The notes below the pieces were generated by a model that worked only from the letters and a program-made list of their open reading frames with translations, did no database searches and was not told the origin of the DNA. Shown here in pieces: positions 1 to 64,000 of a stretch of 64,000 nucleotides of DNA. A program made the position numbers and the translations under genes. The first letter of the stretch is position 1. Every line of letters begins with the position of its first letter. The DNA comes from Basidiobolus meristosporus CBS 931.73 (Eukaryota > Basidiobolomycota > Basidiobolomycetes > Basidiobolales > Basidiobolaceae), in the NCBI GenBank assembly GCA_002104905.1, contig MCFE01000138.1, positions 62,001 to 126,000 of the forward strand, read 5' to 3'.

Positions 1-1620
1 CTCTCCTAATGGGGTTAGACTTGGCAGCCAGAGCAAATGTTTCCTTAATGTCTAGTCCCTGGATCTGGGAATATCCATTGGCCACCAATCCAGCCTTGTG
101 CGTATCAACAACACCATCTGAGCTTATCTTGAGCTTGAAGACCTATCTACATCCTATTGGCTTTCTCCCATCTGGTAAATATGCCAGTTTTCACGTTTTT
201 GCCTTGATGATTCATTGGTACTCCTGCTGCATGGCTTGTTGCCACATAGTATCATTTGGACTTTGCATTGCTTGTTCCAGATTCCAAGATTTGGCACATA
301 AGGCAAGATAAGCTTCTTCATGATCATTGGATGTTTGCCACCAGGATTCAGTGGCATTTCTAACTCTGGTGTATATCCTAACTGGGATAGTTGGCTCTGA
401 TCTGGAACTAGTAGAATTATCATCTGTATCTGGCTGAACTTGGTATGTATCTTCTTCATTTGTATTGCTTGTATCATCAGGTAGCAGGCCAATGATTTCA
501 GTATCTTTCTGATATTAATTTTCCTCAAATACAACATCCCAGCTCTTGATCAGCTTCTGAATTCTGCCATCATACACTCTATACCCTTTAGTATTGTCAC
601 AATACCCAGAGAAGATCCTTTTTCTACTCTTTGGTTCCAACTTGGAGTGTTTCTTGTCAGCGATGTGATAAAAAACAGCACAGCCAAGGATCTTGAGATG
701 CTGGAGGTCTGGCTTCTTGCCGGTGTATGCTTTCAAAGGGTGTAGAATCATGTAATGCTGGAGGTCTGGCTTCTTGCCTGTGTATGCTTTCAAAGGGTGT
801 AGAATCATGTAATGCTGTTGTTGGTCATCAGTTTCTGATGGATACCATAGTAGCAATAGATTCAACCCAAAGCTTATAGTCCATTCCCTTATCATGCTGC
901 ATAGATATTCCCATTTCTACTATTGCTCTATTTGCACTGTCTGCTACTCCATTTTGCTGTGGAATATGAGAACAGTAATCTGTTGAAGTATACCAGTAGA
1001 TGAGCAGTATTCCCCTCCATTGTCACTTTGTAATACCTTCAGTTTACACCCAGTTTGTATTTCTGCCATGTTCTTGAAGTGCCTTACAGATATTCAATTT
1101 GATCAGAATTGAGTAATTTAGGTCCAAAACAAGCTGATTTTCACCAATTGGCTCATTTTTGTTCCCCATTGTGTCCTGGTCTCCTATGCCATGTCTTCCA
1201 GTTGGTTTCAGCAGATTAAGCAGTGTCAACATATGCAGGTACAATGATCTTGCCTTGTAACTTGTATTTGTTGCAATCTCTGATTTCCAAAGCTAATTTT
1301 TGTCCATTTTCACTCAATATTGAGCAGCTCAGCTTAGTAAAAAAATTGCAGTCCTTGAGCAGTTGCATTACTGACTGAGAGTAGGTTCTTAGCTTTTCCA
1401 GATATGTAGAGTATGTCAGTCAGTTTTGCTGTTGTTGCCCCTGAGCTATTGCTCATATTTAGTTGTATAGACCCACTGGCAGTAACCTCCTGTGCAGAGT
1501 TATCTCCCAGATAAACCTTTCTTACAGGAATAGTCTGTACTATCTGGTACTATATTTGAATGTTAGCCCTGAAGTAGAGCCTATACAAAGCACATATGAT
1601 GCCAGAAAGTTCCAGTGGAC
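1..1620 (-). pseudogene. Ty1/copia pol remnant (protease C-term to integrase)
   Basis: Read on the minus strand, this stretch carries pieces of a copia-type polyprotein in several frames. Near 1410-1530 is the protease/integrase junction, with words like LTDILYIS and NLLSV. At about 1000-1040 the integrase core phrase around DNGGEY is visible. At 515-895 the end of the integrase reads GKKPDLQHLKILGC, SKLEPKSRKRIFSGYCDN and DVVFEEN, which is the usual copia order. Several stops and frameshifts separate these blocks, so it is dead. A 57-bp in-frame tandem duplication doubles 19 residues just before the GKKPDL motif. The window edge cuts the element, so reverse transcriptase is not seen. The family assignment is firm; exact ends are not. 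Confidence 0.8.
698..814. repeat. 57-bp tandem duplication inside the copia integrase
   Basis: Two nearly identical 57-bp units lie head to tail and differ at about one base (ttgccggtg versus ttgcctgtg). Because 57 is a multiple of three, the duplication keeps the integrase frame and repeats the 19 residues ending in TGKKPDL. Confidence 0.85.
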
Positions 1621-1655
1621 CAAGATAGTGCCATGCATTTTTGTGATATGTTACA

Positions 1656-1940
1656 AGCCTGTGCGGCTAGATTCAGAGTGCCATGGGTATTGTGTATCAG
1701 ATGCATATTTTCAGTCAGTCTGTGATTGCTCACATCAGGTACAACGCTGATCTCAAAAAAAAGGTTCAAAAATGGATATCCCCAGCCCAGTTGGTGAAAC
1801 ACAAGGGCTGCTTTGCATGAGGATGAGGGACTGTATTTCCCATTCTATGGCTAATTGATGGTCCACCCAGCCTCCCTGACATACTATGGCACTATTTGGC
1901 ACTTATTGCTCAATGTGGCACTATCCAATGGAACAAGTCT
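1656..1940. mobile_element. Harbinger-related non-autonomous element (MITE-like), copy 1
   Basis: About 285 bp that recurs at 13431-13716. Both copies begin AGCCTGTG, run through a shared body with a run of seven or eight A's, and end in GGAACAAGTCT or AGAACAAGTCT preceded by a TGGCACT-rich tail. That right end matches the terminal inverted repeat of the large Harbinger elements in this window. The left end is more diverged. It has no coding capacity and interrupts copia-like sequence on both sides. A target duplication is not clear. Confidence 0.6.
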
Positions 1941-2350
1941 AATAACCATGTTGATTGAATATTCTGAGGTGTAAAGATTGTGATGTCAAAAACTAGAAGA
2001 TTTACATGTTGTTTACCAGAAGGTATTGTGATCAGGAGTATAGCATTCATGCTTTGATAGTGCTTACTAACAAAGGTATGAAGCTTGTTACAGAAGGTCT
2101 CAAATATGTTTACAATGTTTGCAGTCTTTTGAGCAGCTAAGCTTGCCAGCACATATTCCAGATTACCAGTACTTGATTTACTCATTCAAGGTAAGTTCCT
2201 ATCAGCATTGGGTAGGTGGAGTATGTCAGTCAGTTATGTTATCCTAACCCCCAATTTATCACTCATATTCAATTTATGGAGCTACCTGCGGAAACTCTCA
2301 GTGAATAATTGTTTCACCACTACATACTTCCTGTAGGAATAATCTTTTAG
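1941..2350 (-). pseudogene. Second Ty1/copia protease-integrase fragment
   Basis: Minus-strand translation near 2160-2345 gives LNMSDKLGVR, LTDILHLPNADRNL and SKSSTGNLEYVLAS. This is the same copia protease/integrase junction seen at 1410-1530, in a diverged copy. It lies just beyond the MITE-like insertion, so either the MITE entered a copia fragment or two fragments were joined. There is no open frame of useful length. Confidence 0.5.
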
Positions 2351-4640
2351 TTGCAAAACCAATTCCCTCTAGCTCAAATACATTGTCCTGCTGCAAAGCC
2401 AATACAGTACTCTTTACTACAGTTTCATGCATTCACTTTTCCTGTCATAAAATGGCTATTACTCTGTTTTGCAAAGTTTGCTTACTCCATTTGTACTTTG
2501 TAGCTACTTGTTAGTACATGGACTCTCTTATCTGGCTACCTTGCATTATATTGTAGCCACACCAAATAGAAGTTCTGATCTGATACTTGAATGTCTAAGT
2601 TGGATCAGTTTTTTGCCAAAGCATTTAGTTTCATGATTGGCCTAATGGTATTTCAGCAACATATGTCAAATTAGCAGTATTTAGTCAGCAAATAACTCTG
2701 CAGATTCTTTTCAGACAGAAATCAATACATAAGGTATGATCTAACTGGGTATTGATAATGCAGTTGAATGAGTTGGCAGCCACAACCTACATTAGGAACT
2801 ACAATTAGGCAGCAAATGATCTGGCAAATATATAGAAGGAGCTGCTGGTACATCAACAAAGATAAGTTCAAGTATTAGTGAATCAGATACCAGCTCAAGC
2901 TTCCTATTCCTCTAAAACTCTCAATTCAAGACTTGTAACATATAACTTCTTATTATCTGTCAGGTTCCACCAGTCTCCATATGCATTTGCTGCTCCTTAA
3001 TAGGAGTATAAGCTATACATACACATTCATTTAGCGGTAGAGTGAGCAGGGTATTATATTTGTATTGTCAACATTGGCCAACCCCTTTTGCTCAGTGTTG
3101 CCATTCCTATAATGGGTTGTGAAATATAATATGTAGGCTGCTTCTTCTTTTTAAGCAGCTATCTTCTCCAGTAGAGCTTGCTAGTAGCTGCTTTTGCTAT
3201 GAAGATCCTCTCTGAGGATTATCAGGCTGCCTTGACTTCATTTGGAGCACACATTTGTTCAGACTACCAAGCGCAAACAATGCTCCACAAGGCATTAAAT
3301 GTGTTTTTACCATTGTTGAAATTTAGCAACCTCTTATTTTGCTCCATTTGGATCACTTTCTGGTCCTGTCACTATAAACCATATATTTTTCTCCTACATT
3401 GCTACATATTGATTCAAAAGCCTTTCTAATTTATTCCCTCTTCAAAACAACCTTCATGTGCTGTTTATTTGGGTTTGGCTTGTTTTCCTATTTCTTGATC
3501 CCAAGATTCTCTGTGCTCATGGTGGATATGCATCTTAACTCTCAAAAGTCTATGATTTTTCCATTAAACAGATTCTGCACATGGAGGCTGTTTGTTTTGT
3601 ACTGTTTGCTGGTGGAGGTCTTGCCTAGAATAAATACAGGCTATCAGGGTTCATTATTTGTTGCAATCTGAGAAGTGATTCAAAATATGGATTATGTTAA
3701 GAAATAATGATAAGACCAATAATCAGAAGTTAAGTTGCATCATCTTAGTAGTAATTGGGTTCTTCACTGACTGAGACAGGGTTGCAGGGGTTGAGCCAAC
3801 CTTTAGCTGTGCAATGAAACCAAATAATTCAACCCTCCAGCAGTTGATGCTAGTGATTAGTTACACTTGGTCTCCAGCTGGAGGATGCTATGGGCTTAAG
3901 GTTTTACCCACTTGTTGGTGCTCTAAGATTAGCTCAGCATGATTTTATGCGCAGGTTAGTCAGCTCTAACTCAATTCTAAGAAAACACCCTCATTTTTGA
4001 CAATCTCTCACCTTTATCAACATAAAGTAACATGGCCTTAAGGAGAATATCATGTATATGTACTATTTTACATCTATTTGGTGTAGTTTCATAATGTGCA
4101 GCACTCTTATGTCCAGAACTGCTATGACTAAGAGTAGTCTATGCATCTTATATTCATCATTGATGGTGAATTTTGCCCAGCACTTTTAGTCCATTCCACT
4201 CCTAGATTGTGTTTGATGTCCCAGCTTTACAATATGCGTGCTCATATGTTTTGCTATTGTCAGGGCTGAGCATCTATTTGCTGCAGTGTACAACTACATC
4301 TCTATTTTGATAATATGTTTCTACACCAGAGCTGTTGAAATATTGGACTATTTGGTATCATTCAGCAGCTAAGAATTTACTTGACAACTCTGGACTAGTC
4401 TTGGTCACTGTGGGACTAATTCACAGCCCTAATTTTGTCACTTTCTTCAGATCTACAATCTTATTGTTATTCCCCTATAGCCAGGATCAAATTAGCACTA
4501 TTACCAAACATTATGTATTAACCCTGAAACTGTTACAGACTGCTCCTGAATATTGGGAAGCCCTCCTTACTTAGTATTACAGGTGATTTGCTTCAACAAA
4601 GGTATAAATATTGAGCTTCTTTACAAATAAACTATAGTTC
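2351..4640. other. AT-rich intergenic sequence, no recognised gene
   Basis: Short ORFs occur on both strands (for example 3178-3429 and 4335-4574) but none shows a domain, signal peptide or repeat in another copy. I see no RNA gene or complete mobile element here. The far right end probably includes the LTR of the copia element that begins near 4702. Confidence 0.5.
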
Positions 4641-4703
4641 AAATATTATCACTATATTTTGATAAGTTCCTTATCTTCAAATCACTTCTTAAATTGCAAC
4701 AGA

Positions 4704-4713
4704 TTATGAGCCC
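4704..4713 (+). other. Copia primer binding site (half-tRNA iMet type)
   Basis: TTATGAGCCC is complementary to the anticodon stem-loop of fungal initiator tRNA-Met (GGGCTCATAA). Copia elements often prime from this internal tRNA region. The bases just before it end in CAACA, as an LTR would, and the gag ATG follows 25 bp downstream. The LTR itself was not delimited. Confidence 0.55.
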
Positions 4714-4737
4714 CAATTGCCTTAATCTACTCTCAAG

Positions 4738-5640
4738 ATGACTTCTACTAGCAAACAGAACAATACCAACATCTTCCCTGCAAAGGAGAGGTTTGTTGGG
4801 CAGAGCTACAGACTTTGGAGAATCAAGATGCAGACCCACCCAGAGGAAAGAAAGCATTTGAATATAGTAACAGGAACAGAAGTTGAGCCCAGTGGAACAG
4901 CAGAAGAAGTGAAGAAGTTTCAAGAGAAGGAGAGAAAGGCCTTCAATGCCATAGGGATTGATGTGCAAGATTCCTCCATTGGACAAATCTATGCCTCAAA
5001 TACTGCCAAAGCAGCATAGGAATCCTTAGAGAAGATCATTAAAGCAAAGTTGGTATCAACTAGCTTTATCCAGAACAAAAGTTCTTCAACATGAGGAAGA
5101 AGCCAGATGATGACATGCTATAACTCATTTCCAGAATGGAGACACTTGAAGAAGAACTTTATAGTATCAATGCTGGTGTAGATGATGAAGAAAAGATACT
5201 CTGTTTGCTTTGCAGCCTACCAGACAAGTATGAGCCTCTCATACTTTCTTTTGAAGGTAGAGAAGACAATCTGACTTTAGACCATGTCAACAAAAGACTT
5301 CTTCATGAAGAACTCAGATGTAATGATCAAGCAGAGAAAATTGAAAATAATGCTTTATTCAGCTCAGAAAGGCACACAGAAAAGAAGGGAAAGCAACAAA
5401 TCCAAAGAAAACCTGGTTGCTGTACTACTGAAAAGAGCCAGAGCACTTGGCAAGAGAATGCAAGAAGAACCAAGCAGACAAAAGACAGAAACTAGAGCAG
5501 GAAAACCATGCAACTACTGATGAACACTTACTTGTAACTGTACAAGAGAGTGCAAGTAACCAAAGTTATGAATGGTATATTGACTCTGGAGCATCACAGC
5601 ATATTTGTGGTATAGAGGAATGATTCAGCAACTCTATACC
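4738..5640 (+). pseudogene. Ty1/copia gag-protease, truncated and frameshifted
   Basis: The ATG at 4738 opens a 93-codon frame with a copia gag N-terminus (FVGQSYRLWRIKM). It breaks near 5018 and resumes in other frames at 5136-5495, which contains gag words such as ILCLLCSLPDKYEPLI and LTLDHVNKRLLHEE. At about 5570-5620 the protease motif YIDSGASQHIC is present with its catalytic aspartate. After that the reading degrades within about 20 codons and the integrase and reverse transcriptase are missing. The nearby minus-strand pol remnant at 1-1620 may be the same family, but opposite orientation rules out one simple element. Multiple stops make this inactive. Confidence 0.8.
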
Positions 5641-5762
5641 TAGAGGTTTCACCTGATACCTATGAACACTCTTTTTCCACTTCTTAGCTCCTATCTTGAG
5701 AATTTTTTGCCATTGAGTTGGGGCCACATATTGGTACCTGCATAAAAGCCAGTATTTTGTTG

Positions 5763-6130
5763 TGTTACAAGTCTTGGTATAAGAGTTGTAGAGGAATAGG
5801 GGAGTTTAGCCAGTATTGTATTCACTAAAACTTAAACTGATTTTTATTAAGGTTCCAGCAGCTCCTTATATACATTTTGCCAGATCAATTGCTGACTAAT
5901 TGTATTTCCTAACATAGGTTGTGGCTGATGACTCATTTGATTGCATCATCATCACCCAATAAGATCCTACTTACTATATCTATTTCTGTCTGATAAGGGT
6001 CTGCTGATTCATTTGCTGACTAATGCTACTGATTTCATAGTTAATTTTGATATACTGATAACCTAAACATATACTAATTGATTTGACTAAAAACTGATCT
6101 AATATAAACATTCAAGCGGCAGATCATAAC
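5763..6130 (-). repeat. 3' LTR of the gypsy element with adjacent polypurine tract
   Basis: The segment begins TGTTACAAG and ends in ATAACA on the plus strand, giving TG...CA ends in either orientation. On the minus strand the purine tract AAGGGAGAA (about 6131-6139) directly precedes it, as expected for plus-strand priming. The length is 368 bp. Confidence 0.7.
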
Positions 6131-6141
6131 ATTCTCCCTTA

Positions 6142-8193
6142 CTAAAGTTGAGAGGGTTCTTCTGAATCTCTTTTCTTGTGATACCAATATCTTGATGGTT
6201 CAGTATTATCAGCAAATCTTGCAAGCTTGAGTCTGTCCCTATGCACTAAGTCTTCCCGGATATTGCCTTGTTTGTCCACCAGTTGGTTAGTTGCAAATGG
6301 ACATTCTCTGATGATCTTGAATGGTCCTGTCCATTGTGGCTCAAACTTCTTCCAAGTGATGTTTCTTAGCAATACAAAGTTCCCTACTGTCAATGCTTCT
6401 GGTGTTATAGTCTTATCAAATCTCTCCTTCATCTTTTCTGCAATTTGAGATACTTTGGTATGTGCCTCTTGACATCTTTGTTCCAGTTGCTGGTGTCTAC
6501 TTGGCTGACTGAGTTCATCTTCTAAGGTGTCTGTAAGTTTTGGTTGTGTGAGATCTCCTGGAATCCTTGGTTCACATCCATAAACTGAGTAAAATGGTGA
6601 TTGCTGGGTGGTGTTGTGAACTCTGACTCTGCATGCAAAGAGTGCTTGGTCTATATACTCATCCCATCTACTGACAACTCCATTTGCATACTTGGTCAGC
6701 ATTTTTCCAAATAATCCATTAAACCGCTCAGTGACTCCATTAGTTCTGGGGTGATATGCCAAGGTTTTCAAGTGTCTGATCTGCTGCATTTCCAGGTAAG
6801 CCTCTAATGTCTTTGCCATAAATTTGGCACCTCTATTGGATAAGATCTCCACAGGGCATCCAAACTTCATCAGGATCTCATGGTAAATGAAACTTGCAAC
6901 TTCTTGTTCACTGGCTATTGGTACAGCTTTAGCAACTGGCCATTTAGTGGTGTGGTCAATTGCTACTAGGATCCAACGGTTGCATTTCCTGGTAGTTGGA
7001 AGTCTTCCAATAAAGTCATTTCCCCATCTCTTAAATGGTCTTACAGGCTCCAAAGGGAAGAGTTTGGCAATTCTTTGTGGCTGGCCTTGATTGATTTGGC
7101 AGTTTGGGCATGTTTTCACTAGCTTCTCAATTTCTTGTTTCATTCTGGGCCACCATGCTCTGGCTTTCACAAGACTATAGGTTCCATCAATCCCAAGATG
7201 TCCATATCCATTGTGTAGCTTATGTATTAAATCCAGGCAAGCAACATAAGGACAATAGGCAATAGGGCTTCCATCAACAATTTGGTAGAGTGTTTCATCC
7301 TGTACAATAAATTTGCTGGCTTGATCACGGATTATCTTCTTGATATCTTCATCCACCTCATTAGGAATGGCTTGGTCCTCCAAGTACTTTGGTAATAGGC
7401 TAGGCCAATCTGATTCATGCGCCAAGTTGAGTTGTGCAACTTGATCTAATCTTGATATGGCATCAGCAACTGTGTTGTTTTTTCCAGGACAGTAGACAAT
7501 CTCCAGGTCAAATTGCTGAATGTATTCACTCCATCTTGTCATTCTTCTAGAGAGTACCTTCTGAGTAAATATATACTTGAGGGAGGCATGATCAGTCTTC
7601 ACAGTGCATTTGACTCCTTCAATATAGCATCTCCATGTCTTCAAACAGTGTATTATAGCAAGCATCTCCTTCTCATGGACTGGATAGTTTTGTTCTGCTG
7701 AGTTCAGCTTCTTGGATTCAAAGGCAACAGGGTAGTCCTTTCCCTTGTGTTCTTGACTCAGCACTCCACCAATGGCATTATCTAAAGCATCTGTGCACAG
7801 AGCGAACTCTTTTCTGAAGTCTGGTATTCTTAAGCTTGGCAGCTTAGCAAGTTCATTCTTGAGTGTCTGGAAGGCAGTCTCACAAGCTATGTCCCACTTG
7901 TAGGTATTGTCTTTCTTGAAGATATCAGTTAAAGGGCCTGCAATACTTGCAAAAGACTTGACAAATCTCCGATAATAGCAAACCATTCCAAGGAATGATC
8001 TGAGTTCTGATATGCTATGGGGCTGCTTCAAATTCTTGATTACTTCCACCTTCTTGGGGTCTAAGGTTACTCCTGTGCTATTCACTATGTGTCCCAGGTA
8101 TTCTACGTGTTCCTTGAAGAATTCACACTTGGCTAGCTTGACATAAAGCTTGTTCTCTCTTAGCTTCTTCAAGACCTTTTCAATGTGCACCAA
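6142..8193 (-). pseudogene. Gypsy pol: RT thumb, RNase H, integrase (683 codons)
   Basis: This is the longest open frame in the window. Residues 1-100 are the RT connection. RNase H follows, with acidic residues D135 in ALCTDALDN, E176 in HEKEMLAI and D201 in TDHASLKYI. The integrase zinc-binding H327-x4-H332...C362-x2-C365 comes next. The integrase core has D393 (GNDFIG) and E489 (NGVTERFNG), but the middle catalytic aspartate is asparagine (N453 in LSNRGAKF), while the x35 spacing to E489 is kept. The C-terminal domain (LLRNITWKKFEPQWTGPFKI) is intact and there is no chromodomain. The frame really begins upstream in the RT ORF; the two are joined by a frameshift just after YLDD. Enzymatically the integrase is expected to be dead. 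Confidence 0.92.
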
Positions 8194-8798
8194 GTGATCC
8201 TCTTCTGTCTGCTGTATATTGGTATATCATCTAGGTAGATTATGACAAACTTGTCTAAGTACTCCTGGAAGACAGTCTGCATCAGGGTCATGAAAGTTGC
8301 AGGGGCATTGGTGAGACCAAAACTCATGACTAGGCACTTGTAATGTCCATATCTGGTCCTGAATGCTGTCTTAAGGATGTCTTCTGGCTTCACCCTAATC
8401 TGGTTGTATCCTGACATGAGGTCAATCTTGCTGAAATTAGTGGCTCCATTAAGTTGGTCCAAAAGCTCATCAATCCAAGGTATGGGGTACTTATTCTTGA
8501 CAGTAACTGAGTTCAGGGCTCTGTAGTCAATGCACATCCTAAGTGTTCCATCCTTCTTTTTCACAAAAAGCACTGGTGCTCCCCGGGGTGACTTGCTGGG
8601 CCTGATGTATCCTTGCTCCAATAGCTGATCAGTTTGTCTCTTCATTTCCTCCAATTCCAATGGACTCATTCTGTAAGGTGTCTTGCTCACTGGAGGGCTA
8701 TCTCCTGTGTCAGTGGCATGATCCACATCTCTGATTGGTGGTAGGCTTACAAGCTCATCAGGAAACACGTCCATATATTTCTTCAAGAGAGTCTTGAC
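8169..8798 (-). pseudogene. Gypsy reverse transcriptase, fingers and palm
   Basis: The frame holds RT motifs in order: [32 protein letters not shown], the first aspartate D122 in [21 protein letters not shown], and the catalytic YLDD box at residues 184-187. It is in the same frame as gag-protease upstream but separated by a TAG at 8799-8801. Shortly after YLDD the reading shifts frame: [12 protein letters not shown] belongs to the next ORF. The open frame starts at a non-ATG codon, since it is an internal slice of a polyprotein. Confidence 0.9.
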
Positions 8799-10274
8799 CT
8801 ACTGGGGTGCTGGGGTAGCGGAATCCTCCTGTAATACAGCCATGAGGAACATCTGGGTACCTTTTCTAAGTGCTCTACAGAACTGGGTCTTGCTAAGTTC
8901 ACTTGTCGCACACATACTGGAATTGACCAAGTTGAAATCCAGCCTGGCAGGGAATAGCTCATAGGTCTTGTTGTCTTTTTGGATCTGAGTAGCATGGGTT
9001 CTCCAGTTGATTGTTGGATTACAACAAAATAGCCAGGTTTTTCCAAGTACAAGGTCAAACTTGCAGTTCCCAAATATATAAGCCTGTAGGTCTTCTTCAT
9101 AGTCATTGATCTTCATTCTTACTGGCTGGGTAATACAGTTGATTATGTGAGAGTTCCCATCAGCTGTGGAGACTGAAGTTGATTTGGTAGGTTCCAAATT
9201 GATTCCAGCTTTCAAGGCAGATTGCTCTGATATGTACTCATGCGGTGCTCCTGAGTAAATCATGATCTTGGCAGGCACTCCATTGATTACTCCATTTAAG
9301 TACAATAACTTCCCTGAGTTTGAAATCATTTGGGACAAGTACTCTTCTGTCATATTGAAGGTGAGTTCCAAGTCTTCTTTAAGCTCATCTTCTACATTAC
9401 TGTGTTCATGGGACTCAGTATGGTTGAAGGTTCTTGTTGGCTGGTGTCCATTTCTTCTCTGAGGGCAGTACTTTGCAATATGTCCTTGCTGGTGGCAATT
9501 GAAGCAAAGTCCTTTCTTCTTACATTCTTCTGGGGTAGGTTTCCTCTGCATAGCAACTATTTCCATTGGTACTGCTTCTGACTGTCTTTTTTCATAATGA
9601 TTGTAGCCTTTCTGATTAGTCACTGTAGGCTTCCCAACTCCAAACATAGCTGAGTCATAGTCAATGGCAATCTTGATGGCTTCTTCAATAGTCTGAGGTC
9701 TTTGGTAATTCACTTCCTTGCGAGTTCTTTCTTTCAACCCATCAATAAAGTATTCAACTTGATCCAAGGGGTCCATTCATTCAATTTGTCCAAGTAGACA
9801 TCTGTACTCATAGATGTATTCTTGTACCATTCCTTTCTGTCTGAGTGTCTTTAACTTCCTTCTTAGTAGTGTCTGCTGGTGTGGAGGTTCAAAAGCATCC
9901 TGAATTTCCTACACAAACTCATGCCAGGTAGAGATTGTAGAGCATCCCATCATAGTGGCTGACCTGATTGTGTTGTGGTACCACTGTAAAGCTGCATCTG
10001 CCAGGTAAGAAGCTGCATAATGCAACTTGCTCTCTGGAGCAATTCCTTTAGCTTTAAAAGCTTCTTCAATCTGAAAGAGCCAAGTTCCCAGGTTTTCATT
10101 GACTCTGCCATGGTACCGGTTGACCTTCACACTAAAGTTGCTCTTGAGAGGGCTTTGCTGGCTCTGAGCCATAGTAGTCATTCCTTGTTGCTGTTGGCTG
10201 AGGATCTGGAGTAACTGTTGCTGTTGGGCCAGGATTTGCTGCATGGCATTCTTCCATTCTTGATTGTCCAACAT
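8799..10274 (-). pseudogene. Gypsy gag, zinc knuckle and protease
   Basis: The ATG at 10274 starts gag with a Q-rich stretch (residues 12-35) followed by a capsid-like region (YHGRVNENLGTWLFQIEEAF). Two in-frame stops, 9909-9911 (TAG) and 9777-9779 (TGA), interrupt it. Beyond the second stop the frame continues as 325 codons with the knuckle C91-x2-C94-x4-H99-x4-C104 and then the protease. The protease signature normally carries D-S-G; here it reads IYSGAPHEYIS, so the catalytic aspartate is tyrosine (Y174). A third stop follows the protease. All pieces share one frame, implying a single gag-pol ORF originally. Confidence 0.88.
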
Positions 10275-10315
10275 CTTGAGGGTAGTTTCTTCTTTCTTCA
10301 GGAGGGAGGTTTCTG

Positions 10316-10334
10316 GTTATCACTGATACCAATG
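10316..10334 (-). other. Gypsy primer binding site
   Basis: On the minus strand TGGTATCAGTGATAACC follows the LTR end ATAACA. TGGTATCA is the classical sequence complementary to the 3' end of initiator tRNA-Met. This fixes the element's orientation and its 5' boundary. Confidence 0.65.
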
Positions 10335-10335
10335 T

Positions 10336-12012
10336 TATAAGTCTTGGTATAAGGCAGAGTTTCATTATCAATTATAGTTAATGCATAAAGGGTGATGAAA
10401 ACAGGAACAATATTGCTTGGTGTATTGAGGATCAGAGTTTATGAGGGTAAACTTATATCCAGTCTTATCTGGAAGCATACACTAGTCACCTAAATCATGA
10501 TACACCAATGCTGCAGCACAGGAGATTAGAGCCTCTCAATTTTGAGTATTTGAGCAAAATGATAAAAAATTAATTGATTATATGTGAACAACCTGATACC
10601 CAAGCACTTTGGAGCCCCACATAGCTTAAGCTATCAAAAAAGAAGCAAATAGGTGAAACACAACAAAAATGAACTCACAAAATGGAAGAAAATACACCTC
10701 AAATATTTGGGTTACATCTGCAAAACTCATGATATTAAGCATAAAACACTGCCCTATATTCTTTTCAGCATAATGATATGGTGAAATAAGATAACAGGTC
10801 CATAATAGATATACTAAGACAAATGTTTATGACAAACAATTATCTTCAGATTCCTCAACAGATCCTTGCTATACAGTAGTGCTTATTAGTAAAAGAAGTT
10901 TCAGCACAATATTTTGTGCTGCTATTCTATTTTAGACCTAAAATGGACTCATAACAACTGTGGAAAGTCTCATAGTATTTTTTTACACAGCTAATGCTAA
11001 GGTACTCCCCAGAGTTCCTCATAACATGTTCTACACAGTGTAAATTCATCTGTTGTGGTCACTGAAGTGCAAGTATGGCCTATAGGTCAGATGACATCAA
11101 GAGTCAGATTCTAATTATGCTCAGGAATGTGCTGTCCAAGTGCATAAGATAAATGAAAATTGCATCATCAATCAGCTGATGTCTTGGCAACTGCTCAGTG
11201 GTTGATTAGATCTCAGATGACTAATCACTTGGAAAGCCTTAGCTGATCAGTTGAGGACGTAATGACCACATGTAAATTGATCAGGTGTGACAGCTAAAAA
11301 TAGACTCTGAGGTGGGATAAGTTAAACTGTAACTGGGATTTGTTATCTTTGGGTTAGGGAAAATCAGTTAGGGTACAAGATTTTCAAACGGATAAATTGG
11401 CAAAGTTTTATATGTTGATGCACAACACAATGAAAGCTACAATTTCTCACCCATATATCACTTCTGACAAATGTAAAATGCTTTCTCATTGCCACCAATT
11501 GATGGCACTAATTCACAGCAAATGAGTAAAATTCTCACTTGGGTGGTCTTTGCCACCATTGTACAGTCACAGTTAGTGTACAATAGTATCCTGGAAGTGA
11601 TCAGATCAGTGTCTTTGAGCATTTAACTAGGTCAGAAACAGCTCAAGCTACTTTACTGATGAGGACACATATGTATTTATGCCAATGCAATCCAAGTTGT
11701 TGAACCTTAGGCAGCAAAAAGAGTCTTGGAATGCCCTGCAATAAATCTTTGGTGAACTAAAAAGACCAATGAGTATGAGTCTTTTACAGTGGGTCAAGCT
11801 TTGGACTCAGTGAAGTCTGCACTCAAGCCAAATCAATAAAATGCACATAGGCATACAAAGCAACCATACTGCATAGAAATACTCATCCCATTAGCCATGT
11901 TAACTCTTCAATACTAGTCAAGGCTCTTGTGACTAATTATCAGTTTTCACATACCAGATGGCCCTAAAAGCTGCATTTTGTTATGCAAAACTTGATGAGG
12001 ATGGCAATACAT
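10336..12012. other. Non-coding stretch with one old LTR fragment
   Basis: The expected 5' LTR of the gypsy element should lie just right of 10336, but only the first 21 bp or so resemble the 3' LTR. The rest holds no recognisable gene except the copia-type LTR fragment listed at 11137-11427. Confidence 0.5.
11137..11427 (+). repeat. 3' fragment of the copia-type 695-bp LTR family
   Basis: About 290 bp aligns with the last part of the complete LTRs at 50233-50927 and 51861-52556. Shared words include GTGCATAAGATAAATGAAAA, GATGTCTTGGCAACTGC, GATCAGGTGTGACAGCTAAA and the terminal GTTGATGCACAACA. The 5' half is missing or unrecognisable. Confidence 0.75.
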
Positions 12013-12015
12013 ACT

Positions 12016-12225
12016 AGACTTGTTCCATTGTGCCATTGATCATAGTGCCAAAAAGTGCTGTATATTTTGTTATTAATTTGATATTTAGGGTCATATGCAT
12101 GTCAATTTTGATGCTAAATTGGCACTATATGGCACCATCTGGCACTCTGTAGCATGATCAGGCACCGTCTGGCTTGCTATGGCACTATTGGGCACCATGA
12201 TCAGCTGGAATGATGTAACAAGTCC
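12016..12225. mobile_element. Short Harbinger-type MITE with 3-bp target duplication
   Basis: It begins AGACTTGTTCCATTGTGCCA and ends AACAAGTCC, matching the terminal inverted repeats of the large Harbinger copies. ACT flanks it on both sides (12013-12015 and 12226-12228), a 3-bp target duplication. The 210-bp interior is full of TGGCACT-like words also present in the large element's right arm. No coding capacity, so it must depend on a transposase supplied elsewhere. Confidence 0.75.
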
Positions 12226-12228
12226 ACT

Positions 12229-12839
12229 AGCCACACAGGATTGTAGAGCAAGATAACTCCATCTGGTATGCAGGCCTCAAAAATCATTTTATGAATTCCA
12301 GCAATCTCTAAGAGCTTGCAAGTAAGATAGATTCATTTCAGAAATCTTTGGATTTGCAAAAAGGCACATCAGAGTATGGTATGTATTATGAGTATAATAG
12401 TTTCAGTCCAGTACTCTAGACCATGTACTTTAACTACCTCATCATAGCCTCAATTGAGAAGAAGACTCTTAGGATAACCAAATCACCCAATGAGCTTAGT
12501 TTGAAATGTCAAAATTAAATAACATAGTAGCTTTGTGGGAATACAGATTTGTATACATAGTTTTACCCATATTCCTACTTTGAGGAAGTCTAAGTGCATT
12601 CAAGATTTACTAACATAGTTGCAAATGAAATATTAAAACTGGTAGATACCTCAATGGAAGCCAGCCTTAGCTTGATCAAGGATCAAGAGGACCTGGTGTT
12701 TTTGAAGAGGTCAGACTATCTTTATCCTTATTTGAATGGCAGTTGCATATTTGTAAGACTAGTAATATGCTCAAATACTTCATATTCAGTTGGAGTAGAC
12801 AGTCAACATAATCAATGTTAGGGATATAAACAAATTACC
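12229..12839. other. No recognised feature
   Basis: AT-rich sequence with one 75-codon ORF (12594-12821) lacking any recognisable motif or second copy. I see nothing else to annotate. Confidence 0.4.
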
Positions 12840-13425
12840 ACTGTTAAGCCAATTTTTAAATGCCTATAAAGAACAAGACCCCAGGTTAACAATAGTACCA
12901 CATATTAATAGATTTCAGGCTGACCAGAGTGAGGACTCTACCTAGACTCTAGGCTAACAAGTGCATTTTCTTGACCTTCACTACAGGTTAGCACAAGTAT
13001 TACCTCAATCTTGACTTCTGTTTACAGATTCTATTACCTCCACCTGGACTCCAAGCAAACAAGTGTATTACATCAGCCTGGAGTGCAGTTTATCCAATGT
13101 ATTACCATATCCTGGCATTCTGGCTGACAAGTGTATATTCTCAAGCAGAATTCCCACTAAACAAATTATTTTCTTCAACCTGAACTAGAAGTAAATAACC
13201 CTGCTCCAGAATTTGGTACAATCAATTAGGGATTCTATCACCTCCACCTGTACTCCAGGTCAAAGATTCTATTACATTCACCTGAACTCCAGGCTAACCA
13301 GAGGATAAGGTTAACCTGGACTGCATGTTAACAATAGTACAACTTTACCCAGGGTTGCAGGTATACAGGTGTACCACCTCAGCCTCAATTTTGGGTCAAC
13401 AAGATTTTCCCTTAAACCTGGAACC
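12840..13425 (-). repeat. Degenerate satellite, inverted orientation
   Basis: Words such as CCTGGACTCCA, GCTAACAAGTG and TATTACC recur every 30-45 bp. They are the reverse complement of the better-kept arrays to the right (AACCTGGAGTCCAGG...). The units are heavily diverged. Orientation therefore flips between this block and the array starting near 13816. Confidence 0.6.
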
Positions 13426-13430
13426 TTGCA

Positions 13431-13716
13431 AGCCTGTGAAGCTACATTCACAGTGCCATGGGTATTATGTACCAGATGCATATCTTCTGTCCTTCTGTGC
13501 TCTTACACATCATGCACAATGTTGATCCCAAAAAAAAGGTCAAAAAATGGATTTTCACCAGCACAGTGAATGAAACACAGGGGCTGCTTTACATGAAGAT
13601 GAAGAACTGTGTTTCACACTCTGCGGCCAAGTATAGGGCAACTTGGGCTCCCTGGCACACAGTGGCACTACTTGGCACTTGTGGCTCAATGTGGCACTTT
13701 CCAACAGAACAAGTCT
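13431..13716. mobile_element. Harbinger-related non-autonomous element (MITE-like), copy 2
   Basis: Closely matches 1656-1940 over its whole length and ends AACAGAACAAGTCT. It sits exactly at the point where the satellite changes orientation. It contains short ORFs on both strands but none conserved with copy 1, so it is non-coding. Confidence 0.6.
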
Positions 13717-13815
13717 AGTACTTACTCCAATATAACTTACTTGGCAAGGGTTTGACCACAATTTGGACACAATACTAGCCGCTATACTACCTTTGCTTTG
13801 ACCCAGAAGGCCAGG

Positions 13816-14302
13816 TATTAGTCATACACTTGTTGACTGGCAGTCCAGGTTTAGGTCATACATTTGTCAACCTGAAGTCCAGGTTTAGGTCATACATTTG
13901 TCAACCTGAAGTCCAGATTTAGGTCATACATTTGTCAACCTGAAGTCCAGATTCAGGTCATACACATGTGAGCCTGCAGTCCAGGTCTAGGTCCTACACT
14001 TGTTAACCTGGAGTCCAGGTGTAGGTCATACACTTGTCAAACTGGCATCCAGGTGTTAGTCATACACTTGTTGACTTGCAGTCCAGGCTTTGGTCATACA
14101 CTTGTCAACCTGAAGTCCAGGTTCAGGTCATACACTGGTGAGCCTGCAGTCCAGGTCTTGGTCCTACACTTGTTAACCTGGAGTCCAGGTGTTAGTCATA
14201 CACTTGTTGACTTGCAGTCCAGGCTTTGGTCATACACTTGTTAACCTAGAGTCCAGGTCTAGGTCATACACTTGTTAACCTGGAGTCCAGGTGTTAGTCA
14301 TA
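13816..14302 (+). repeat. 34-bp satellite array, left part
   Basis: Tandem units of about 34 bp, each with a palindromic core CCTGGAGTCCAGG (6-bp arms around one base) plus GTCATACACTTGTTAA-like spacer. Unit variants (GCAGTCCAGG, GAAGTCCAGG) are interspersed. The array stops abruptly at Harbinger copy 1 and resumes at 17703, so it was one array before insertion. Confidence 0.9.
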
Positions 14303-15045
14303 AGACTTGTTCCATTGTACTGTGCCAGGGCACATGGCGCAATCTGTGGTTGTAAAGAACAATTGGGCGCAATATTATAGCCACCAGAAGGCAGGATTGC
14401 TCTTGGACAATTTTGCACTATGCGGGACAATCTCGCACACTATGGCACAATCTGACACAATGAGGTTGGCACGGATGATTGCGCCCACTTGTAATGTTTG
14501 CATCACATGCGCAATTGGATACCGCTATAATGGCAGGTAAAATCTGGTATTTGGATATGTTTCTTTAATGTGAATGGAAATAAATGTGTATCACACTATA
14601 AACTACACTGATACTTACCATTTTGGTTACCCTCACTCCAATTGGACAGTATCTCAGTGGTTAATTGGTCCAAAAGTATCCTGAAGCTGGCAGCCCCCAA
14701 TTGGCTCATTGACTACTGAAAAAGCTACCTGATTTGCCATCAAATATCCCATTTTGCCCATTGAGCAAGTAAATCCCTGATCCTAGTGATTGGACAAGGT
14801 GTCATAGCTAGCACGCAAGCGATTGTGTAGGTGCAAAACAGATCCAATAGCTGCACTGGTATTACAGATGACGTATATATATGCAGGGTGTTTATTTATA
14901 GGGGTTCTGTCTCAAATGTGAGACAACCTTGATATTACTTATATCAAAAATTTGATGATCACTGATTTGCGATGGCTTGATTTGGATTGCAAAAAAAAAG
15001 GGTTGTTGGGATCATTACAAATGTAAGCAATTCAAAGCAATTGCA

Positions 15046-16276
15046 TCATCTTCTCCTGGGTTTTTTTCTCACAGGGATTACTACTGAAGCATTTGGTAGT
15101 GACTCACTTTGCACACCTATACTACTTCCTGGCTGACTATCATCTTGGCTACTTGTGTATTTGTAGGCAGTATTTTGCCTCCTAGTTGATGAGTGCAATG
15201 CTGCAGCTTGGTTGTGCTGAATTGCTCCAACTGAACCAACTGAATCGGCCTATAGTGCCACACGCTGATGCGTTCTTTTACTTACCAAGGGCTCTGGTGG
15301 TTGAGGCACTGCATGTTGGTCATCATCAGTCAGTTCACCAGAAGTAAGTCGCTGATGGTCAGGCAAAACGGCACGCACAGGCACACCTTGACGCGTTGAG
15401 ATGGCCCTTGGCTGAGTTTGATGTGATGCCGCATGTTGACGCGACTTGGTCCGCTCCAATGGACTTGTGTCTAATGAGCAGTTTGGCAAGTTCTTGTAGT
15501 TTTGCTCTGAAGCGCGTGCATTGACTTGACACAGGGCGTTCTGGTAAAGGGTGTTGGCGTGGTCTGGACTGACGTGCACCGGCGTGCTGTGGTTGTAAGA
15601 GATGGTAGGGAATCCAGCAAGGCGTGCTGGCGCAATCTGGACAATGTTGCTTGCGGTCTGTATTCTTTCTCCTGAAGCTCACCATTTGATTCCTCAAGGT
15701 ATTCACTTACCCTCTGTCTGATACTTTGGAGCTGCTGCCTGGATGACTCCTGTGTATATTGCTCTTGGAAGCCACTTAGCTCTACTAATATATCACATAG
15801 TACATTAGTCATTTGAGGCAAAAACTCATTCAAAATCTCTTTGGTTCCCAAAGTTGAGGCACAAACGGACGTGTCCGGCCTGTACTGTGCAAATTGCACG
15901 CAAAATTGTTCCCGCACGGCTTCTTTGTTAAATCCCCTCACTCTCAGCTCATTCTTGATTTCAATACTTGTCTTGTTATATATCTTTTTACATACATAGG
16001 CTGGTATCTTGATGTAGAACTCATGCCACAGCTTTCTACTCAAATTCTTCCATCTTTGTCAACTTTTGAGGTATCTAGTTCTGCTAGATTAATCAGTAGT
16101 GCCCAAATATCTGTATGAAGGCTCATCATAGACACTTGGGCCATACTAAAATCATTTGGCAAGAACTCAAACGGATCCAACATTGACTTCTCCGGTCCGG
16201 ACCACGCCTGTGAGCTGGGGGATGGGTTTTGTCTGGGTTGTACTAAAGATGAGTTGAGGCTTGGTATGGGGACCAT
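15046..16276 (-). pseudogene. Harbinger partner ORF (DNA-binding-like), copy 1, broken
   Basis: The ATG at 16276 (MVPIPSLNSSLVQP) is favoured because it is preserved at the same position in copy 2. PIF/Harbinger elements typically encode a second protein with a Myb/SANT-like fold that helps the transposase; the conserved block RKLWHEFYIK...CKKIYNKTSIEIKNELRVRGF could be that domain, but I infer this from context. The middle is helical and Q/E-rich, and the C-terminus ends in the basic string PVRKKPRRR, a plausible nuclear signal. Lesions: a 1-bp deletion near 16060, another near 15470, and a TAG at about 15250. The protein would be roughly 400 residues if unbroken. Confidence 0.65.
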
Positions 16277-16635
16277 AGCAACAGATTTGGATACCTATAC
16301 GGCAGTATATTGGCATCAACCTGGTCTTATATGAAGTATATATGAAAACTAATGTGATTGTTGAATTCTCCATATATTATGCATGATGCATCTTGGATCA
16401 CGTTGACACGGATCAGATCACATCAATTGCAGATTTCTGATTTGATTATAGACCTATGATAAAAGCATCAATAAAAGTACCAAGGCATTGTTTGCGGATG
16501 ATTTTTGCAACATAATGATGGGATACATGGCAATTGATGGAGATTTAACCATAATGTATTAAAAATCAGATAAATAACACAGATCATGCCAAATCAATTC
16601 TAACCACCTCCATACAATCATCCATCAATTTTAAT

Positions 16636-17520
16636 ATGACTTACTCATCTGAATGGTCTTTTCTCATCAATCCCATCACTACCACTGGATTTCCTTTTGA
16701 CACACTGGAGGAGATCTATTCCAAGTACTGTGGACCATCAACCCCAATCTACTCAAGGAGATCCCTTGTTAAGCTTCCCTGCTATTACAAGAACTATTGC
16801 CCTACAAGGTTTCATCCCACCGTCCATGGCAACAAAAGTCCTAGAAGCTTTCATTCCCAGCTGACAGCAATGGAGAACCACCTTGCAGAGGGTATGAATG
16901 ACTTGGAGCAAGCTTGGAATACTAGGTTCAGTAGCTCCAATAGACTTCCATATCCCAGGGTGTTCAGCAACAGGTTCCATATCAGGAGTATTTTGGATAC
17001 CTTCCCAGTGAGGATTGGCAGACCTTCTAGAGGGTAGAGGCACTTTTATTCTGGCAAGTACAAGGCACACTGTGTGAAGTTTCAAGCACTGTCTGACATT
17101 GAGGGTAACATCATCTGGTTTAGTGGGCCATTTGCTGGAAGTAGGCATGACAAAGCACTCTGGGTAGAGAATCATCCTGAATTCAGTAGAGGGGAGAAAT
17201 GTATGGCAGACTTAGCCTATATAGGAGAGGATTGTCAGAGATTAGGATGTATTACAGCTTATAGGAAGCCAAGGAATGGTGTGCTTAGCAGGAAGCAGAA
17301 GCTCTACAATGAGATATTTAATCATTTCAGAGTAAGGGTAGAGCACACATTTGGATATCTGAAGAGATTCAGCATATTGGCAGGTAAATACAGAGGAAAG
17401 TCATATATAGGAGAAAACAGCAGAATAGGTAAAATAATTAAAATACTCATTAATGCACAGTTTGTTCATACAAGAAGACATCCACTGAGAGAAATGTGTC
17501 TGGAGCATTATGAAGAGTAA
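16636..17520 (+). pseudogene. Harbinger DDE transposase, copy 1, one nonsense codon
   Basis: Nearly identical to the intact 294-codon copy at 24739-25623, but codon 134 is TAG (17035-17037) where copy 2 has CAG. The rest of the frame is open: the first half contains ILDTFPVRIGRPS, and the second half FSGPFAGSRHDKALW and FRVRVEHTFGYLKRF, the signature of the DDE_4 (Harbinger) superfamily. A single substitution therefore appears to have silenced this copy. It is divergent from the partner ORF. Confidence 0.9.
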
Positions 17521-17702
17521 ATAAAGCAAGGAAAGCACTATTCTGAGCAACATAAGTAAGATTGAGTAAAATTACCAGTAACTGTATCATACCACTGGCA
17601 TCATGGTAGAAATTATAGTGCCAGATAATGCTGTAGAGTGCCAGATTGATCCGGCACCATAAACAGGCTGGCACTAAGTGGCACTATCCAACAGAACAAG
17701 TC

Positions 17703-18809
17703 TACAAACTTGTTGACCTGTAGTCCAGGTGTTATTCATACACTTGTTGACCTGGAGTCCAGGTGTTAGGCATACACTTGTCAGCCTGAAGTCCAGGTTC
17801 AGGTCATACACTTGTGAGCCTGCAGTCCAGGTCTAGGTCATACACTTGTTAACCTAGAGTCCAGGTGTAGTTCATACACTTGTTGACCTGGAGTCCAGGT
17901 GTTAGTCATACACTTGTTAACCTGGAGTCCAGGTATTAGTCATACACTTGTTAACCTGGAGTCCAGGTGTTATTCATACACTTGTTGACCTGGAGTCCAG
18001 GTGTTAGTCATATACTTGTTGACCTGGAGTCCAGGTGTTAGTCATACACTTGTTGACCTGGAGTCCAGGTGTTATTCATACACTTGTTGACCTGGAGTCC
18101 AGGTGTTAGTCATACACTTGTTGACTTGCAGTCCAGGCTTTGGTCATACACTTGTTAACCTGAAGTCCAGGTTCAGGTCATACGCTTGTGAGCCTGCAGT
18201 CCAGGTGTAGGTCATACACTTGTTGACCTGCAGTCAAGGTTTAGGTCATACACTTGTTCACCTGGAGTCCAGGTGTAGGTTATACACATGTTATCCTGGA
18301 GTCCAGGTGTAGGTCATAAACTTGTCAACCTGGAGTCTAGGTTTTGGTTATATAGTTGTTAACCTGTAGTCCATGCTCAGGTCATACACTTGTGAGCCTG
18401 CAGTCCAGGTGTAGGTCATACACCTGTAGATCTGGAGTCCAGGTGTAAGTTATACGCATGTTATCCTGGAGCTGAGGTGTAGGTCATACACTTTTTGGCC
18501 TGGAGTTGAGGTGTAGGTCATACACTTGTTGGCCTGGAGTCCAGGTTTTGGTTATACAGTTGTAAGCCTGGAGTCCAGGTTCAGGTAATATACTTGCTAA
18601 CCTGGAGTCTGGGTTTAGGTAATACACTTGCTAACCTATGCACAAGTTATCCTGGAGTTGAGGTGTTGGTCATACAGTTGTTAACCTGGAGTCCAGGTTC
18701 AGGTCATACACTTGTGAGCCTGGAGTGTTATATTACATTGTACACTTATTAATTTGGAGTCCAGGGTTGGGTAAAATACTTGTTATTGTGGTATTTAGGT
18801 TGATGCAAA
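17703..18809 (+). repeat. 34-bp satellite array, right part
   Basis: The best-kept part of the satellite: about 30 units, many differing by only one or two bases, each with the CCTGGAGTCCAGG core and a GTCATACACTTGTTGA-like spacer. Similarity falls off after about 18450, where units with GTTATCC and TTGGCC variants appear. Confidence 0.92.
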
Positions 18810-18814
18810 CCACA

Positions 18815-19897
18815 TGTTTTCCCGGTGTAGTGGGGTTACAGTGACACCCACTGACAGATGTGATAATTCCTATATTTTCTACTTCTCTATTTCTCTACCA
18901 CCCTTATTTTAGTTTGATCCCATTTGTCTAACTTGATCAGTACTATCCCATAAGCCAGCCAACTATCACAGCTGCTTACCTTATTGCATAGGTTAACCCC
19001 CACTTTATGTAAGATTACTAGCTATAAGTGCTTCTATATTAGGCAAGTACCCACACCAGTACCCATAACACATGATCAATCCGTGTTACCATCCCTACTA
19101 CTTTCATACCATATATGGTATCCCTATGTTACACAGGTTTCATAATACTGATTCCTGATTGGTTTGATGTGCTGTGCCTCTTGGAACCTTCCAGCACATA
19201 CTTGAAACATTCTAAGCTCATTCTGATGTCATTAAGATTTCTATTGATATCCAGAACCTTCTGGAACACCATGATTAGTAATCACTTAGACAGTGAGAAA
19301 AGTATATAAGGGAGGCTATCCCTCAACAATAGATCATCATCCCTTTTATCAATATACCAACTTGTTGATTAGTGTGATCACTGCTACCTGCTGCTACCTG
19401 AATTTCCAACCCCAGACCACAGAACACTTCCAGGAAGCCGCGCTGACAGCCAACTGACCTTGGAGGCACTACTTGTGAGGAATACTCATATTAGGTATCT
19501 TTTATTATATTTGATTTTTTTCCTAAGTTTGTTCTTGTACAGGCAAAGACACTTTTCTGTCTTTGTAACTATTGACCACAGCTGCATTCTTATCAAGTCC
19601 CTGCTGGTGGAGTTTACAGTTGTTTTGACTTTGGAAGCCTTAATACATTGTCATGTCAAAGGACACTGAACCCAGCACATACTTTTGTTAAGACACCAAC
19701 TAAGTTGGGGATTGTAGCTCAATAGTTTTTCCTTGACAAGCTTTGTGGCTTTATTCCCCATGACATTAGATTAGAGACGGAACCCAAGTATTCCTAGCAA
19801 GCTTTTGCCAGAGGTTATTGCTCCCAGTGAATACCCCACACACAAAACACTTGAGAAGTGTTGGGTGTATTTCTCCCCTTGGACATATACACCACCA
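18815..19897 (+). mobile_element. Solo LTR, 1083 bp, with 5-bp target duplication
   Basis: The segment starts TGTTTTCCCGG and ends ACACCACCA, giving TG...CA ends, and CCACA flanks it on both sides (18810-18814 and 19898-19902). The satellite resumes directly after it, so it is an insertion. A TATA-like AGTATATAAGGG near 19303-19314 fits an LTR promoter. No pol or primer site is present, so the internal region was probably lost by LTR-LTR recombination. I cannot name the family; no second copy is in the window. Confidence 0.65.
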
Positions 19898-19902
19898 CCA
19901 CA

Positions 19903-22900
19903 CTGGTATTCAGGTTGATGCAAAACACTTGTTAGCCTGGATATCAGGTTGAGGCAAAAAATGTGTCAACCTAGATTTCAGGTTGAGGCAAAATATATGT
20001 CAGCCTAGATCTAAGGTGGAGGTAGTACACTTGTTAACCTGGAGTACAGGCCTAACTAATACACTAGCTTACGTGAAGCCCAAGCTTTAGAGATACACTT
20101 GCAGACCTGCAGCTCATGCTTGGGCTATACATTAGTTAATCTGGGGCTCATATTTTGGTGTTTACCATGTTAGCCTGGAACCCAGGTTTTGGTGATACAC
20201 TTGGTAATCTGGAGTCCAGGTGCAGGTCAAACACTTGTTGACCTGGAGTCCAGGTCTAGGTCATACACTTGTTGACCTGAAGTCCAGGTGTTGGTCATAC
20301 ATTTGGTAACCTGGAGTCCAGGTTTAGGTAATATACTTGCTAACCTGGACTCTGGGTTTAGGTAATACACTTGCTAACCTGGAGTCCAGGTTTATTTAAT
20401 AAAGACTTGTTGTCATGCTGTCCTGGATTTGGTGATAGACTCAAACTCCTTAGCCTGCAGTGCAGATCAAGTTGATAGACTTGCACTTGTTAACCTGGAG
20501 TTCCAAGTGAGATGATTAGGTTGGACTTGTTGACCTGCAGTCTAGGTTTAGGTATTTTAATTGGACTGTTGTGGCCATGCAGTCCTGGTTTAGGTGATAA
20601 GCTCAGACCTGTCAATCTGGAGCTCAGGTTGAGGTAATAGACTTAAGTGTGTCAATCTGGAGTCTGGGTGGAGGTGATAAACTTTGTCTTATTAATCTGC
20701 AGCCCAGGTTTAGGTGATTGACTGGGGCTTGCTGACCAGCAGCCAGACTTAGTTGATAGGCTTGGAACTGTAAGTCTGGAGTCCAGGTTGAGGTGATAGA
20801 CTTAAACTTGTCAACCTGGAGTCTGCATGGAGGAGATAAACTTTGGCTTGTTAACCTGGAGTCCAGGTCTAGGTAATTGACTTGTGCCTGTTGACCTACA
20901 GTGCAGCTTTAGGTAGTTGACTTGTACTGTTATTGTCCTGCAGTCCAGGCTTAGGTGATGGACTCAAGCCTGTTAGCCTGCAGTGCAGGTAGAGTTGATA
21001 GACTTTGACAGGCTAACCTGGAGTCCAGGCTGAGGTGATTTACTTGTACTTATTGACCTGCAGTCTAGGTTTATGTAATAGGCTTGGGCTGTTAATATTG
21101 TGCAATTCAAGTTGTGGTAAAAAACTTTGACTTGTTGACCCATAGTCCAGGTTGAGGTAATAAGGCTCAAACATGTCAACCTGGAGTCCAGGTGCAGGTG
21201 ATAAACTTTGGCTTGTTGGCCTGGTGTCCAGGTTTAGGTCATTGACTGGGACTTGTTGACCTGCAGTCCAGGTTTTGGTGATAGACTCAAACTCTTAGCC
21301 TGCAGTGCAGGTTGAGTTGATAGACTTACACATGCTAGCCTGGAGTCCAGGGTGAGGTGATTAACTTGGACTTTTTGACCTGTAGTCCAGGCTTAGGTAA
21401 TAGACATAGATTTGTTGAGCTGCAGTCCTGGTTTAGGTGATAGACTCAGATGGTTAACCTGGAGTCCAGGCTTGGTAATAGACTCAGATTTGTTATACTA
21501 GAGTGCAGGTGTGGTGATAGACTTAGACTTAGTGACCCATAGTAAAGAATTAGTTAATAGACTTGGGCTCTTTGACCGGCAGTCCAGGTTTAAGCATCAG
21601 ATATGGTACTGAATTCAAGAGAAATATGTAATAAAACTCTTCCATGGTTTGACTGAACCAAAGGGACAATTAAGTGCAGAATCTTTGAATTGTCAGAGAG
21701 TGGTGGAAGTATTAGCAGAAAGATTCTGGTCTAATATTGGTCTTGGATATAACTGGGTTGGCTGTAAAGGCAATGAAGTTGGTTTACTAGGCAGGCTAGG
21801 TTTAGTGTTCTTGGGAGTGCTGGATATGCTAGGCTGGGATAGAAATTAGAATAGGATTATTGAATTCTTATTTTTCCTGAGACACAATCTAAAGTTCTGT
21901 TGAGAGGCACACTAAACCAGAAGGTTCTGTAAACTTTATTTATACTTTTCTGATCAAGTTGAATTAGTAAGCACCAAGAGACTGGACTAATTGGAATTTG
22001 TTTGGACACTGATAGGCACAAAAGATACAGGAAAATTGCATCATTGGCATCTGATATCTTGGCAATTGCTAAGTAGTTGATAGAGCTCAGGTTTGCAAAG
22101 GCTTAGTTGATCAGCAGAGGATGTAATAACCACATGGAACTGGATCAGGTGTGACAGCTAAAAGTGGGTTCTGAGAAGTGATAAGATAAACCAAAACAGG
22201 GATTAGTTATGTTTGGGTTAGAGAAAATCTGTTAGATACTAGATTTTCTGATAGAGTAAAATTGGCTAAGTTTTAAATGTCAATGCACATCATATAAACT
22301 TCTCAACCTGGAGTCCAAGCTTATGTGATAGATTTAGATGTGCTAACCTGGAGCTCAGGTCAAGGTATTAAACTTAGACTTGTTAGCACAGAGTCCTGAT
22401 TTAAGTAATAGACTAGACTTGTTGACCTGCAGTCAATGTTGAGGCATCAAACTTAGACTTGTCAATATGGAGCTTAGACCTAAATAGTAGCCTTAGACTT
22501 GTTATGCTGGAGTCCAGGTTTAAGTGATAGGCTTAGACATGTTTGCCTGGAGTCCAGCTTGAAGAAGGACACTTTTTTGCCTGGTGGACAGGTGGAGGTA
22601 TTGTATATACTCTTGTTAACCAGGGGCTTAGGTACAAGTTTAACTCTTGTGGACCTGGAGCCCAAATTGTGTAATACTTTTGTTAACATTGGGTCCAAGT
22701 GTAGCTAATACCCCTGTAAGCCTGGGGCCCTGGTCATGGCATTTTACTTGCTGACAGAATTATGCCATGGTAAAACTCTGGAAACCTGGGGCTCACATTT
22801 TGGAAATACACATATAGACTGGTGGTCCATGCAGTAACAGAACTTTTTTAAATCTGGTATTCAGGCTGAAGCAGTCTGCATGTTAAACTGTGGTCAATGC

Positions 22901-23280
22901 TGTGGCTATAGTCTTGTTAACTTGGAGTCCAGGCTAGGGTAATATAAATGTTAACTTTTGGTCTGCTCCTGTTCACTGGGAATTATGGTTGAAGTAGTAT
23001 TTTAGCTCTACTTAGGCCCTAGTGTTTCCAGTATTCTGTGTAACCTAGAAACAGGTTTAATTGTTACTCCTGTTAGCCTAAGGCCCAGGTTGAGGTAATA
23101 CTCTTGTAATGTTGCTGTCAAGGCAGAGATAACACTCTTATCAACCTGGGGTCCAGTTTGGGGGAGTGTAGTAATACTCCTGTAAGCTTAGAGCACAGGT
23201 TGAGGTAACATACCAGCCAATCTGAAGTCACTGTTGACTTATTGCTCATGTTAATTCAGAGTCCTGGTTTAGACAGTATT
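19903..23280 (+). repeat. Degenerate satellite with longer, variable units
   Basis: Units of about 34-42 bp keep a CCTG(G/C)AGTCCAGG-like core but have diverged spacers (GGTGATAGACTTAGACTTGTT types). Identity decays steadily towards 23280. The copia-type LTR at 21604-22292 is inserted inside it. Confidence 0.8.
21604..22292 (+). mobile_element. Solo LTR of the copia-type family, copy in satellite
   Basis: Aligns over its length with the LTRs at 50233-50927 and 51861-52556, ending GCACATCA instead of GCACAACA. Satellite units flank it on both sides. Its target duplication is no longer readable and the start (TGGTACTG) is diverged. Confidence 0.75.
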
Positions 23281-23284
23281 CTTA

Positions 23285-24555
23285 TATCACTGAATATAAG
23301 CTTACTGAGTAAGAAATATGGAGGCGGATATGGCAATGTTGAAAGCCATTAGTATAAGCTGCTCATGAGATTTAACAAAAATCTTTGTTGTAGCTGTTAA
23401 TCAAAACAATCCCCAATATTTTTGATTGGCTCTCTGCCATTGCTTACACCTTCTGATCCAGAACATTCCATCATCTCCTACACTTTGATAAATTGATTAG
23501 CTACTGCCTCTTCTTTACACTCCTTACTTTCTAACTTAACTAGTGTGCTTACTTCTCCTGCATATAAATTGCTTTAATTCCTTTGAAACTCCAGTTGTCA
23601 CTCAATAGGTTATTGCACTGACCCAATAACATCTCAATGCCAAATACCAGCATTAAGCCCAATCTCACATTAAGTGAGTAGCTCTGTTAAAACTCAACAT
23701 TCAGTAGTTGTCTCTGCAATGACCCACATTGCCCTAGATTTTAGTGAGGACACTACAGCTTTATCCCTTCAATTGCTCCTTGTTTGCATACTCCCAAGTT
23801 GTTGCCACAACTGCAAGGTCTTGACCCTCACCTGTCATTTATTGCACTAAATCCTTGTAGTATTCAGGTGCATTGTCTTCCACACTGCTCTCAAAGAAGT
23901 ACTTCAGCCTCTTGGTGTGGCGGTTATTACTCCACTGCATTGTAGATCAGCTGGCTACTCATTGTTTACAGGCACTCTTTTGTTAACCTGGCATTTCTTT
24001 ACTACTGTTTCTGAGCTCTCATCCCTGCTCATAATAGGCTCTTGAGGCTACAGGCATTTAACTCTGGCACTCTTGCTCTTCCATATTGGATAGCTTTGAC
24101 TATTCTTAAAATACATTCTTAGTCTACCAATGATGGCCCAAGATCTGTATACTTGTTTGACTCCAGGATAATGATCATAGTATAGGTCAAGCACATTCAG
24201 CTTGGCCTTGAGTTCCTGATGGTACCATGGTGTGCCAGTCTTTTGATGATGGCATGCCAAACTCCTGGTGGCCTCTTGAATTCTTGCCCACACTTGTTCA
24301 TTGTACTCTGTAGCCTTACGCGTCTTAAATTATTTTTGCTTTTTAAGCTTTGTGAATACTGGGGCTTCATACTTCAATGCTGTCATAGACTTCACCGTGA
24401 GCTTTATTTTTTGTCACTGTAGTTATGCTTCAAGAAATGTGCTGTACTCCTCTGCTGTTGCATTGGAAAATTGCTCAATTGTGGTCCGCAACAATGGGCA
24501 ACTTAAGTTCTTTCTCTGCAAAAAGATGCAGCTTGCTTTACCTGAGGAACATATT
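23285..24555 (-). pseudogene. CACTA-element partner ORF, remnant D (C-terminal part)
   Basis: Minus-strand pieces match the partner ORF at 34473-35679. At 24048-24293 the block with HHQKTGTPWYHQELKAK and YKxSWAIIGRLRMYFKNSQSY corresponds to HHLKASIPWDHQELKAK and FWASIGILRKYLKNSRNY. Further left, diverged element-end sequence can be followed to about 23285. It ends abruptly where Harbinger copy 2 is inserted. Many stops, no open frame above about 80 codons. Confidence 0.7.
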
Positions 24556-24738
24556 AGACTTGCTCCGTTGGATAGTGCCACATAGTGCCAGCCAGTTTAT
24601 AGTGCTGGATTGATCTGGCACTCTACGGCACTATCTGGCACTATAATTTCTACCATGATGCCAGTGGTATGATACAGTTACTGGTAATTTTACTCAATCT
24701 TACTTATGTTGCTCAGAATAGTGCTTTCCTTGCTTTAT

Positions 24739-25623
24739 TTACTCTGCATAATGCTCCAGACACATTTCTCTCAGTGGATGTCTTCTTGTATGAGCATACT
24801 GTGCATTAATAAGTATCTTGACTATTTTACCTATTCTGCTGTTTTCACCTATATATGACTTTCCTCTGTATTTACCTGCCAATATGCTGAATCTCTTCAG
24901 ATATCCAAATGTGTGCTCTACCCTTACTCTGAAATGATTAAATATCTCATTGTAGAGCTTCTGCTTCCTGCTAAGCACACCATTCCTTGGCTTCCTATAA
25001 GCTGTAATACATCCTAATCTCTGACAATCCTCTCCTATATAGGCCAAGTCTGCCATACATTTCTCCCCTCTACTGAGTTCAGGATGATTCTCTACCCAGA
25101 GTGCTTTGTCATGCCTACTTCCAGCAAATGGCCCACTAAACCAGATGATGTTACCCTCAATGTCAGACAGTGCTTGAAACTTCACACAGTGTGCCTTGTA
25201 CTTGCCAGAATAAAAGTGCCTCTGCCCTCTAGAAGGTCTGCCAATCCTCACTGGGAAGGTATCCAAAATACTCCTGATATGGAACCTGTTGCTGAACACT
25301 CTGGGATATGGAAGTCTATTGGAGCTACTGAACCTAGTATTCCAAGCTTGCTCCAAGTCATTCATACCCTCTGCAAGGTGGTTCTCCATTGCTGTCAGCT
25401 GGGAATGAAAGCTTCTAGGACTTTTGTTGCCATGGACGGTGGGATGAAACCTTGTAGGGCAATAGTTCTTGTAATAGCAGAGAAGCTTAACAAGGGATCT
25501 CCTTGAGTAGATTGGGGTTGATGGTCTACAGTACTTGGAATAGATCTCCTCCAGTGTGTCAAAAGGAAATCCAGTGGTAGTGATGAGATTGATGAGAAAA
25601 GACCATTCAGATGAGTAAGTCAT
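24739..25623 (-). CDS. Harbinger DDE transposase, intact (294 aa)
   Basis: Catalyses cut-and-paste transposition; the only open transposase in the window. The ATG start matches copy 1. Likely catalytic acids are D121 (ILDTFPVRIG), D172 (SRHDKALW) and E236 (RVRVEHTFGYLKRF), with another conserved acid at D192 (ADLAYIG). The phrases FHYSGKYKAH-like, SDIEGNIIWFSGP and KPRNGVLSRKQKLYN are hallmarks of the DDE_4 family. It is divergent from the partner ORF across 359 bp. It may still be active, and could in principle move copy 1 and the MITEs that share its ends, but a second Harbinger protein is normally needed and both local copies of that are broken. Confidence 0.93.
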   Translation of the reverse strand: MTYSSEWSFLINLITTTGFPFDTLEEIYSKYCRPSTPIYSRRSLVKLLCYYKNYCPTRFHPTVHGNKSPRSFHSQLTAMENHLAEGMNDLEQAWNTRFSSSNRLPYPRVFSNRFHIRSILDTFPVRIGRPSRGQRHFYSGKYKAHCVKFQALSDIEGNIIWFSGPFAGSRHDKALWVENHPELSRGEKCMADLAYIGEDCQRLGCITAYRKPRNGVLSRKQKLYNEIFNHFRVRVEHTFGYLKRFSILAGKYRGKSYIGENSRIGKIVKILINAQYAHTRRHPLREMCLEHYAE

Positions 25624-25982
25624 ATTAAAATTGATGGATGATCGTATGGAGGCGGTTTGAATTGATTTGGCGCCATCTGCGTTATTTATCTGATTTTTAA
25701 CACATTATGGTTAAATCTCCATCAATTGCCATGTATCCCATCATTATGTTGCAAAAATCATCCGCAAACAATGCCTTGGTACTTTTATTGATGCTTTAAT
25801 CATAGGTCTATAATCAAATAGGAAATCTGCGATTGATGTGATCTGATCCGTGTCAACGCGATCCGAGATGCATCATGCATAATATATGGAAAATTCAACT
25901 ATCACTTTAGTTTTCATATATATTTCATATAAGACCAGGTTGATGCCAATATACTGCTGTATAAGTATCCAAATCCGTTGCT

Positions 25983-27229
25983 ATGGTCCCCATACCAAGC
26001 CTCAACTCATCTTTAGTACAACCCAGACAAAACCCATCCCCCAGCCACAAGCGCGGTCCGGACCGGAAAAGTCAATGTCGGATCCGTTCGAGTTCTCACC
26101 AAATGATTTTAGTATGGCCCAAGTGTCTATGATGAGCCTTCATACAGATATTTGGGCACTACTGATTAATCTAGCAGAACTAGATACCTCAGAGAGTCAA
26201 CAAAGATGGAAGAATTTGAGTAGAAAGCTGTGGCATGAGTTCTACATCAAGATGCCAGCCAATGTATGTAAAAAGATATATAACAAGACAAGTATTGAAA
26301 TCAAGAATGAGCTGAGAGTGAGGGGATTTGACAAGGAAGCCGCGCGGGAACGGTTTTGCGCGCAATTTGCACAGTAGGGGCCGGACGCGTCCGTTCGTGC
26401 CTCAACTTTGGGAACCAAAGAGATTTTGAATGAGTTTTTGCCTCAAATGACTAATGTACTATGTGATATATTAGTAGAGCTAAGTGGCTTCCAAGAGCAA
26501 TATACACAGGACTCATCCAGGCAACAGCTCCAAAGTATCAGACAGAGGGTAAGTGAATACCTTGAGGAATCAGATGGGGAGCTTCAGGAGGAAGAATACA
26601 GACCGCAAGCAACATCGTCCAGATTGCGCCAGCATGCCTCGCTGGATTCCCTACCATCTCTTGCAACCACAGCGCGCCGGCGCACGTCAGTCCAGACCAC
26701 GCCAACACCCTTTACCAGAACGCCCCGCGTTGAGTCAACACGCGTCGGGTCAACGCGCGCGCTTCAGAGCAAAACTACCAGAACTCGCCAAACTGCTCAT
26801 TTAGACACAAGTCCATTGGAGCGGACCAAGTCGCGTCAACATGCGGCATCACATTGAACTCAGCCAAGGGCCATCTCAACGCGTCAAGGCGTGCCTGCGC
26901 GTGCCGTTTCGCCTGACCATCAGCGAGTTACTTCTGGTGAGCTGACTGATGATGACCAACATGAAGTGACTCAACCACTGGAGCCCTTGGCAAGTAAAAG
27001 AACGCGTCAGTGCGTGGCACTACAGGCCGGTTCAGTTGGTTCAGTCGGAGCAATTCAGCGCGGCCAAGCTGCAGCATTGCACTCATCAACTAGGAGGCAA
27101 AATATTGACTACAAATACACAAGTAGCCAAGATGATAGTCAGCCAGGAAGTAGTATAGGTTTGCAAAGTGAGTCACTTCCAAATGCTTTAGTAGTAATCC
27201 CTGTGAGAAAAAAACCCAGGAGAAGATGA
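25983..27229 (+). pseudogene. Harbinger partner ORF, copy 2, broken
   Basis: Counterpart of 15046-16276. Starting from the ATG at 25983 the frame shifts near 26045; a frame that runs in from an upstream ATG at 25886 then covers RWKNLSRKLWHEFYIK and ELRVRGFDKEAARERF up to a TAG at 26375-26377. The sequence reopens at about 26408 and stops again at a TGA (26855-26857), where copy 1 has CAA; CGA is the likely ancestor of both. The remaining C-terminus ends in the same basic PVRKKPRRR. Overall it is unlikely to give a full protein. Confidence 0.65.
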
Positions 27230-28082
27230 TGCAATTGCTTTGAATCGCTCACATTTGTAATGATCCCGACAACCCTTTTTTTTTGCGATCCAAATCGAGC
27301 CATCGCAAATCAGTGATCATCAAATTTTTGATATAAGTAATATCAAGGTTGTCTCACATTTGAGACAGAGCCCCTATAAATAAACACCCTGCATATATAT
27401 ACGTCATCTGTAATACCAGTGCAGCTATTGGATCTGTTTCGCACCTACACAATTGCTTGCGTGCTAGCTATGACACCTTGCCCAATCACTAGGATCAGGG
27501 ATTTACTTGCTCAATGGGCAAAATGGGATATTTGATGGCAAATCAGGTAGCTTTTTCAGTAGTCAATGAGCCAATTGGGGGCTGCCAGCTTCAGGATACT
27601 TTTGGACCAATTAACCACTGTGATACCGTCCAATTGGAGTGAGGGTAACCAAAATGGTAAGTATCAGTGTAGTTAAAGTGTGATACACATTTATTTCCAT
27701 TTACATTAAAGAAACATATCCAAATACCGGATTTTACCTGCCATTATAGCGGTATCCAATCGCGCACATGATGCAAGCATTACGAGTTGGCGCGATCATC
27801 CGCGCCAACCTCATTGTGTCAGATTGTGCCATAGTGTGCGAGATCGTCCCGCATAGTGCAAAATCGTCCATGAACAATCCTGTCTTCTGGTAGCTATAAT
27901 ATTGCGCCCAATCATTCTTTGCAACCGCGGATCGCGCTGCGTGCCCTGGCACGGTACGATGGAACAAGTCTATTGCTCTCCACATCCCTATGAGAAATAA
28001 TTAGCCTCCAGGGTGGATCTTACTCAGAACAATCATCAGGAACCCACAATGGGGCTGTCATGAAGTTGACAGCTAGCCATTA

Positions 28083-29230
28083 TTGATTTGCTGCTTATTA
28101 TTACTGCAGGATTATAACAGCATTTTGCCAAATTTACTGCCAAATAAAGCCAAAAACTTAGCAGTGCTTATACAGTGTTCGAGAAGAATTGCATGGCATT
28201 CTGATAGTCTAAATATGCTCCACATCTATTTGAGCAGATCTAGGTGGCCAACACATGCAATTGCCTTATACAGCAAGAAACTTGACAGTGTTTGGATAGC
28301 CTAATTATAGACATCTGCTGGCATTGCCACAGCATTATAGCAGCTTAGAACTAGATCTTTATAATGCCCCTATACCATTTTATGCAATGGTATTTTCTTT
28401 TCTGCCACCTCATGTGCCATTCATAATTCCACTTTATAAACTTCCACTTTATTTGCTTGCCAACAACTACCTTGGATATACTACTTATAATGAAAAGCAA
28501 AATGCCATGGCATCCTGCATACTAACCACTACATACAGGCACACCTGCTGCAATTGACATACTTTTATCACCTCCACTTTCTGGCTTTTGAGTGTGATAC
28601 TTGCTAGGTTGCCACATACCTTGTATTGCTGCTGACATATGCATCTTATAAATATATGCTGATTTGCCACCCTTTTTGCCATGAACACCTCCTGCATATC
28701 TGCAAAGAACCTCTTGGTACTAAGCCAATGTGCTCCTTGTCCCTGCTGGATTTTAGTTCTCCTTATTGGTGTGCTCTGGCTCTTGTTTGTGTGAGTTCTG
28801 TATGGAATGGTGTAGTTATTGGCTTGTGACTAAGACAAGCCCAGCATACTTTGGTAAAGTTGTCCTAATAGACACTATTTCCTTGTTGTCTCAAACCCAG
28901 CCATGCATAACTCAACTGATTACCTACATATTGGGGCTGTCCAATTTTTTAATGCCAAAGGTATAGGTATTTCCATGTGCACATCTGTCTGCATTATCTT
29001 CCAACTAGCCCTGGCTATCTACCATGTGCCAACTCATCACATCCATGATGGTCTTGAAGGTTTTATATTCTTGATGAGATTGGGCTATGGAAGTACCTGC
29101 AAATTGAACTGTCTTCCTATTTCCCCTCACAAACACTCCATAGGATGCTTCCAAAAGGTGAAGCAAGGCCCAATATTATGCATGCACTGGGCAAGATGGA
29201 GTAGGTAATGGATACAGTAGCAGCAGAGAT
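28083..29230 (-). pseudogene. Tnp2 3'-end remnant, copy C
   Basis: Collinear with 31200-32330, the end of the longer Tnp2 gene and its downstream arm. The coding part is roughly 28890-29220, readable only as scattered minus-strand pieces. Similarity to copy A ends sharply after AGATCTACAT (about 29233), where element-end sequence of the partner gene begins. So this copy is a rearranged fusion, not a complete element. Confidence 0.65.
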
Positions 29231-29259
29231 CTACATTCCTATAAGAAATAATTATGATG

Positions 29260-31095
29260 ATCATGCCAAAAGGCTACACAAGTTTAAAGTCATGTGACTA
29301 AGATGTTTTGATCCTGTCAGAACACCATGCAAAGACTGTCAAAAACAACTGTACCTCAAATTCCACAGAAACCTTAGTCAAAATTTTTCATCACATCAGC
29401 ACATATGTGGCTTTGATTAGTTCTCTCCCAATTATCTCACTTCCTGATCCAAGAAACTCAGTCACCTCCTACATTTGTGTTTGTTGATTGCTATTGCCTC
29501 TGTTTCACACTTATATGATTTATTCACATCAAAACTTCAGTTGTGCCTCAGTTGCTAATTGTATTGACCTATGCAAGTCCCTGTTTCCTGCACAAACACT
29601 AAGCCTAACCCCACAGTCAATGACTTTGGTGGGAACCCTATGGCTTTATATCACTGTTGATTTACTGGTTCCCATATGTGCTGGTCCTCAGCTGGCAGTG
29701 CAAGGTCTAGCACCATATCTGCCAGCCATTGCAATAAATCTTTGCTCTATCCAAGTGCATTTTCTTGAACACTGCTGTTGAAGAAGTGCTGCAGCTTCTT
29801 GGTGTGCCTATTAATGCTCCAAAACTCCACTGAAGGCATTGTGATAGTCCCATGAGTTCTTGACATTTTTACTTTGTCTCTTGGTATAATCTCCACTCTG
29901 TCAGTAATGGAGGACATGGAGGCGGTGGTAGACAAATTGCCTTTCTCTGTAAACCCATCTACCTCACTAGATTGTGCTCAACTGGCTGTGCTTCCAACTC
30001 CTGAAAGATCAGCTGTTTTCTGGTTAGTAATTCTTCTTGGTTATGATGATATTCAGTCTGTTCTGGGGTTACAGAGTTATTTGACAAGAACTGCAGCTTT
30101 TTCTCACATTTGCCTGTCTCTAGATTGGGTAGACTTTTTTCCCTTTACCTTCTCCTTTATGACGAACAGGTCATCCACTGCTACTTTGTCTGAGTGCTTC
30201 TTGTATTGAACTATGCTTTCTCCTTGATAAATGCTGCTCTGATGCATCTGATTGCCATGCTTGTTCCTTGCTGGCACTCTCCTGGAACCTGACATCTCTT
30301 TTCTACTTGTTTTGAGCTCCCAGCCCTAGTTGTGATGGGTTCCTGAGGTAGCTGTTGGTTTTTATCACTGTCAGATCCTTGACTGCTACTTTGACTCCGT
30401 GTTCCTTGAGTGGACTACTCTTTTTCCTTGATAAATGTTGTGCTGGTGCATCTGTGTCTGCCTGCTTGTCCCTTGTTGACACTCTACCAGCTACCTTTGA
30501 TGCTTGTTTAGAGCTTTTGGTTTGGCTTCTAATGTGCTCTTGAGGAGACTGCTAGTTCTTAGCCATTGCACTCATGTACTCCTGCCTTTGATAGTTTCTG
30601 CTATTCTTTAGATACTTTCTAAGCATACCAATACTGGCCCAAAGTTTGTTTGCTTGTTTGAGACCTGCATAATGCTCATGGAACAAGTCAAGTGCATTCT
30701 GCTTGGCCTTGTGTTCCTGATGGTCCCATGGTATCATGGCCTCAAGGTGAAGGCATGCTAGACTTCTTACAGCCTTTTGAATATTAGCCCACTCTTCATC
30801 ATTGCACCCAACAGCTTCACGGATCCCATGCTGTGATAGGTTTTTCTGTGGGCCCTATCTTTTGACACTGTTGTTGTGTTTGAAAGACTATGCAGTTCTC
30901 CGCTGCTACTAAATTGGGAACCGGCTCAACTCTTGGCTGTAACATTAAGCTACATGGGTTCCTACTTTGCTGCAACAATACTACTTTCTCTACCTGGCAT
31001 ATTGATTGCTCTTCTCTCATTATTTGCTTATCCTGCTTTGGATCTATTTCCTGATTTCCCTTGGCCATTGAAAATATCCTATCCGCCAATGCACC
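29260..31095 (-). pseudogene. CACTA-element partner ORF, remnant C
   Basis: Minus-strand segments match the partner ORF of copy A: 30817-31089 (CQVEKVVLLQQS, QQQCQKIGPTEKPITAW), 30552-30737 (PWDHQEHKAKQNALDLFHEH, LWASIGMLRKYLKNSRNYQ) and 29747-29935 (TITMPSVEFWSINRHTKKLQ). There is an extra unmatched stretch around 29940-30540 with two internal near-repeats (the phrase around TTGATAAATG appears twice). The left arm matches the reverse complement of 35700-36130. Dead copy. Confidence 0.7.
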
Positions 31096-32018
31096 CCCTA
31101 TGGTCTTGCGGGTGGATCAGATCCAGATCATCCGTCAAGATCCTGTTCAGAGACCATTATAATAACAGCAGCTTGGAATTAGTGACCCTCCTGACAATCT
31201 TATAACAAGATCATGACGGTGTTTTGCAAATTTTTCAGCCAAATAAAGGGATAAAACTTGACAATTTTTGATTGGTGCTGTGACAATATTTGCATGTTAT
31301 TGTTGTGGTCTTTCAGTGCTCTACTACTATTTTAAGTGGATCCAGTGGGCCAGGACTTCCAATTGCCTTATATGGCAAGAAACCTGATGGTATTTTGACG
31401 GCCTTACAGCGGGACTCTGATGGCTTTTTTCACGGCAGTATGACAGCCTGCCGCTGGTTATATATAATGCCACCGTACCAATTTACTCAATGGTATTTCA
31501 CTTTTCTACATCCCCTTGTGCAATTCATATATTCCACTGTAGAATCACCTTTCTTTATTTGCTTACCCACTACTACCTTGGGTATTCCACATATAGTTTG
31601 AATCAAAAAAAACTATGGCCTCCTGCTTACTAACCTCTACAAACGCGCACACCTGCCGCAATTGACATACTTCTATCACCTCAACTTTACTGCTTTTTAG
31701 TGTGAAACTTGCAAAGTTGCCATATACCTTGTACTGCTGGTAGCATATACATCTTGCAAACATATGCTTGGTTATTGCCACTTCTGCCCTGAATACCTCC
31801 TGAATATTGGCAAAGAACTTCTTGGTATTTAGCCAATATATTCCTCCTCCCTGCTGGATTCTAGTCCCCCTTATAGGTGCGCTCTGGCTTTTGTTTGTGT
31901 GAATTCTGTATTGAATGATGTAGAAGTTGGCTTATGACCACAAGAAATCCAGCATATCTTGGTGGAGTTTCCTGATAAAAGTTAGTTGCTTGTTGCACCC
32001 AACCTAACTTTGCATTAC

Positions 32019-34251
32019 TTAACTGATTACCCACGCATTGGGGCTGCTTAGCTTCTTAATGCCATAGGCATAGGTGTCTCCATGTGCACATTTGTCCTCA
32101 GTGTTTTCCAACTCTTTCTGGCTGCCCTTCATGTGCCAACTCATCACATCCATGATGTACTTGAAGGTAATACTCTTGATGAGATTGGGATATGGTAGTA
32201 CCTGCAACTTGACTTGTCTTCCTAGCTCCCTGCACATCTGCTCTATAGGAAACTCCCAAAAGGTGAAGCAAGGCCCAATATTCTCCACACACTGTGCAAG
32301 ATGGAGTAGAGAATGGATACAGTAGTGGCAGAGATCTACATGTTCAGCTTTATGTTTGTAGTATAGCCACTCAAATCCCATCACAAGCTCCTCACACCAC
32401 AGCTGTAGATGCGTCAAGTTGGCATTGGTGATCTGCTTCTGGATAAATATTCCTACAATGTCCACATATGACTCCCAATGCTTCCAATGTACTCTTGGTA
32501 GGAATAGCTTCAGATCACCACTTGAATAAATACATATCCAGATCATCCAGTCTTTGCATTTGTATTGTTGCATATGCGTATGAATATTAATTGTAGCCCG
32601 TGAGAAGTACTTAGGGTAGCGGATACTCTGTAATATCTTGCCAATTTTTTCAAATTTCTCCGGTATCTCAAAGGGCTCATTTAGCTTGCAATGCCCCATG
32701 TACAACTTGGTCATCAGTATAGGGATATTATTGAAAAGCAAATGCATTGCTCCTAGTGGAAAGCTTTTGCTCCAACAGATACCCTCTATCTTAAGTATCT
32801 CTGGTTTCCAATTGATACCATATTCTGGCCAATGGCTTATAGCTTGCCAACTTTGCTGCAATTGCATGCTTACTTCTGTACGTTCTCTCTGTGGAAAGAT
32901 GATGTTCTTAGTGCTGGTGTTTGGGTAATAATAATGTGTGTGAGTTCTGGAGTAAATCCCCTGGATCTCACACATTTGACAGCAATACCATCCATTGTGC
33001 CTGGAAAAACCTGCTATCTTGCTGATGGCTGGGGTATCTCCAATGCAGATAATAATATGCACTTTTACATGATGGCCATTCACCATTATCCTGCTGGAAA
33101 GCATACAAAATACATTAAGCAATGGATACAGGTAGCTATCTGGGTTGGATGGTGATTTAGGCCCAGATACCAGTGAGACTACCATCAGATTATTGCTCTG
33201 ATACTGTAAGATGGGTGGCAGATTCAGATTGACAAGAATCAGTGGCCAGTAGGATTTGCTGGATGAGTACTTGCTTAATGAGAATCCTTCCAGTGCTAAA
33301 GCAAAGGCATGGTCATACATACCTTCAAAGTAGCCCTTGCTTCTTAGCTGTTTGTAATGTTTGCCATTGAATATACTGGATATGTTTGCGCATGATTGAT
33401 ACTGAGTGTGGTGCTGTATAGCTTTGCAATATTTGTTGGGCTGCATCAGCTTCCTCAGACGGGGTATGACTGGAATATACCCGGAGTGTGAACAATGTTT
33501 TCCCTCAATGGTGGTGGATTCCTGACAATTTGGACATGTTGCAATGGTAGCATTTTTGGATATGAATGCCATGCAACTGTTAACACATGCTGGAATTAGG
33601 ACAGTCTCTGGATCATATGTTGCCAGCAGCATGACGGTTGTCCACTTGTACCATGTACATGGTAAGTTGCATCCTGTTATGATTTTGGCAAGAAGCAGTA
33701 ATAATTCTCAAAGCCCCCATTACTGATATTAGTGAAAACGCACTACTTCTCTAGCCACAACATCACATCATTCACCAGTAAATGAATTACTGGGCTCACT
33801 TGGCTCCATAAAGTATCCTTGGCATTTGTCTCAATGGGTGTTGTCTCATCGCATATAGGGATTTGACCGGGCTCATACATGGTACTGTTGTTAGGGGAGA
33901 TAGGCTCAAAATCCATCAGGGAACCTTCTTTGTCAGAGCTATCACTCTGCATGCCATATTCAGAAGGCTGAGGTGAGCCTAAAGGTGTCACAAACTCACC
34001 TGACTCAGTTTGCACAAGTTGACAAAGATGGCCAGGTGCCAATATAGAAGTATCACTGGCTGGCAAGATAATGTTGGTACAGTAGTGACCAATGAATGGT
34101 CAAATATGACTTAGGTGGCAAAACACTGGTGGTGATCATTGTAATACTTCCTATGCTGTCTGCATGCTTCATGGCTGAGAGGCTTGCCACAATAGCCACA
34201 TGGTCTTTTTTCTCTTCTCTTACGGCATTGAGTCAAAGTAGTCTTGTCCAT
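32019..34251 (-). pseudogene. Tnp2-family transposase, copy A, N-terminus damaged
   Basis: The ATG at 34251 opens a short N-terminal domain with C-x2-C...H (CGYCGKPLSHEACRQHRKYY), as in fungal Tnp2 proteins. A TAA at 34111-34113, a frame change near 34060 and a TAG near 33743 break the next part (33743-34066, acidic, with ESGEFVTPLG). From 33632 to 32019 the core is open for 537 codons: CPNCQES, FEGMYDHAFALALEGFSL, GPKSPSNPDSYLYPLL, GDTPAISKIAGFSRHNG followed by a CQMC pair, then KWHWES-like and LHLAQCVENIGP segments. Tnp2 moves CACTA elements by cut and paste. The core frame does not begin with ATG. One stop may reflect a short intron, but copy B argues for real lesions. Confidence 0.85.
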
Positions 34252-34472
34252 GGGGCAAACAGTTGACCTTCAACAACGTAATGCTATTATATCAATTTTT
34301 GGTCAATACTCATGTGAACTTAAGACAGTCTTGTATTTGAGACACTACACCTTCATGAATGTAAGATTCAATGATGACCCGCCATAGTAAGCATTACAAA
34401 TAAAGTTGTGGCACCGCATACACATGTATATGTTACACTATTTCCCCTTTGGTTTGACTCACTTCCATATAT
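34252..34472. promoter_or_regulatory. 221-bp divergent spacer between tnp2 and partner ORF
   Basis: Lies between the two start codons. The mirror-image copy B has a spacer of identical length (36536-36756) with clear reverse-complement similarity, including a GGTTTGACTCACTTCCATA-like stretch and a TTTGAGACA-like stretch. A TATA-like CCATATATATG abuts the partner ORF. It probably acts as a bidirectional promoter. Confidence 0.55.
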
Positions 34473-35679
34473 ATGCCGCCAAAAAATAAAGCAAAGTCAT
34501 TTGGTTCTCAACCAAACTGCACCACTGACAGCAACAGAAGAACGGTTGGACAACAGCTTGCTTTGACATTCAGTGCAACAAGTGGGGCTACATCCAAAAC
34601 AGGCCCTGCGGACAGTGTGCCCACTGAAGGTATTAATGCGGACTCCGCAGGCTCTCAGTCAAGTAGGCAATTGAGAACCTCTGCAGAGCCACAAGCTGAC
34701 TGTTAAGCTCAGGCAGATGAGAATGTAGCAAATGCAGTACCCTCTGTTGAAGATCAGCAAGTGGCCATGATAACATCACCACCACCCATATTAGCAAGTA
34801 TGTTTTCAGCTCATACTAAAGCATTAATGAAGCAATTAGGTGCAGTGGCTGATAGGATAGATGCAATGGCCCAGAAAATCAGGAAGTAGCTCAGAAACAG
34901 GATGAGCGGATAATACATGTAGAGCAATCAATATCCCAGGTAGAGAAAGCAGTATATTTGCTGAAAAGAAGGAGCTCAAGTAGCTCAATGTCACAGCCAA
35001 GAATTGAGCCATTTCCTGATGTAACAGCAGAGGAACACTGTACAGTCTTTGAAGCACAACAACAGTGCCCAAAGATAAAGCCCACAGAAAAACCTATCAC
35101 AGCATGGGAGGGAGATAATGTGGTGCTTATACCAAAGCCTAAAAATCAAAAGACATTGAAGATCTGTGAAGCCGTTGAGTGCAATAATGAAGAGCGGGCT
35201 AATATACAAGAGGCTGTCAGAAGTCTAGCACACCATCACCTTAAGGCCAGCATACCATGGGACCATCAAGAACTCAAGGCCAAGCAGAATGCACTTGACT
35301 TGTTCCATGAGCATTATCCTGGATTCAAACGGGCAAACAGATTTTGGGCCAGCATTGGTATCCTAAGAAAGTATCTTAAGAATAGCAGAAACTATCAAAG
35401 GCAGAAGAACAACTGACAGACAAGGCTACAATGTCAACAGCTCAAAAGACTATCACAATGCCTTCAGTGGAGTTTTGGAACATTAATAGGCACACCAAGA
35501 GGTTGCAGCACTTCTTTAAGAGCAGTGCTCAAGAAAACGCACTGGAATATTGCAAGGATTTATTGCAAAGACTGGCAGATGAGGAGCTAGACCTTGCAGT
35601 ACCAGCTGAAGACCAGGACATGTGGGAACCAGTGAATGAACAGTGGCATAAAGCTGTTGGGTTCCCACCAAAGTTGTGA
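34473..35679 (+). pseudogene. CACTA-element partner ORF, copy A
   Basis: I do not recognise this protein family. The ATG at 34473 starts a basic, S/T-rich N-terminus (PPKNKAKSFGSQPN). A TAA at 34704-34706 and several stops around 34890-34925 break it; it continues in frame 34958-35416 (SQPRIEPFPDV, PTEKPITAWEGDN, EERANIQEAVRSLAHHH, PWDHQELKAKQNALDLFHEH) and finally 35431-35679 (TITMPSVEFWNINRHTKRL). It is predicted to be helical, soluble and about 400 residues. Four partial copies in the window keep the same order of blocks, so it belongs to the transposon. By position it resembles a TnpA-like accessory DNA-binding protein, but that is inference only. Confidence 0.7.
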
Positions 35680-36142
35680 AACCAGAGCGTTACAGCAGAA
35701 ATACTTATTGAGTGGTGGATTTTAATGGAGTTACTTGTTGAGTGTGGGGTTGGACTTAATGTTAGTGTAGGGAATAGAGACTTGTATAGGTCAATACAGT
35801 TGGCAATTGAAGTACAACTGAAGTTTCAACGGAAATAAATCAATTTGTAAGCATGAAAAGTAAGAAAAGCGGCTGAGTCAGGAAGTAAGGAGTGTGAAAA
35901 AGAGGCAATAGCCAATCAATTCACACAAACATAGGAGGCAATAGAGTGTCCGGGTCAGAAAGTGAGCAAATTGGCAGGGAACCAATCAAAAGCCACTTAC
36001 ACATTGTTGTGATGAAAAATTTTGACAAAGTTTTTGTGAAATCTGGGGTGCAATTATTTTCAATTGTCTCTGGACGGAGTCCTGACAAGATCAGTACCTC
36101 TCAGTCATGGGACATTAACTTTGTGATGGCCTTTTGATGGGA

Positions 36143-36535
36143 TCATCTCAATAATTTTTCATAGGGACCTAATTGCCTCATTAAGGCTTTGATATGAGCT
36201 GACAACATACTTGCTAATACAGGTGGTGGTGATGTTGTAACAGCCATTTGCTGGTCTTCAACTAAAGATACTGCATTTGATACATTCTCATTTACCTGAG
36301 CATTATGGTCAGCTTGCGGCTCTGTAGAGATTCTAAATTGCATACTTGACTGAGAGGCTGAGGAGTCCACATTATAGCCTTCAGTGGGCACACCATCAAT
36401 ATGGCCTTTTTTGGATATGGCCCTACTTGTTGCACTGTATGTCAAAGTAAGCTGTTGTCTGACTGTTCTACCGCAGTGGTCAGCAGTTGGGTATGGTTAG
36501 GAACAAGATGACTTTGCTTTATCTCATGGCAGCAT
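36143..36535 (-). pseudogene. CACTA-element partner ORF, copy B (N-terminal part)
   Basis: Minus-strand frame with LTYSATSRAISKKG, DGVPTEGYNVDSSASQSS and VEDQQMAVTTSPPPVLASM, aligning to the first 130 or so codons of copy A. The ATG at 36535 is conserved but stops follow soon after it. It breaks off at 36143, next to the right arm of copy A. Confidence 0.75.
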
Positions 36536-36756
36536 ATCTATGGAAGTGAGTCAAACCAAAGGGGAATAATTTTACATATATGTATGTATGTGGTTCCACA
36601 ACTTTATTTACAATGCTCACTATGGTGGGTCATCATTGAATCTTACATTTACGTAGATGTAATGTCTCAAATACAAGACTCTCTTAGACTCACACAAGTA
36701 TTGACAAAAAAATGATATAATAGCATTATGTTGTTGAGTATCAAACTGTTTGCCCC

Positions 36757-37870
36757 ATGGACAAGACTACCTTTATTCAACACCATAAAAGAAGAGAAAA
36801 AGGACCATGTGGCTATTGAAGCAAGTCTCTCAGCCATGAAGCACTCAGATGGCATAGGAAGTATTACAAGGATCACAGCCAGTGTTTTGCCACACAAGTC
36901 ATATTTGAGCATTCATTAGTCACTACTTTACCAATAATATCTTGACAGCCACTTGATACTTCTATAACCGCATCCAGCAGTACTTGTCTCCTTGTGCTAA
37001 CTGAGTCTGGTGAGTTTGTGACACCTTTAGGCACACCTGGGCCTTCTGAATATGGCATGCAGAGTGATAATGCTGAAGAAGAAGAATCATTGATGGTTTG
37101 TGAGCCTATCTCCCCTTACAACTGTACTCCACATGAGCCTGGCAAAATCCCAATATGAGATGAGACAACACCGGTGGAAAAAACTGCCAAGGATATCTTA
37201 TGGAGCCAAGTGAGCACAATAATTCATGTACTTGTTAATGATGAGATGTTGTGGCTAGAGAAGTGGCATATCACCACTAATATCAGCAATGGGGGCTTTG
37301 AGGATTTACTACTACTTCTTGCAAAAAGCATTCTGGGATGCAACTTACCAGGTACATGGTACAAGTGCACAACCATCATGCAGCTGGCAACATACAACCC
37401 AGAGACTGTCCAGATACTAGCATGTGCTAATAGTTGCATGGCATTCACATCAAAAATGCCACCATTGCAAGGTGTCCAACTTGTCAGGAATCCATCATCA
37501 TTGGGGGAAAACTGTATTCACACTCCAGATGTACTCCAGTAATACCCCATTTAAAGAAGCTTATGCAGTCCAACAAACATTGTGAAGGTATTGAGTACCA
37601 CACTTGATACCAATCAAGCACATACATTTTCAATGTAGATAATGACAAACATTACAAACAACTAAGAAGTAAGGGCTACTTCTAAGGTATGTGTGACCAT
37701 GCCTTTGCCTTGACACTGGATGGGTTTCCATTGAACAAGTACTCTACCAGCAAATTCAGCCAGCCAATGCATATGGTACCAATGGTATGCTGAATCTGGG
37801 AGCTTAGCAAGCATCAGGCTGGAGTACAAGTTTGTGAGTGTAACATAAGTGCGCTAGTTGTGGCAGGTAT
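36757..37870 (+). pseudogene. Tnp2 transposase, copy B (N-terminal half)
   Basis: Mirror copy of the tnp2 start: ATG at 36757, then diverged zinc-finger-like region, and from 36990 an acidic stretch (LTESGEFVTPLGTPGPSEYG). At 37174-37542 an open block reads LWSQVSTIIHVLVNDEMLWLEKWHITT and NISNGGFEDLLLLL, showing the W that copy A lost to a stop. Beyond 37540 it decays and ends near 37870. Stops at 36948 and 37158 and a missing C-terminal half make it dead. Confidence 0.75.
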
Positions 37871-38931
37871 AAGCATAGGTTCAGGTAAATCAAGAAGAAG
37901 CAATAGTTCAGTTATATTTTAACCATGTTTGGATTATCAATGGTATAAATGGGTAAATAAAGGGGAAATGCTCATATTTCTAATATATTATCAGTACAGT
38001 GGGTACCTAATGGAACAAAACAATTTGGGCCATTTTATGGAGTTGGTAGCATATAGTGACCATTAGATAGCAAACTAAAATAATATTAAGACCATAACAA
38101 GGCTGTGATAAGGCTATGGAAGCACTGCTGATGTACCTTTAAGTTTTTCTCCAACAAAAGGATTTCGGATGGTGAAGACTGTTGAAAGTGCTGTAAGATT
38201 TGTAGTTACACCTAGTTATTCACCTAACCTAGTCACTTAGATCATTACCCACAAGTCTTGAAGAACACTGACCAAATTTCTTGCAAGTATTTGCTTTGAA
38301 TATTTTCACCAAAACATCAGGTACCCAGAACATGAAATTCTGATGAGTAGTCCAAGCAGCCCCAAGCTTAGCCTATGTGCTCTGGAGACCTTCCTAAGCA
38401 TATTCTGTATGCTTGTCTTGCCTATAACTTGTAAAAGTATAAATACTACTTTGACATTCAATAAATCACCAAGTGAATATCACACAGTCTACTTATTCAC
38501 CTGATCACTTCCAATATCTCCCAACTCTCACAGCTAAGAGTACCCAGACTCTATGGTAAGGCTGTATTCAGACTACTGAGTAACCATTGGAGCATCATTA
38601 ACTTCTCATCAGAAATGGATTCCTTTGCAGTATAGATTAGAAAAATACCAGGAATCTGTGATGAGACTGCTTAGATACTTACAAGAAGCTGCCAAGACTT
38701 CATGAGGAAAAAAGCTTGCAATTAGCATTATAAGGCTGTCAAGACATCAAGATGAGTTGGCTGAAATCTAAGCTAGCCGGATTTGTATGGAGATAGTGCA
38801 AAATCTTCACCAAGTGATTCAGATCCAATCCATCTGAATTCCAAGATTCTTTTATAGGGAACTTGACTTAGTTGTACCTTAGCAAGTGTCCCCATTAGCT
38901 CTCCACAATACACATATGCATATTCTTTAGC
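37871..38931. other. Intergenic, with one possible solo LTR
   Basis: No gene seen. A segment at about 38192-38532 begins TGTAAGATTT, ends CTCTCACA, and contains AAAGTATAAATACT followed by AATAAA, as a short LTR would. No clean target duplication was found, so it stays tentative. Confidence 0.35.
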
Positions 38932-39303
38932 ATGGCTGTTACAGAATCTCTTCAGTGCTTCGTTATCATATGCTTTAATACAAAATTCAGCAATGCCAAC
39001 AATGAACCATTAAAATCATGTGCACCAACATACTATGAACTAAAGTCCCCAGACGCCTATCGATTGCCAGACAACGCTCACACAAATTCTGCGCAGAACA
39101 CTGAGACACTTTCCAACCAGAATCAGTACGACCAGGTGCAGCAAGTGGATCAAACATTGTACCAACCAACTGCGCCGACATTTGTGCAATCGTTTACTCC
39201 CGACGAGGATGACACTCATGACTCGAGTGACGACGACGATCAACCATCGTGTAAACGTTGTCAACGACGCTACTGTAGACGTGGATACAGAGGCGGCTAT
39301 TGA
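38932..39303 (+). pseudogene. C-type secreted-protein gene, 5'-truncated (module 1, first C)
   Basis: From codon 26 or so it matches the intact C gene at 46291: TYYELKSPDAY, SNQNQYDQVQQVDQTLYQP, SFTPDEDDTHDSSDDDDQPSC, then a basic R/G-rich tail ending GGY. The first 25 codons are unrelated to the usual signal peptide, so the promoter and export signal were probably lost at a duplication breakpoint. A start from the ATG at 38932 would give a cytosolic 123-residue protein. The C-x2-C near the end (CKRC) is shared with the member at 43266-43652 but not with the other C genes, marking a sub-type. Confidence 0.65.
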
Positions 39304-40051
39304 TATGAATAAGTTTAATAAATAAGATAATGTAATATATAACCGACATCACTCCAGTTTCTGACAATTGACACTAGGAAAAGTCACAAAAGAGACATGA
39401 CCACAGGGATGGGTGGAACAATGGCGAGTATGAACAGATGTTGAAGTAAGGGAAAGAGCCGATCAAGCGCCAATTTGCACAATTACAATAGGGATGCATA
39501 TTAGTTATGTGCTGGTAATGGTAGTGAGCAATAGTTGGGCTTTGGTATTTTCTCACTCTGCTGATACCAATAAGTATGAGTCAAAAGTTCCAGATTATTG
39601 GACTTGACACGCACCGAATTCTCCTTACATTATGATGGATTCTACCCTCTATAATAGCTGATTCTAGCTTGGAATGGCGATACACTCAAGGAGACCCAAT
39701 TTCCATATTGACTAAACCCATAGAAAACTTATTGAATAAGCTACCCATTACCTTCCAGCAGTACTTCAAGACGTTTCTCACCCCTCTCCTGGATTAGTCG
39801 ATGGACTTTGGGTCATCAGAGGGAAGTGCGGAAATTGGCATGGTGATGAGTTTGTCAAATACCCTTGTTTTCATGATGGTAACGACTATATTTCTGTTAT
39901 CACGTAAAAGGCGAAAAACAAAATGAATAATGGGACTTTATTGGATTTGGGCTCAAGTGCAGTCGGTGTGTCATTGAGTGTCTTCCATGGGCTCAGTATA
40001 CTGTGAGTCCTGATCAGCACAGTCATCGCCACATTGAACATCTTCCATGGG

Positions 40052-40549
40052 CTATGTGTACTGTGTATCTTGGTCAGAGCATCCTTCAACGCATTGGGTG
40101 TCTACTACTGGTGTGGAGTATGTCTCATCTTGTGCAGGCTGAACCATAACAATGGGGTAACCAGAGCCATCTTCGGAGTGTTCAGCACCCTTCTGTTTGG
40201 CGTACTCGGATGCGCTGGCTGAGCCTTCTACTTCGAGACTAGGGCCTGCTTGAAACTGAACATCGAGAATCTTGTCACTGTTGGCGTTGGCAGTGTTCAG
40301 ATTGTCATGCTTTCTGGTCACGGTGGTGAACACCTGACGCAACAATGGCACTTGGACGTTTAGCGTTTCAACAGAGGGCTGAGCCTGGGCTTGCTGGTAG
40401 CAGTTGCTTGCTTGGTCCGAGCATGAATACCTGCGATAACGGACTCTTCTATGCTCACGGTTGCATGATTCGGAGCATGGGACTGGAGCAGAAATGGTGG
40501 CTTGAAGTGAAGCAAGGCCCAAGATCAATGATACAATAAATGTACGCAT
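40052..40549 (-). CDS. A-type secreted protein, 165 aa (module 1)
   Basis: Unrecognised family. A signal peptide (MRTFIVSLILGLASLQATIS, cut after the following A) leads to a mature protein with cysteines spaced C-x3-C-x13-C-x6-C-Y-Q, then a conserved middle (VPLLRQVFTTVTRKHDNLN, FQAGPSLEVEG, EYAKQKGAEHSED) and a C-terminal C-x3-C. The stop matches that of the downstream paralogue at 56583. However, the frame beyond the stop still encodes the acidic tail present in the module 2 copy, so either this copy gained a stop or copy 2 lost one. TATATAGCATGGGA lies about 42 bp upstream and is shared by all A genes. Lower-case evidence for function is absent; probably extracellular. Confidence 0.8.
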   Translation of the reverse strand: MRTFIVSLILGLASLQATISAPVPCSESCNREHRRVRYRRYSCSDQASNCYQQAQAQPSVETLNVQVPLLRQVFTTVTRKHDNLNTANANSDKILDVQFQAGPSLEVEGSASASEYAKQKGAEHSEDGSGYPIVMVQPAQDETYSTPVVDTQCVEGCSDQDTQYT

Positions 40550-40869
40550 CTTTGAGAACTACTGAGTTCATTGCTGAATTCACTCTGGAATATATAGCAT
40601 GGGAACCATCATAACACGGTTACTACATTGATGGTAGCAATAGTTAGTTAACTTTGATCAGATCTTAAATTAGCATTCCCTCTACCATCATCGACTCAAT
40701 CGCATTGATATCGCGTGGTTTCCATGATTACAGTACGATAAATACACCAATATATACACATATGCTTTTGATAATATTTCACCTGTAGTAGGGTAATTCA
40801 CGAATCACGGCTGATGATGTTTCATATTAATATAGGGTGACCAAATGAAATGTTTATTTAATCAATGTA

Positions 40870-41412
40870 TCAATTCCCACTGAAATATCTGATCTTGAAG
40901 TACTTATGTGCCGACCTCTTGTACTTCTTCTGGCCTCCGCCATAGCTATGGGCGGCTGGCTGGGTGATGATGATCCGGGGCTGTTGCTGCTTAGGCTGAT
41001 AGAGGGTCTGGTCGATAACCTGCGCTTGGTCAAACTGATTGGAGTTTGACAGAGCATCAGCATCACTGGATGAGTGAGCGTTCACTCTGTCCAACAATGC
41101 CTTTCTTGGCTGCATGTCGGCTATATTGAAGTTAGGCATGTTGTAGGATGACTCTGGCTGAGTTGAAGTGTCATCCATTGAGTCTTCACCTTCGCCTTCA
41201 TCTTCACCCCCATTCTCACCCATATAGTCATCACCCTCGTCCTGTTCCGGCTGATAGTCATCTGCAGGCGATTGAGTTTCTTGGTAGCAAGGACTTACTT
41301 GCTCCCCGCACAAACTGTCACCATAGCTAACCTGAGAAGAGGTATCTTCTGTGGCAGGGAATGCATGGATAGAAGCAAGGTACACTGCGAGTAAAGTCAG
41401 AGTAAGCTGCAT
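40870..41412 (-). CDS. B-type secreted protein, 180 aa (module 1)
   Basis: Unrecognised family. The start is followed by a signal peptide (MQLTLTLLAVYLASIHAFP), C-x6-C-Y-Q near residue 36, a strongly acidic stretch (DEGDDYMGENGGEDEGEGED), the conserved ALLDRVNAHSSSDADALSN block, and the N/Q-rich motif SNQFDQAQVIDQTLYQP. The end is basic and aromatic (KKYKRSAHKYFKIRYFSGN), with a KR pair that a Kex2-like protease could cut. It follows the A gene on the same strand after 320 bp, the same spacing order seen in modules 2 and 3. A TTTATAG box is about 40 bp upstream. Role unknown; likely secreted. Confidence 0.85.
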   Translation of the reverse strand: MQLTLTLLAVYLASIHAFPATEDTSSQVSYGDSLCGEQVSPCYQETQSPADDYQPEQDEGDDYMGENGGEDEGEGEDSMDDTSTQPESSYNMPNFNIADMQPRKALLDRVNAHSSSDADALSNSNQFDQAQVIDQTLYQPKQQQPRIIITQPAAHSYGGGQKKYKRSAHKYFKIRYFSGN

Positions 41413-42350
41413 TTTGATGAATAGCGTAAAACCAGTCGTAAGCTCACTTTATAGTGGTAGTTGGCATAGTCTACTATACTACACCCTATATCTGACTCAC
41501 TTGAGGCCATGAATTCACATGCTATGTCCTGCTTCTGTTGCCCATCAACTAACGACTTGTGAAGATATGAGCTCACAAAGATAGACAAAGGTAGTCCCTT
41601 AATCAACCAATGGTGTTTATTTTGTTCTATTACAATATAGTGTTTCTCCAGTTGTAGGACGTTCATCCTTGGCCCTATTAGTCGGTGATCATTGATTCAA
41701 ACAACCATTTAGATATTGGCATGGTTTAGTTATTAGCAATCAAGTTAGATTAGCTTTAAGAACAAATGGTATGGATAATCGAGATTTATTGAATTAAGTG
41801 CGGTTGTCGGTACATTGAGTGTCTTCCATAACGTCAGCATATGCCAGCAAAGTGATGGCGACTTGAGGTGGTTGATGCAATGCATGATGCTAAATCGTAA
41901 ATCTAGCTCAGTATACTACCAAATGATGACTGGTAAAATATCAATTCATTCATAATCCCAAAACACTCACTAAGATTGCTACAGGTTACTATATAACAAG
42001 AGTAGCTTAGCGCCCTTCGACAATGAAATCAAGAACTACATAAGAACGAAGCCATTCCTGTGTGCTCACCTCAAGCCATTCCTGTGTGCTCACATTTTGG
42101 TTTGTCCCTTCACTACCGCATATGTCATTCCAAAGTGGTATAGCAAGCCCAGAATTGAAGAGGAATGTACTGAAGTGATTGGTCGCCTGGATTACGGTTT
42201 CAATCAACCCCTATTCACTGATGATTAACTTTACTCACCTTTGCTTCATAATTTAGTAAACTGGGTTTGGTAGCTGATGATCGTTGATGAATCTAGCAAA
42301 CCATACATAAAAGCAGCTGCTTGCCTTCCAGTGTGTCATCAAAAGCCAAT

Positions 42351-42757
42351 ATGCAGCGCACTTTCCGCATTCTATCCGCCTTTGTATTCCTATTCGGTGT
42401 ATCTTATGCATCGCCCATTGCAACGTATGACAACTAGCAAATAGACCAATGGACTTTGGTGGCAATGCCGACAATGGACCATTAGTGTCATATGCACCAA
42501 CATACTGTCAACTAGAGTACCCAAACGCCTATCCATTGTTGGACAACGCTCAGACGAATTCCGCACAGAACGCTCAGGCACTTTCCAACCAGAATCAATA
42601 TGAGCAAGTGCAGCAAGTAGATCAGACATTGTACCAACCATCTGCATCGACATATGTGCAATCATTTACTCCCGATGAGGATGACACTCAAGACTCGAGT
42701 GACGACGACGATCAGCCATCGTGTGAACGTAGACGTAGATACAGAGGCGGCTTTTGA
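42351..42757 (+). pseudogene. C-type secreted-protein gene, nonsense and frameshift (module 1, second C)
   Basis: The ATG at 42351 gives a normal signal peptide (MQRTFRILSAFVFLFGVSYA) and mature start SPIATYDN, then TAG where the intact gene at 46291 has CAA. A frameshift follows within 30 bp, and the rest of the gene is open from 42449 to 42757 (PTYCQLEYPNAYPLLDN, SNQNQYEQVQQVDQTLYQP, ERRRRYRGGF). An internal ATG at 42449 could start a leaderless protein, but loss of export makes a pseudogene more likely. A CATACATAAAAG box lies about 50 bp upstream. Confidence 0.75.
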
Positions 42758-42784
42758 CTCAATCGGATCATGTAAACACTAGTT

Positions 42785-42868
42785 TGGCATTCATAATAAA
42801 TCCTATCGTATATGGCATTCATAATAAATCCTATCGTATATGGCATTCATAATAAATCCTATAAAATA
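42785..42868 (+). repeat. 28-bp triplicate containing polyadenylation signals
   Basis: Three tandem 28-bp units, TGGCATTCATAATAAATCCT plus eight more bases, lie just after the C gene stop. Each carries AATAAA. The intact C gene at 46291 has only one such unit downstream. Confidence 0.9.
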
Positions 42869-43265
42869 ATCGCTACTTCTGTAAACTATCCAACACACAC
42901 ATTTCTTCTGCAAACAAGATTACACCAACTGACATCAGAGGAGACGTGACCACAGGGATGTGTGGAATGAGCATCACGAACATTTTGGTTTTGTTCTCAC
43001 CAATTTGCGAACAATAATGATTAAACTACTAAAATGGAAGTGACAAGCAATCTACATAAATGAATGATGGTATAGGTAATGAAGTGCGTAGATCGATGAT
43101 ACATCGGTTTAATTGGCTGTGAATTGTTTATATACATATTTTTGTGGTTTGATGATTGGCCACATAGAATAGCTATCAACTTACTCAGCTGGGCTTCGGT
43201 TGCTGATGATTGCAGATAAACACAAAAGCAACTTTTTGCATCCCAGTGTGTAACTAAGTGCCAAT

Positions 43266-43652
43266 ATGCAACGTAATTTCCGCATTTTATCCACGCATTT
43301 TATCCACCTTGGTACTCCTATTCGGAGTATCCTATGCATCGCCTATTGCTACATATGGCAACCAATAGGTAGACCTGGGTGTCCAAGTGGACTATGAGAC
43401 TGAACCATCGATGCCATATGCGCCGACAGGTTACCAGCTGGAGTCCCCGATCACCTATCCCTTGTTGGACAATGTTGAAACTAATTTCGTACAGAATGCT
43501 CGGGCACTTTCCAACCATCTACGTCGACATATGTGCAATCATTTACCCCAGACGAGGATGAAAACCAAGACTTGGGTAACCACGATGATCAGCCATCGTG
43601 TAGACGTTGTCAACGACGCCACCGTAGACGTAGATACAGAGACAGCTATTGA
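43266..43652 (+). pseudogene. C-type secreted-protein gene, decayed (module 2, first C)
   Basis: Starts with a signal-peptide-like region slightly lengthened by a small repeat (CATTTTATCCA occurs twice), reaches SPIATYGNQ, then TAG. Further on, TGYQLESPITYPLLDN and ALSN are readable, but the whole DQTLYQP motif has been deleted (about 60 bp) with a frame change. The tail (CRRCQRRHRRRRYRD) shares the C-x2-C of the 38932 gene. Clearly inactive. Confidence 0.8.
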
Positions 43653-44318
43653 TGAAAACAGGTTGTTGGTATTTCTACATTTTATAACTGTTGTGATACC
43701 AGCATAATAAATGGGGTAATGTATCATATAATCGATGTCACACCAGTTTCCCTATTCATGTAGACTATCAAGTACACACAATTATCGTGCAAATAAGCTT
43801 TCAAATATGAACACTGAAAAAAATGTTACATAAGAGATGTGCCTACAGGGATGGGTGGAATAACGGCGAGTATCAACAGAGGTTGAAGTAAGGGAAAGTG
43901 CCGATCAAGCGCTAGTTTGCATAATTATAACACGAATCGCTCGTCTGTGGTGCATATAATATGTGCTCTCAGGATACCATGTTTTCTGGTAATGGTAGTG
44001 AGTAGTAGTTGGAATTCTTGAGATAGCGATACACTCTAGGATGCCCGATCTCCATATTGACTAAGCCCTCGTTGAGCTTATTAAATAAGCCACTCACTAC
44101 CTTCAAGCAGTACTTCAAGACGTTTCTTACCCTTCTCCTGAATTGGTGACTGGACTTCGGATCATCAGAGCGAAGTGTGGAAATAGGCTTGGTTTTAAGT
44201 TTGTCAAACGCTCTTTGCTCCCATGCTGTTAATGGCTATATTTCTGCTCACATATGAGGCGAAAAATAAAATGAATAATGGAACTTTATTGGATTTGGGC
44301 TCAAGTGCAGTCGTTGGT

Positions 44319-44897
44319 TCATTGAGTGTCTTCCATGGGCTCAGTATACTGTGAGTCCTGATTAGCACAGTCATCACCACATTGAGCATCTTTCATGGGC
44401 TCAGTGTACTGTGTATCTTGGTCAAAGCATCCTTCGATGCATTGGTTGTCCACTACTGGTGTGGAGTATGTCTCATCTTGTGCAGGCTGAACCATAACAA
44501 TGGGGTAACCAGAGCCATCTTCGGAGTGTTCAGCACCCTTCTGTTTGGCATACTCGGATGCGCTGGCTGAGCCTTCTACTTCGAGGCTAGGGCCTGCTTG
44601 AAACTGAGCATTGAGACTCTTGTCATTGTTGGCGTTGGCAGTGTTCAGATTGTCATGCTTTCTGGTCACGGTGGTGAACACCTGACGCAACAATGGCACT
44701 TGGACGTTTGGCGTTTCAACAGTGGGCTGAACCTGGACTTACGGGTAGCAGTTGCTTGCTTGGTTGGAGCATGAATACCTGCGATAACGGACTCTTCTAT
44801 GCTCACGGTTGCATGATTCGGAGCATGGGACTGGGGCAGCAATGATGGCTTGAAGAGAGGCAAGGCCCAAGATCAATGATACAATGAATGAACGCAT
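44319..44897 (-). pseudogene. A-type secreted-protein gene with internal TAA (module 2)
   Basis: From the ATG at 44897 (MRSFIVSLILGLASLQAIIA) the frame is 192 codons long with one stop, TAA at 44739-44741 (codon 53), where the module 1 copy has CAA. All else is conserved, including LLRQVFTTVTRKHDNLN and AKQKGAEHSED. The C-terminus is 26 residues longer than in the 40052 and 56583 genes and repeats the unit QYTEPMED-Q-C-x3-C twice. It is 86-90% similar to module 1 by eye. TATATAGCATGGGA is retained about 42 bp upstream. Confidence 0.8.
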
Positions 44898-45229
44898 ATT
44901 TGAGAACTACTGAGTCCATTGCCAAGTACACTCGGGAATATATAGCATGGGAGCCATTATAACATGGTTGCAACATTGATGGTAGCAATAGTTAGTTAAC
45001 TTTGATGAACTCACGCTTTATCAGATTGAAAATCAGCATTCTCTCTAATATCGTCGACTCCATCGCATTGATATTGCGTAGTCTACATGATCAATGTACG
45101 ATAAATAAACCGATACATACACCAATAAATACATATATACTTATGATATTTCAGCCGTAGTATGGTGATTCACGAATCACGGCTGATGATGTTTCATATT
45201 GATTTAAGGTGGCCAAATGGCATGTGTAT

Positions 45230-45575
45230 TTATTCAATGTATCTGTTCTTGAAGTACTTATGCGCAGATCTCTTGTACTTCTGGCATCCACCACGGCTAC
45301 GGGTGGCTGGCTGGATGATGATGATCTAGGGGCTGTTGCTGCTCAGGCTGATAGAGGGTTTGGTCGACTACCTGCGCTTGGTCAAACTGATTAGAGTTCG
45401 ACAGGGCATCAGCATCACTGGATGAGTGAGCGCTCACTCTATCCAACAAGGCCTGTCTTGGCTGCATGTCGGCTATATTGAAGTTGGGCATATTGTAGGA
45501 TGACTCTGGCTGAGTTGAAGTGTTATCCATTGAGTCCTGACCTTCGCCTTCATTGCCGCCCTCATTCACATCCAT
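45230..45575 (-). pseudogene. B-type secreted-protein gene, truncated (module 2)
   Basis: The signal peptide and cysteine region are gone: similarity to the 40870 gene starts in the acidic stretch and continues through SSYNMPNFNIADMQP, ALLDRVSAHSSSDADALSN and FDQAQVVDQTLYQP. A 1-bp change then shifts the frame, and the basic tail (KYKRSAHKYFK) is present only in another frame. Dead copy, in the expected position after the A gene. Confidence 0.8.
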
Positions 45576-46290
45576 ATAGTTGTGATAATCTTATAATGAA
45601 TATACATTGATACCCTTGACTATCACTACTCCTATGACTCTATAATTTCAAAGCAACACAACACTCGGTTAATGTTACGACTTGAAGATTTATCTGGTGC
45701 AATAGAGGCCAATTGGGTATAGGCGATGTATGAAGCCTGTGAAGTGATGGTGAGTTGCGTTTTTGCTAAACCTACCCAAGGTGGTTGATGCAATGCATAA
45801 TGCTAAATCGTAAATCAGGCTCAGTATACTATTGACTGATGGCTGGTGAAGATGTTAATTCATTCGTAATCCCATAACACTCACAAAGATTGCTACAGGT
45901 TGCTATATAACCAGAGTAGCTTAGCATTCTAAAACTATGAAATCAAGAAGACCGAAGCCATTCCTGTGTGCTCACCTCAAGCCATGAGTCACTTTCGCTT
46001 GTCCCTTTGCTACCGCATATGTCATTCCAAAGTGGTATAGTAAGACCAGTATTGAAGAGGATTGTTTATTTATTTTTCTTGATGTACTAACGTGATTGGT
46101 CGCCTGGATTACGGTGTTAATCAACTCTTACTCACTGATCATTGCAATGAAAGTGAAATGGTGATTAACTTTACTCACCTTTGCTTCATAATTTAGTAAA
46201 CGGGGTTTGGTAGCTGATGCGCGCTGATGAATCTAGCAAAGCATACATAAAGGCAACTGTTTGCCTTTCAGTGTGGCATCACAAGCCAAC

Positions 46291-46695
46291 ATGCAACGCA
46301 CTTTCCGCGTTCTATCATCCTTGGTATTCCTATTCGGTGCATCTTATGCATCGCCCATTGCAACCTATGACAACCAACAAGTAGACCAGGGCATCCCAGT
46401 GGACTTCGACAATGAGCCATTAATGTCATACACACCAACATACTATCAACTAGAGTCTCCAGACGACTATCCATTGTTGGACAACGCTCAGACTCATTCT
46501 GCACAGAACGCTGAGGCGCTTTCCAACCAGAATCAATATGAGCAAGTGCAGCAAGTCGATCAGACATTGTACCAACCATCTGCACCGACATATGTGCCAT
46601 TGTTTACTCCCGACGAGGATGACACTCAAGACTCAAGCGACAACGACGATCAGCCATCGTGTGAACGTAGACGTGGATACAGAGGCGGCTTTTGA
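46291..46695 (+). CDS. C-type secreted protein, 134 aa, intact (module 2, second C)
   Basis: Unrecognised family; the only complete C gene. The ATG at 46291 is chosen because it starts a good signal peptide (MQRTFRVLSSLVFLFGASYA) and is conserved in the two C pseudogenes; the frame is open further upstream but without ATG. The mature protein has PTYYQLESPDDYPLLDN, the motif ALSNQNQYEQVQQVDQTLYQP, an acidic block (PDEDDTQDSSDNDDQ), a single C, and an arginine-rich end (ERRRGYRGGF). The last half reads as acid then base, suggesting an unstructured, surface-active protein. CATACATAAAGG lies about 50 bp upstream; AATAAA follows the stop by 40 bp. Likely secreted. Confidence 0.88.
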   Translation: MQRTFRVLSSLVFLFGASYASPIATYDNQQVDQGIPVDFDNEPLMSYTPTYYQLESPDDYPLLDNAQTHSAQNAEALSNQNQYEQVQQVDQTLYQPSAPTYVPLFTPDEDDTQDSSDNDDQPSCERRRGYRGGF

Positions 46696-47150
46696 CTCAA
46701 TCCGATCATGTAAACACTTGTTTGGCATTCATAATAAATCCCATCATAAAATCGCTATTTCTGTAAGCTATCCAACATATACAAACAAGATTACACCAAC
46801 TGATATCAAGAAGAAACAGCGTAGACGTGACCACATGACAAGCAATAAGAATACTTCTGTCAGGCATATTGGACGGCAAAACCTATATGCTCACAGCATC
46901 ATGAACATTCTTTTAATGACTCCTCACATGATTCATTTTCGCTTTGTTCCCACAAAACTACGAATAATAACAAATAAACTACTAAAATGGAATGGTGGTG
47001 AGCAATCGTGGTGAGCAATCCTGGTGAGCAATCGTGGTGAGCAATAGATGGAAGATTGTTGATCAATGGTACATAGGTTCAATTGGCTGGGGATTGTTTG
47101 ATGATTGGGCACCTACAAGAGCTATCAACATAAGGAAAACTTTACTTAAT

Positions 47151-47440
47151 GAAAACCAAGACTCGAATGAAGATGACAATCAGACATCATGTTACCGTAG
47201 ACGTAGATACAGAGACAGCTAATGATATGAACAGGCCTAATACTATTGTGATCCCACTACAATAAATAGGTCAATGGATCATGTAGTCATTACTACTCCT
47301 ATTCATGTAAGCAATTAGCAAGTAGAGCAGTCTCCGTACAATGCCATATATGCCGAACTACTGGAGTCCATTGCTTTACAGCTCTCAGGAACTTGACCAG
47401 ATATTGTATCAACTATCTGCGCCAGCTGACTTATCCATTT
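47151..47440 (+). pseudogene. Two C-type gene remnants (module 3 relics)
   Basis: At 47151-47222 a tail ENQDSNEDDNQTSCYRRRRYRDS ends in TAA, like the end of the first-C type. At about 47340-47436 a further internally deleted C fragment reads MPYMPNYWSPLLYSSQELDQ, then LYQLSAPA. Together with the A fragment to the right they look like the leftovers of another module. Confidence 0.6.
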
Positions 47441-47624
47441 TGACTACTCAGAAAGGTACTACTGGCTGATATTGCGGGACTGCTTTATTCTGCTCTAACC
47501 TTACTCTTGTTCCTGTGCTGGCATGGATCATACTTCTGCTATTACATATTAAGCAAGCAATATATAATCAACGCAAATCTAATGGCTTTAAGGTCATTCC
47601 CCAGACTCAATATAGTGCTCATTT

Positions 47625-47772
47625 TGTTTAGCACACTCATTGCCATATTGGGCATCTTCCATGGGCTCTGTGAACTGTGTATCTTGGTTAGAGCATCCAT
47701 CAATATAACAGGTGTCTTCATCTGCTATGGAGTATGTCCTATATTGCACAGGCTGATCCATAACAATGAGGA
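47625..47772 (-). pseudogene. A-type gene remnant (C-terminal)
   Basis: About 150 bp matches the end of the A genes in antisense, including the CATCTTCCATGGGCTC, GTGTATCTTGGT and GGAGTATGTC words from the acidic tail. No start, no signal peptide, no open frame. Confidence 0.7.
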
Positions 47773-50035
47773 AATATTTGTCATACCTGAATGAACTGTC
47801 TTTACCTTCTTACTCAGGCCAGGGCCTGCCTGGAACCTGACATCAGCTCTTCTGTCTATCCCCAAGAGTTAAAGGCTGGGATCTGTATCCTTAGGCTCAT
47901 AACTACCTACAATTGCCATATAAGTCTCTTATTTGTTGCAAACAACAATACTGCTCTCTATGCAGCCAAGATACATAGCCTCAGGCTGTGGCCTTCAGAG
48001 GTCTTCAGCCTGAGGCTTCAATATGTCTATAGTCTGCAAGCACAAACCTCAGTGACTAAAAGATCCCAATGGAGACCCTTTTATGCTGAAATCTAACTTC
48101 AGGCTTCCATCCACCAAGGGCCTGAATGTGAGGCTTTTACTTGCAAAAGTAGTTATTGGAGGTGCCTGTCCAATGATAGCCTTGGCTTGATGTCTGTATT
48201 TGCAAAAGCCATCAGTCTAGCATTCCTCTCCATAGGTGTCTCAACTTGAGGCACTCATTTATCAAGTACTGCAGCTCACTGATTACATTAGAAAAAGCCT
48301 TGACATTGAGCTTGTAATGGCCAAACCTGTATTTGTGGCTCTCTCAGACTAAAATCAAGGCCTGAAGCTCTAATCATCTGAAACCTGAGTTCAAGGCCTT
48401 GCAGAAACAAGCCTTGACTTAATGTCCTTGGAGGTTGACAATCTGAAACCAAGGCTCTTTCCAAATGGATATCTTGGCATGAGACTCACACTACCCACTA
48501 CTCTGAGTTGCTACCCCTAAATGTTGAAACACTCATGCCATCTTGTTGCCTGACTGAAAGTCTTCAAGCCTTTCAATGGTGCAATGATTTGCAATCTACT
48601 CAAAACAAATTTCTCCCTCAACCAAGACCTTTCAGCTAATACCATCCCTAGTAGACATCCCAGTAGTTTTGCTGCAAGGAAGAATTACAAGTGGTACTGT
48701 GATGCTATTTTTTTACCTAACAATGCATGAGATTTGCATATTCTTTTGGGTGAGACAATGTGGCCATAAATTAAGCACATAGAAGTGCTTATCACAGCAA
48801 TGGGGCTTGAGGCTATGAAGCATATATCAAGACCCCAACTTGAAGACAACAGTGATATAAGAAGCTGTAAATATTTTAAAGCTAAGTGTACCAATATATA
48901 AGATGCCATCAAGTATCTGCCATGTCATAGTCTTGCAGCAAGTGTACTCTTAGATTATCAGGACCCAAAGCCAGGTGATTTATATGCAACCTGCTCTTTA
49001 TGCAATATACAGGAGCCAGGCAAGTAGGTGAATGTCAGTTTATAATTGATACACTAAGGTAATATATTGGCAATGCCATAAACTCTCAGTCACTAAATGG
49101 CAGGGATGTTAAACCAAAGGCAATAGACCTCTCAAGAGCATGTTGATAGTCAGCCAGGGAGCCATGAGTACAAAGCTGGAAGACATCAAGTATCAGGAAG
49201 GGCACTACCCAAGCAGTAGCTGCATTGTGGTACTCATAAAGAAATGGGCAAAGAACCATATTCAGAATTAATGATACTGGCAGCAGTGAAGTTATGAGAG
49301 AATAGTTAGCTAGGCCAAATCATCAAGGTTCTAGTTATTGCTCAGTGTATCCATACAAGTAGACATCCATAACAGGGATGGTTATGGACCACTAAGAGGA
49401 GTGAATAAACAAATAATAGTCCAACCTTAAATACATGAGCGCCACTGCAAAGAATTCCTGCTTATGTACTGTACAACTGAGTGATTGTGGCTTTATAGTG
49501 CCATACTGTGCCACACAGTGCAGTATGCTCCCAGGTTCTAGTATGCTTAGTCTTTTCCAAGAGATTCTTTGTCATTGGGTGAAGGAAGTGAAGGTAGCTA
49601 GCATTCAGAACTTTGACAATTAAACTCCACTTGTGGATGTCAGGCATGTTTTAGGGCCAAGTTTGCAACCTACTTTGACCATGTAAAAAGTAATTTGTTG
49701 CTGCAGGAGGATCCAATCCGTGTTTGCCACCAGGACCCCACATTGATGCCACTGCAATACTAGCAAGTACTACTTGTGCTGCTCTCAATTGAGTTATGGA
49801 GGCGTTGTAATAGCATTGCTGACTAGACTTCTGATGTGGTACAGAACTTGGCAGTGCTTTGCAGTGGTTACAGTCATAATACCACAAACATGTGGCTTGT
49901 CAGTGTAGTACTTATAAACTTACTGTATGAGTTGCATTGCTGGTAAAATATGCCTTTCACAAATGTACATCTAGCTGCCATCACTTGGCAAAGAGTATCT
50001 GCTTAATATCTCAAAATACTCCCAGACTCCTGGCT
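47773..50035. other. Non-coding stretch with a strong hairpin
   Basis: No gene recognised. Between 47900 and 48600 words like GAGGCTT and CCTTGGCTT recur irregularly, suggesting an old, eroded repeat. At 47978-48016 an 11-bp perfect inverted repeat GCCTCAGGCTG flanks a 17-nt loop. Confidence 0.5.
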
Positions 50036-51560
50036 AATAAACTTCCTTTCCCTACTCCATACTGGTCCTCTGTATGAGTGTAATGCCATTCCTTTTTGTG
50101 TAAATTGCTTTCAAAAGGTATTCAAGTTGGCTTGCATGCAAAAGTTACCTGACATACTTTGATATAGTTGTCTTCAGAAGTGATACTTTGTTGTTGTGCC
50201 AAGCCAGGCCTTGCCTTATTTGACTTACTACATGTTGTGCATCAACATTTAAAACTTAGCCAATTTTACTCCGTCTGAAAATCTAGTACCCTGACTGATT
50301 TTCCCTAACCCAAACATAACAAATTCCAGTTACAGTCTATTTTATCCCACCTCAGAATCTATTTTTAGCTATCACACCTGATCTATTTTCAAATGGTCAT
50401 TATGTTATCAACTTATCTGCCAAGCCTTCCCAGGTGATTAGTCATCTGAGATCTATCCAACCACTGTGCAGTTGCCAAGACATCAGTTGATTGTTGATGT
50501 AATTTTCATTTATCTTATGCACCTATGAACACCCAAATTGATTTCAATCAATCCAGTCCCTTGGCGCTTACTAATTCAACTTGATCAGAAAAGTATAAAT
50601 AAAGTTTACTGAACCTTTTGGTTTAGTGTGTGTCTCAACAAAATTAAGATTCTGTCTCAGCAAATATAAGAATCCAACAATTCCATTCTAGTCTCTATCC
50701 AAGCCTAGTATATCTAGCACTCCAAAGAACACCAAGCCTAGCCTGCCTAGCAAACAAATATCATTGTCTTTATAGCCAACCCAGCTATATCCAAGACCAA
50801 TATTGGATTGGAATCTTTCTGCTAATATTTTGCCACTCTCTGACAATTCTAAGATTCCGCACTTAATTGTCCCTTTGGTTCAGTTAAACCATTCAAGAGT
50901 TTATTACACTTTCTCTTGGATACAACACTACACATTTACTGAGGCTATTGTGCATTTCAATGCCAAAGGGATATCTGCTTACTTCTTGTCCACTGTACTT
51001 GATGTTCCTCCATCAGTCACTCTGTGGATTGCAGATGTACTTGAATGTAGTATTTCTCATGGGACTTGCATATGGCAGAACCTGTAATTTTTTTTGCTTC
51101 CTATCTCCTTACATATCCACACCTTAGGAGACTCTAGGCAAACATACATCTGTGTTCTCTAAGCATCTAGTAGAAAGTAGAGTAACCATACATCAGAGAT
51201 TTATATATTCATACTTATGCTTGCAGCAAAACCTCCCAGGTCTTGTTGAAAGCTCTTTACATAAAATCAATAAATGAATCAAATTACCATTGGTTGGCAG
51301 CTTTTTGGCACTTTCTCCTACACTGTCAACATATGATGCTCAATGCTTCCAATGAACCCAGAGTAAAGTAGCTTTAAATGGCTAGTGAGATGAATATGTA
51401 TGTAGCATCTCCAAAAGAGTTAAGTGCCTTGTGGATAATAATGGACTTTGCCACACATATATGTATCTTAACTGAAATATTCTGTAGCTAGTAGTAAGTA
51501 TTAGATGTACCTACTGCTCTGACATTTATAGCAATTAGATAGAACATGTTTGGCCAGAAC
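50036..51560 (-). pseudogene. Tnp2 transposase remnant, copy E, split by a solo LTR
   Basis: Sequence left of 50232 (GACATACTTTGATATAGTTG) and right of 50928 (TTCAATGCCAAAGGG onward) aligns to 28840-29170 and 32040-32640, the 3' part of tnp2 in the same orientation. The block with CAATGCTTCCAATG near 51340 and CAACATATGA near 51330 is a clear anchor. It is heavily decayed. Confidence 0.7.
50233..50927 (-). mobile_element. Solo LTR, copia-type family, 695 bp, 5-bp target duplication
   Basis: TG...CA ends (TGTTGTGCATC to GATACAACA on the plus strand) with CTACA on each side (50228-50232 and 50928-50932). The interrupted Tnp2 sequence has an unbroken paralogue at about 28920-28935 that reads GATTACCTACATATTGGGG, i.e. 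the empty site with one CTACA. Confidence 0.9.
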
Positions 51561-51860
51561 TGCATCCAGTACCTCAGTACCTGAGCTTCAACTCAAGGGA
51601 CAGTCACTGAGAGTACACAAGGATACAAGTGTGCCCCTGTAACAAGCAACAAAAGAGGCATTATCATCAGGTGTTTAACTTTGCTTGTCACAAAGCTTAG
51701 TTGAATGCAATCTAGCAATCAGGTATATGACTAAAGACAAAATATCACCTAGAGATGCTCTCTCAGCTCAGTACCAAAGATATAATCATAATATAGTAAT
51801 ATTGCTCTATTAGTAGCCTACAACATGGTATCAAGCAACTCTACTGATAAAGTAAGTCAG

Positions 51861-52556
51861 TGTTGTGTTTAAGAGAGAGGTGTGATAAGACTCTTGAATG
51901 GTTTAACCAAACCTAAGTGACAACTAAGTGCAGAATCTTAGAATTGTCATAGAGTGGTGGAAATATTAGCAGAGAAGTTCTGGTCTGATATTGGTCTTGT
52001 ATATAGCTGGGTTTGGCTATAAAGACAACAGAGTTGGTTTGCTATGCAGGCTAGGCTTGGTGTTCTTGAAAGTGCTAGATACGCTAGGCTTGGGTAGAAA
52101 CTTGCACAGATTTGTTGAATTCTTGATTTTGCTGAGACACAATCTTAAATTTGTTGGGACACAAACTAAACCAAAATGTGCAGTAAGATTTGATTATATT
52201 TTTCTGATCAAGCTGAAATAGTAAGTGAAAAGAGACTGGACTAGTTGATATCAGTATGGATGTTGACAGGTGCATAAAATAAATGAAAATTGCATCATTG
52301 ATCAGCTGATGTCTTGGCAACTGCTGAGTTAGATAGATCTCAGAAGACTAATCACTTGGAAAGGCTTAGTAGATCAATTGAGGACACAATGTCCACAAGA
52401 AAATTGATCAGGTGTGACAGCTAAAAATAGATTCTGAGAAGTGATAAAATAAACCATAACAGGGATTAGTTATGCTTGGGTTAGGGAAAATTGGTTAGGG
52501 TCCTAGATTTTCTAATAAGGTAAAATTGGCTAAGTTTTAATTGTTGATGCACAGCA
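51861..52556 (+). mobile_element. Solo LTR, copia-type family, 696 bp, 5-bp target duplication
   Basis: Same family as 50233-50927 in opposite orientation, starting TGTTGTGTTTAAGAG and ending GATGCACAGCA. GTCAG flanks both ends (51856-51860 and 52557-52561). There is no internal coding region. Confidence 0.9.
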
Positions 52557-52561
52557 GTCAG

Positions 52562-55145
52562 TACTATAGAGTACCTGAGATATTGCAGAGGCACTGATGC
52601 ATTGACCATTGGCTTCCTTTGTTTCCAGCCATGCACTCTGAATGTATCCTCTATCTCATTCACTAGCCCAGGTCAAGTACATCATTGACTAAGTGTAACA
52701 AATTAAACAGTGGAAGTATAAAGCTGGTGTGCAATACTTAAACTGGTAATATGGTATTACTTGCATGCACTCAACATATCTTTGGCACAGCTGTATGCAT
52801 TACTCTCTGAGCAGAGGGAGCAAAGTGCAGCTACAGCAAAAGGAGCACTACTTTGCTGTTGTAATTCACTGATATGCAGCTATAATCACCCTATTATGCT
52901 TGCATTGAGGTATATAGGGTGACCTTGTTGGCAGTAAGTGTATACATATGGAGGTCATTAGGGGTCTGTTGACCAGCATAAGCACTTAGTGTAAGCCCAT
53001 TTGGTATTGCTCTTAAACTCCAGTACAGCAATTTGTTCACAATGAAAAATAGCTACCAGAGAGCTTAGTTGGATAATGTACACAATTGTTGGTGCCTTTT
53101 GCATCCTTCTCATCCTAGTTATAGTATTAATGCTTTGAGAAAAAGAACAAGAAAGGACCATCTGAGTACCATAACATTTCAGCTGAGTACAAAGTCTCAC
53201 TTAACTTACAGTGGTCACCATGTAAGATACTAGCTATTTGGCAGACATACTTTTCAGGTGGAAACAAAACCAACTAGAATTAATACCAAATCCAATCATC
53301 AGCTACTCTCTACTTGCTACTATAGTTGCAGCTAGAAATCTAAAGGAAAAACACCAGCAGAATGCCAGCAAAATATCATTGGAATGCCAGTAGAATACCG
53401 GCTGATTATCAGATGAGTTCCAGGTCTGGGATATCTCATAGCAATGTGACATCTATGCTTTCTTTACACCTAGGTTGTTATTTACAAATCTTTGAGAGCT
53501 CTAGCCATTGATCTTGTATAGAGTCACTCAGCAAAAGTATCAGATATCTAAGACATGAAATATCTGAGAGTTGACATAACAGCTGCAAGCTTTGCACACA
53601 TGTTCTTAGAACCATCATCATTGAATTCTTCATGTTTGCATTGCCAAGACCATGTTGAAGCAAAGATAATACTCTTACGTTTGATGAATGATTAGGAGCA
53701 GACCACAAGTTTTACTTGTTCTCCCATTCACTTCCAGTATCTCTGAGACTCTTGAAATATTACACTCTATAATCTGCACAACCACTCTTATTTTCATCAA
53801 ATTTGCTTATGTTCAACTATTTGTGTCCTCACAAGAGCCCAAGTACTTCTTCAGCCTACACACCGGTGCTTTTACTTTGCAAGTTATATCACTACACCTT
53901 TGACATCTTGAGTTTGTTGCTTAGTTTAATTCCTAGACTTTTGAATAGTGTTGGTTTTGCCATTGTTGCCTTGCCTGAAGTCAAACAAGTCATCTTATTA
54001 GCCATATAGATGCTGTTGTTCAAGGCTGCACAACTGAGTACTATTGGAGTGACCAATGTGAGCTACCAAAGGTTCACTATGTGTTCCTCAGGTGCCCAAG
54101 CCAACTAAGCAGTATGAAGTGCTGTGATAGCAGCACTGAGCACAGTTGTCTGGTTAATAGAACTTCTCCATTATATGGATTGACAAGTACTCATCATTGT
54201 CAGAATTAAAGTCATTGTCCTAGTCAAAGCACATCATTTATTCAATCAGGCCATCAGTCTATACTTCAAAGCTGGAACTTTCAAGTTGTTCAAGTCTCTA
54301 AAGTGTTGCGTCAGCTGTGGGCTAAGTATTGGCATTGTAGGTGCAGTGACAAGCTGAGATGATAGATCCAGATTGAGGATGCAATCACTGCAACGGTGGG
54401 AAGAAAACTGAAAGCAATGTCAGTACATCTGACACGGCAGGTTTGTTCATTCACTTCAATGAAGCCTTGTTGGATGAGGAATAGATGTACGGTAACACTA
54501 CGCATCCTCAATATTTCAGTGTCTGCGTTCATATGCTAGGCAAACTCCATACATTCTGATGAATCATCGTGTAGATCTTCTATGCTACTCCGTCATAAGA
54601 TGAGCTATAGAAAATTGAGTTGGTAATCTCCAGTATAACGGTGTCAAACACTTTTCTTCCGGATTGCGCATTTTCTTTGGAGCATCTACTTACCCATTGG
54701 CCATAGTTATTGAGATGGGATTGTGGTATACAGCATTTTATGCAAAGTTGTGTGCCCACTTAAACATTCAGTTATGTGATCCCACTCTTGATTTAGCCTG
54801 AGTGTTGCTATTTCTTAAAAATGAACCTTATGCCTAGCTGGTGATTCTCGTAAGTGAGACAGTGCATACACGAAATAGTAATCAGCATTTAATGTCAACC
54901 AAATGCTTTATAGTATAAAGCTAGAAGTAGATCTGAAAAAAGAGAAAGGCGACGTTGGCGATAGTGATGCTTAGATGTTCTTGGCGCAACAGTTCGAGTC
55001 CTTAGTACGTGTCTGATATTCGGAGCCACTACAACATGACTTAAGCGTTAGTAAGAGTGGCCGAATGATACTTATATGCTGCCCTTGTATATTGTTGATG
55101 TGACACCACTTTGTGCTGCATATCCAATACTATACGAGATAATCC
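52562..55145. other. Intergenic, nothing recognised
   Basis: A few ORFs of 60-80 codons on both strands without motifs, repeats or paralogues. Base composition is more even from about 54300 onward, marking the switch from repeat-rich to gene-bearing sequence. Confidence 0.4.
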
Positions 55146-55640
55146 CTACTCCACCATGCCACTAAATTCCTTGAAAGTTACTGTTTCCGCACTTGCTCCT
55201 CTCCCGCAGCAATCTTTGTTACAACCGCAAATATCATTACCGCCCTTTTGCTGGGTAACCCCACAGACTAGGCTTAAGTTCTCCAGGCTTTTTCTGTCTT
55301 CTAAAAGCGACCCAGGGCGACAAAAAATACGTCAATCCCATTAGTTGCATCAAGAACACGCTTTGCCACGCTTCCACTCTGTGTACCTAGGCTTTGAGAA
55401 AGCTCCTGGATCATCCTCACGCATTCTGCGAACCTTACTTCCTGTCCAGAATGAAGATGCAAATTCTTCACTACACGTCTTTACGTTTTTATATAGCTCT
55501 ACATACTCGGGGGTTGCCGTAGTATTGGGTCGGTTGCGTTCAAGAGGAGCGGCAAAAGAGGATGCAAGTATCATAGCACTGGCTAAGAGGATATCTTGAG
55601 TAGACACTCCTCTACAGCCTTTATATTCGTTATTATATCT
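55146..55640 (-). pseudogene. Probable cysteine-rich secreted-protein gene in three frames
   Basis: Three adjacent minus-strand frames read as one protein. The first has a hydrophobic leader ILLASAMILASSFAAPLERN and PEYVELYKN. The second carries QEVRFAECVRMIQELSQSL and VLDATNGIDVFF. The third carries SLENLSLVCGVTQQKGG, C-G-C-N-K-D-C-C-G and FKEFSGMVE before a stop at 55146. No ATG opens the first frame upstream of the leader except the one inside it (MILASS), so the 5' end is unsure. Either two 1-bp frameshifts or two very small introns are needed; I favour frameshifts. I do not recognise the family. There is no second copy here. Confidence 0.45.
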
Positions 55641-55699
55641 TCTTGGTTTGTAAGTCACACAACATGCAACTTTAATATTAATCACGCTTGGGAAGAACC

Positions 55700-56130
55700 C
55701 AGGGATGATTTAAACAGTCTAGTTCATCCGGTATAAAGTAGCACTTTTCTAGGATTGGATTCATTACTAAGCCGTATCTCTTACATTTGTGCATCGATAA
55801 CAACAGTGTCGTGAACGACCATTACTCACTACTCAGTATCATCTAGACAATTGCTCCGTTTACAACTGGTTTATTGACCATTACATAGGAAAAGATCTAT
55901 GTACTTCGTCTTTGAGGCATCCATTGAATTTCAGTTTAATTTAGTCTGCCAAACCCGGGATTTTGTATTTATTGATCGTAAATTCAATTGCCATATCTTC
56001 ATTATGAAAAGACACTGATGGGTAACGACAAAACAATAGGTAAAGATACTTTATGCTGCTTGCTTCGAGTGATGGTAGTACTTCAAGAATATTTCCTTTC
56101 AAACTCTTTCGTATGGACTAAGTACAAGCT
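55700..56130. other. Intergenic, nothing recognised
   Basis: No gene, repeat or RNA seen between the cysteine-rich gene and the tRNA. Confidence 0.4.
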
Positions 56131-56212
56131 GGTGAGGTGGCCGAGTGGTCTAAGGCGCTGCGTTCAGGTCGCAGTCTCTTCGGAGGCGTGGGTTCGAACC
56201 CCACCCTCATCA
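56131..56212 (+). tRNA. tRNA-Leu, anticodon CAG
   Basis: An 82-nt cloverleaf: acceptor GGTGAGG pairs with CCTCATC, D arm GGCCGAGTGGTCTAAGGC, anticodon stem CTGCG/CGCAG with loop TTCAGGT giving CAG (56165-56167), a long variable arm (TCTCTTCGGAGGC) as in class II tRNAs, and T arm GTGGG-TTCGAAC-CCCAC. No intron and no encoded CCA. The long variable arm and the G after the anticodon fit leucine, reading CUG codons. Confidence 0.97.
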
Positions 56213-56582
56213 TCTATTTTACTCTTAGCTTGCACAAAAATGATAAGAGGAAATATCACAATGCTAACAGTCACTGAGCAGTCTGTCAATCTCGAATCTT
56301 TGTGTTACCTAAGTCAATCCGGTAACCCTGCCAGACACACTCTCTAATATCAAACTTTTCGGTGGAGGGCAGCATCACTAAAGACTGAGGGTGAGTATGT
56401 TAGTACGTAAGCGAAAATCTAATATTAATGCCCGCAGCTCTGATCATGATACAGGTGTGTGCAAGTAAAAAGCTAATCACAAGTAACAACAAGTATAAGA
56501 ATGTCATTTGGATTTTATTGATTGAGAATTTTCAGTTGTAGCGTGGTGATGACTACCTACATCTTCAGCTCATGTCATCGCA

Positions 56583-57080
56583 CTAATTGTATTGAACGTT
56601 TTGCTCTGGACAATCTTCTACGCATTGCATCTCTGCCACAGGGGTTGTGTATTGTATATCTTGGGTGGGCTGCATCAGGACGTAGGGAGAGAAAGAACTA
56701 TCTTCCAAGTGTTCCGCTCCCTTTTGCTTAGCATATTCTAATGCATTGGCCCTACCCTCCAGTTCGAGACTGGGCCCTGCTTGATACTTGACATTGAAGC
56801 CTTTGTTGCTGTTGGCGTTAGCAATGTTCAGGTTATCGTGCTTTCTGGTCACCGTGGTGAAAACCTGGCGCAATAACGGGGATTCGACATTCGTCGTCTT
56901 AACGACAGGCAAAACTCGAGCGTTTTGGTAGCAACCGCTCGCATACTGTGCACATGGTAAGCTGCGATAATGAACCCCTCTATACTCGCGAGTACATGGA
57001 GAAGAACAGCCGATTGGGGCAGCAACGGCAACTTGAAGAGCGGCAAGGCTTAGAATCACTGCTACGGTAGTAGAGCGCAT
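56583..57080 (-). CDS. A-type secreted protein, 165 aa, intact (separate A-B pair)
   Basis: Paralogue of the 40052 gene. Signal peptide MRSTTVAVILSLAALQVAVA, then cysteines C-x3-C-x13-C-x6-C-Y-Q at the same spacing, the conserved VFTTVTRKHDNLNIANANSN and EYAKQKGAEHLED blocks, and C-x3-C near the end. It stops exactly where the 40052 gene stops. Substitutions against the module 1 copy are spread along the mature part, with the middle block the most constant, so it is an older duplicate. TATATAGCATGGGA is conserved about 42 bp upstream. It is 375 bp upstream of the B gene's 3' end. Confidence 0.9.
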   Translation of the reverse strand: MRSTTVAVILSLAALQVAVAAPIGCSSPCTREYRGVHYRSLPCAQYASGCYQNARVLPVVKTTNVESPLLRQVFTTVTRKHDNLNIANANSNKGFNVKYQAGPSLELEGRANALEYAKQKGAEHLEDSSFSPYVLMQPTQDIQYTTPVAEMQCVEDCPEQNVQYN

Positions 57081-57454
57081 GCTGAAGAATAGCTGAGAAA
57101 TAAGCTAGTTGCATAGGCCGCTATATAGCATGGGAGGCTATATAATAAGGTTAAGTCGAGGGCATAAAGTGAGTCTTGTTAGATTGCGCATGTTTTCCAT
57201 TCTGTTATTGACTTTATCGAGGAAGCCTGTAACATATAAAACACATGCACTGGAATGACAGCCTCTGTATATATATATATGGTTCTATCACCGCTGCCCA
57301 TACTTCTCTTCAATACTCACAATGACATTGTGTACAACGATAAGTGCCACTGTTTCTGTGTGTGCATATCAGAAAATTCTTGAGTACTTGTACATCATCA
57401 GCATACCGAGTAATATGTTGCTCATTTTATTTCGTAAGTTTACTTTTACTAGAC

Positions 57455-57979
57455 TTAATGTCTGTTTCCACTGAAATATCTAACTTTGAAGTGGCGACGA
57501 GCAGATCTCTTATACTTCTTGTACCCACCTCTAAGCGCACGCGCTGCTGGCTGAGTGATGATAATTTGTGGCTGTTGCTGCTTGGGCTGGTACAGGGTTT
57601 GATCAATGACCTGCGCTTGGTCGAACTGGTTTGAGTTGGACAAGGCATTGGCTTTACTGGAGGAATGGCCATTGATTTTGTCCAGCAAAGCTTGGGATGG
57701 TTGAAGATTGGAAATATCGAACCCTTGCAACCCAGAGAATCCTGGCTGCTCACCCGAAGTCTCGCTTGTCTGCATTGGCTCACTCATCTCCGAATCATCC
57801 CCCTCCTCAGTTGACGGCTGGTATTCTTGACTGGGGGCCGAAGTGTCCTGATAACAAGCACCCTGTTGTTCGACGCATGGCTCATTGGTGAAGGCTACCT
57901 GGGAGTCACCGAGTGGGGTAGCGGAGATTGCTTGCAACGAAGCGATGGCGGAAGCTAGCAAGAGGAAGGAAAGCTGCAT
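57455..57979 (-). CDS. B-type secreted protein, 174 aa, intact (separate A-B pair)
   Basis: The second methionine (57979) is chosen as start because it gives the signal peptide MQLSFLLLASAIASLQAISA that aligns with the 40870 gene; the upstream ATG at 58000 adds seven residues. The mature part has C-x6-C-Y-Q, an acidic S/E-rich stretch, ALLDKINGHSSSKANALSN, SNQFDQAQVIDQTLYQP, QQQPQIIITQPAA, and the basic tail KKYKRSARRHFKVRYFSGN. Acidic region and cysteine region have diverged, while the tail is strongly conserved with the 40870 gene, pointing to selection on the C-terminal half. Function unknown. Confidence 0.9.
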   Translation of the reverse strand: MQLSFLLLASAIASLQAISATPLGDSQVAFTNEPCVEQQGACYQDTSAPSQEYQPSTEEGDDSEMSEPMQTSETSGEQPGFSGLQGFDISNLQPSQALLDKINGHSSSKANALSNSNQFDQAQVIDQTLYQPKQQQPQIIITQPAARALRGGYKKYKRSARRHFKVRYFSGNRH

Positions 57980-58029
57980 GACTGGCTGGTGGAGTCTCAT
58001 GCGAATTTTGACGATTTATATCACCTCGA

Positions 58030-59298
58030 TCCCACTCAATTAGGCTTTGTTCATAGCACTAGCTTTATGCGAGCTAGATTGATTTAACCTTTGCTACTTT
58101 ACCTCTTCGTACCAAGGCTTCAAAGTGTGAAGAATGAGGGAGATCTGGTCAATGATATCCTTAATATCGTTCAAAATTCTCTCAGTTTTTGCAATAACTA
58201 TCCGTGTTAGTAAGGACTTTGGTAATTTTTTACTAATGAGCTTGAGGGTTACCGTCGAGAAAGTCCAAGGTCATTGCGGTCAATTTCAATGGGGTTTGGT
58301 ACTCCTTTGTATCAGTGTAGTACTGTAAGCTTAACATGCACTTTTGGTATTGTTATTCCATCTTTAAGGCAAGTATCTCTTACGATAGTCCTGTCATTGC
58401 CTGGAAGGTATTGTCCTTTGGTAGTGCTGTTTTCTTGCTATACACATGCTTAAATATATTGCTGATCTGACCCTGCCTCAACTGGAGAGCAGCCACCACA
58501 GTCAAGCTTTGGGGCAGGCTTATTAAATTAACCTGTTATTACAAGAACCTAGGGTTGTCGCTGATTGGTGAACAATACGACTGTCATGGGGTGTACAGCA
58601 CAGTACAGGCGAGAATAAATTGATCAGCTGTTTGCCAAGAGTTGGGGATATTGAGTGGATAGTGCTTGGGATAGTTGAGGCTGCCTTGGAATTTCTTGTT
58701 GTAGTACACGCGTTTTCAATTAGTTATTTGTCAAGAAACAAGCCAAATGTGACTGTTCACTTTATTCGTGTTACGCTTTATCTATGCTGCTACAATCGAT
58801 AGCTTGGATGGCGATGCTTTCTTGCAAGACACATGCACTTATCTATTGCAAACTTTACCCTGCCACAGATGGAGTACAGCGTCGGATTAAGAGCTCAGCC
58901 ACCGACTACCACGGTCATTCTTTTGGGCAGGTCGATTATTTAACCTGTTATTTCAAGAACAGACTCATTGCTGATTGGTGCAAATCCTTGTCACCAATGA
59001 CCGGCATGGTGCATAGAGACGGTGCCGGCAAGAAGGAAATATTCATGGATGTGTTTAGCTAGTACTGGTTTCCTCAGGTAATGTTGCAGATTTGGCCTCA
59101 ACTGTAACCATTCATGATTTCTGGATCATTTCTCCAAGCTTGGCCTAAGACTCAGCACTTTAGGTGGGAAGCCGCTATACTTAGTAGAAAAGGGCACATG
59201 AAGCAGCCAACACTAAGCCACCACCTGGATAAGGTGATATAAAGCAGCAGGTGTGGGCTTGTCAGTCTCAAGACTTATTGCACTCCACTTTCTCAGCC
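58030..59298. other. Intergenic, with a diverged direct repeat
   Basis: No gene recognised. A segment at about 58480-58610 recurs at about 58870-59010: both contain a CAGCCACC stretch, a GGGCAGG word, TTAACCTGTTATT and CAAGAAC followed by GCTGATTGGTG. ORFs across it (58620-58802, 58784-59062) show nothing known. Confidence 0.5.
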
Positions 59299-59517
59299 AT
59301 GGTATCCGATCAAGAAGCCCGTTTGTATTCTGCCGATGTCAGAGAAGAAATTGCCAGAGCCAAGAGAGCTAACAACGGGAACTACGCCTCAGTCACAGTC
59401 AAAGGGATTCGCTGGACTTGGAGAGGACCCGGAACTGGCGAGCTGTCCTTCAAGCAGATCCTCGAAGGAAGAAAGGGGACCGCCTGCGTGGATAGCCAGA
59501 CATGGGTAATCTCGTAG
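59299..59517 (+). CDS. Small hypothetical protein, 72 aa
   Basis: The start is the ATG at 59299 in a good context (CAGCCATGG); the frame is open upstream but without ATG. The protein is soluble and mixed-charge: SDQEARLYSADVREEIARAK, then NYASVTVKGIRWTWRGPGTG and LSFKQILEGRKGTACVDSQT. There is no signal peptide and only one cysteine. A GATATAAAG box lies about 60 bp upstream. Codon use looks more gene-like than surrounding ORFs. I do not recognise it. Confidence 0.6.
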   Translation: MVSDQEARLYSADVREEIARAKRANNGNYASVTVKGIRWTWRGPGTGELSFKQILEGRKGTACVDSQTWVIS

Positions 59518-60593
59518 GGTTTGGTTGGTGCCTACTTAGCCGGTGGACTCTTGGAGATATTGCTGTTATGGATATTTAGCTGAAGCATTGTGAAATAAAT
59601 GAGTTCAAATCCGCGTTCCTTTGACCCAGCTGTATTATGCTCATTGCACTGTGAGCATCTAACATATGTGTGAACTGCTACTTTGATCAGATATACGTGT
59701 ACAACTGCCGTGTACAGGCATCCGTTCCAGCAATCAGTATCGTGTTGCACGCTCCGCACTTCTGAAGACAATCCTTTTCTGTTGCGGTCAATATGATATG
59801 GCACCCCTGAGGTCTTTGCTTTTGCCTTAGTAGCGTTGGCTTCCTTTAGAAAAGGCTTTGTTTAATTTCTGTTACCAAACAACCTAGAACTCAACGTATA
59901 TCCTAAATAACCTTGAGACCGTTAAGCATCTATCAGCCGGACGCCACTTTGAATCTGCAACAGCTATTGCGCTGATCTTTGTAAGTGCTGAAGAAATCAA
60001 CGTGTTTCTAAGCAGGAAACATAGATTATCTAGAACTCTTATTTTGAGTACTCCTGCAGCCATATAGGTATTTTGCTAGATTTGTTTTACCCTGATATCA
60101 CGCAAATACTGTCTATTGGCAGTTTATGTATTTGGGAGCTTGCCTGTAGTCTAAGTGATCCTAATAGGGTGAATAGGGTGAGTAGGGTGAATAGGGTGAA
60201 TAGGGTGAATAACCTTTCACAAGATTTGGTAATATGCTATCATGAAATTCACACACAAGTATTACTGTTGGAAGCACTAGTCTAGGTTGATGATTCTATA
60301 AACAGAATAGCAAGCATCAAACAGAAGCACTAAGACTAATTAGTGATTATAATGGGATCCCAGGCCCTGACCTTATGGGAATAAATAGTCACATACATCT
60401 ACTAGTGTATTTATACTTATTGTCCAGCATCCACCAGAGGTTTTTGACAGAGTAGCACTTTTATTTATACCGTTGTAAATGATGTGTAGCATGTATGGTT
60501 AGAATACCCCAACATACACTGTTTACTTCTTTATCCAGCTACTTTGTATACTTGCATTATTTCTAGCATTCAACATTGAACGTATTGGATTTA
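59518..60593. other. Intergenic, with a 9-bp microsatellite
   Basis: No gene seen. At 60163-60210 the unit AATAGGGTG is repeated five times (one with AGT). The AGGG words recall telomeric DNA, but the unit length is wrong for TTAGGG arrays. Confidence 0.5.
60163..60210 (+). repeat. (AATAGGGTG)n microsatellite
   Basis: Five 9-bp units in tandem with one G-for-A change, ending in AATAA. Confidence 0.92.
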
Positions 60594-60776
60594 TTAATCA
60601 TCAGATACAGCATCTTTGGCCAGACTTGCATCCAGTGTCCCAGAACACGGATCTCCAACGCACAAGGAGCCTCTTGAGTTCCCTTGGGCTTGGCACGAGA
60701 GAGCATCTACGGAGCCGGAACTGGAGCTGGCCACAAGGAAGGCGACCATCAAGGAGACTGCAAATTTCTTCATCAT
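60594..60776 (-). pseudogene. Defensin-like peptide gene, copy 1, 22-bp deletion
   Basis: Identical signal peptide and first two mature cysteines to copies 2 and 3, then a 22-bp deletion between two AAC triplets removes the third cysteine region and shifts the frame, giving an unrelated 20-residue tail. The promoter (CTATATATTG about 55 bp upstream) and the untranslated leader are still nearly identical to the intact copies, so the loss is recent. It could still be transcribed. Confidence 0.88.
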
Positions 60777-61279
60777 TGTTTTGATTGAGAGCTTAGTGTG
60801 TGAATGATGTCTAGCAGCAAGGTTAGCTCAATATATAGGCGTCATTTCCCCATTGTTGCACATACTTTCGTCGATAGTCGCTGTGGCTAGCTCTACATAT
60901 GGTTGTGCAAGAGAAGAAGGTTACCTGGGTAATGTAAACCAGCTCAGAAGGTTACCTTGGTAATGTAAACCAGTTCCAGGAAATTATATGTATTGATGGC
61001 CAACATCAAAAGAGCAGTAGCATTGAAATGGTATTTCTCGTATGGCATAGTGTCACCTCTTTATTCAAACATATAAATGATGCGGCAATAATATGCAAAA
61101 TCAAAGGTAGCAATCCTTGAACTGGGCTGCTCATCACATTTTGTGCCACACAGCTTTTGCCGTGCAATACACTCATCTACAAAGAATGTTCTAAATGCAG
61201 TACCACACGGCTGAAAGTAAGCCTTCCCTGTTAGTTTCAAGTGTAGAACTACTTTGCCGATAGTTCATTAGATAATTTA

Positions 61280-61489
61280 TTAGGTAGATACAACATCTTT
61301 GGTGTCCCGGAATACCAACCTTTGACCAATACCTGAAGGGCGCAAGTAGAGAGTGTCAGCACAGCTGGCCTCAATAATAGCAGGTAAGGAGAGTTGCAAC
61401 ATGTAAAGTAACCAAGTACTCTTGAAGCATGTGCAATATAGGTCATTACGTACACTGCTAATTATCCTTCCTCTGTGCAAAGCACTCAC
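61280..61489 (-). other. Duplicated 69-codon open region downstream of a peptide gene, copy 1
   Basis: Open for 69 codons and the same length as 62788-62997, with about 70% identical residues (SLPAI, EASC, DTLYLRPSG, TKDVVST). The first codon is GTG, not ATG, and begins GTGAGT, a possible splice donor, so it may be an exon or simply part of the tandem duplication. Role unknown. Confidence 0.35.
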
Positions 61490-61874
61490 TCAACGGTTGT
61501 TGTGGCTAGGCAGTCTGTAACAATGGAATATGTAAACCAGCTCTATACACGAATAACAATGTAATGGTTACATTCACTCTACTTATTGACAGTTATAGCA
61601 ATCATGATATACAGCATTGTTGCTTATACAGTGTAAATGATATATAGCACTGTGGCAAACAACAGTTCAATAGATGGTTCCCAATACAGTTGCACATATT
61701 AAGCCCCAAAGATGAGACCAGCATATTTTGCTATACTATTGACTCCCATTATACTGCTATATAGTTGCTTCTTGCTTCTTAAGCACTAATCTCCGTATAT
61801 ACAATACGGCTTGTCTCTAGCATCTGCATTGTCATGTGTACGTTCCACATTGAACGTACTGGATTTATTAATCA

Positions 61875-62072
61875 TCAGATACAGCATCTCTGGCCGGACT
61901 TGCATCCGGTATCCCAGAGCACGGATCTCCAACCGGTGGGGCAGCTACCGGAAACGCACAAGGAGCCTCTTGAGTTCCCTTGGGCTTGGCACGAGAGAGC
62001 ATCTACGGAGCCGGAACTGGAGCTGGCCACAAGAAAGGCGACCATCAGGGAGACTGCAAATTTCTTCATCAT
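61875..62072 (-). CDS. Defensin-like secreted peptide, 65 aa, copy 2
   Basis: The product has a 25-residue signal peptide (MMKKFAVSLMVAFLVASSSS then GSVDA) and a 40-residue mature peptide with six cysteines, C-x10-C-x4-C-x12-C-x5-C-C-I. A terminal CC, a P just after the third cysteine and TG before the fourth match the layout of beta-defensins and related trans-defensins, rather than the C-x3-C...C-x-C of typical fungal CS-alpha-beta defensins. Likely exported and disulphide-rich; antimicrobial or signalling roles are guesses. The start is the first ATG after CTATATATTG (about 55 bp upstream). TGATGATTAATAAA places the poly(A) signal right after the stop. Two paralogues lie in tandem. Confidence 0.85.
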   Translation of the reverse strand: MMKKFAVSLMVAFLVASSSSGSVDALSCQAQGNSRGSLCVSGSCPTGWRSVLWDTGCKSGQRCCI

Positions 62073-62787
62073 TGTTTTGATTGAGAGCTTAGTGTGTGAA
62101 TGATGTCTAGCAGCAGGGTTGGCTCAATATATAGGCGTCATTTCCACATTGTTGTACATACTTTCGTCGATAGTCGCTGTGGCTAGCTCTACAAATGGTT
62201 GTACATGAGAAGAAGGCTACCTGGGTAATGTAAACCAGTTCCACAGAGCTGCAGCATTGAGATGATGTTAATACACAAAAACAAATTGGCAATCCATGAA
62301 CCGGGTTGCTCATCAGACATGCTATTGTGTAGTGGTAGTCCTACACCAATAAAGCATCTTTGGCCTCTAACTGGAAAGTAAATCAAGACCTCAAGATGCA
62401 TAGACAATCTCGATAATTACGTTTACTGTAACATGTACATTCCATGACTGTTGTGGCTAAGCAGTCTGTGACAACGGAATGAGTGTGGGTACATTGATTA
62501 CAGTCAAATCTACCATTTGAGACTTAAAGCGGTAATGATATTCAATCGGGATATGCAAAGTCCTAGGTAACACTGTCGCTTATAAAGCATAAATGAATCT
62601 TGATTTTTAGGCCTAGATGCTGCTATTTGCAATAACACGCAAGTATTTGATATAACTTTAGTGTTTGTAACGATTTGCATTGATTTTGCTACAAGTAAAT
62701 ATAGATATGAGATTGCTGTCCCACTTGGGAATTGAAATATGTTGTGTTCTTTACGACGACTTAGCCGATAATTCATTAGATAATTTA

Positions 62788-62997
62788 TTACGTAGATACA
62801 ACATCTTTGGTGTTCCGGAATATCAAACTTTGACTTACGCCTGAAGGGCGCAAGTAGAGAGTGTCAACACAACTGGCCTCCATAATGGCAGGTAAGGAAA
62901 GTTGTAATATGTAAAGTAAGCAAGTCCTCTTGACGCATGAGCAATACAGGACATCATGTACACTGTTACTTATCCTTCCTCTGTGCAAAACACTCAC
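62788..62997 (-). other. Duplicated 69-codon open region, copy 2
   Basis: Paralogue of 61280-61489; also starts GTGAGT. It lies 153 bp past the end of peptide gene copy 3, while copy 1 lies 386 bp past peptide copy 2. Conservation of the reading frame despite about 30% changed residues hints at past coding function. Confidence 0.35.
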
Positions 62998-63149
62998 TCA
63001 CATAAAGAGGAGGCTAGCATATTTTGCTACACTTTGGCCATAGTTACTGCTTGCTTCTTAAGCGCCAATCTCCGAATACTCTGTCCTGTTTCTAGCATCT
63101 GCATTATTGTGTGTAAATTCAACATTGAACATATTGGATTTATTAACTA

Positions 63150-63347
63150 TCAGATACAGCATCTTTGGCCAGACTTGCATCCAGTATCCCAGAACACGGA
63201 TCTCCAACCGGTGGGGCAGCTACCGGAAACGCACAAGGAGCCTCTTGAGTTTCCTTGGGCTTGGCACGAGAGAGCATCTACGGAGCTGGAACTGGAGCTG
63301 ACCACAAGGAAGGCGACCATCAAGGAGACAGCAAATTTCTTCATCAT
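63150..63347 (-). CDS. Defensin-like secreted peptide, 65 aa, copy 3
   Basis: Differs from copy 2 by only a few residues: three in the signal peptide region (A to V, G to S twice or so) and one in the mature part (SVFWDTG instead of SVLWDTG). All six cysteines and their spacing are kept. Same TATATATTG box upstream and same TTAATAAA just after the stop. Part of a tandem array with a period of about 1.28-1.30 kb. Confidence 0.85.
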   Translation of the reverse strand: MMKKFAVSLMVAFLVVSSSSSSVDALSCQAQGNSRGSLCVSGSCPTGWRSVFWDTGCKSGQRCCI

Positions 63348-64000
63348 TGTTTTGATTGAGAGCTTAGTGTGTGAATGATGTCTAGCAGCAAGGTTAGCTC
63401 AATATATAGGCGTCATTTCCCCATTGTTGCACATACTTTTGTCAATAGTCGCTGTGGCTAGCTCTACAAATGGTTATGCAAGAGAAGAAAGTTACCCGGG
63501 TAATGTAAACCAGCTCAGAAGGCTACCTGGGTAATGTAAACCAGTTCCACAAAGCTGCAGCATTATGGCATAGTGGTACAGAGTTAATGTGGTATTAATA
63601 CACAAAATCAAAATCCATAAACCGGGTTGCTCATCAGATATGCTATTGTGTAGGGGTAGTTCTACACCAATAAGGCATCTTTGGTCTCTAACGGGAAAGT
63701 AAATCAGGACCTCGAGATGCATAGACAATGTTGATAATTACGTTTACTGTAGCATGTACATTCTATGGCTGTTGTGGCTAAGCAGTCTGTAACAATGGAA
63801 TGAGAGTGAATACCGTTTGAGACTTAAAGCGGTAATGATATTCAATCAACATATGCAACGCCCTAGGTAGCACTGTCGCTTATAAAGTATAAATGATATA
63901 TAACATTGTTGCACATGGTCTGCGATAAACACTAGCTAGAGAACCCCAAAAATACCGATGAATCTTGATTTTAAATCTAGATGCCGCTATTTGCAATAAC

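Follow-up and report, generated by a model that had tools for sequence, protein, structure and literature searches.

Yeast FLO/EPA-type adhesins, which are large, GPI-anchored, lectin-like and subtelomeric, are a familiar case of secreted or surface proteins encoded by families at chromosome ends, with dosage and turnover. They resemble in this respect the genes described here (types A, B and C), but no matching Pfam domain was found in A, B or C. A different likeness is offered by animal two-component polyacid/polybase bioadhesives, in which co-secreted disordered proteins carry opposite charge patterns, a feature that A, B and C may share; we know of no homology between the two. In Pneumocystis, a genomic account describes the subtelomeric msg superfamily, in which related families lie side by side, 28 of 113 members are pseudogenes, all genes point toward the contig end (the presumed telomere), msg-I is expressed from a single expression site, and five of six families encode GPI-anchored glycoproteins and one is excreted (PMC5676039). 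As described there, msg is like A/B/C in being fungal and subtelomeric, in its adjoining related families, many pseudogenes and uniform orientation and in its one excreted family; it differs in that all its genes face the telomere, whereas here A and B point away from it and C toward it. The A/B/C proteins are also small, with no recognisable kinship, and we noticed no expression site. No msg homologue occurred among the 41, 41 and 40 hits of our searches, nor was there a convincing Pfam match, which sets msg apart indirectly. Kex2-processed repeat proteins, including Rep1-type repellents, are secreted fungal precursors, mostly unique to the genus; a survey counts 43 in the strain studied here, the most of any strain surveyed, defines them by at least three repeats of at least eight residues between dibasic sites and describes Rep1 products as water-repellents needed for aerial hyphae (PMC7329392). 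With these precursors A/B/C share an apparent ER signal peptide (a hydrophobic N-terminal stretch in 82 of the 93 proteins that reach 120 aa, judged with a crude hydropathy measure and not SignalP, as an earlier note on this DNA had supposed for most members), but the defining repeats are missing in a simplified test.

Gene content of the window and its copies in the genome

The window, the whole 64,000-nt stretch that we analysed, is part of contig C356 in an assembly of 89.0 Mb. Its features were placed by mapping relatives and by tblastn (Table 1; P0042 denotes the largest A cluster).

Table 1. Features placed in the window, in window coordinates.
Feature	Position	Strand	Evidence
Type C, N-terminus (signal peptide) lost	38932..39303	+	tblastn P0079: 78%, residues 42-144; homology spans 38992-39300, beginning downstream of the ATG at 38932, a non-homologous start
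Type A with signal peptide and core I	40052..40549	-	91% to P0042 over 1-192, one stop; self match 165 aa; stop ~27 residues short of the P0042 end, homology continuing to 39974
Intact type B of 180 aa, with core II, an acidic middle and a basic tail	40870..41412	-	ORF, homology matches
Type C, disrupted past the signal peptide region by a stop and a frame change	42351..42757	+	tblastn frame 3 then frame 2
Second, more diverged C (C2), broken relic	43294..43649	+	tblastn P0098, P0097, P0079; stop and frame change
Type A with a single disrupting stop (TAA)	44319..44897	-	90% to P0042
Relic of type B with a frame change and no N-terminus	45233..45581	-	Mapping of relatives
Type C, intact, 134 aa	46291..46695	+	ORF, homology
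C tail relic	47148..47225	+	tblastn 47148-47219; repeat family D7 47149-47225
A relic, C-terminal half, one stop	47597..47839	-	Mapping of relatives; repeat family D4
Duplicated subtelomeric DNA around A-B pair	53500..61000		Whole-genome DNA search
tRNA-Leu (CAG) in duplicated stretch, adjoining A-B pair	56130..56214	+	ARAGORN; Rfam tRNA
Type A of telomere-side pair, intact	56583..57080	-	96% to P0043, full length
Type B of telomere-side pair, intact	57455..57979	-	99% to P0007, full length

The mapped relatives bear out the earlier note in its tandem module with the order C+ A- B- C+, in the relics that it saw near 47151-47772, one of type C and one of type A, and in a lone A-B pair at 56583-57979, both genes of which are intact. 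Its statement that every copy has a decayed member holds for both window modules but not for this pair. The window units contain 300-nt direct repeats that are 91-92% identical, with a start-to-start spacing of about 3.5 to 4.4 kb, and their genes have dozens of copies elsewhere in the genome (E-values 1e-40 to 1e-118); with order and strands repeated on many contigs, this pattern is far beyond chance. Open, truncated and stop-bearing copies are interleaved, in keeping with the birth-and-death turnover that had been proposed.

Genome-wide mapping gave at least 122 A, at least 109 B and at least 75 C matches on 58 contigs, lower bounds in which fragments and possible alleles are counted. These are the matches kept for the layout analysis (122 of 151 for A, 109 of 150 for B, 75 of 151 for C); those dropped were short, weak or unlisted and, for C, mostly cross-matches to B. 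One gene order holds throughout, as expected of a fixed module. A B match lies within 1.2 kb of 83 of the 122 A matches, upstream on the same strand in 80 and downstream in 3, and none of these 83 has an adjoining B on the opposite strand; all 75 C matches are opposite in strand to their nearest B. For 29 of the 122 A matches the nearest B is beyond 1.2 kb, and for 10 the contig has none. Because the order is largely inherited by duplication, the copies are not independent trials. One layout is common to C851, C1026 and C517 and another to C390, C926 and C1015, so alleles or recent segmental duplicates may be among the copies. The housekeeping domain PF04998, for which three paralogues are presumably expected, gave seven matches (four near full length), indicating that copy number is not explained by ploidy alone.

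Position at chromosome ends

The cluster in the window is subtelomeric, a finding that is new here. Seven member-bearing contigs carry telomere repeats, and on these the distance from the contig end to the nearest member ranges between 178 bp and 27.5 kb. Of the ends examined, 6 of 14 on the right and 1 of 42 on the left had repeats, a tally made without control contigs that gives no measure of enrichment. On the seven anchored contigs, A and B point away from the telomere in 28 of 28 cases and C toward it in 9 of 9, counting mapped matches within 60 kb, of which three of the contigs give one to three each. Nearness to telomere repeats and uniform polarity, the general hallmarks of a subtelomeric multigene family, are thus both present. 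Two zones can be distinguished: C-A-B modules lie on the centromere side, and A-B pairs alone, lacking C, on the telomere side.

The duplicated DNA around the telomere-side pair recurs on at least 22 other contigs, in single matches 1.7 to 5.4 kb long that are 92-98% identical; the count is a lower bound, obtained by scoring 24 of 1071 candidates. A mobile element carrying the pair was considered; as 48-62 kb of the window holds no transposase ORF of at least 130 aa and the edges of the matches vary, we prefer subtelomeric duplication. In open-licence PMC texts, we found no paper that combines ‘Basidiobolus’ with ‘subtelomeric’. Chromosome-end location, two-zone layout, family size and the split and fused architectures described below were absent from the earlier note.

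Cores, fusions and constraint

Sequence comparison indicates that A, B and C probably form a superfamily of small secreted proteins, here found only in Basidiobolus, with two conserved cores. Core I occurs in A and core II in B and C. The superfamily proposed earlier gains from a core common to B and C in profile-profile comparison (probability 98.7, E 1.8e-16); direct sequence homology of A to B is weak (profile probability 63%), and A is tied in through natural two-core proteins. In two Basidiobolus species, core I is joined to a B- or C-type core in natural single-chain proteins: a single 394-codon frame at C566:88627-89685 (P0014) encodes A then B, the B part lacking a signal peptide; in B. 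ranarum, core I is followed by a B-like core II and tail in P0037 and P0039, and is combined with a C-like core II in P0075, P0076, P0077, P0101 and P0102. These fusions lead us to predict an A-B partnership and lend weight to the earlier inference that the genes work together. Apparent B-then-A fusions (P0028-P0031, P0052) were set aside as probable gene models across neighbouring genes, because the genomic order is B then A and P0052 has an apparent internal A signal peptide. P0015 is possibly a spliced gene model that spans a copy containing a stop.

Membership of A, B and C in a described Pfam, NCBIfam or PDB family is rejected, consistent with their having been called unrecognised. A strong match to a well-described family, which the earlier note had named as counting against it, was found in none of the three resources. 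Pfam gave no match above cut-off for five window proteins and ten homologues and four weak single-member matches for 40 members of A5 (best E 0.0017); NCBIfam gave one weak match, far below cut-off, for seven proteins; and the best PDB match for B alone and for profiles of A, B and C had an E-value of 0.39. Named homologues are uncharacterised Basidiobolus proteins, with none outside the genus among the 41, 41 and 40 hits. The UniRef labels ‘CBM1 domain’, ‘SCP domain’, ‘C2H2-type’ and ‘C3H1-type’ received no support from Pfam, checked for P0014, P0029, P0047, P0060, P0094 and P0006.

Intact copies of all three types are under purifying selection, strongest in the cores. Pooled pN/pS was 0.32 for A (22 intact genes), 0.32 for B (19) and 0.26 for C (8), and the lowest windows fell in core I (0.12-0.21), core II of B (0.08 and 0.15) and core II of C (0.11). 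Charge was counted in 61 of 106 proteins (18 B, 26 C and 17 A, ‘C’ meaning core II without the B tail pattern), the rest being short, two-core or pattern-free. A is positive before its core in 17 of 17 and negative after it in 16 of 17 (one zero); B is negative before and positive after in all 18; C is acidic and in most cases has a basic tail, the last 18 residues not being positive in 7 of 26. A second hydrophobic stretch after residue 30 was detected by hydropathy in 22 of 93 proteins, so some may be membrane-bound or wrong gene models. Two AlphaFold models gave no confident fold (mean pLDDT 45 and 52; 14 of 184 residues of the B model reach 70), from shallow alignments of 40 and 14 rows, a shallowness that low pLDDT can reflect. 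Counted without a shuffled control, a TATA-like box with constant spacing is seen for A in 21 of 22 genes, for B in 15 of 19 and for C in 7 of 8. No 8-mer or 9-mer recurred in at least four of five representative A, B and C upstream regions, so the sequence does not support co-regulation; shared 7-mers at 600 bp (7 versus 2.6 expected) are a weak signal and mostly AT-rich.

Possible roles of the three proteins

As a tentative best explanation, we propose that A, B and C are secreted together as a charge-complementary set, disordered for the most part, that assembles outside the cell, and that chromosome-end recombination drives dosage and turnover. The three would be exported together as largely disordered partners, associate via opposite charges and Q/N-rich cores, and on spores or hyphae make up a coat, matrix or adhesive outside the cell. 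Their position at chromosome ends would allow modules to be multiplied, homogenised and deleted by recombination, which would keep dosage high and leave many relics.

The proteins could instead be effectors directed at a host or at microbes, or surface antigens, whose genes stay at chromosome ends for the sake of variation. They are apparently secreted and confined to one genus, in many copies including decayed ones at subtelomeric sites of conserved polarity, and subtelomeric surface-protein families exist in other fungi and parasites; the genus is also associated with amphibians and reptiles, according to two reports (PMC7466969, PMC7913143). We nevertheless consider this role rather unlikely: since pN/pS stays below 0.6 in all 20-codon windows for which the ratio is defined (intact genes only; C from eight), no diversifying selection is seen, and neither a single expression site nor a shared leader was noticed.

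Were the proteins precursors of cationic peptides, the acidic middle would neutralise a basic tail released at a dibasic site. The negative-to-positive order of B, the arginine-rich tail of C, B tails after KYKR such as SAHKYFKIRYFSGN and the occurrence of KYKR followed by S or A in 20 of 106 proteins fit such processing. The tails include possible Kex2 sites, so that the proteins might not act as full-length chains, which counts against the assembly proposed above. However, the dibasic site lacks conservation, with KYKKF in its place in eight proteins; the charge order is reversed in A; and the strongest constraint in B falls on the core (0.08-0.15), not the tail (0.22-0.26), which makes this role improbable.

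Still other evidence, namely the many decayed copies, the stretches copied at 92-98% on at least 22 other contigs and the lack of a transposase ORF of at least 130 aa in them, would suit passenger genes of little or no function in duplicating subtelomeric DNA. We hold this to be quite improbable, as purifying selection in three gene types already weakens it, and the fixed TATA position and survival in two species also speak against it. Kex2-processed repeat proteins or ustiloxin-type peptide precursors, brought to mind by the same strain and its high count of such proteins in the survey (PMC7329392), are already largely refuted and very improbable, with two or more similar segments in none of 106 proteins under a simplified version of the criterion.

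The charge-complementary set, our preferred reading, has a broader form that we regard as doubtful: Basidiobolus chromosome ends may be organised around a three-component secreted material of charge-complementary disordered partners, whose two mobile cores are split or fused between species and which is kept for the dosage of extracellular material, not for antigenic variation. Basidiobolus inhabits the guts of amphibians and reptiles, with occasional infections of people. A/B/C are a large, previously undescribed family of secreted proteins from a fungal phylum in which functional studies are few, and offer a natural test case for the evolution of multi-component modules by splitting, fusing and subtelomeric exchange. 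If true, the proposal would provide, for an early-diverging fungus, a multi-component counterpart of single-gene chromosome-end surface families.

Gene order in the window and across the genome

The assembly that we searched, from the early-diverging fungus Basidiobolus meristosporus CBS 931.73, comprises 89,006,234 bases in 1311 contigs, with the window at positions 62001-126000 of contig C356 (157,485 bases). Using tblastn of relatives, we recovered the tandem C+ A- B- C+ layout proposed in the earlier note for three secreted-protein gene types, as C+ A- B- C+ (C2+) A- B- C+, where C2 is a second, diverged C. Also found again were the relics, which reach 47.8 kb, and the lone A-B pair at 56.6-58.0 kb. 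Apart from the five genes tabulated below, the window's members have lost their ends or contain stops or frame changes (tblastn of relatives).

Family genes and other features of the window
Feature	Position	Strand	Basis or remark
A, signal peptide and core present	40052-40549	-	tblastn; ends ~27 residues before the end of P0042, the largest A cluster
B, intact	40870-41412	-	tblastn of relatives
C, intact	46291-46695	+	tblastn of relatives
A, intact, lone pair	56583-57080	-	tblastn of relatives
B, intact, lone pair	57455-57979	-	tblastn of relatives
tRNA-Leu (CAG)	56130-56214		inside duplicated subtelomeric stretch, beside A-B pair
Ty3/gypsy-type retrotransposon	6142-10316	-	several ORFs: protease, reverse transcriptase, RNase H, integrase domains
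DDE_Tnp_4 transposase, presumably Harbinger-like	16555-17520	+	of the two copies, one stop-split, one open
DDE_Tnp_4 transposase, presumably Harbinger-like	24739-25704	-	as preceding row
Second ORF type near each DDE_Tnp_4 copy	15.5-16.1 kb, 25.9-26.9 kb
Transposase_21 (tnp2) ORF	32019-33707	-	562 codons
Imperfect inverted repeat	50226-52563		arms ~556 nt, 82-90% complementary in pieces, flanking ~1.2 kb; resembles a fold-back element

Genome-wide, the search matched at least 151 A, 150 B and 151 C, lower bounds because scoring covered the best candidates only. The layout analysis drew on 122 rows for A, 109 for B and 75 for C, spread over 58 contigs; among them 84 A, 54 B and 36 C counted as near full length without a stop under the lengths that we set. 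The fixed gene order described in the window extended to these: B lay within 1.2 kb of A in 83 of 122 A rows, upstream on the same strand in 80, downstream in three and on the opposite strand in none, and all 75 C rows were opposite in strand to the nearest B, with the copies sharing ancestry and not counting as independent instances. For the remaining A rows, the nearest B was >1.2 kb away (29/122) or the contig held no B (10/122). Arrays on C390, C926 and C1015 keep the same order with A proteins only 56-68% identical to the window's A, which argues that it does not merely reflect recent copying. Locus tags also place B genes of B. ranarum in runs (K7432_009542 to 009544, and 009547).

Polarity and apparent zonation at chromosome ends

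C356 ends on the right in telomere repeat, with 31 TTAGGG within the final 300 bases. Among 14 right ends examined, eight of them read over 30 bases only, the repeat was present at six (C356, C136, C313, C114, C473 and C463) and absent from eight (C772, C1143, C517, C640, C169, C363, C474 and C511); it was present at one of 42 left ends examined (C926). These ends were picked since family members sit on those contigs, and we claim no enrichment at ends. Across the whole assembly, telomere repeats numbered 7428 in the forward reading and 81 in the reverse, where a reversed-pattern control gave 0 and 13. This imbalance suggests a right-hand telomere, as written, for most telomeric contigs.

On seven telomere-anchored contigs, A and B point away from the telomere in 28 of 28 mapped rows at ≤60 kb and C toward it in nine of nine; rows that share a contig are not independent, and 26 of the 37 come from C356 and C926. 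In 12 contigs having a C zone and A/B more than 4 kb off, an A/B-only zone lies on the polarity-inferred telomere side, with the telomere actually seen there in two (C356 and C926); a B on C136 sits on the opposite side, closer to that contig's right telomere. The subtelomere therefore appears two-zoned: units with C, A and B (~3.5 to 4.4 kb each) toward the centromere and A-B pairs, spaced ~6.5 to 12.5 kb, toward the telomere.

The sequence around the lone pair is itself duplicated. Positions 53500-61000 matched at least 22 other contigs, in single hits 1.7 to 5.4 kb long with 92-98% identity, among the best 24 of 1071 candidates scored; copies of this stretch may also have multiplied the tRNA-Leu (CAG) gene. 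A 41-nt segment (54736-54776) recurs on ~10 contigs at 93-100% identity, at the edges of longer matches, and could be a site of recombination or insertion.

Protein cores, fusions and taxonomic range

B and C have in common a conserved segment, core II (ALSNSNQFDQAQVIDQTLYQP and variants; hhalign probability 98.7, E 1.8e-16). The conserved segment of A, core I, differs (QVFTTVTRKHDNLNTANANSDK...VQFQAGPSLE), and the A versus B profile match was weak (63%) and confined to the N-terminal cysteine region. By our own patterns, both cores are present in 14 of 106 retrieved proteins. Core I comes first in nine: P0014 and P0015 of B. meristosporus and P0037, P0039, P0075, P0076, P0077, P0101 and P0102 of B. 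ranarum. P0014 is a single uninterrupted frame on C566, in which the fused B starts after B's signal peptide; the B. ranarum two-core proteins have a tail that resembles that of B or that of C. Five proteins with core II first were left uncounted because they are probably gene models spanning neighbouring genes.

Profile searches of 5.8 billion proteins (E ≤0.001) returned at least 41 hits for B, 41 for A and at least 40 for C, including the window's own C protein (P0090). Every named hit was from B. meristosporus or B. ranarum; P0095 comes from an unnamed ENA contig. The search requires shared 5-residue words and scored the best 7995 and 7991 candidates for B and C, so distant relatives could be missed. 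Among the titles and abstracts returned by searches of open-licence papers, none describes the family. B. ranarum is reported as at least diploid (PMC3281927), a warning that some copies may be allelic. Separately, C916:27001-37000 holds a diverged methionine-rich B subfamily; this contig carries B in both orientations, and a model on it (P0001) has the B core three times over.

Constraint, charge and possible function

Pooled pairwise pN/pS (Nei-Gojobori) was 0.32 for A (22 genes), 0.32 for B (19) and 0.26 for C (8). All genes were picked as intact, and the pairs, roughly half of them close to synonymous saturation in B, are not independent. The lowest windows fall in the cores (A 0.12-0.21, B 0.08 and 0.15, C 0.11); the C window just ahead of the 0.11 window, also core, gave 0.31. 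Third-position G+C was 0.51, 0.53 and 0.46 versus 0.40 in intergenic DNA. TATA-like boxes lie 47 (A, 21/22), 41 (B, 15/19) and 45 (C, 7/8) bases upstream of the ATG, counted in related copies without a shuffled control, and no motif of ≥8 bases was common to at least four of five representative upstream regions. Given that the genes lie together, that natural fusions exist and that the sequences are constrained, core I and core II are likely to be functional partners.

A hydrophobic N-terminal stretch in 82 of 93 proteins of ≥120 aa agrees with the signal peptides noted earlier for most members; another such stretch follows residue 30 in 22 of the 93, several of which are gene-model fusions and others members of a diverged A group. 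Net charge in A is positive before the core (17/17) and negative after it (16/17, one zero), and in B negative before (18/18) and positive after (18/18). Proteins classed as C are negative before the core (26/26), and their last 18 residues are positive in 19 of 26. Mean AlphaFold pLDDT was 45 for P0014 and 52 for P0002 (B family), values that fit disorder and also shallow alignments.

A, B and C could be effectors or antigens, with less probability than the reading given next, or, less probably still, peptide precursors. The proteins' apparent secretion, their predicted disorder and opposite charges, and no sign of diversifying selection point, tentatively, to extracellular material: the partners may be co-secreted, largely disordered, charge-complementary proteins that assemble outside the cell.
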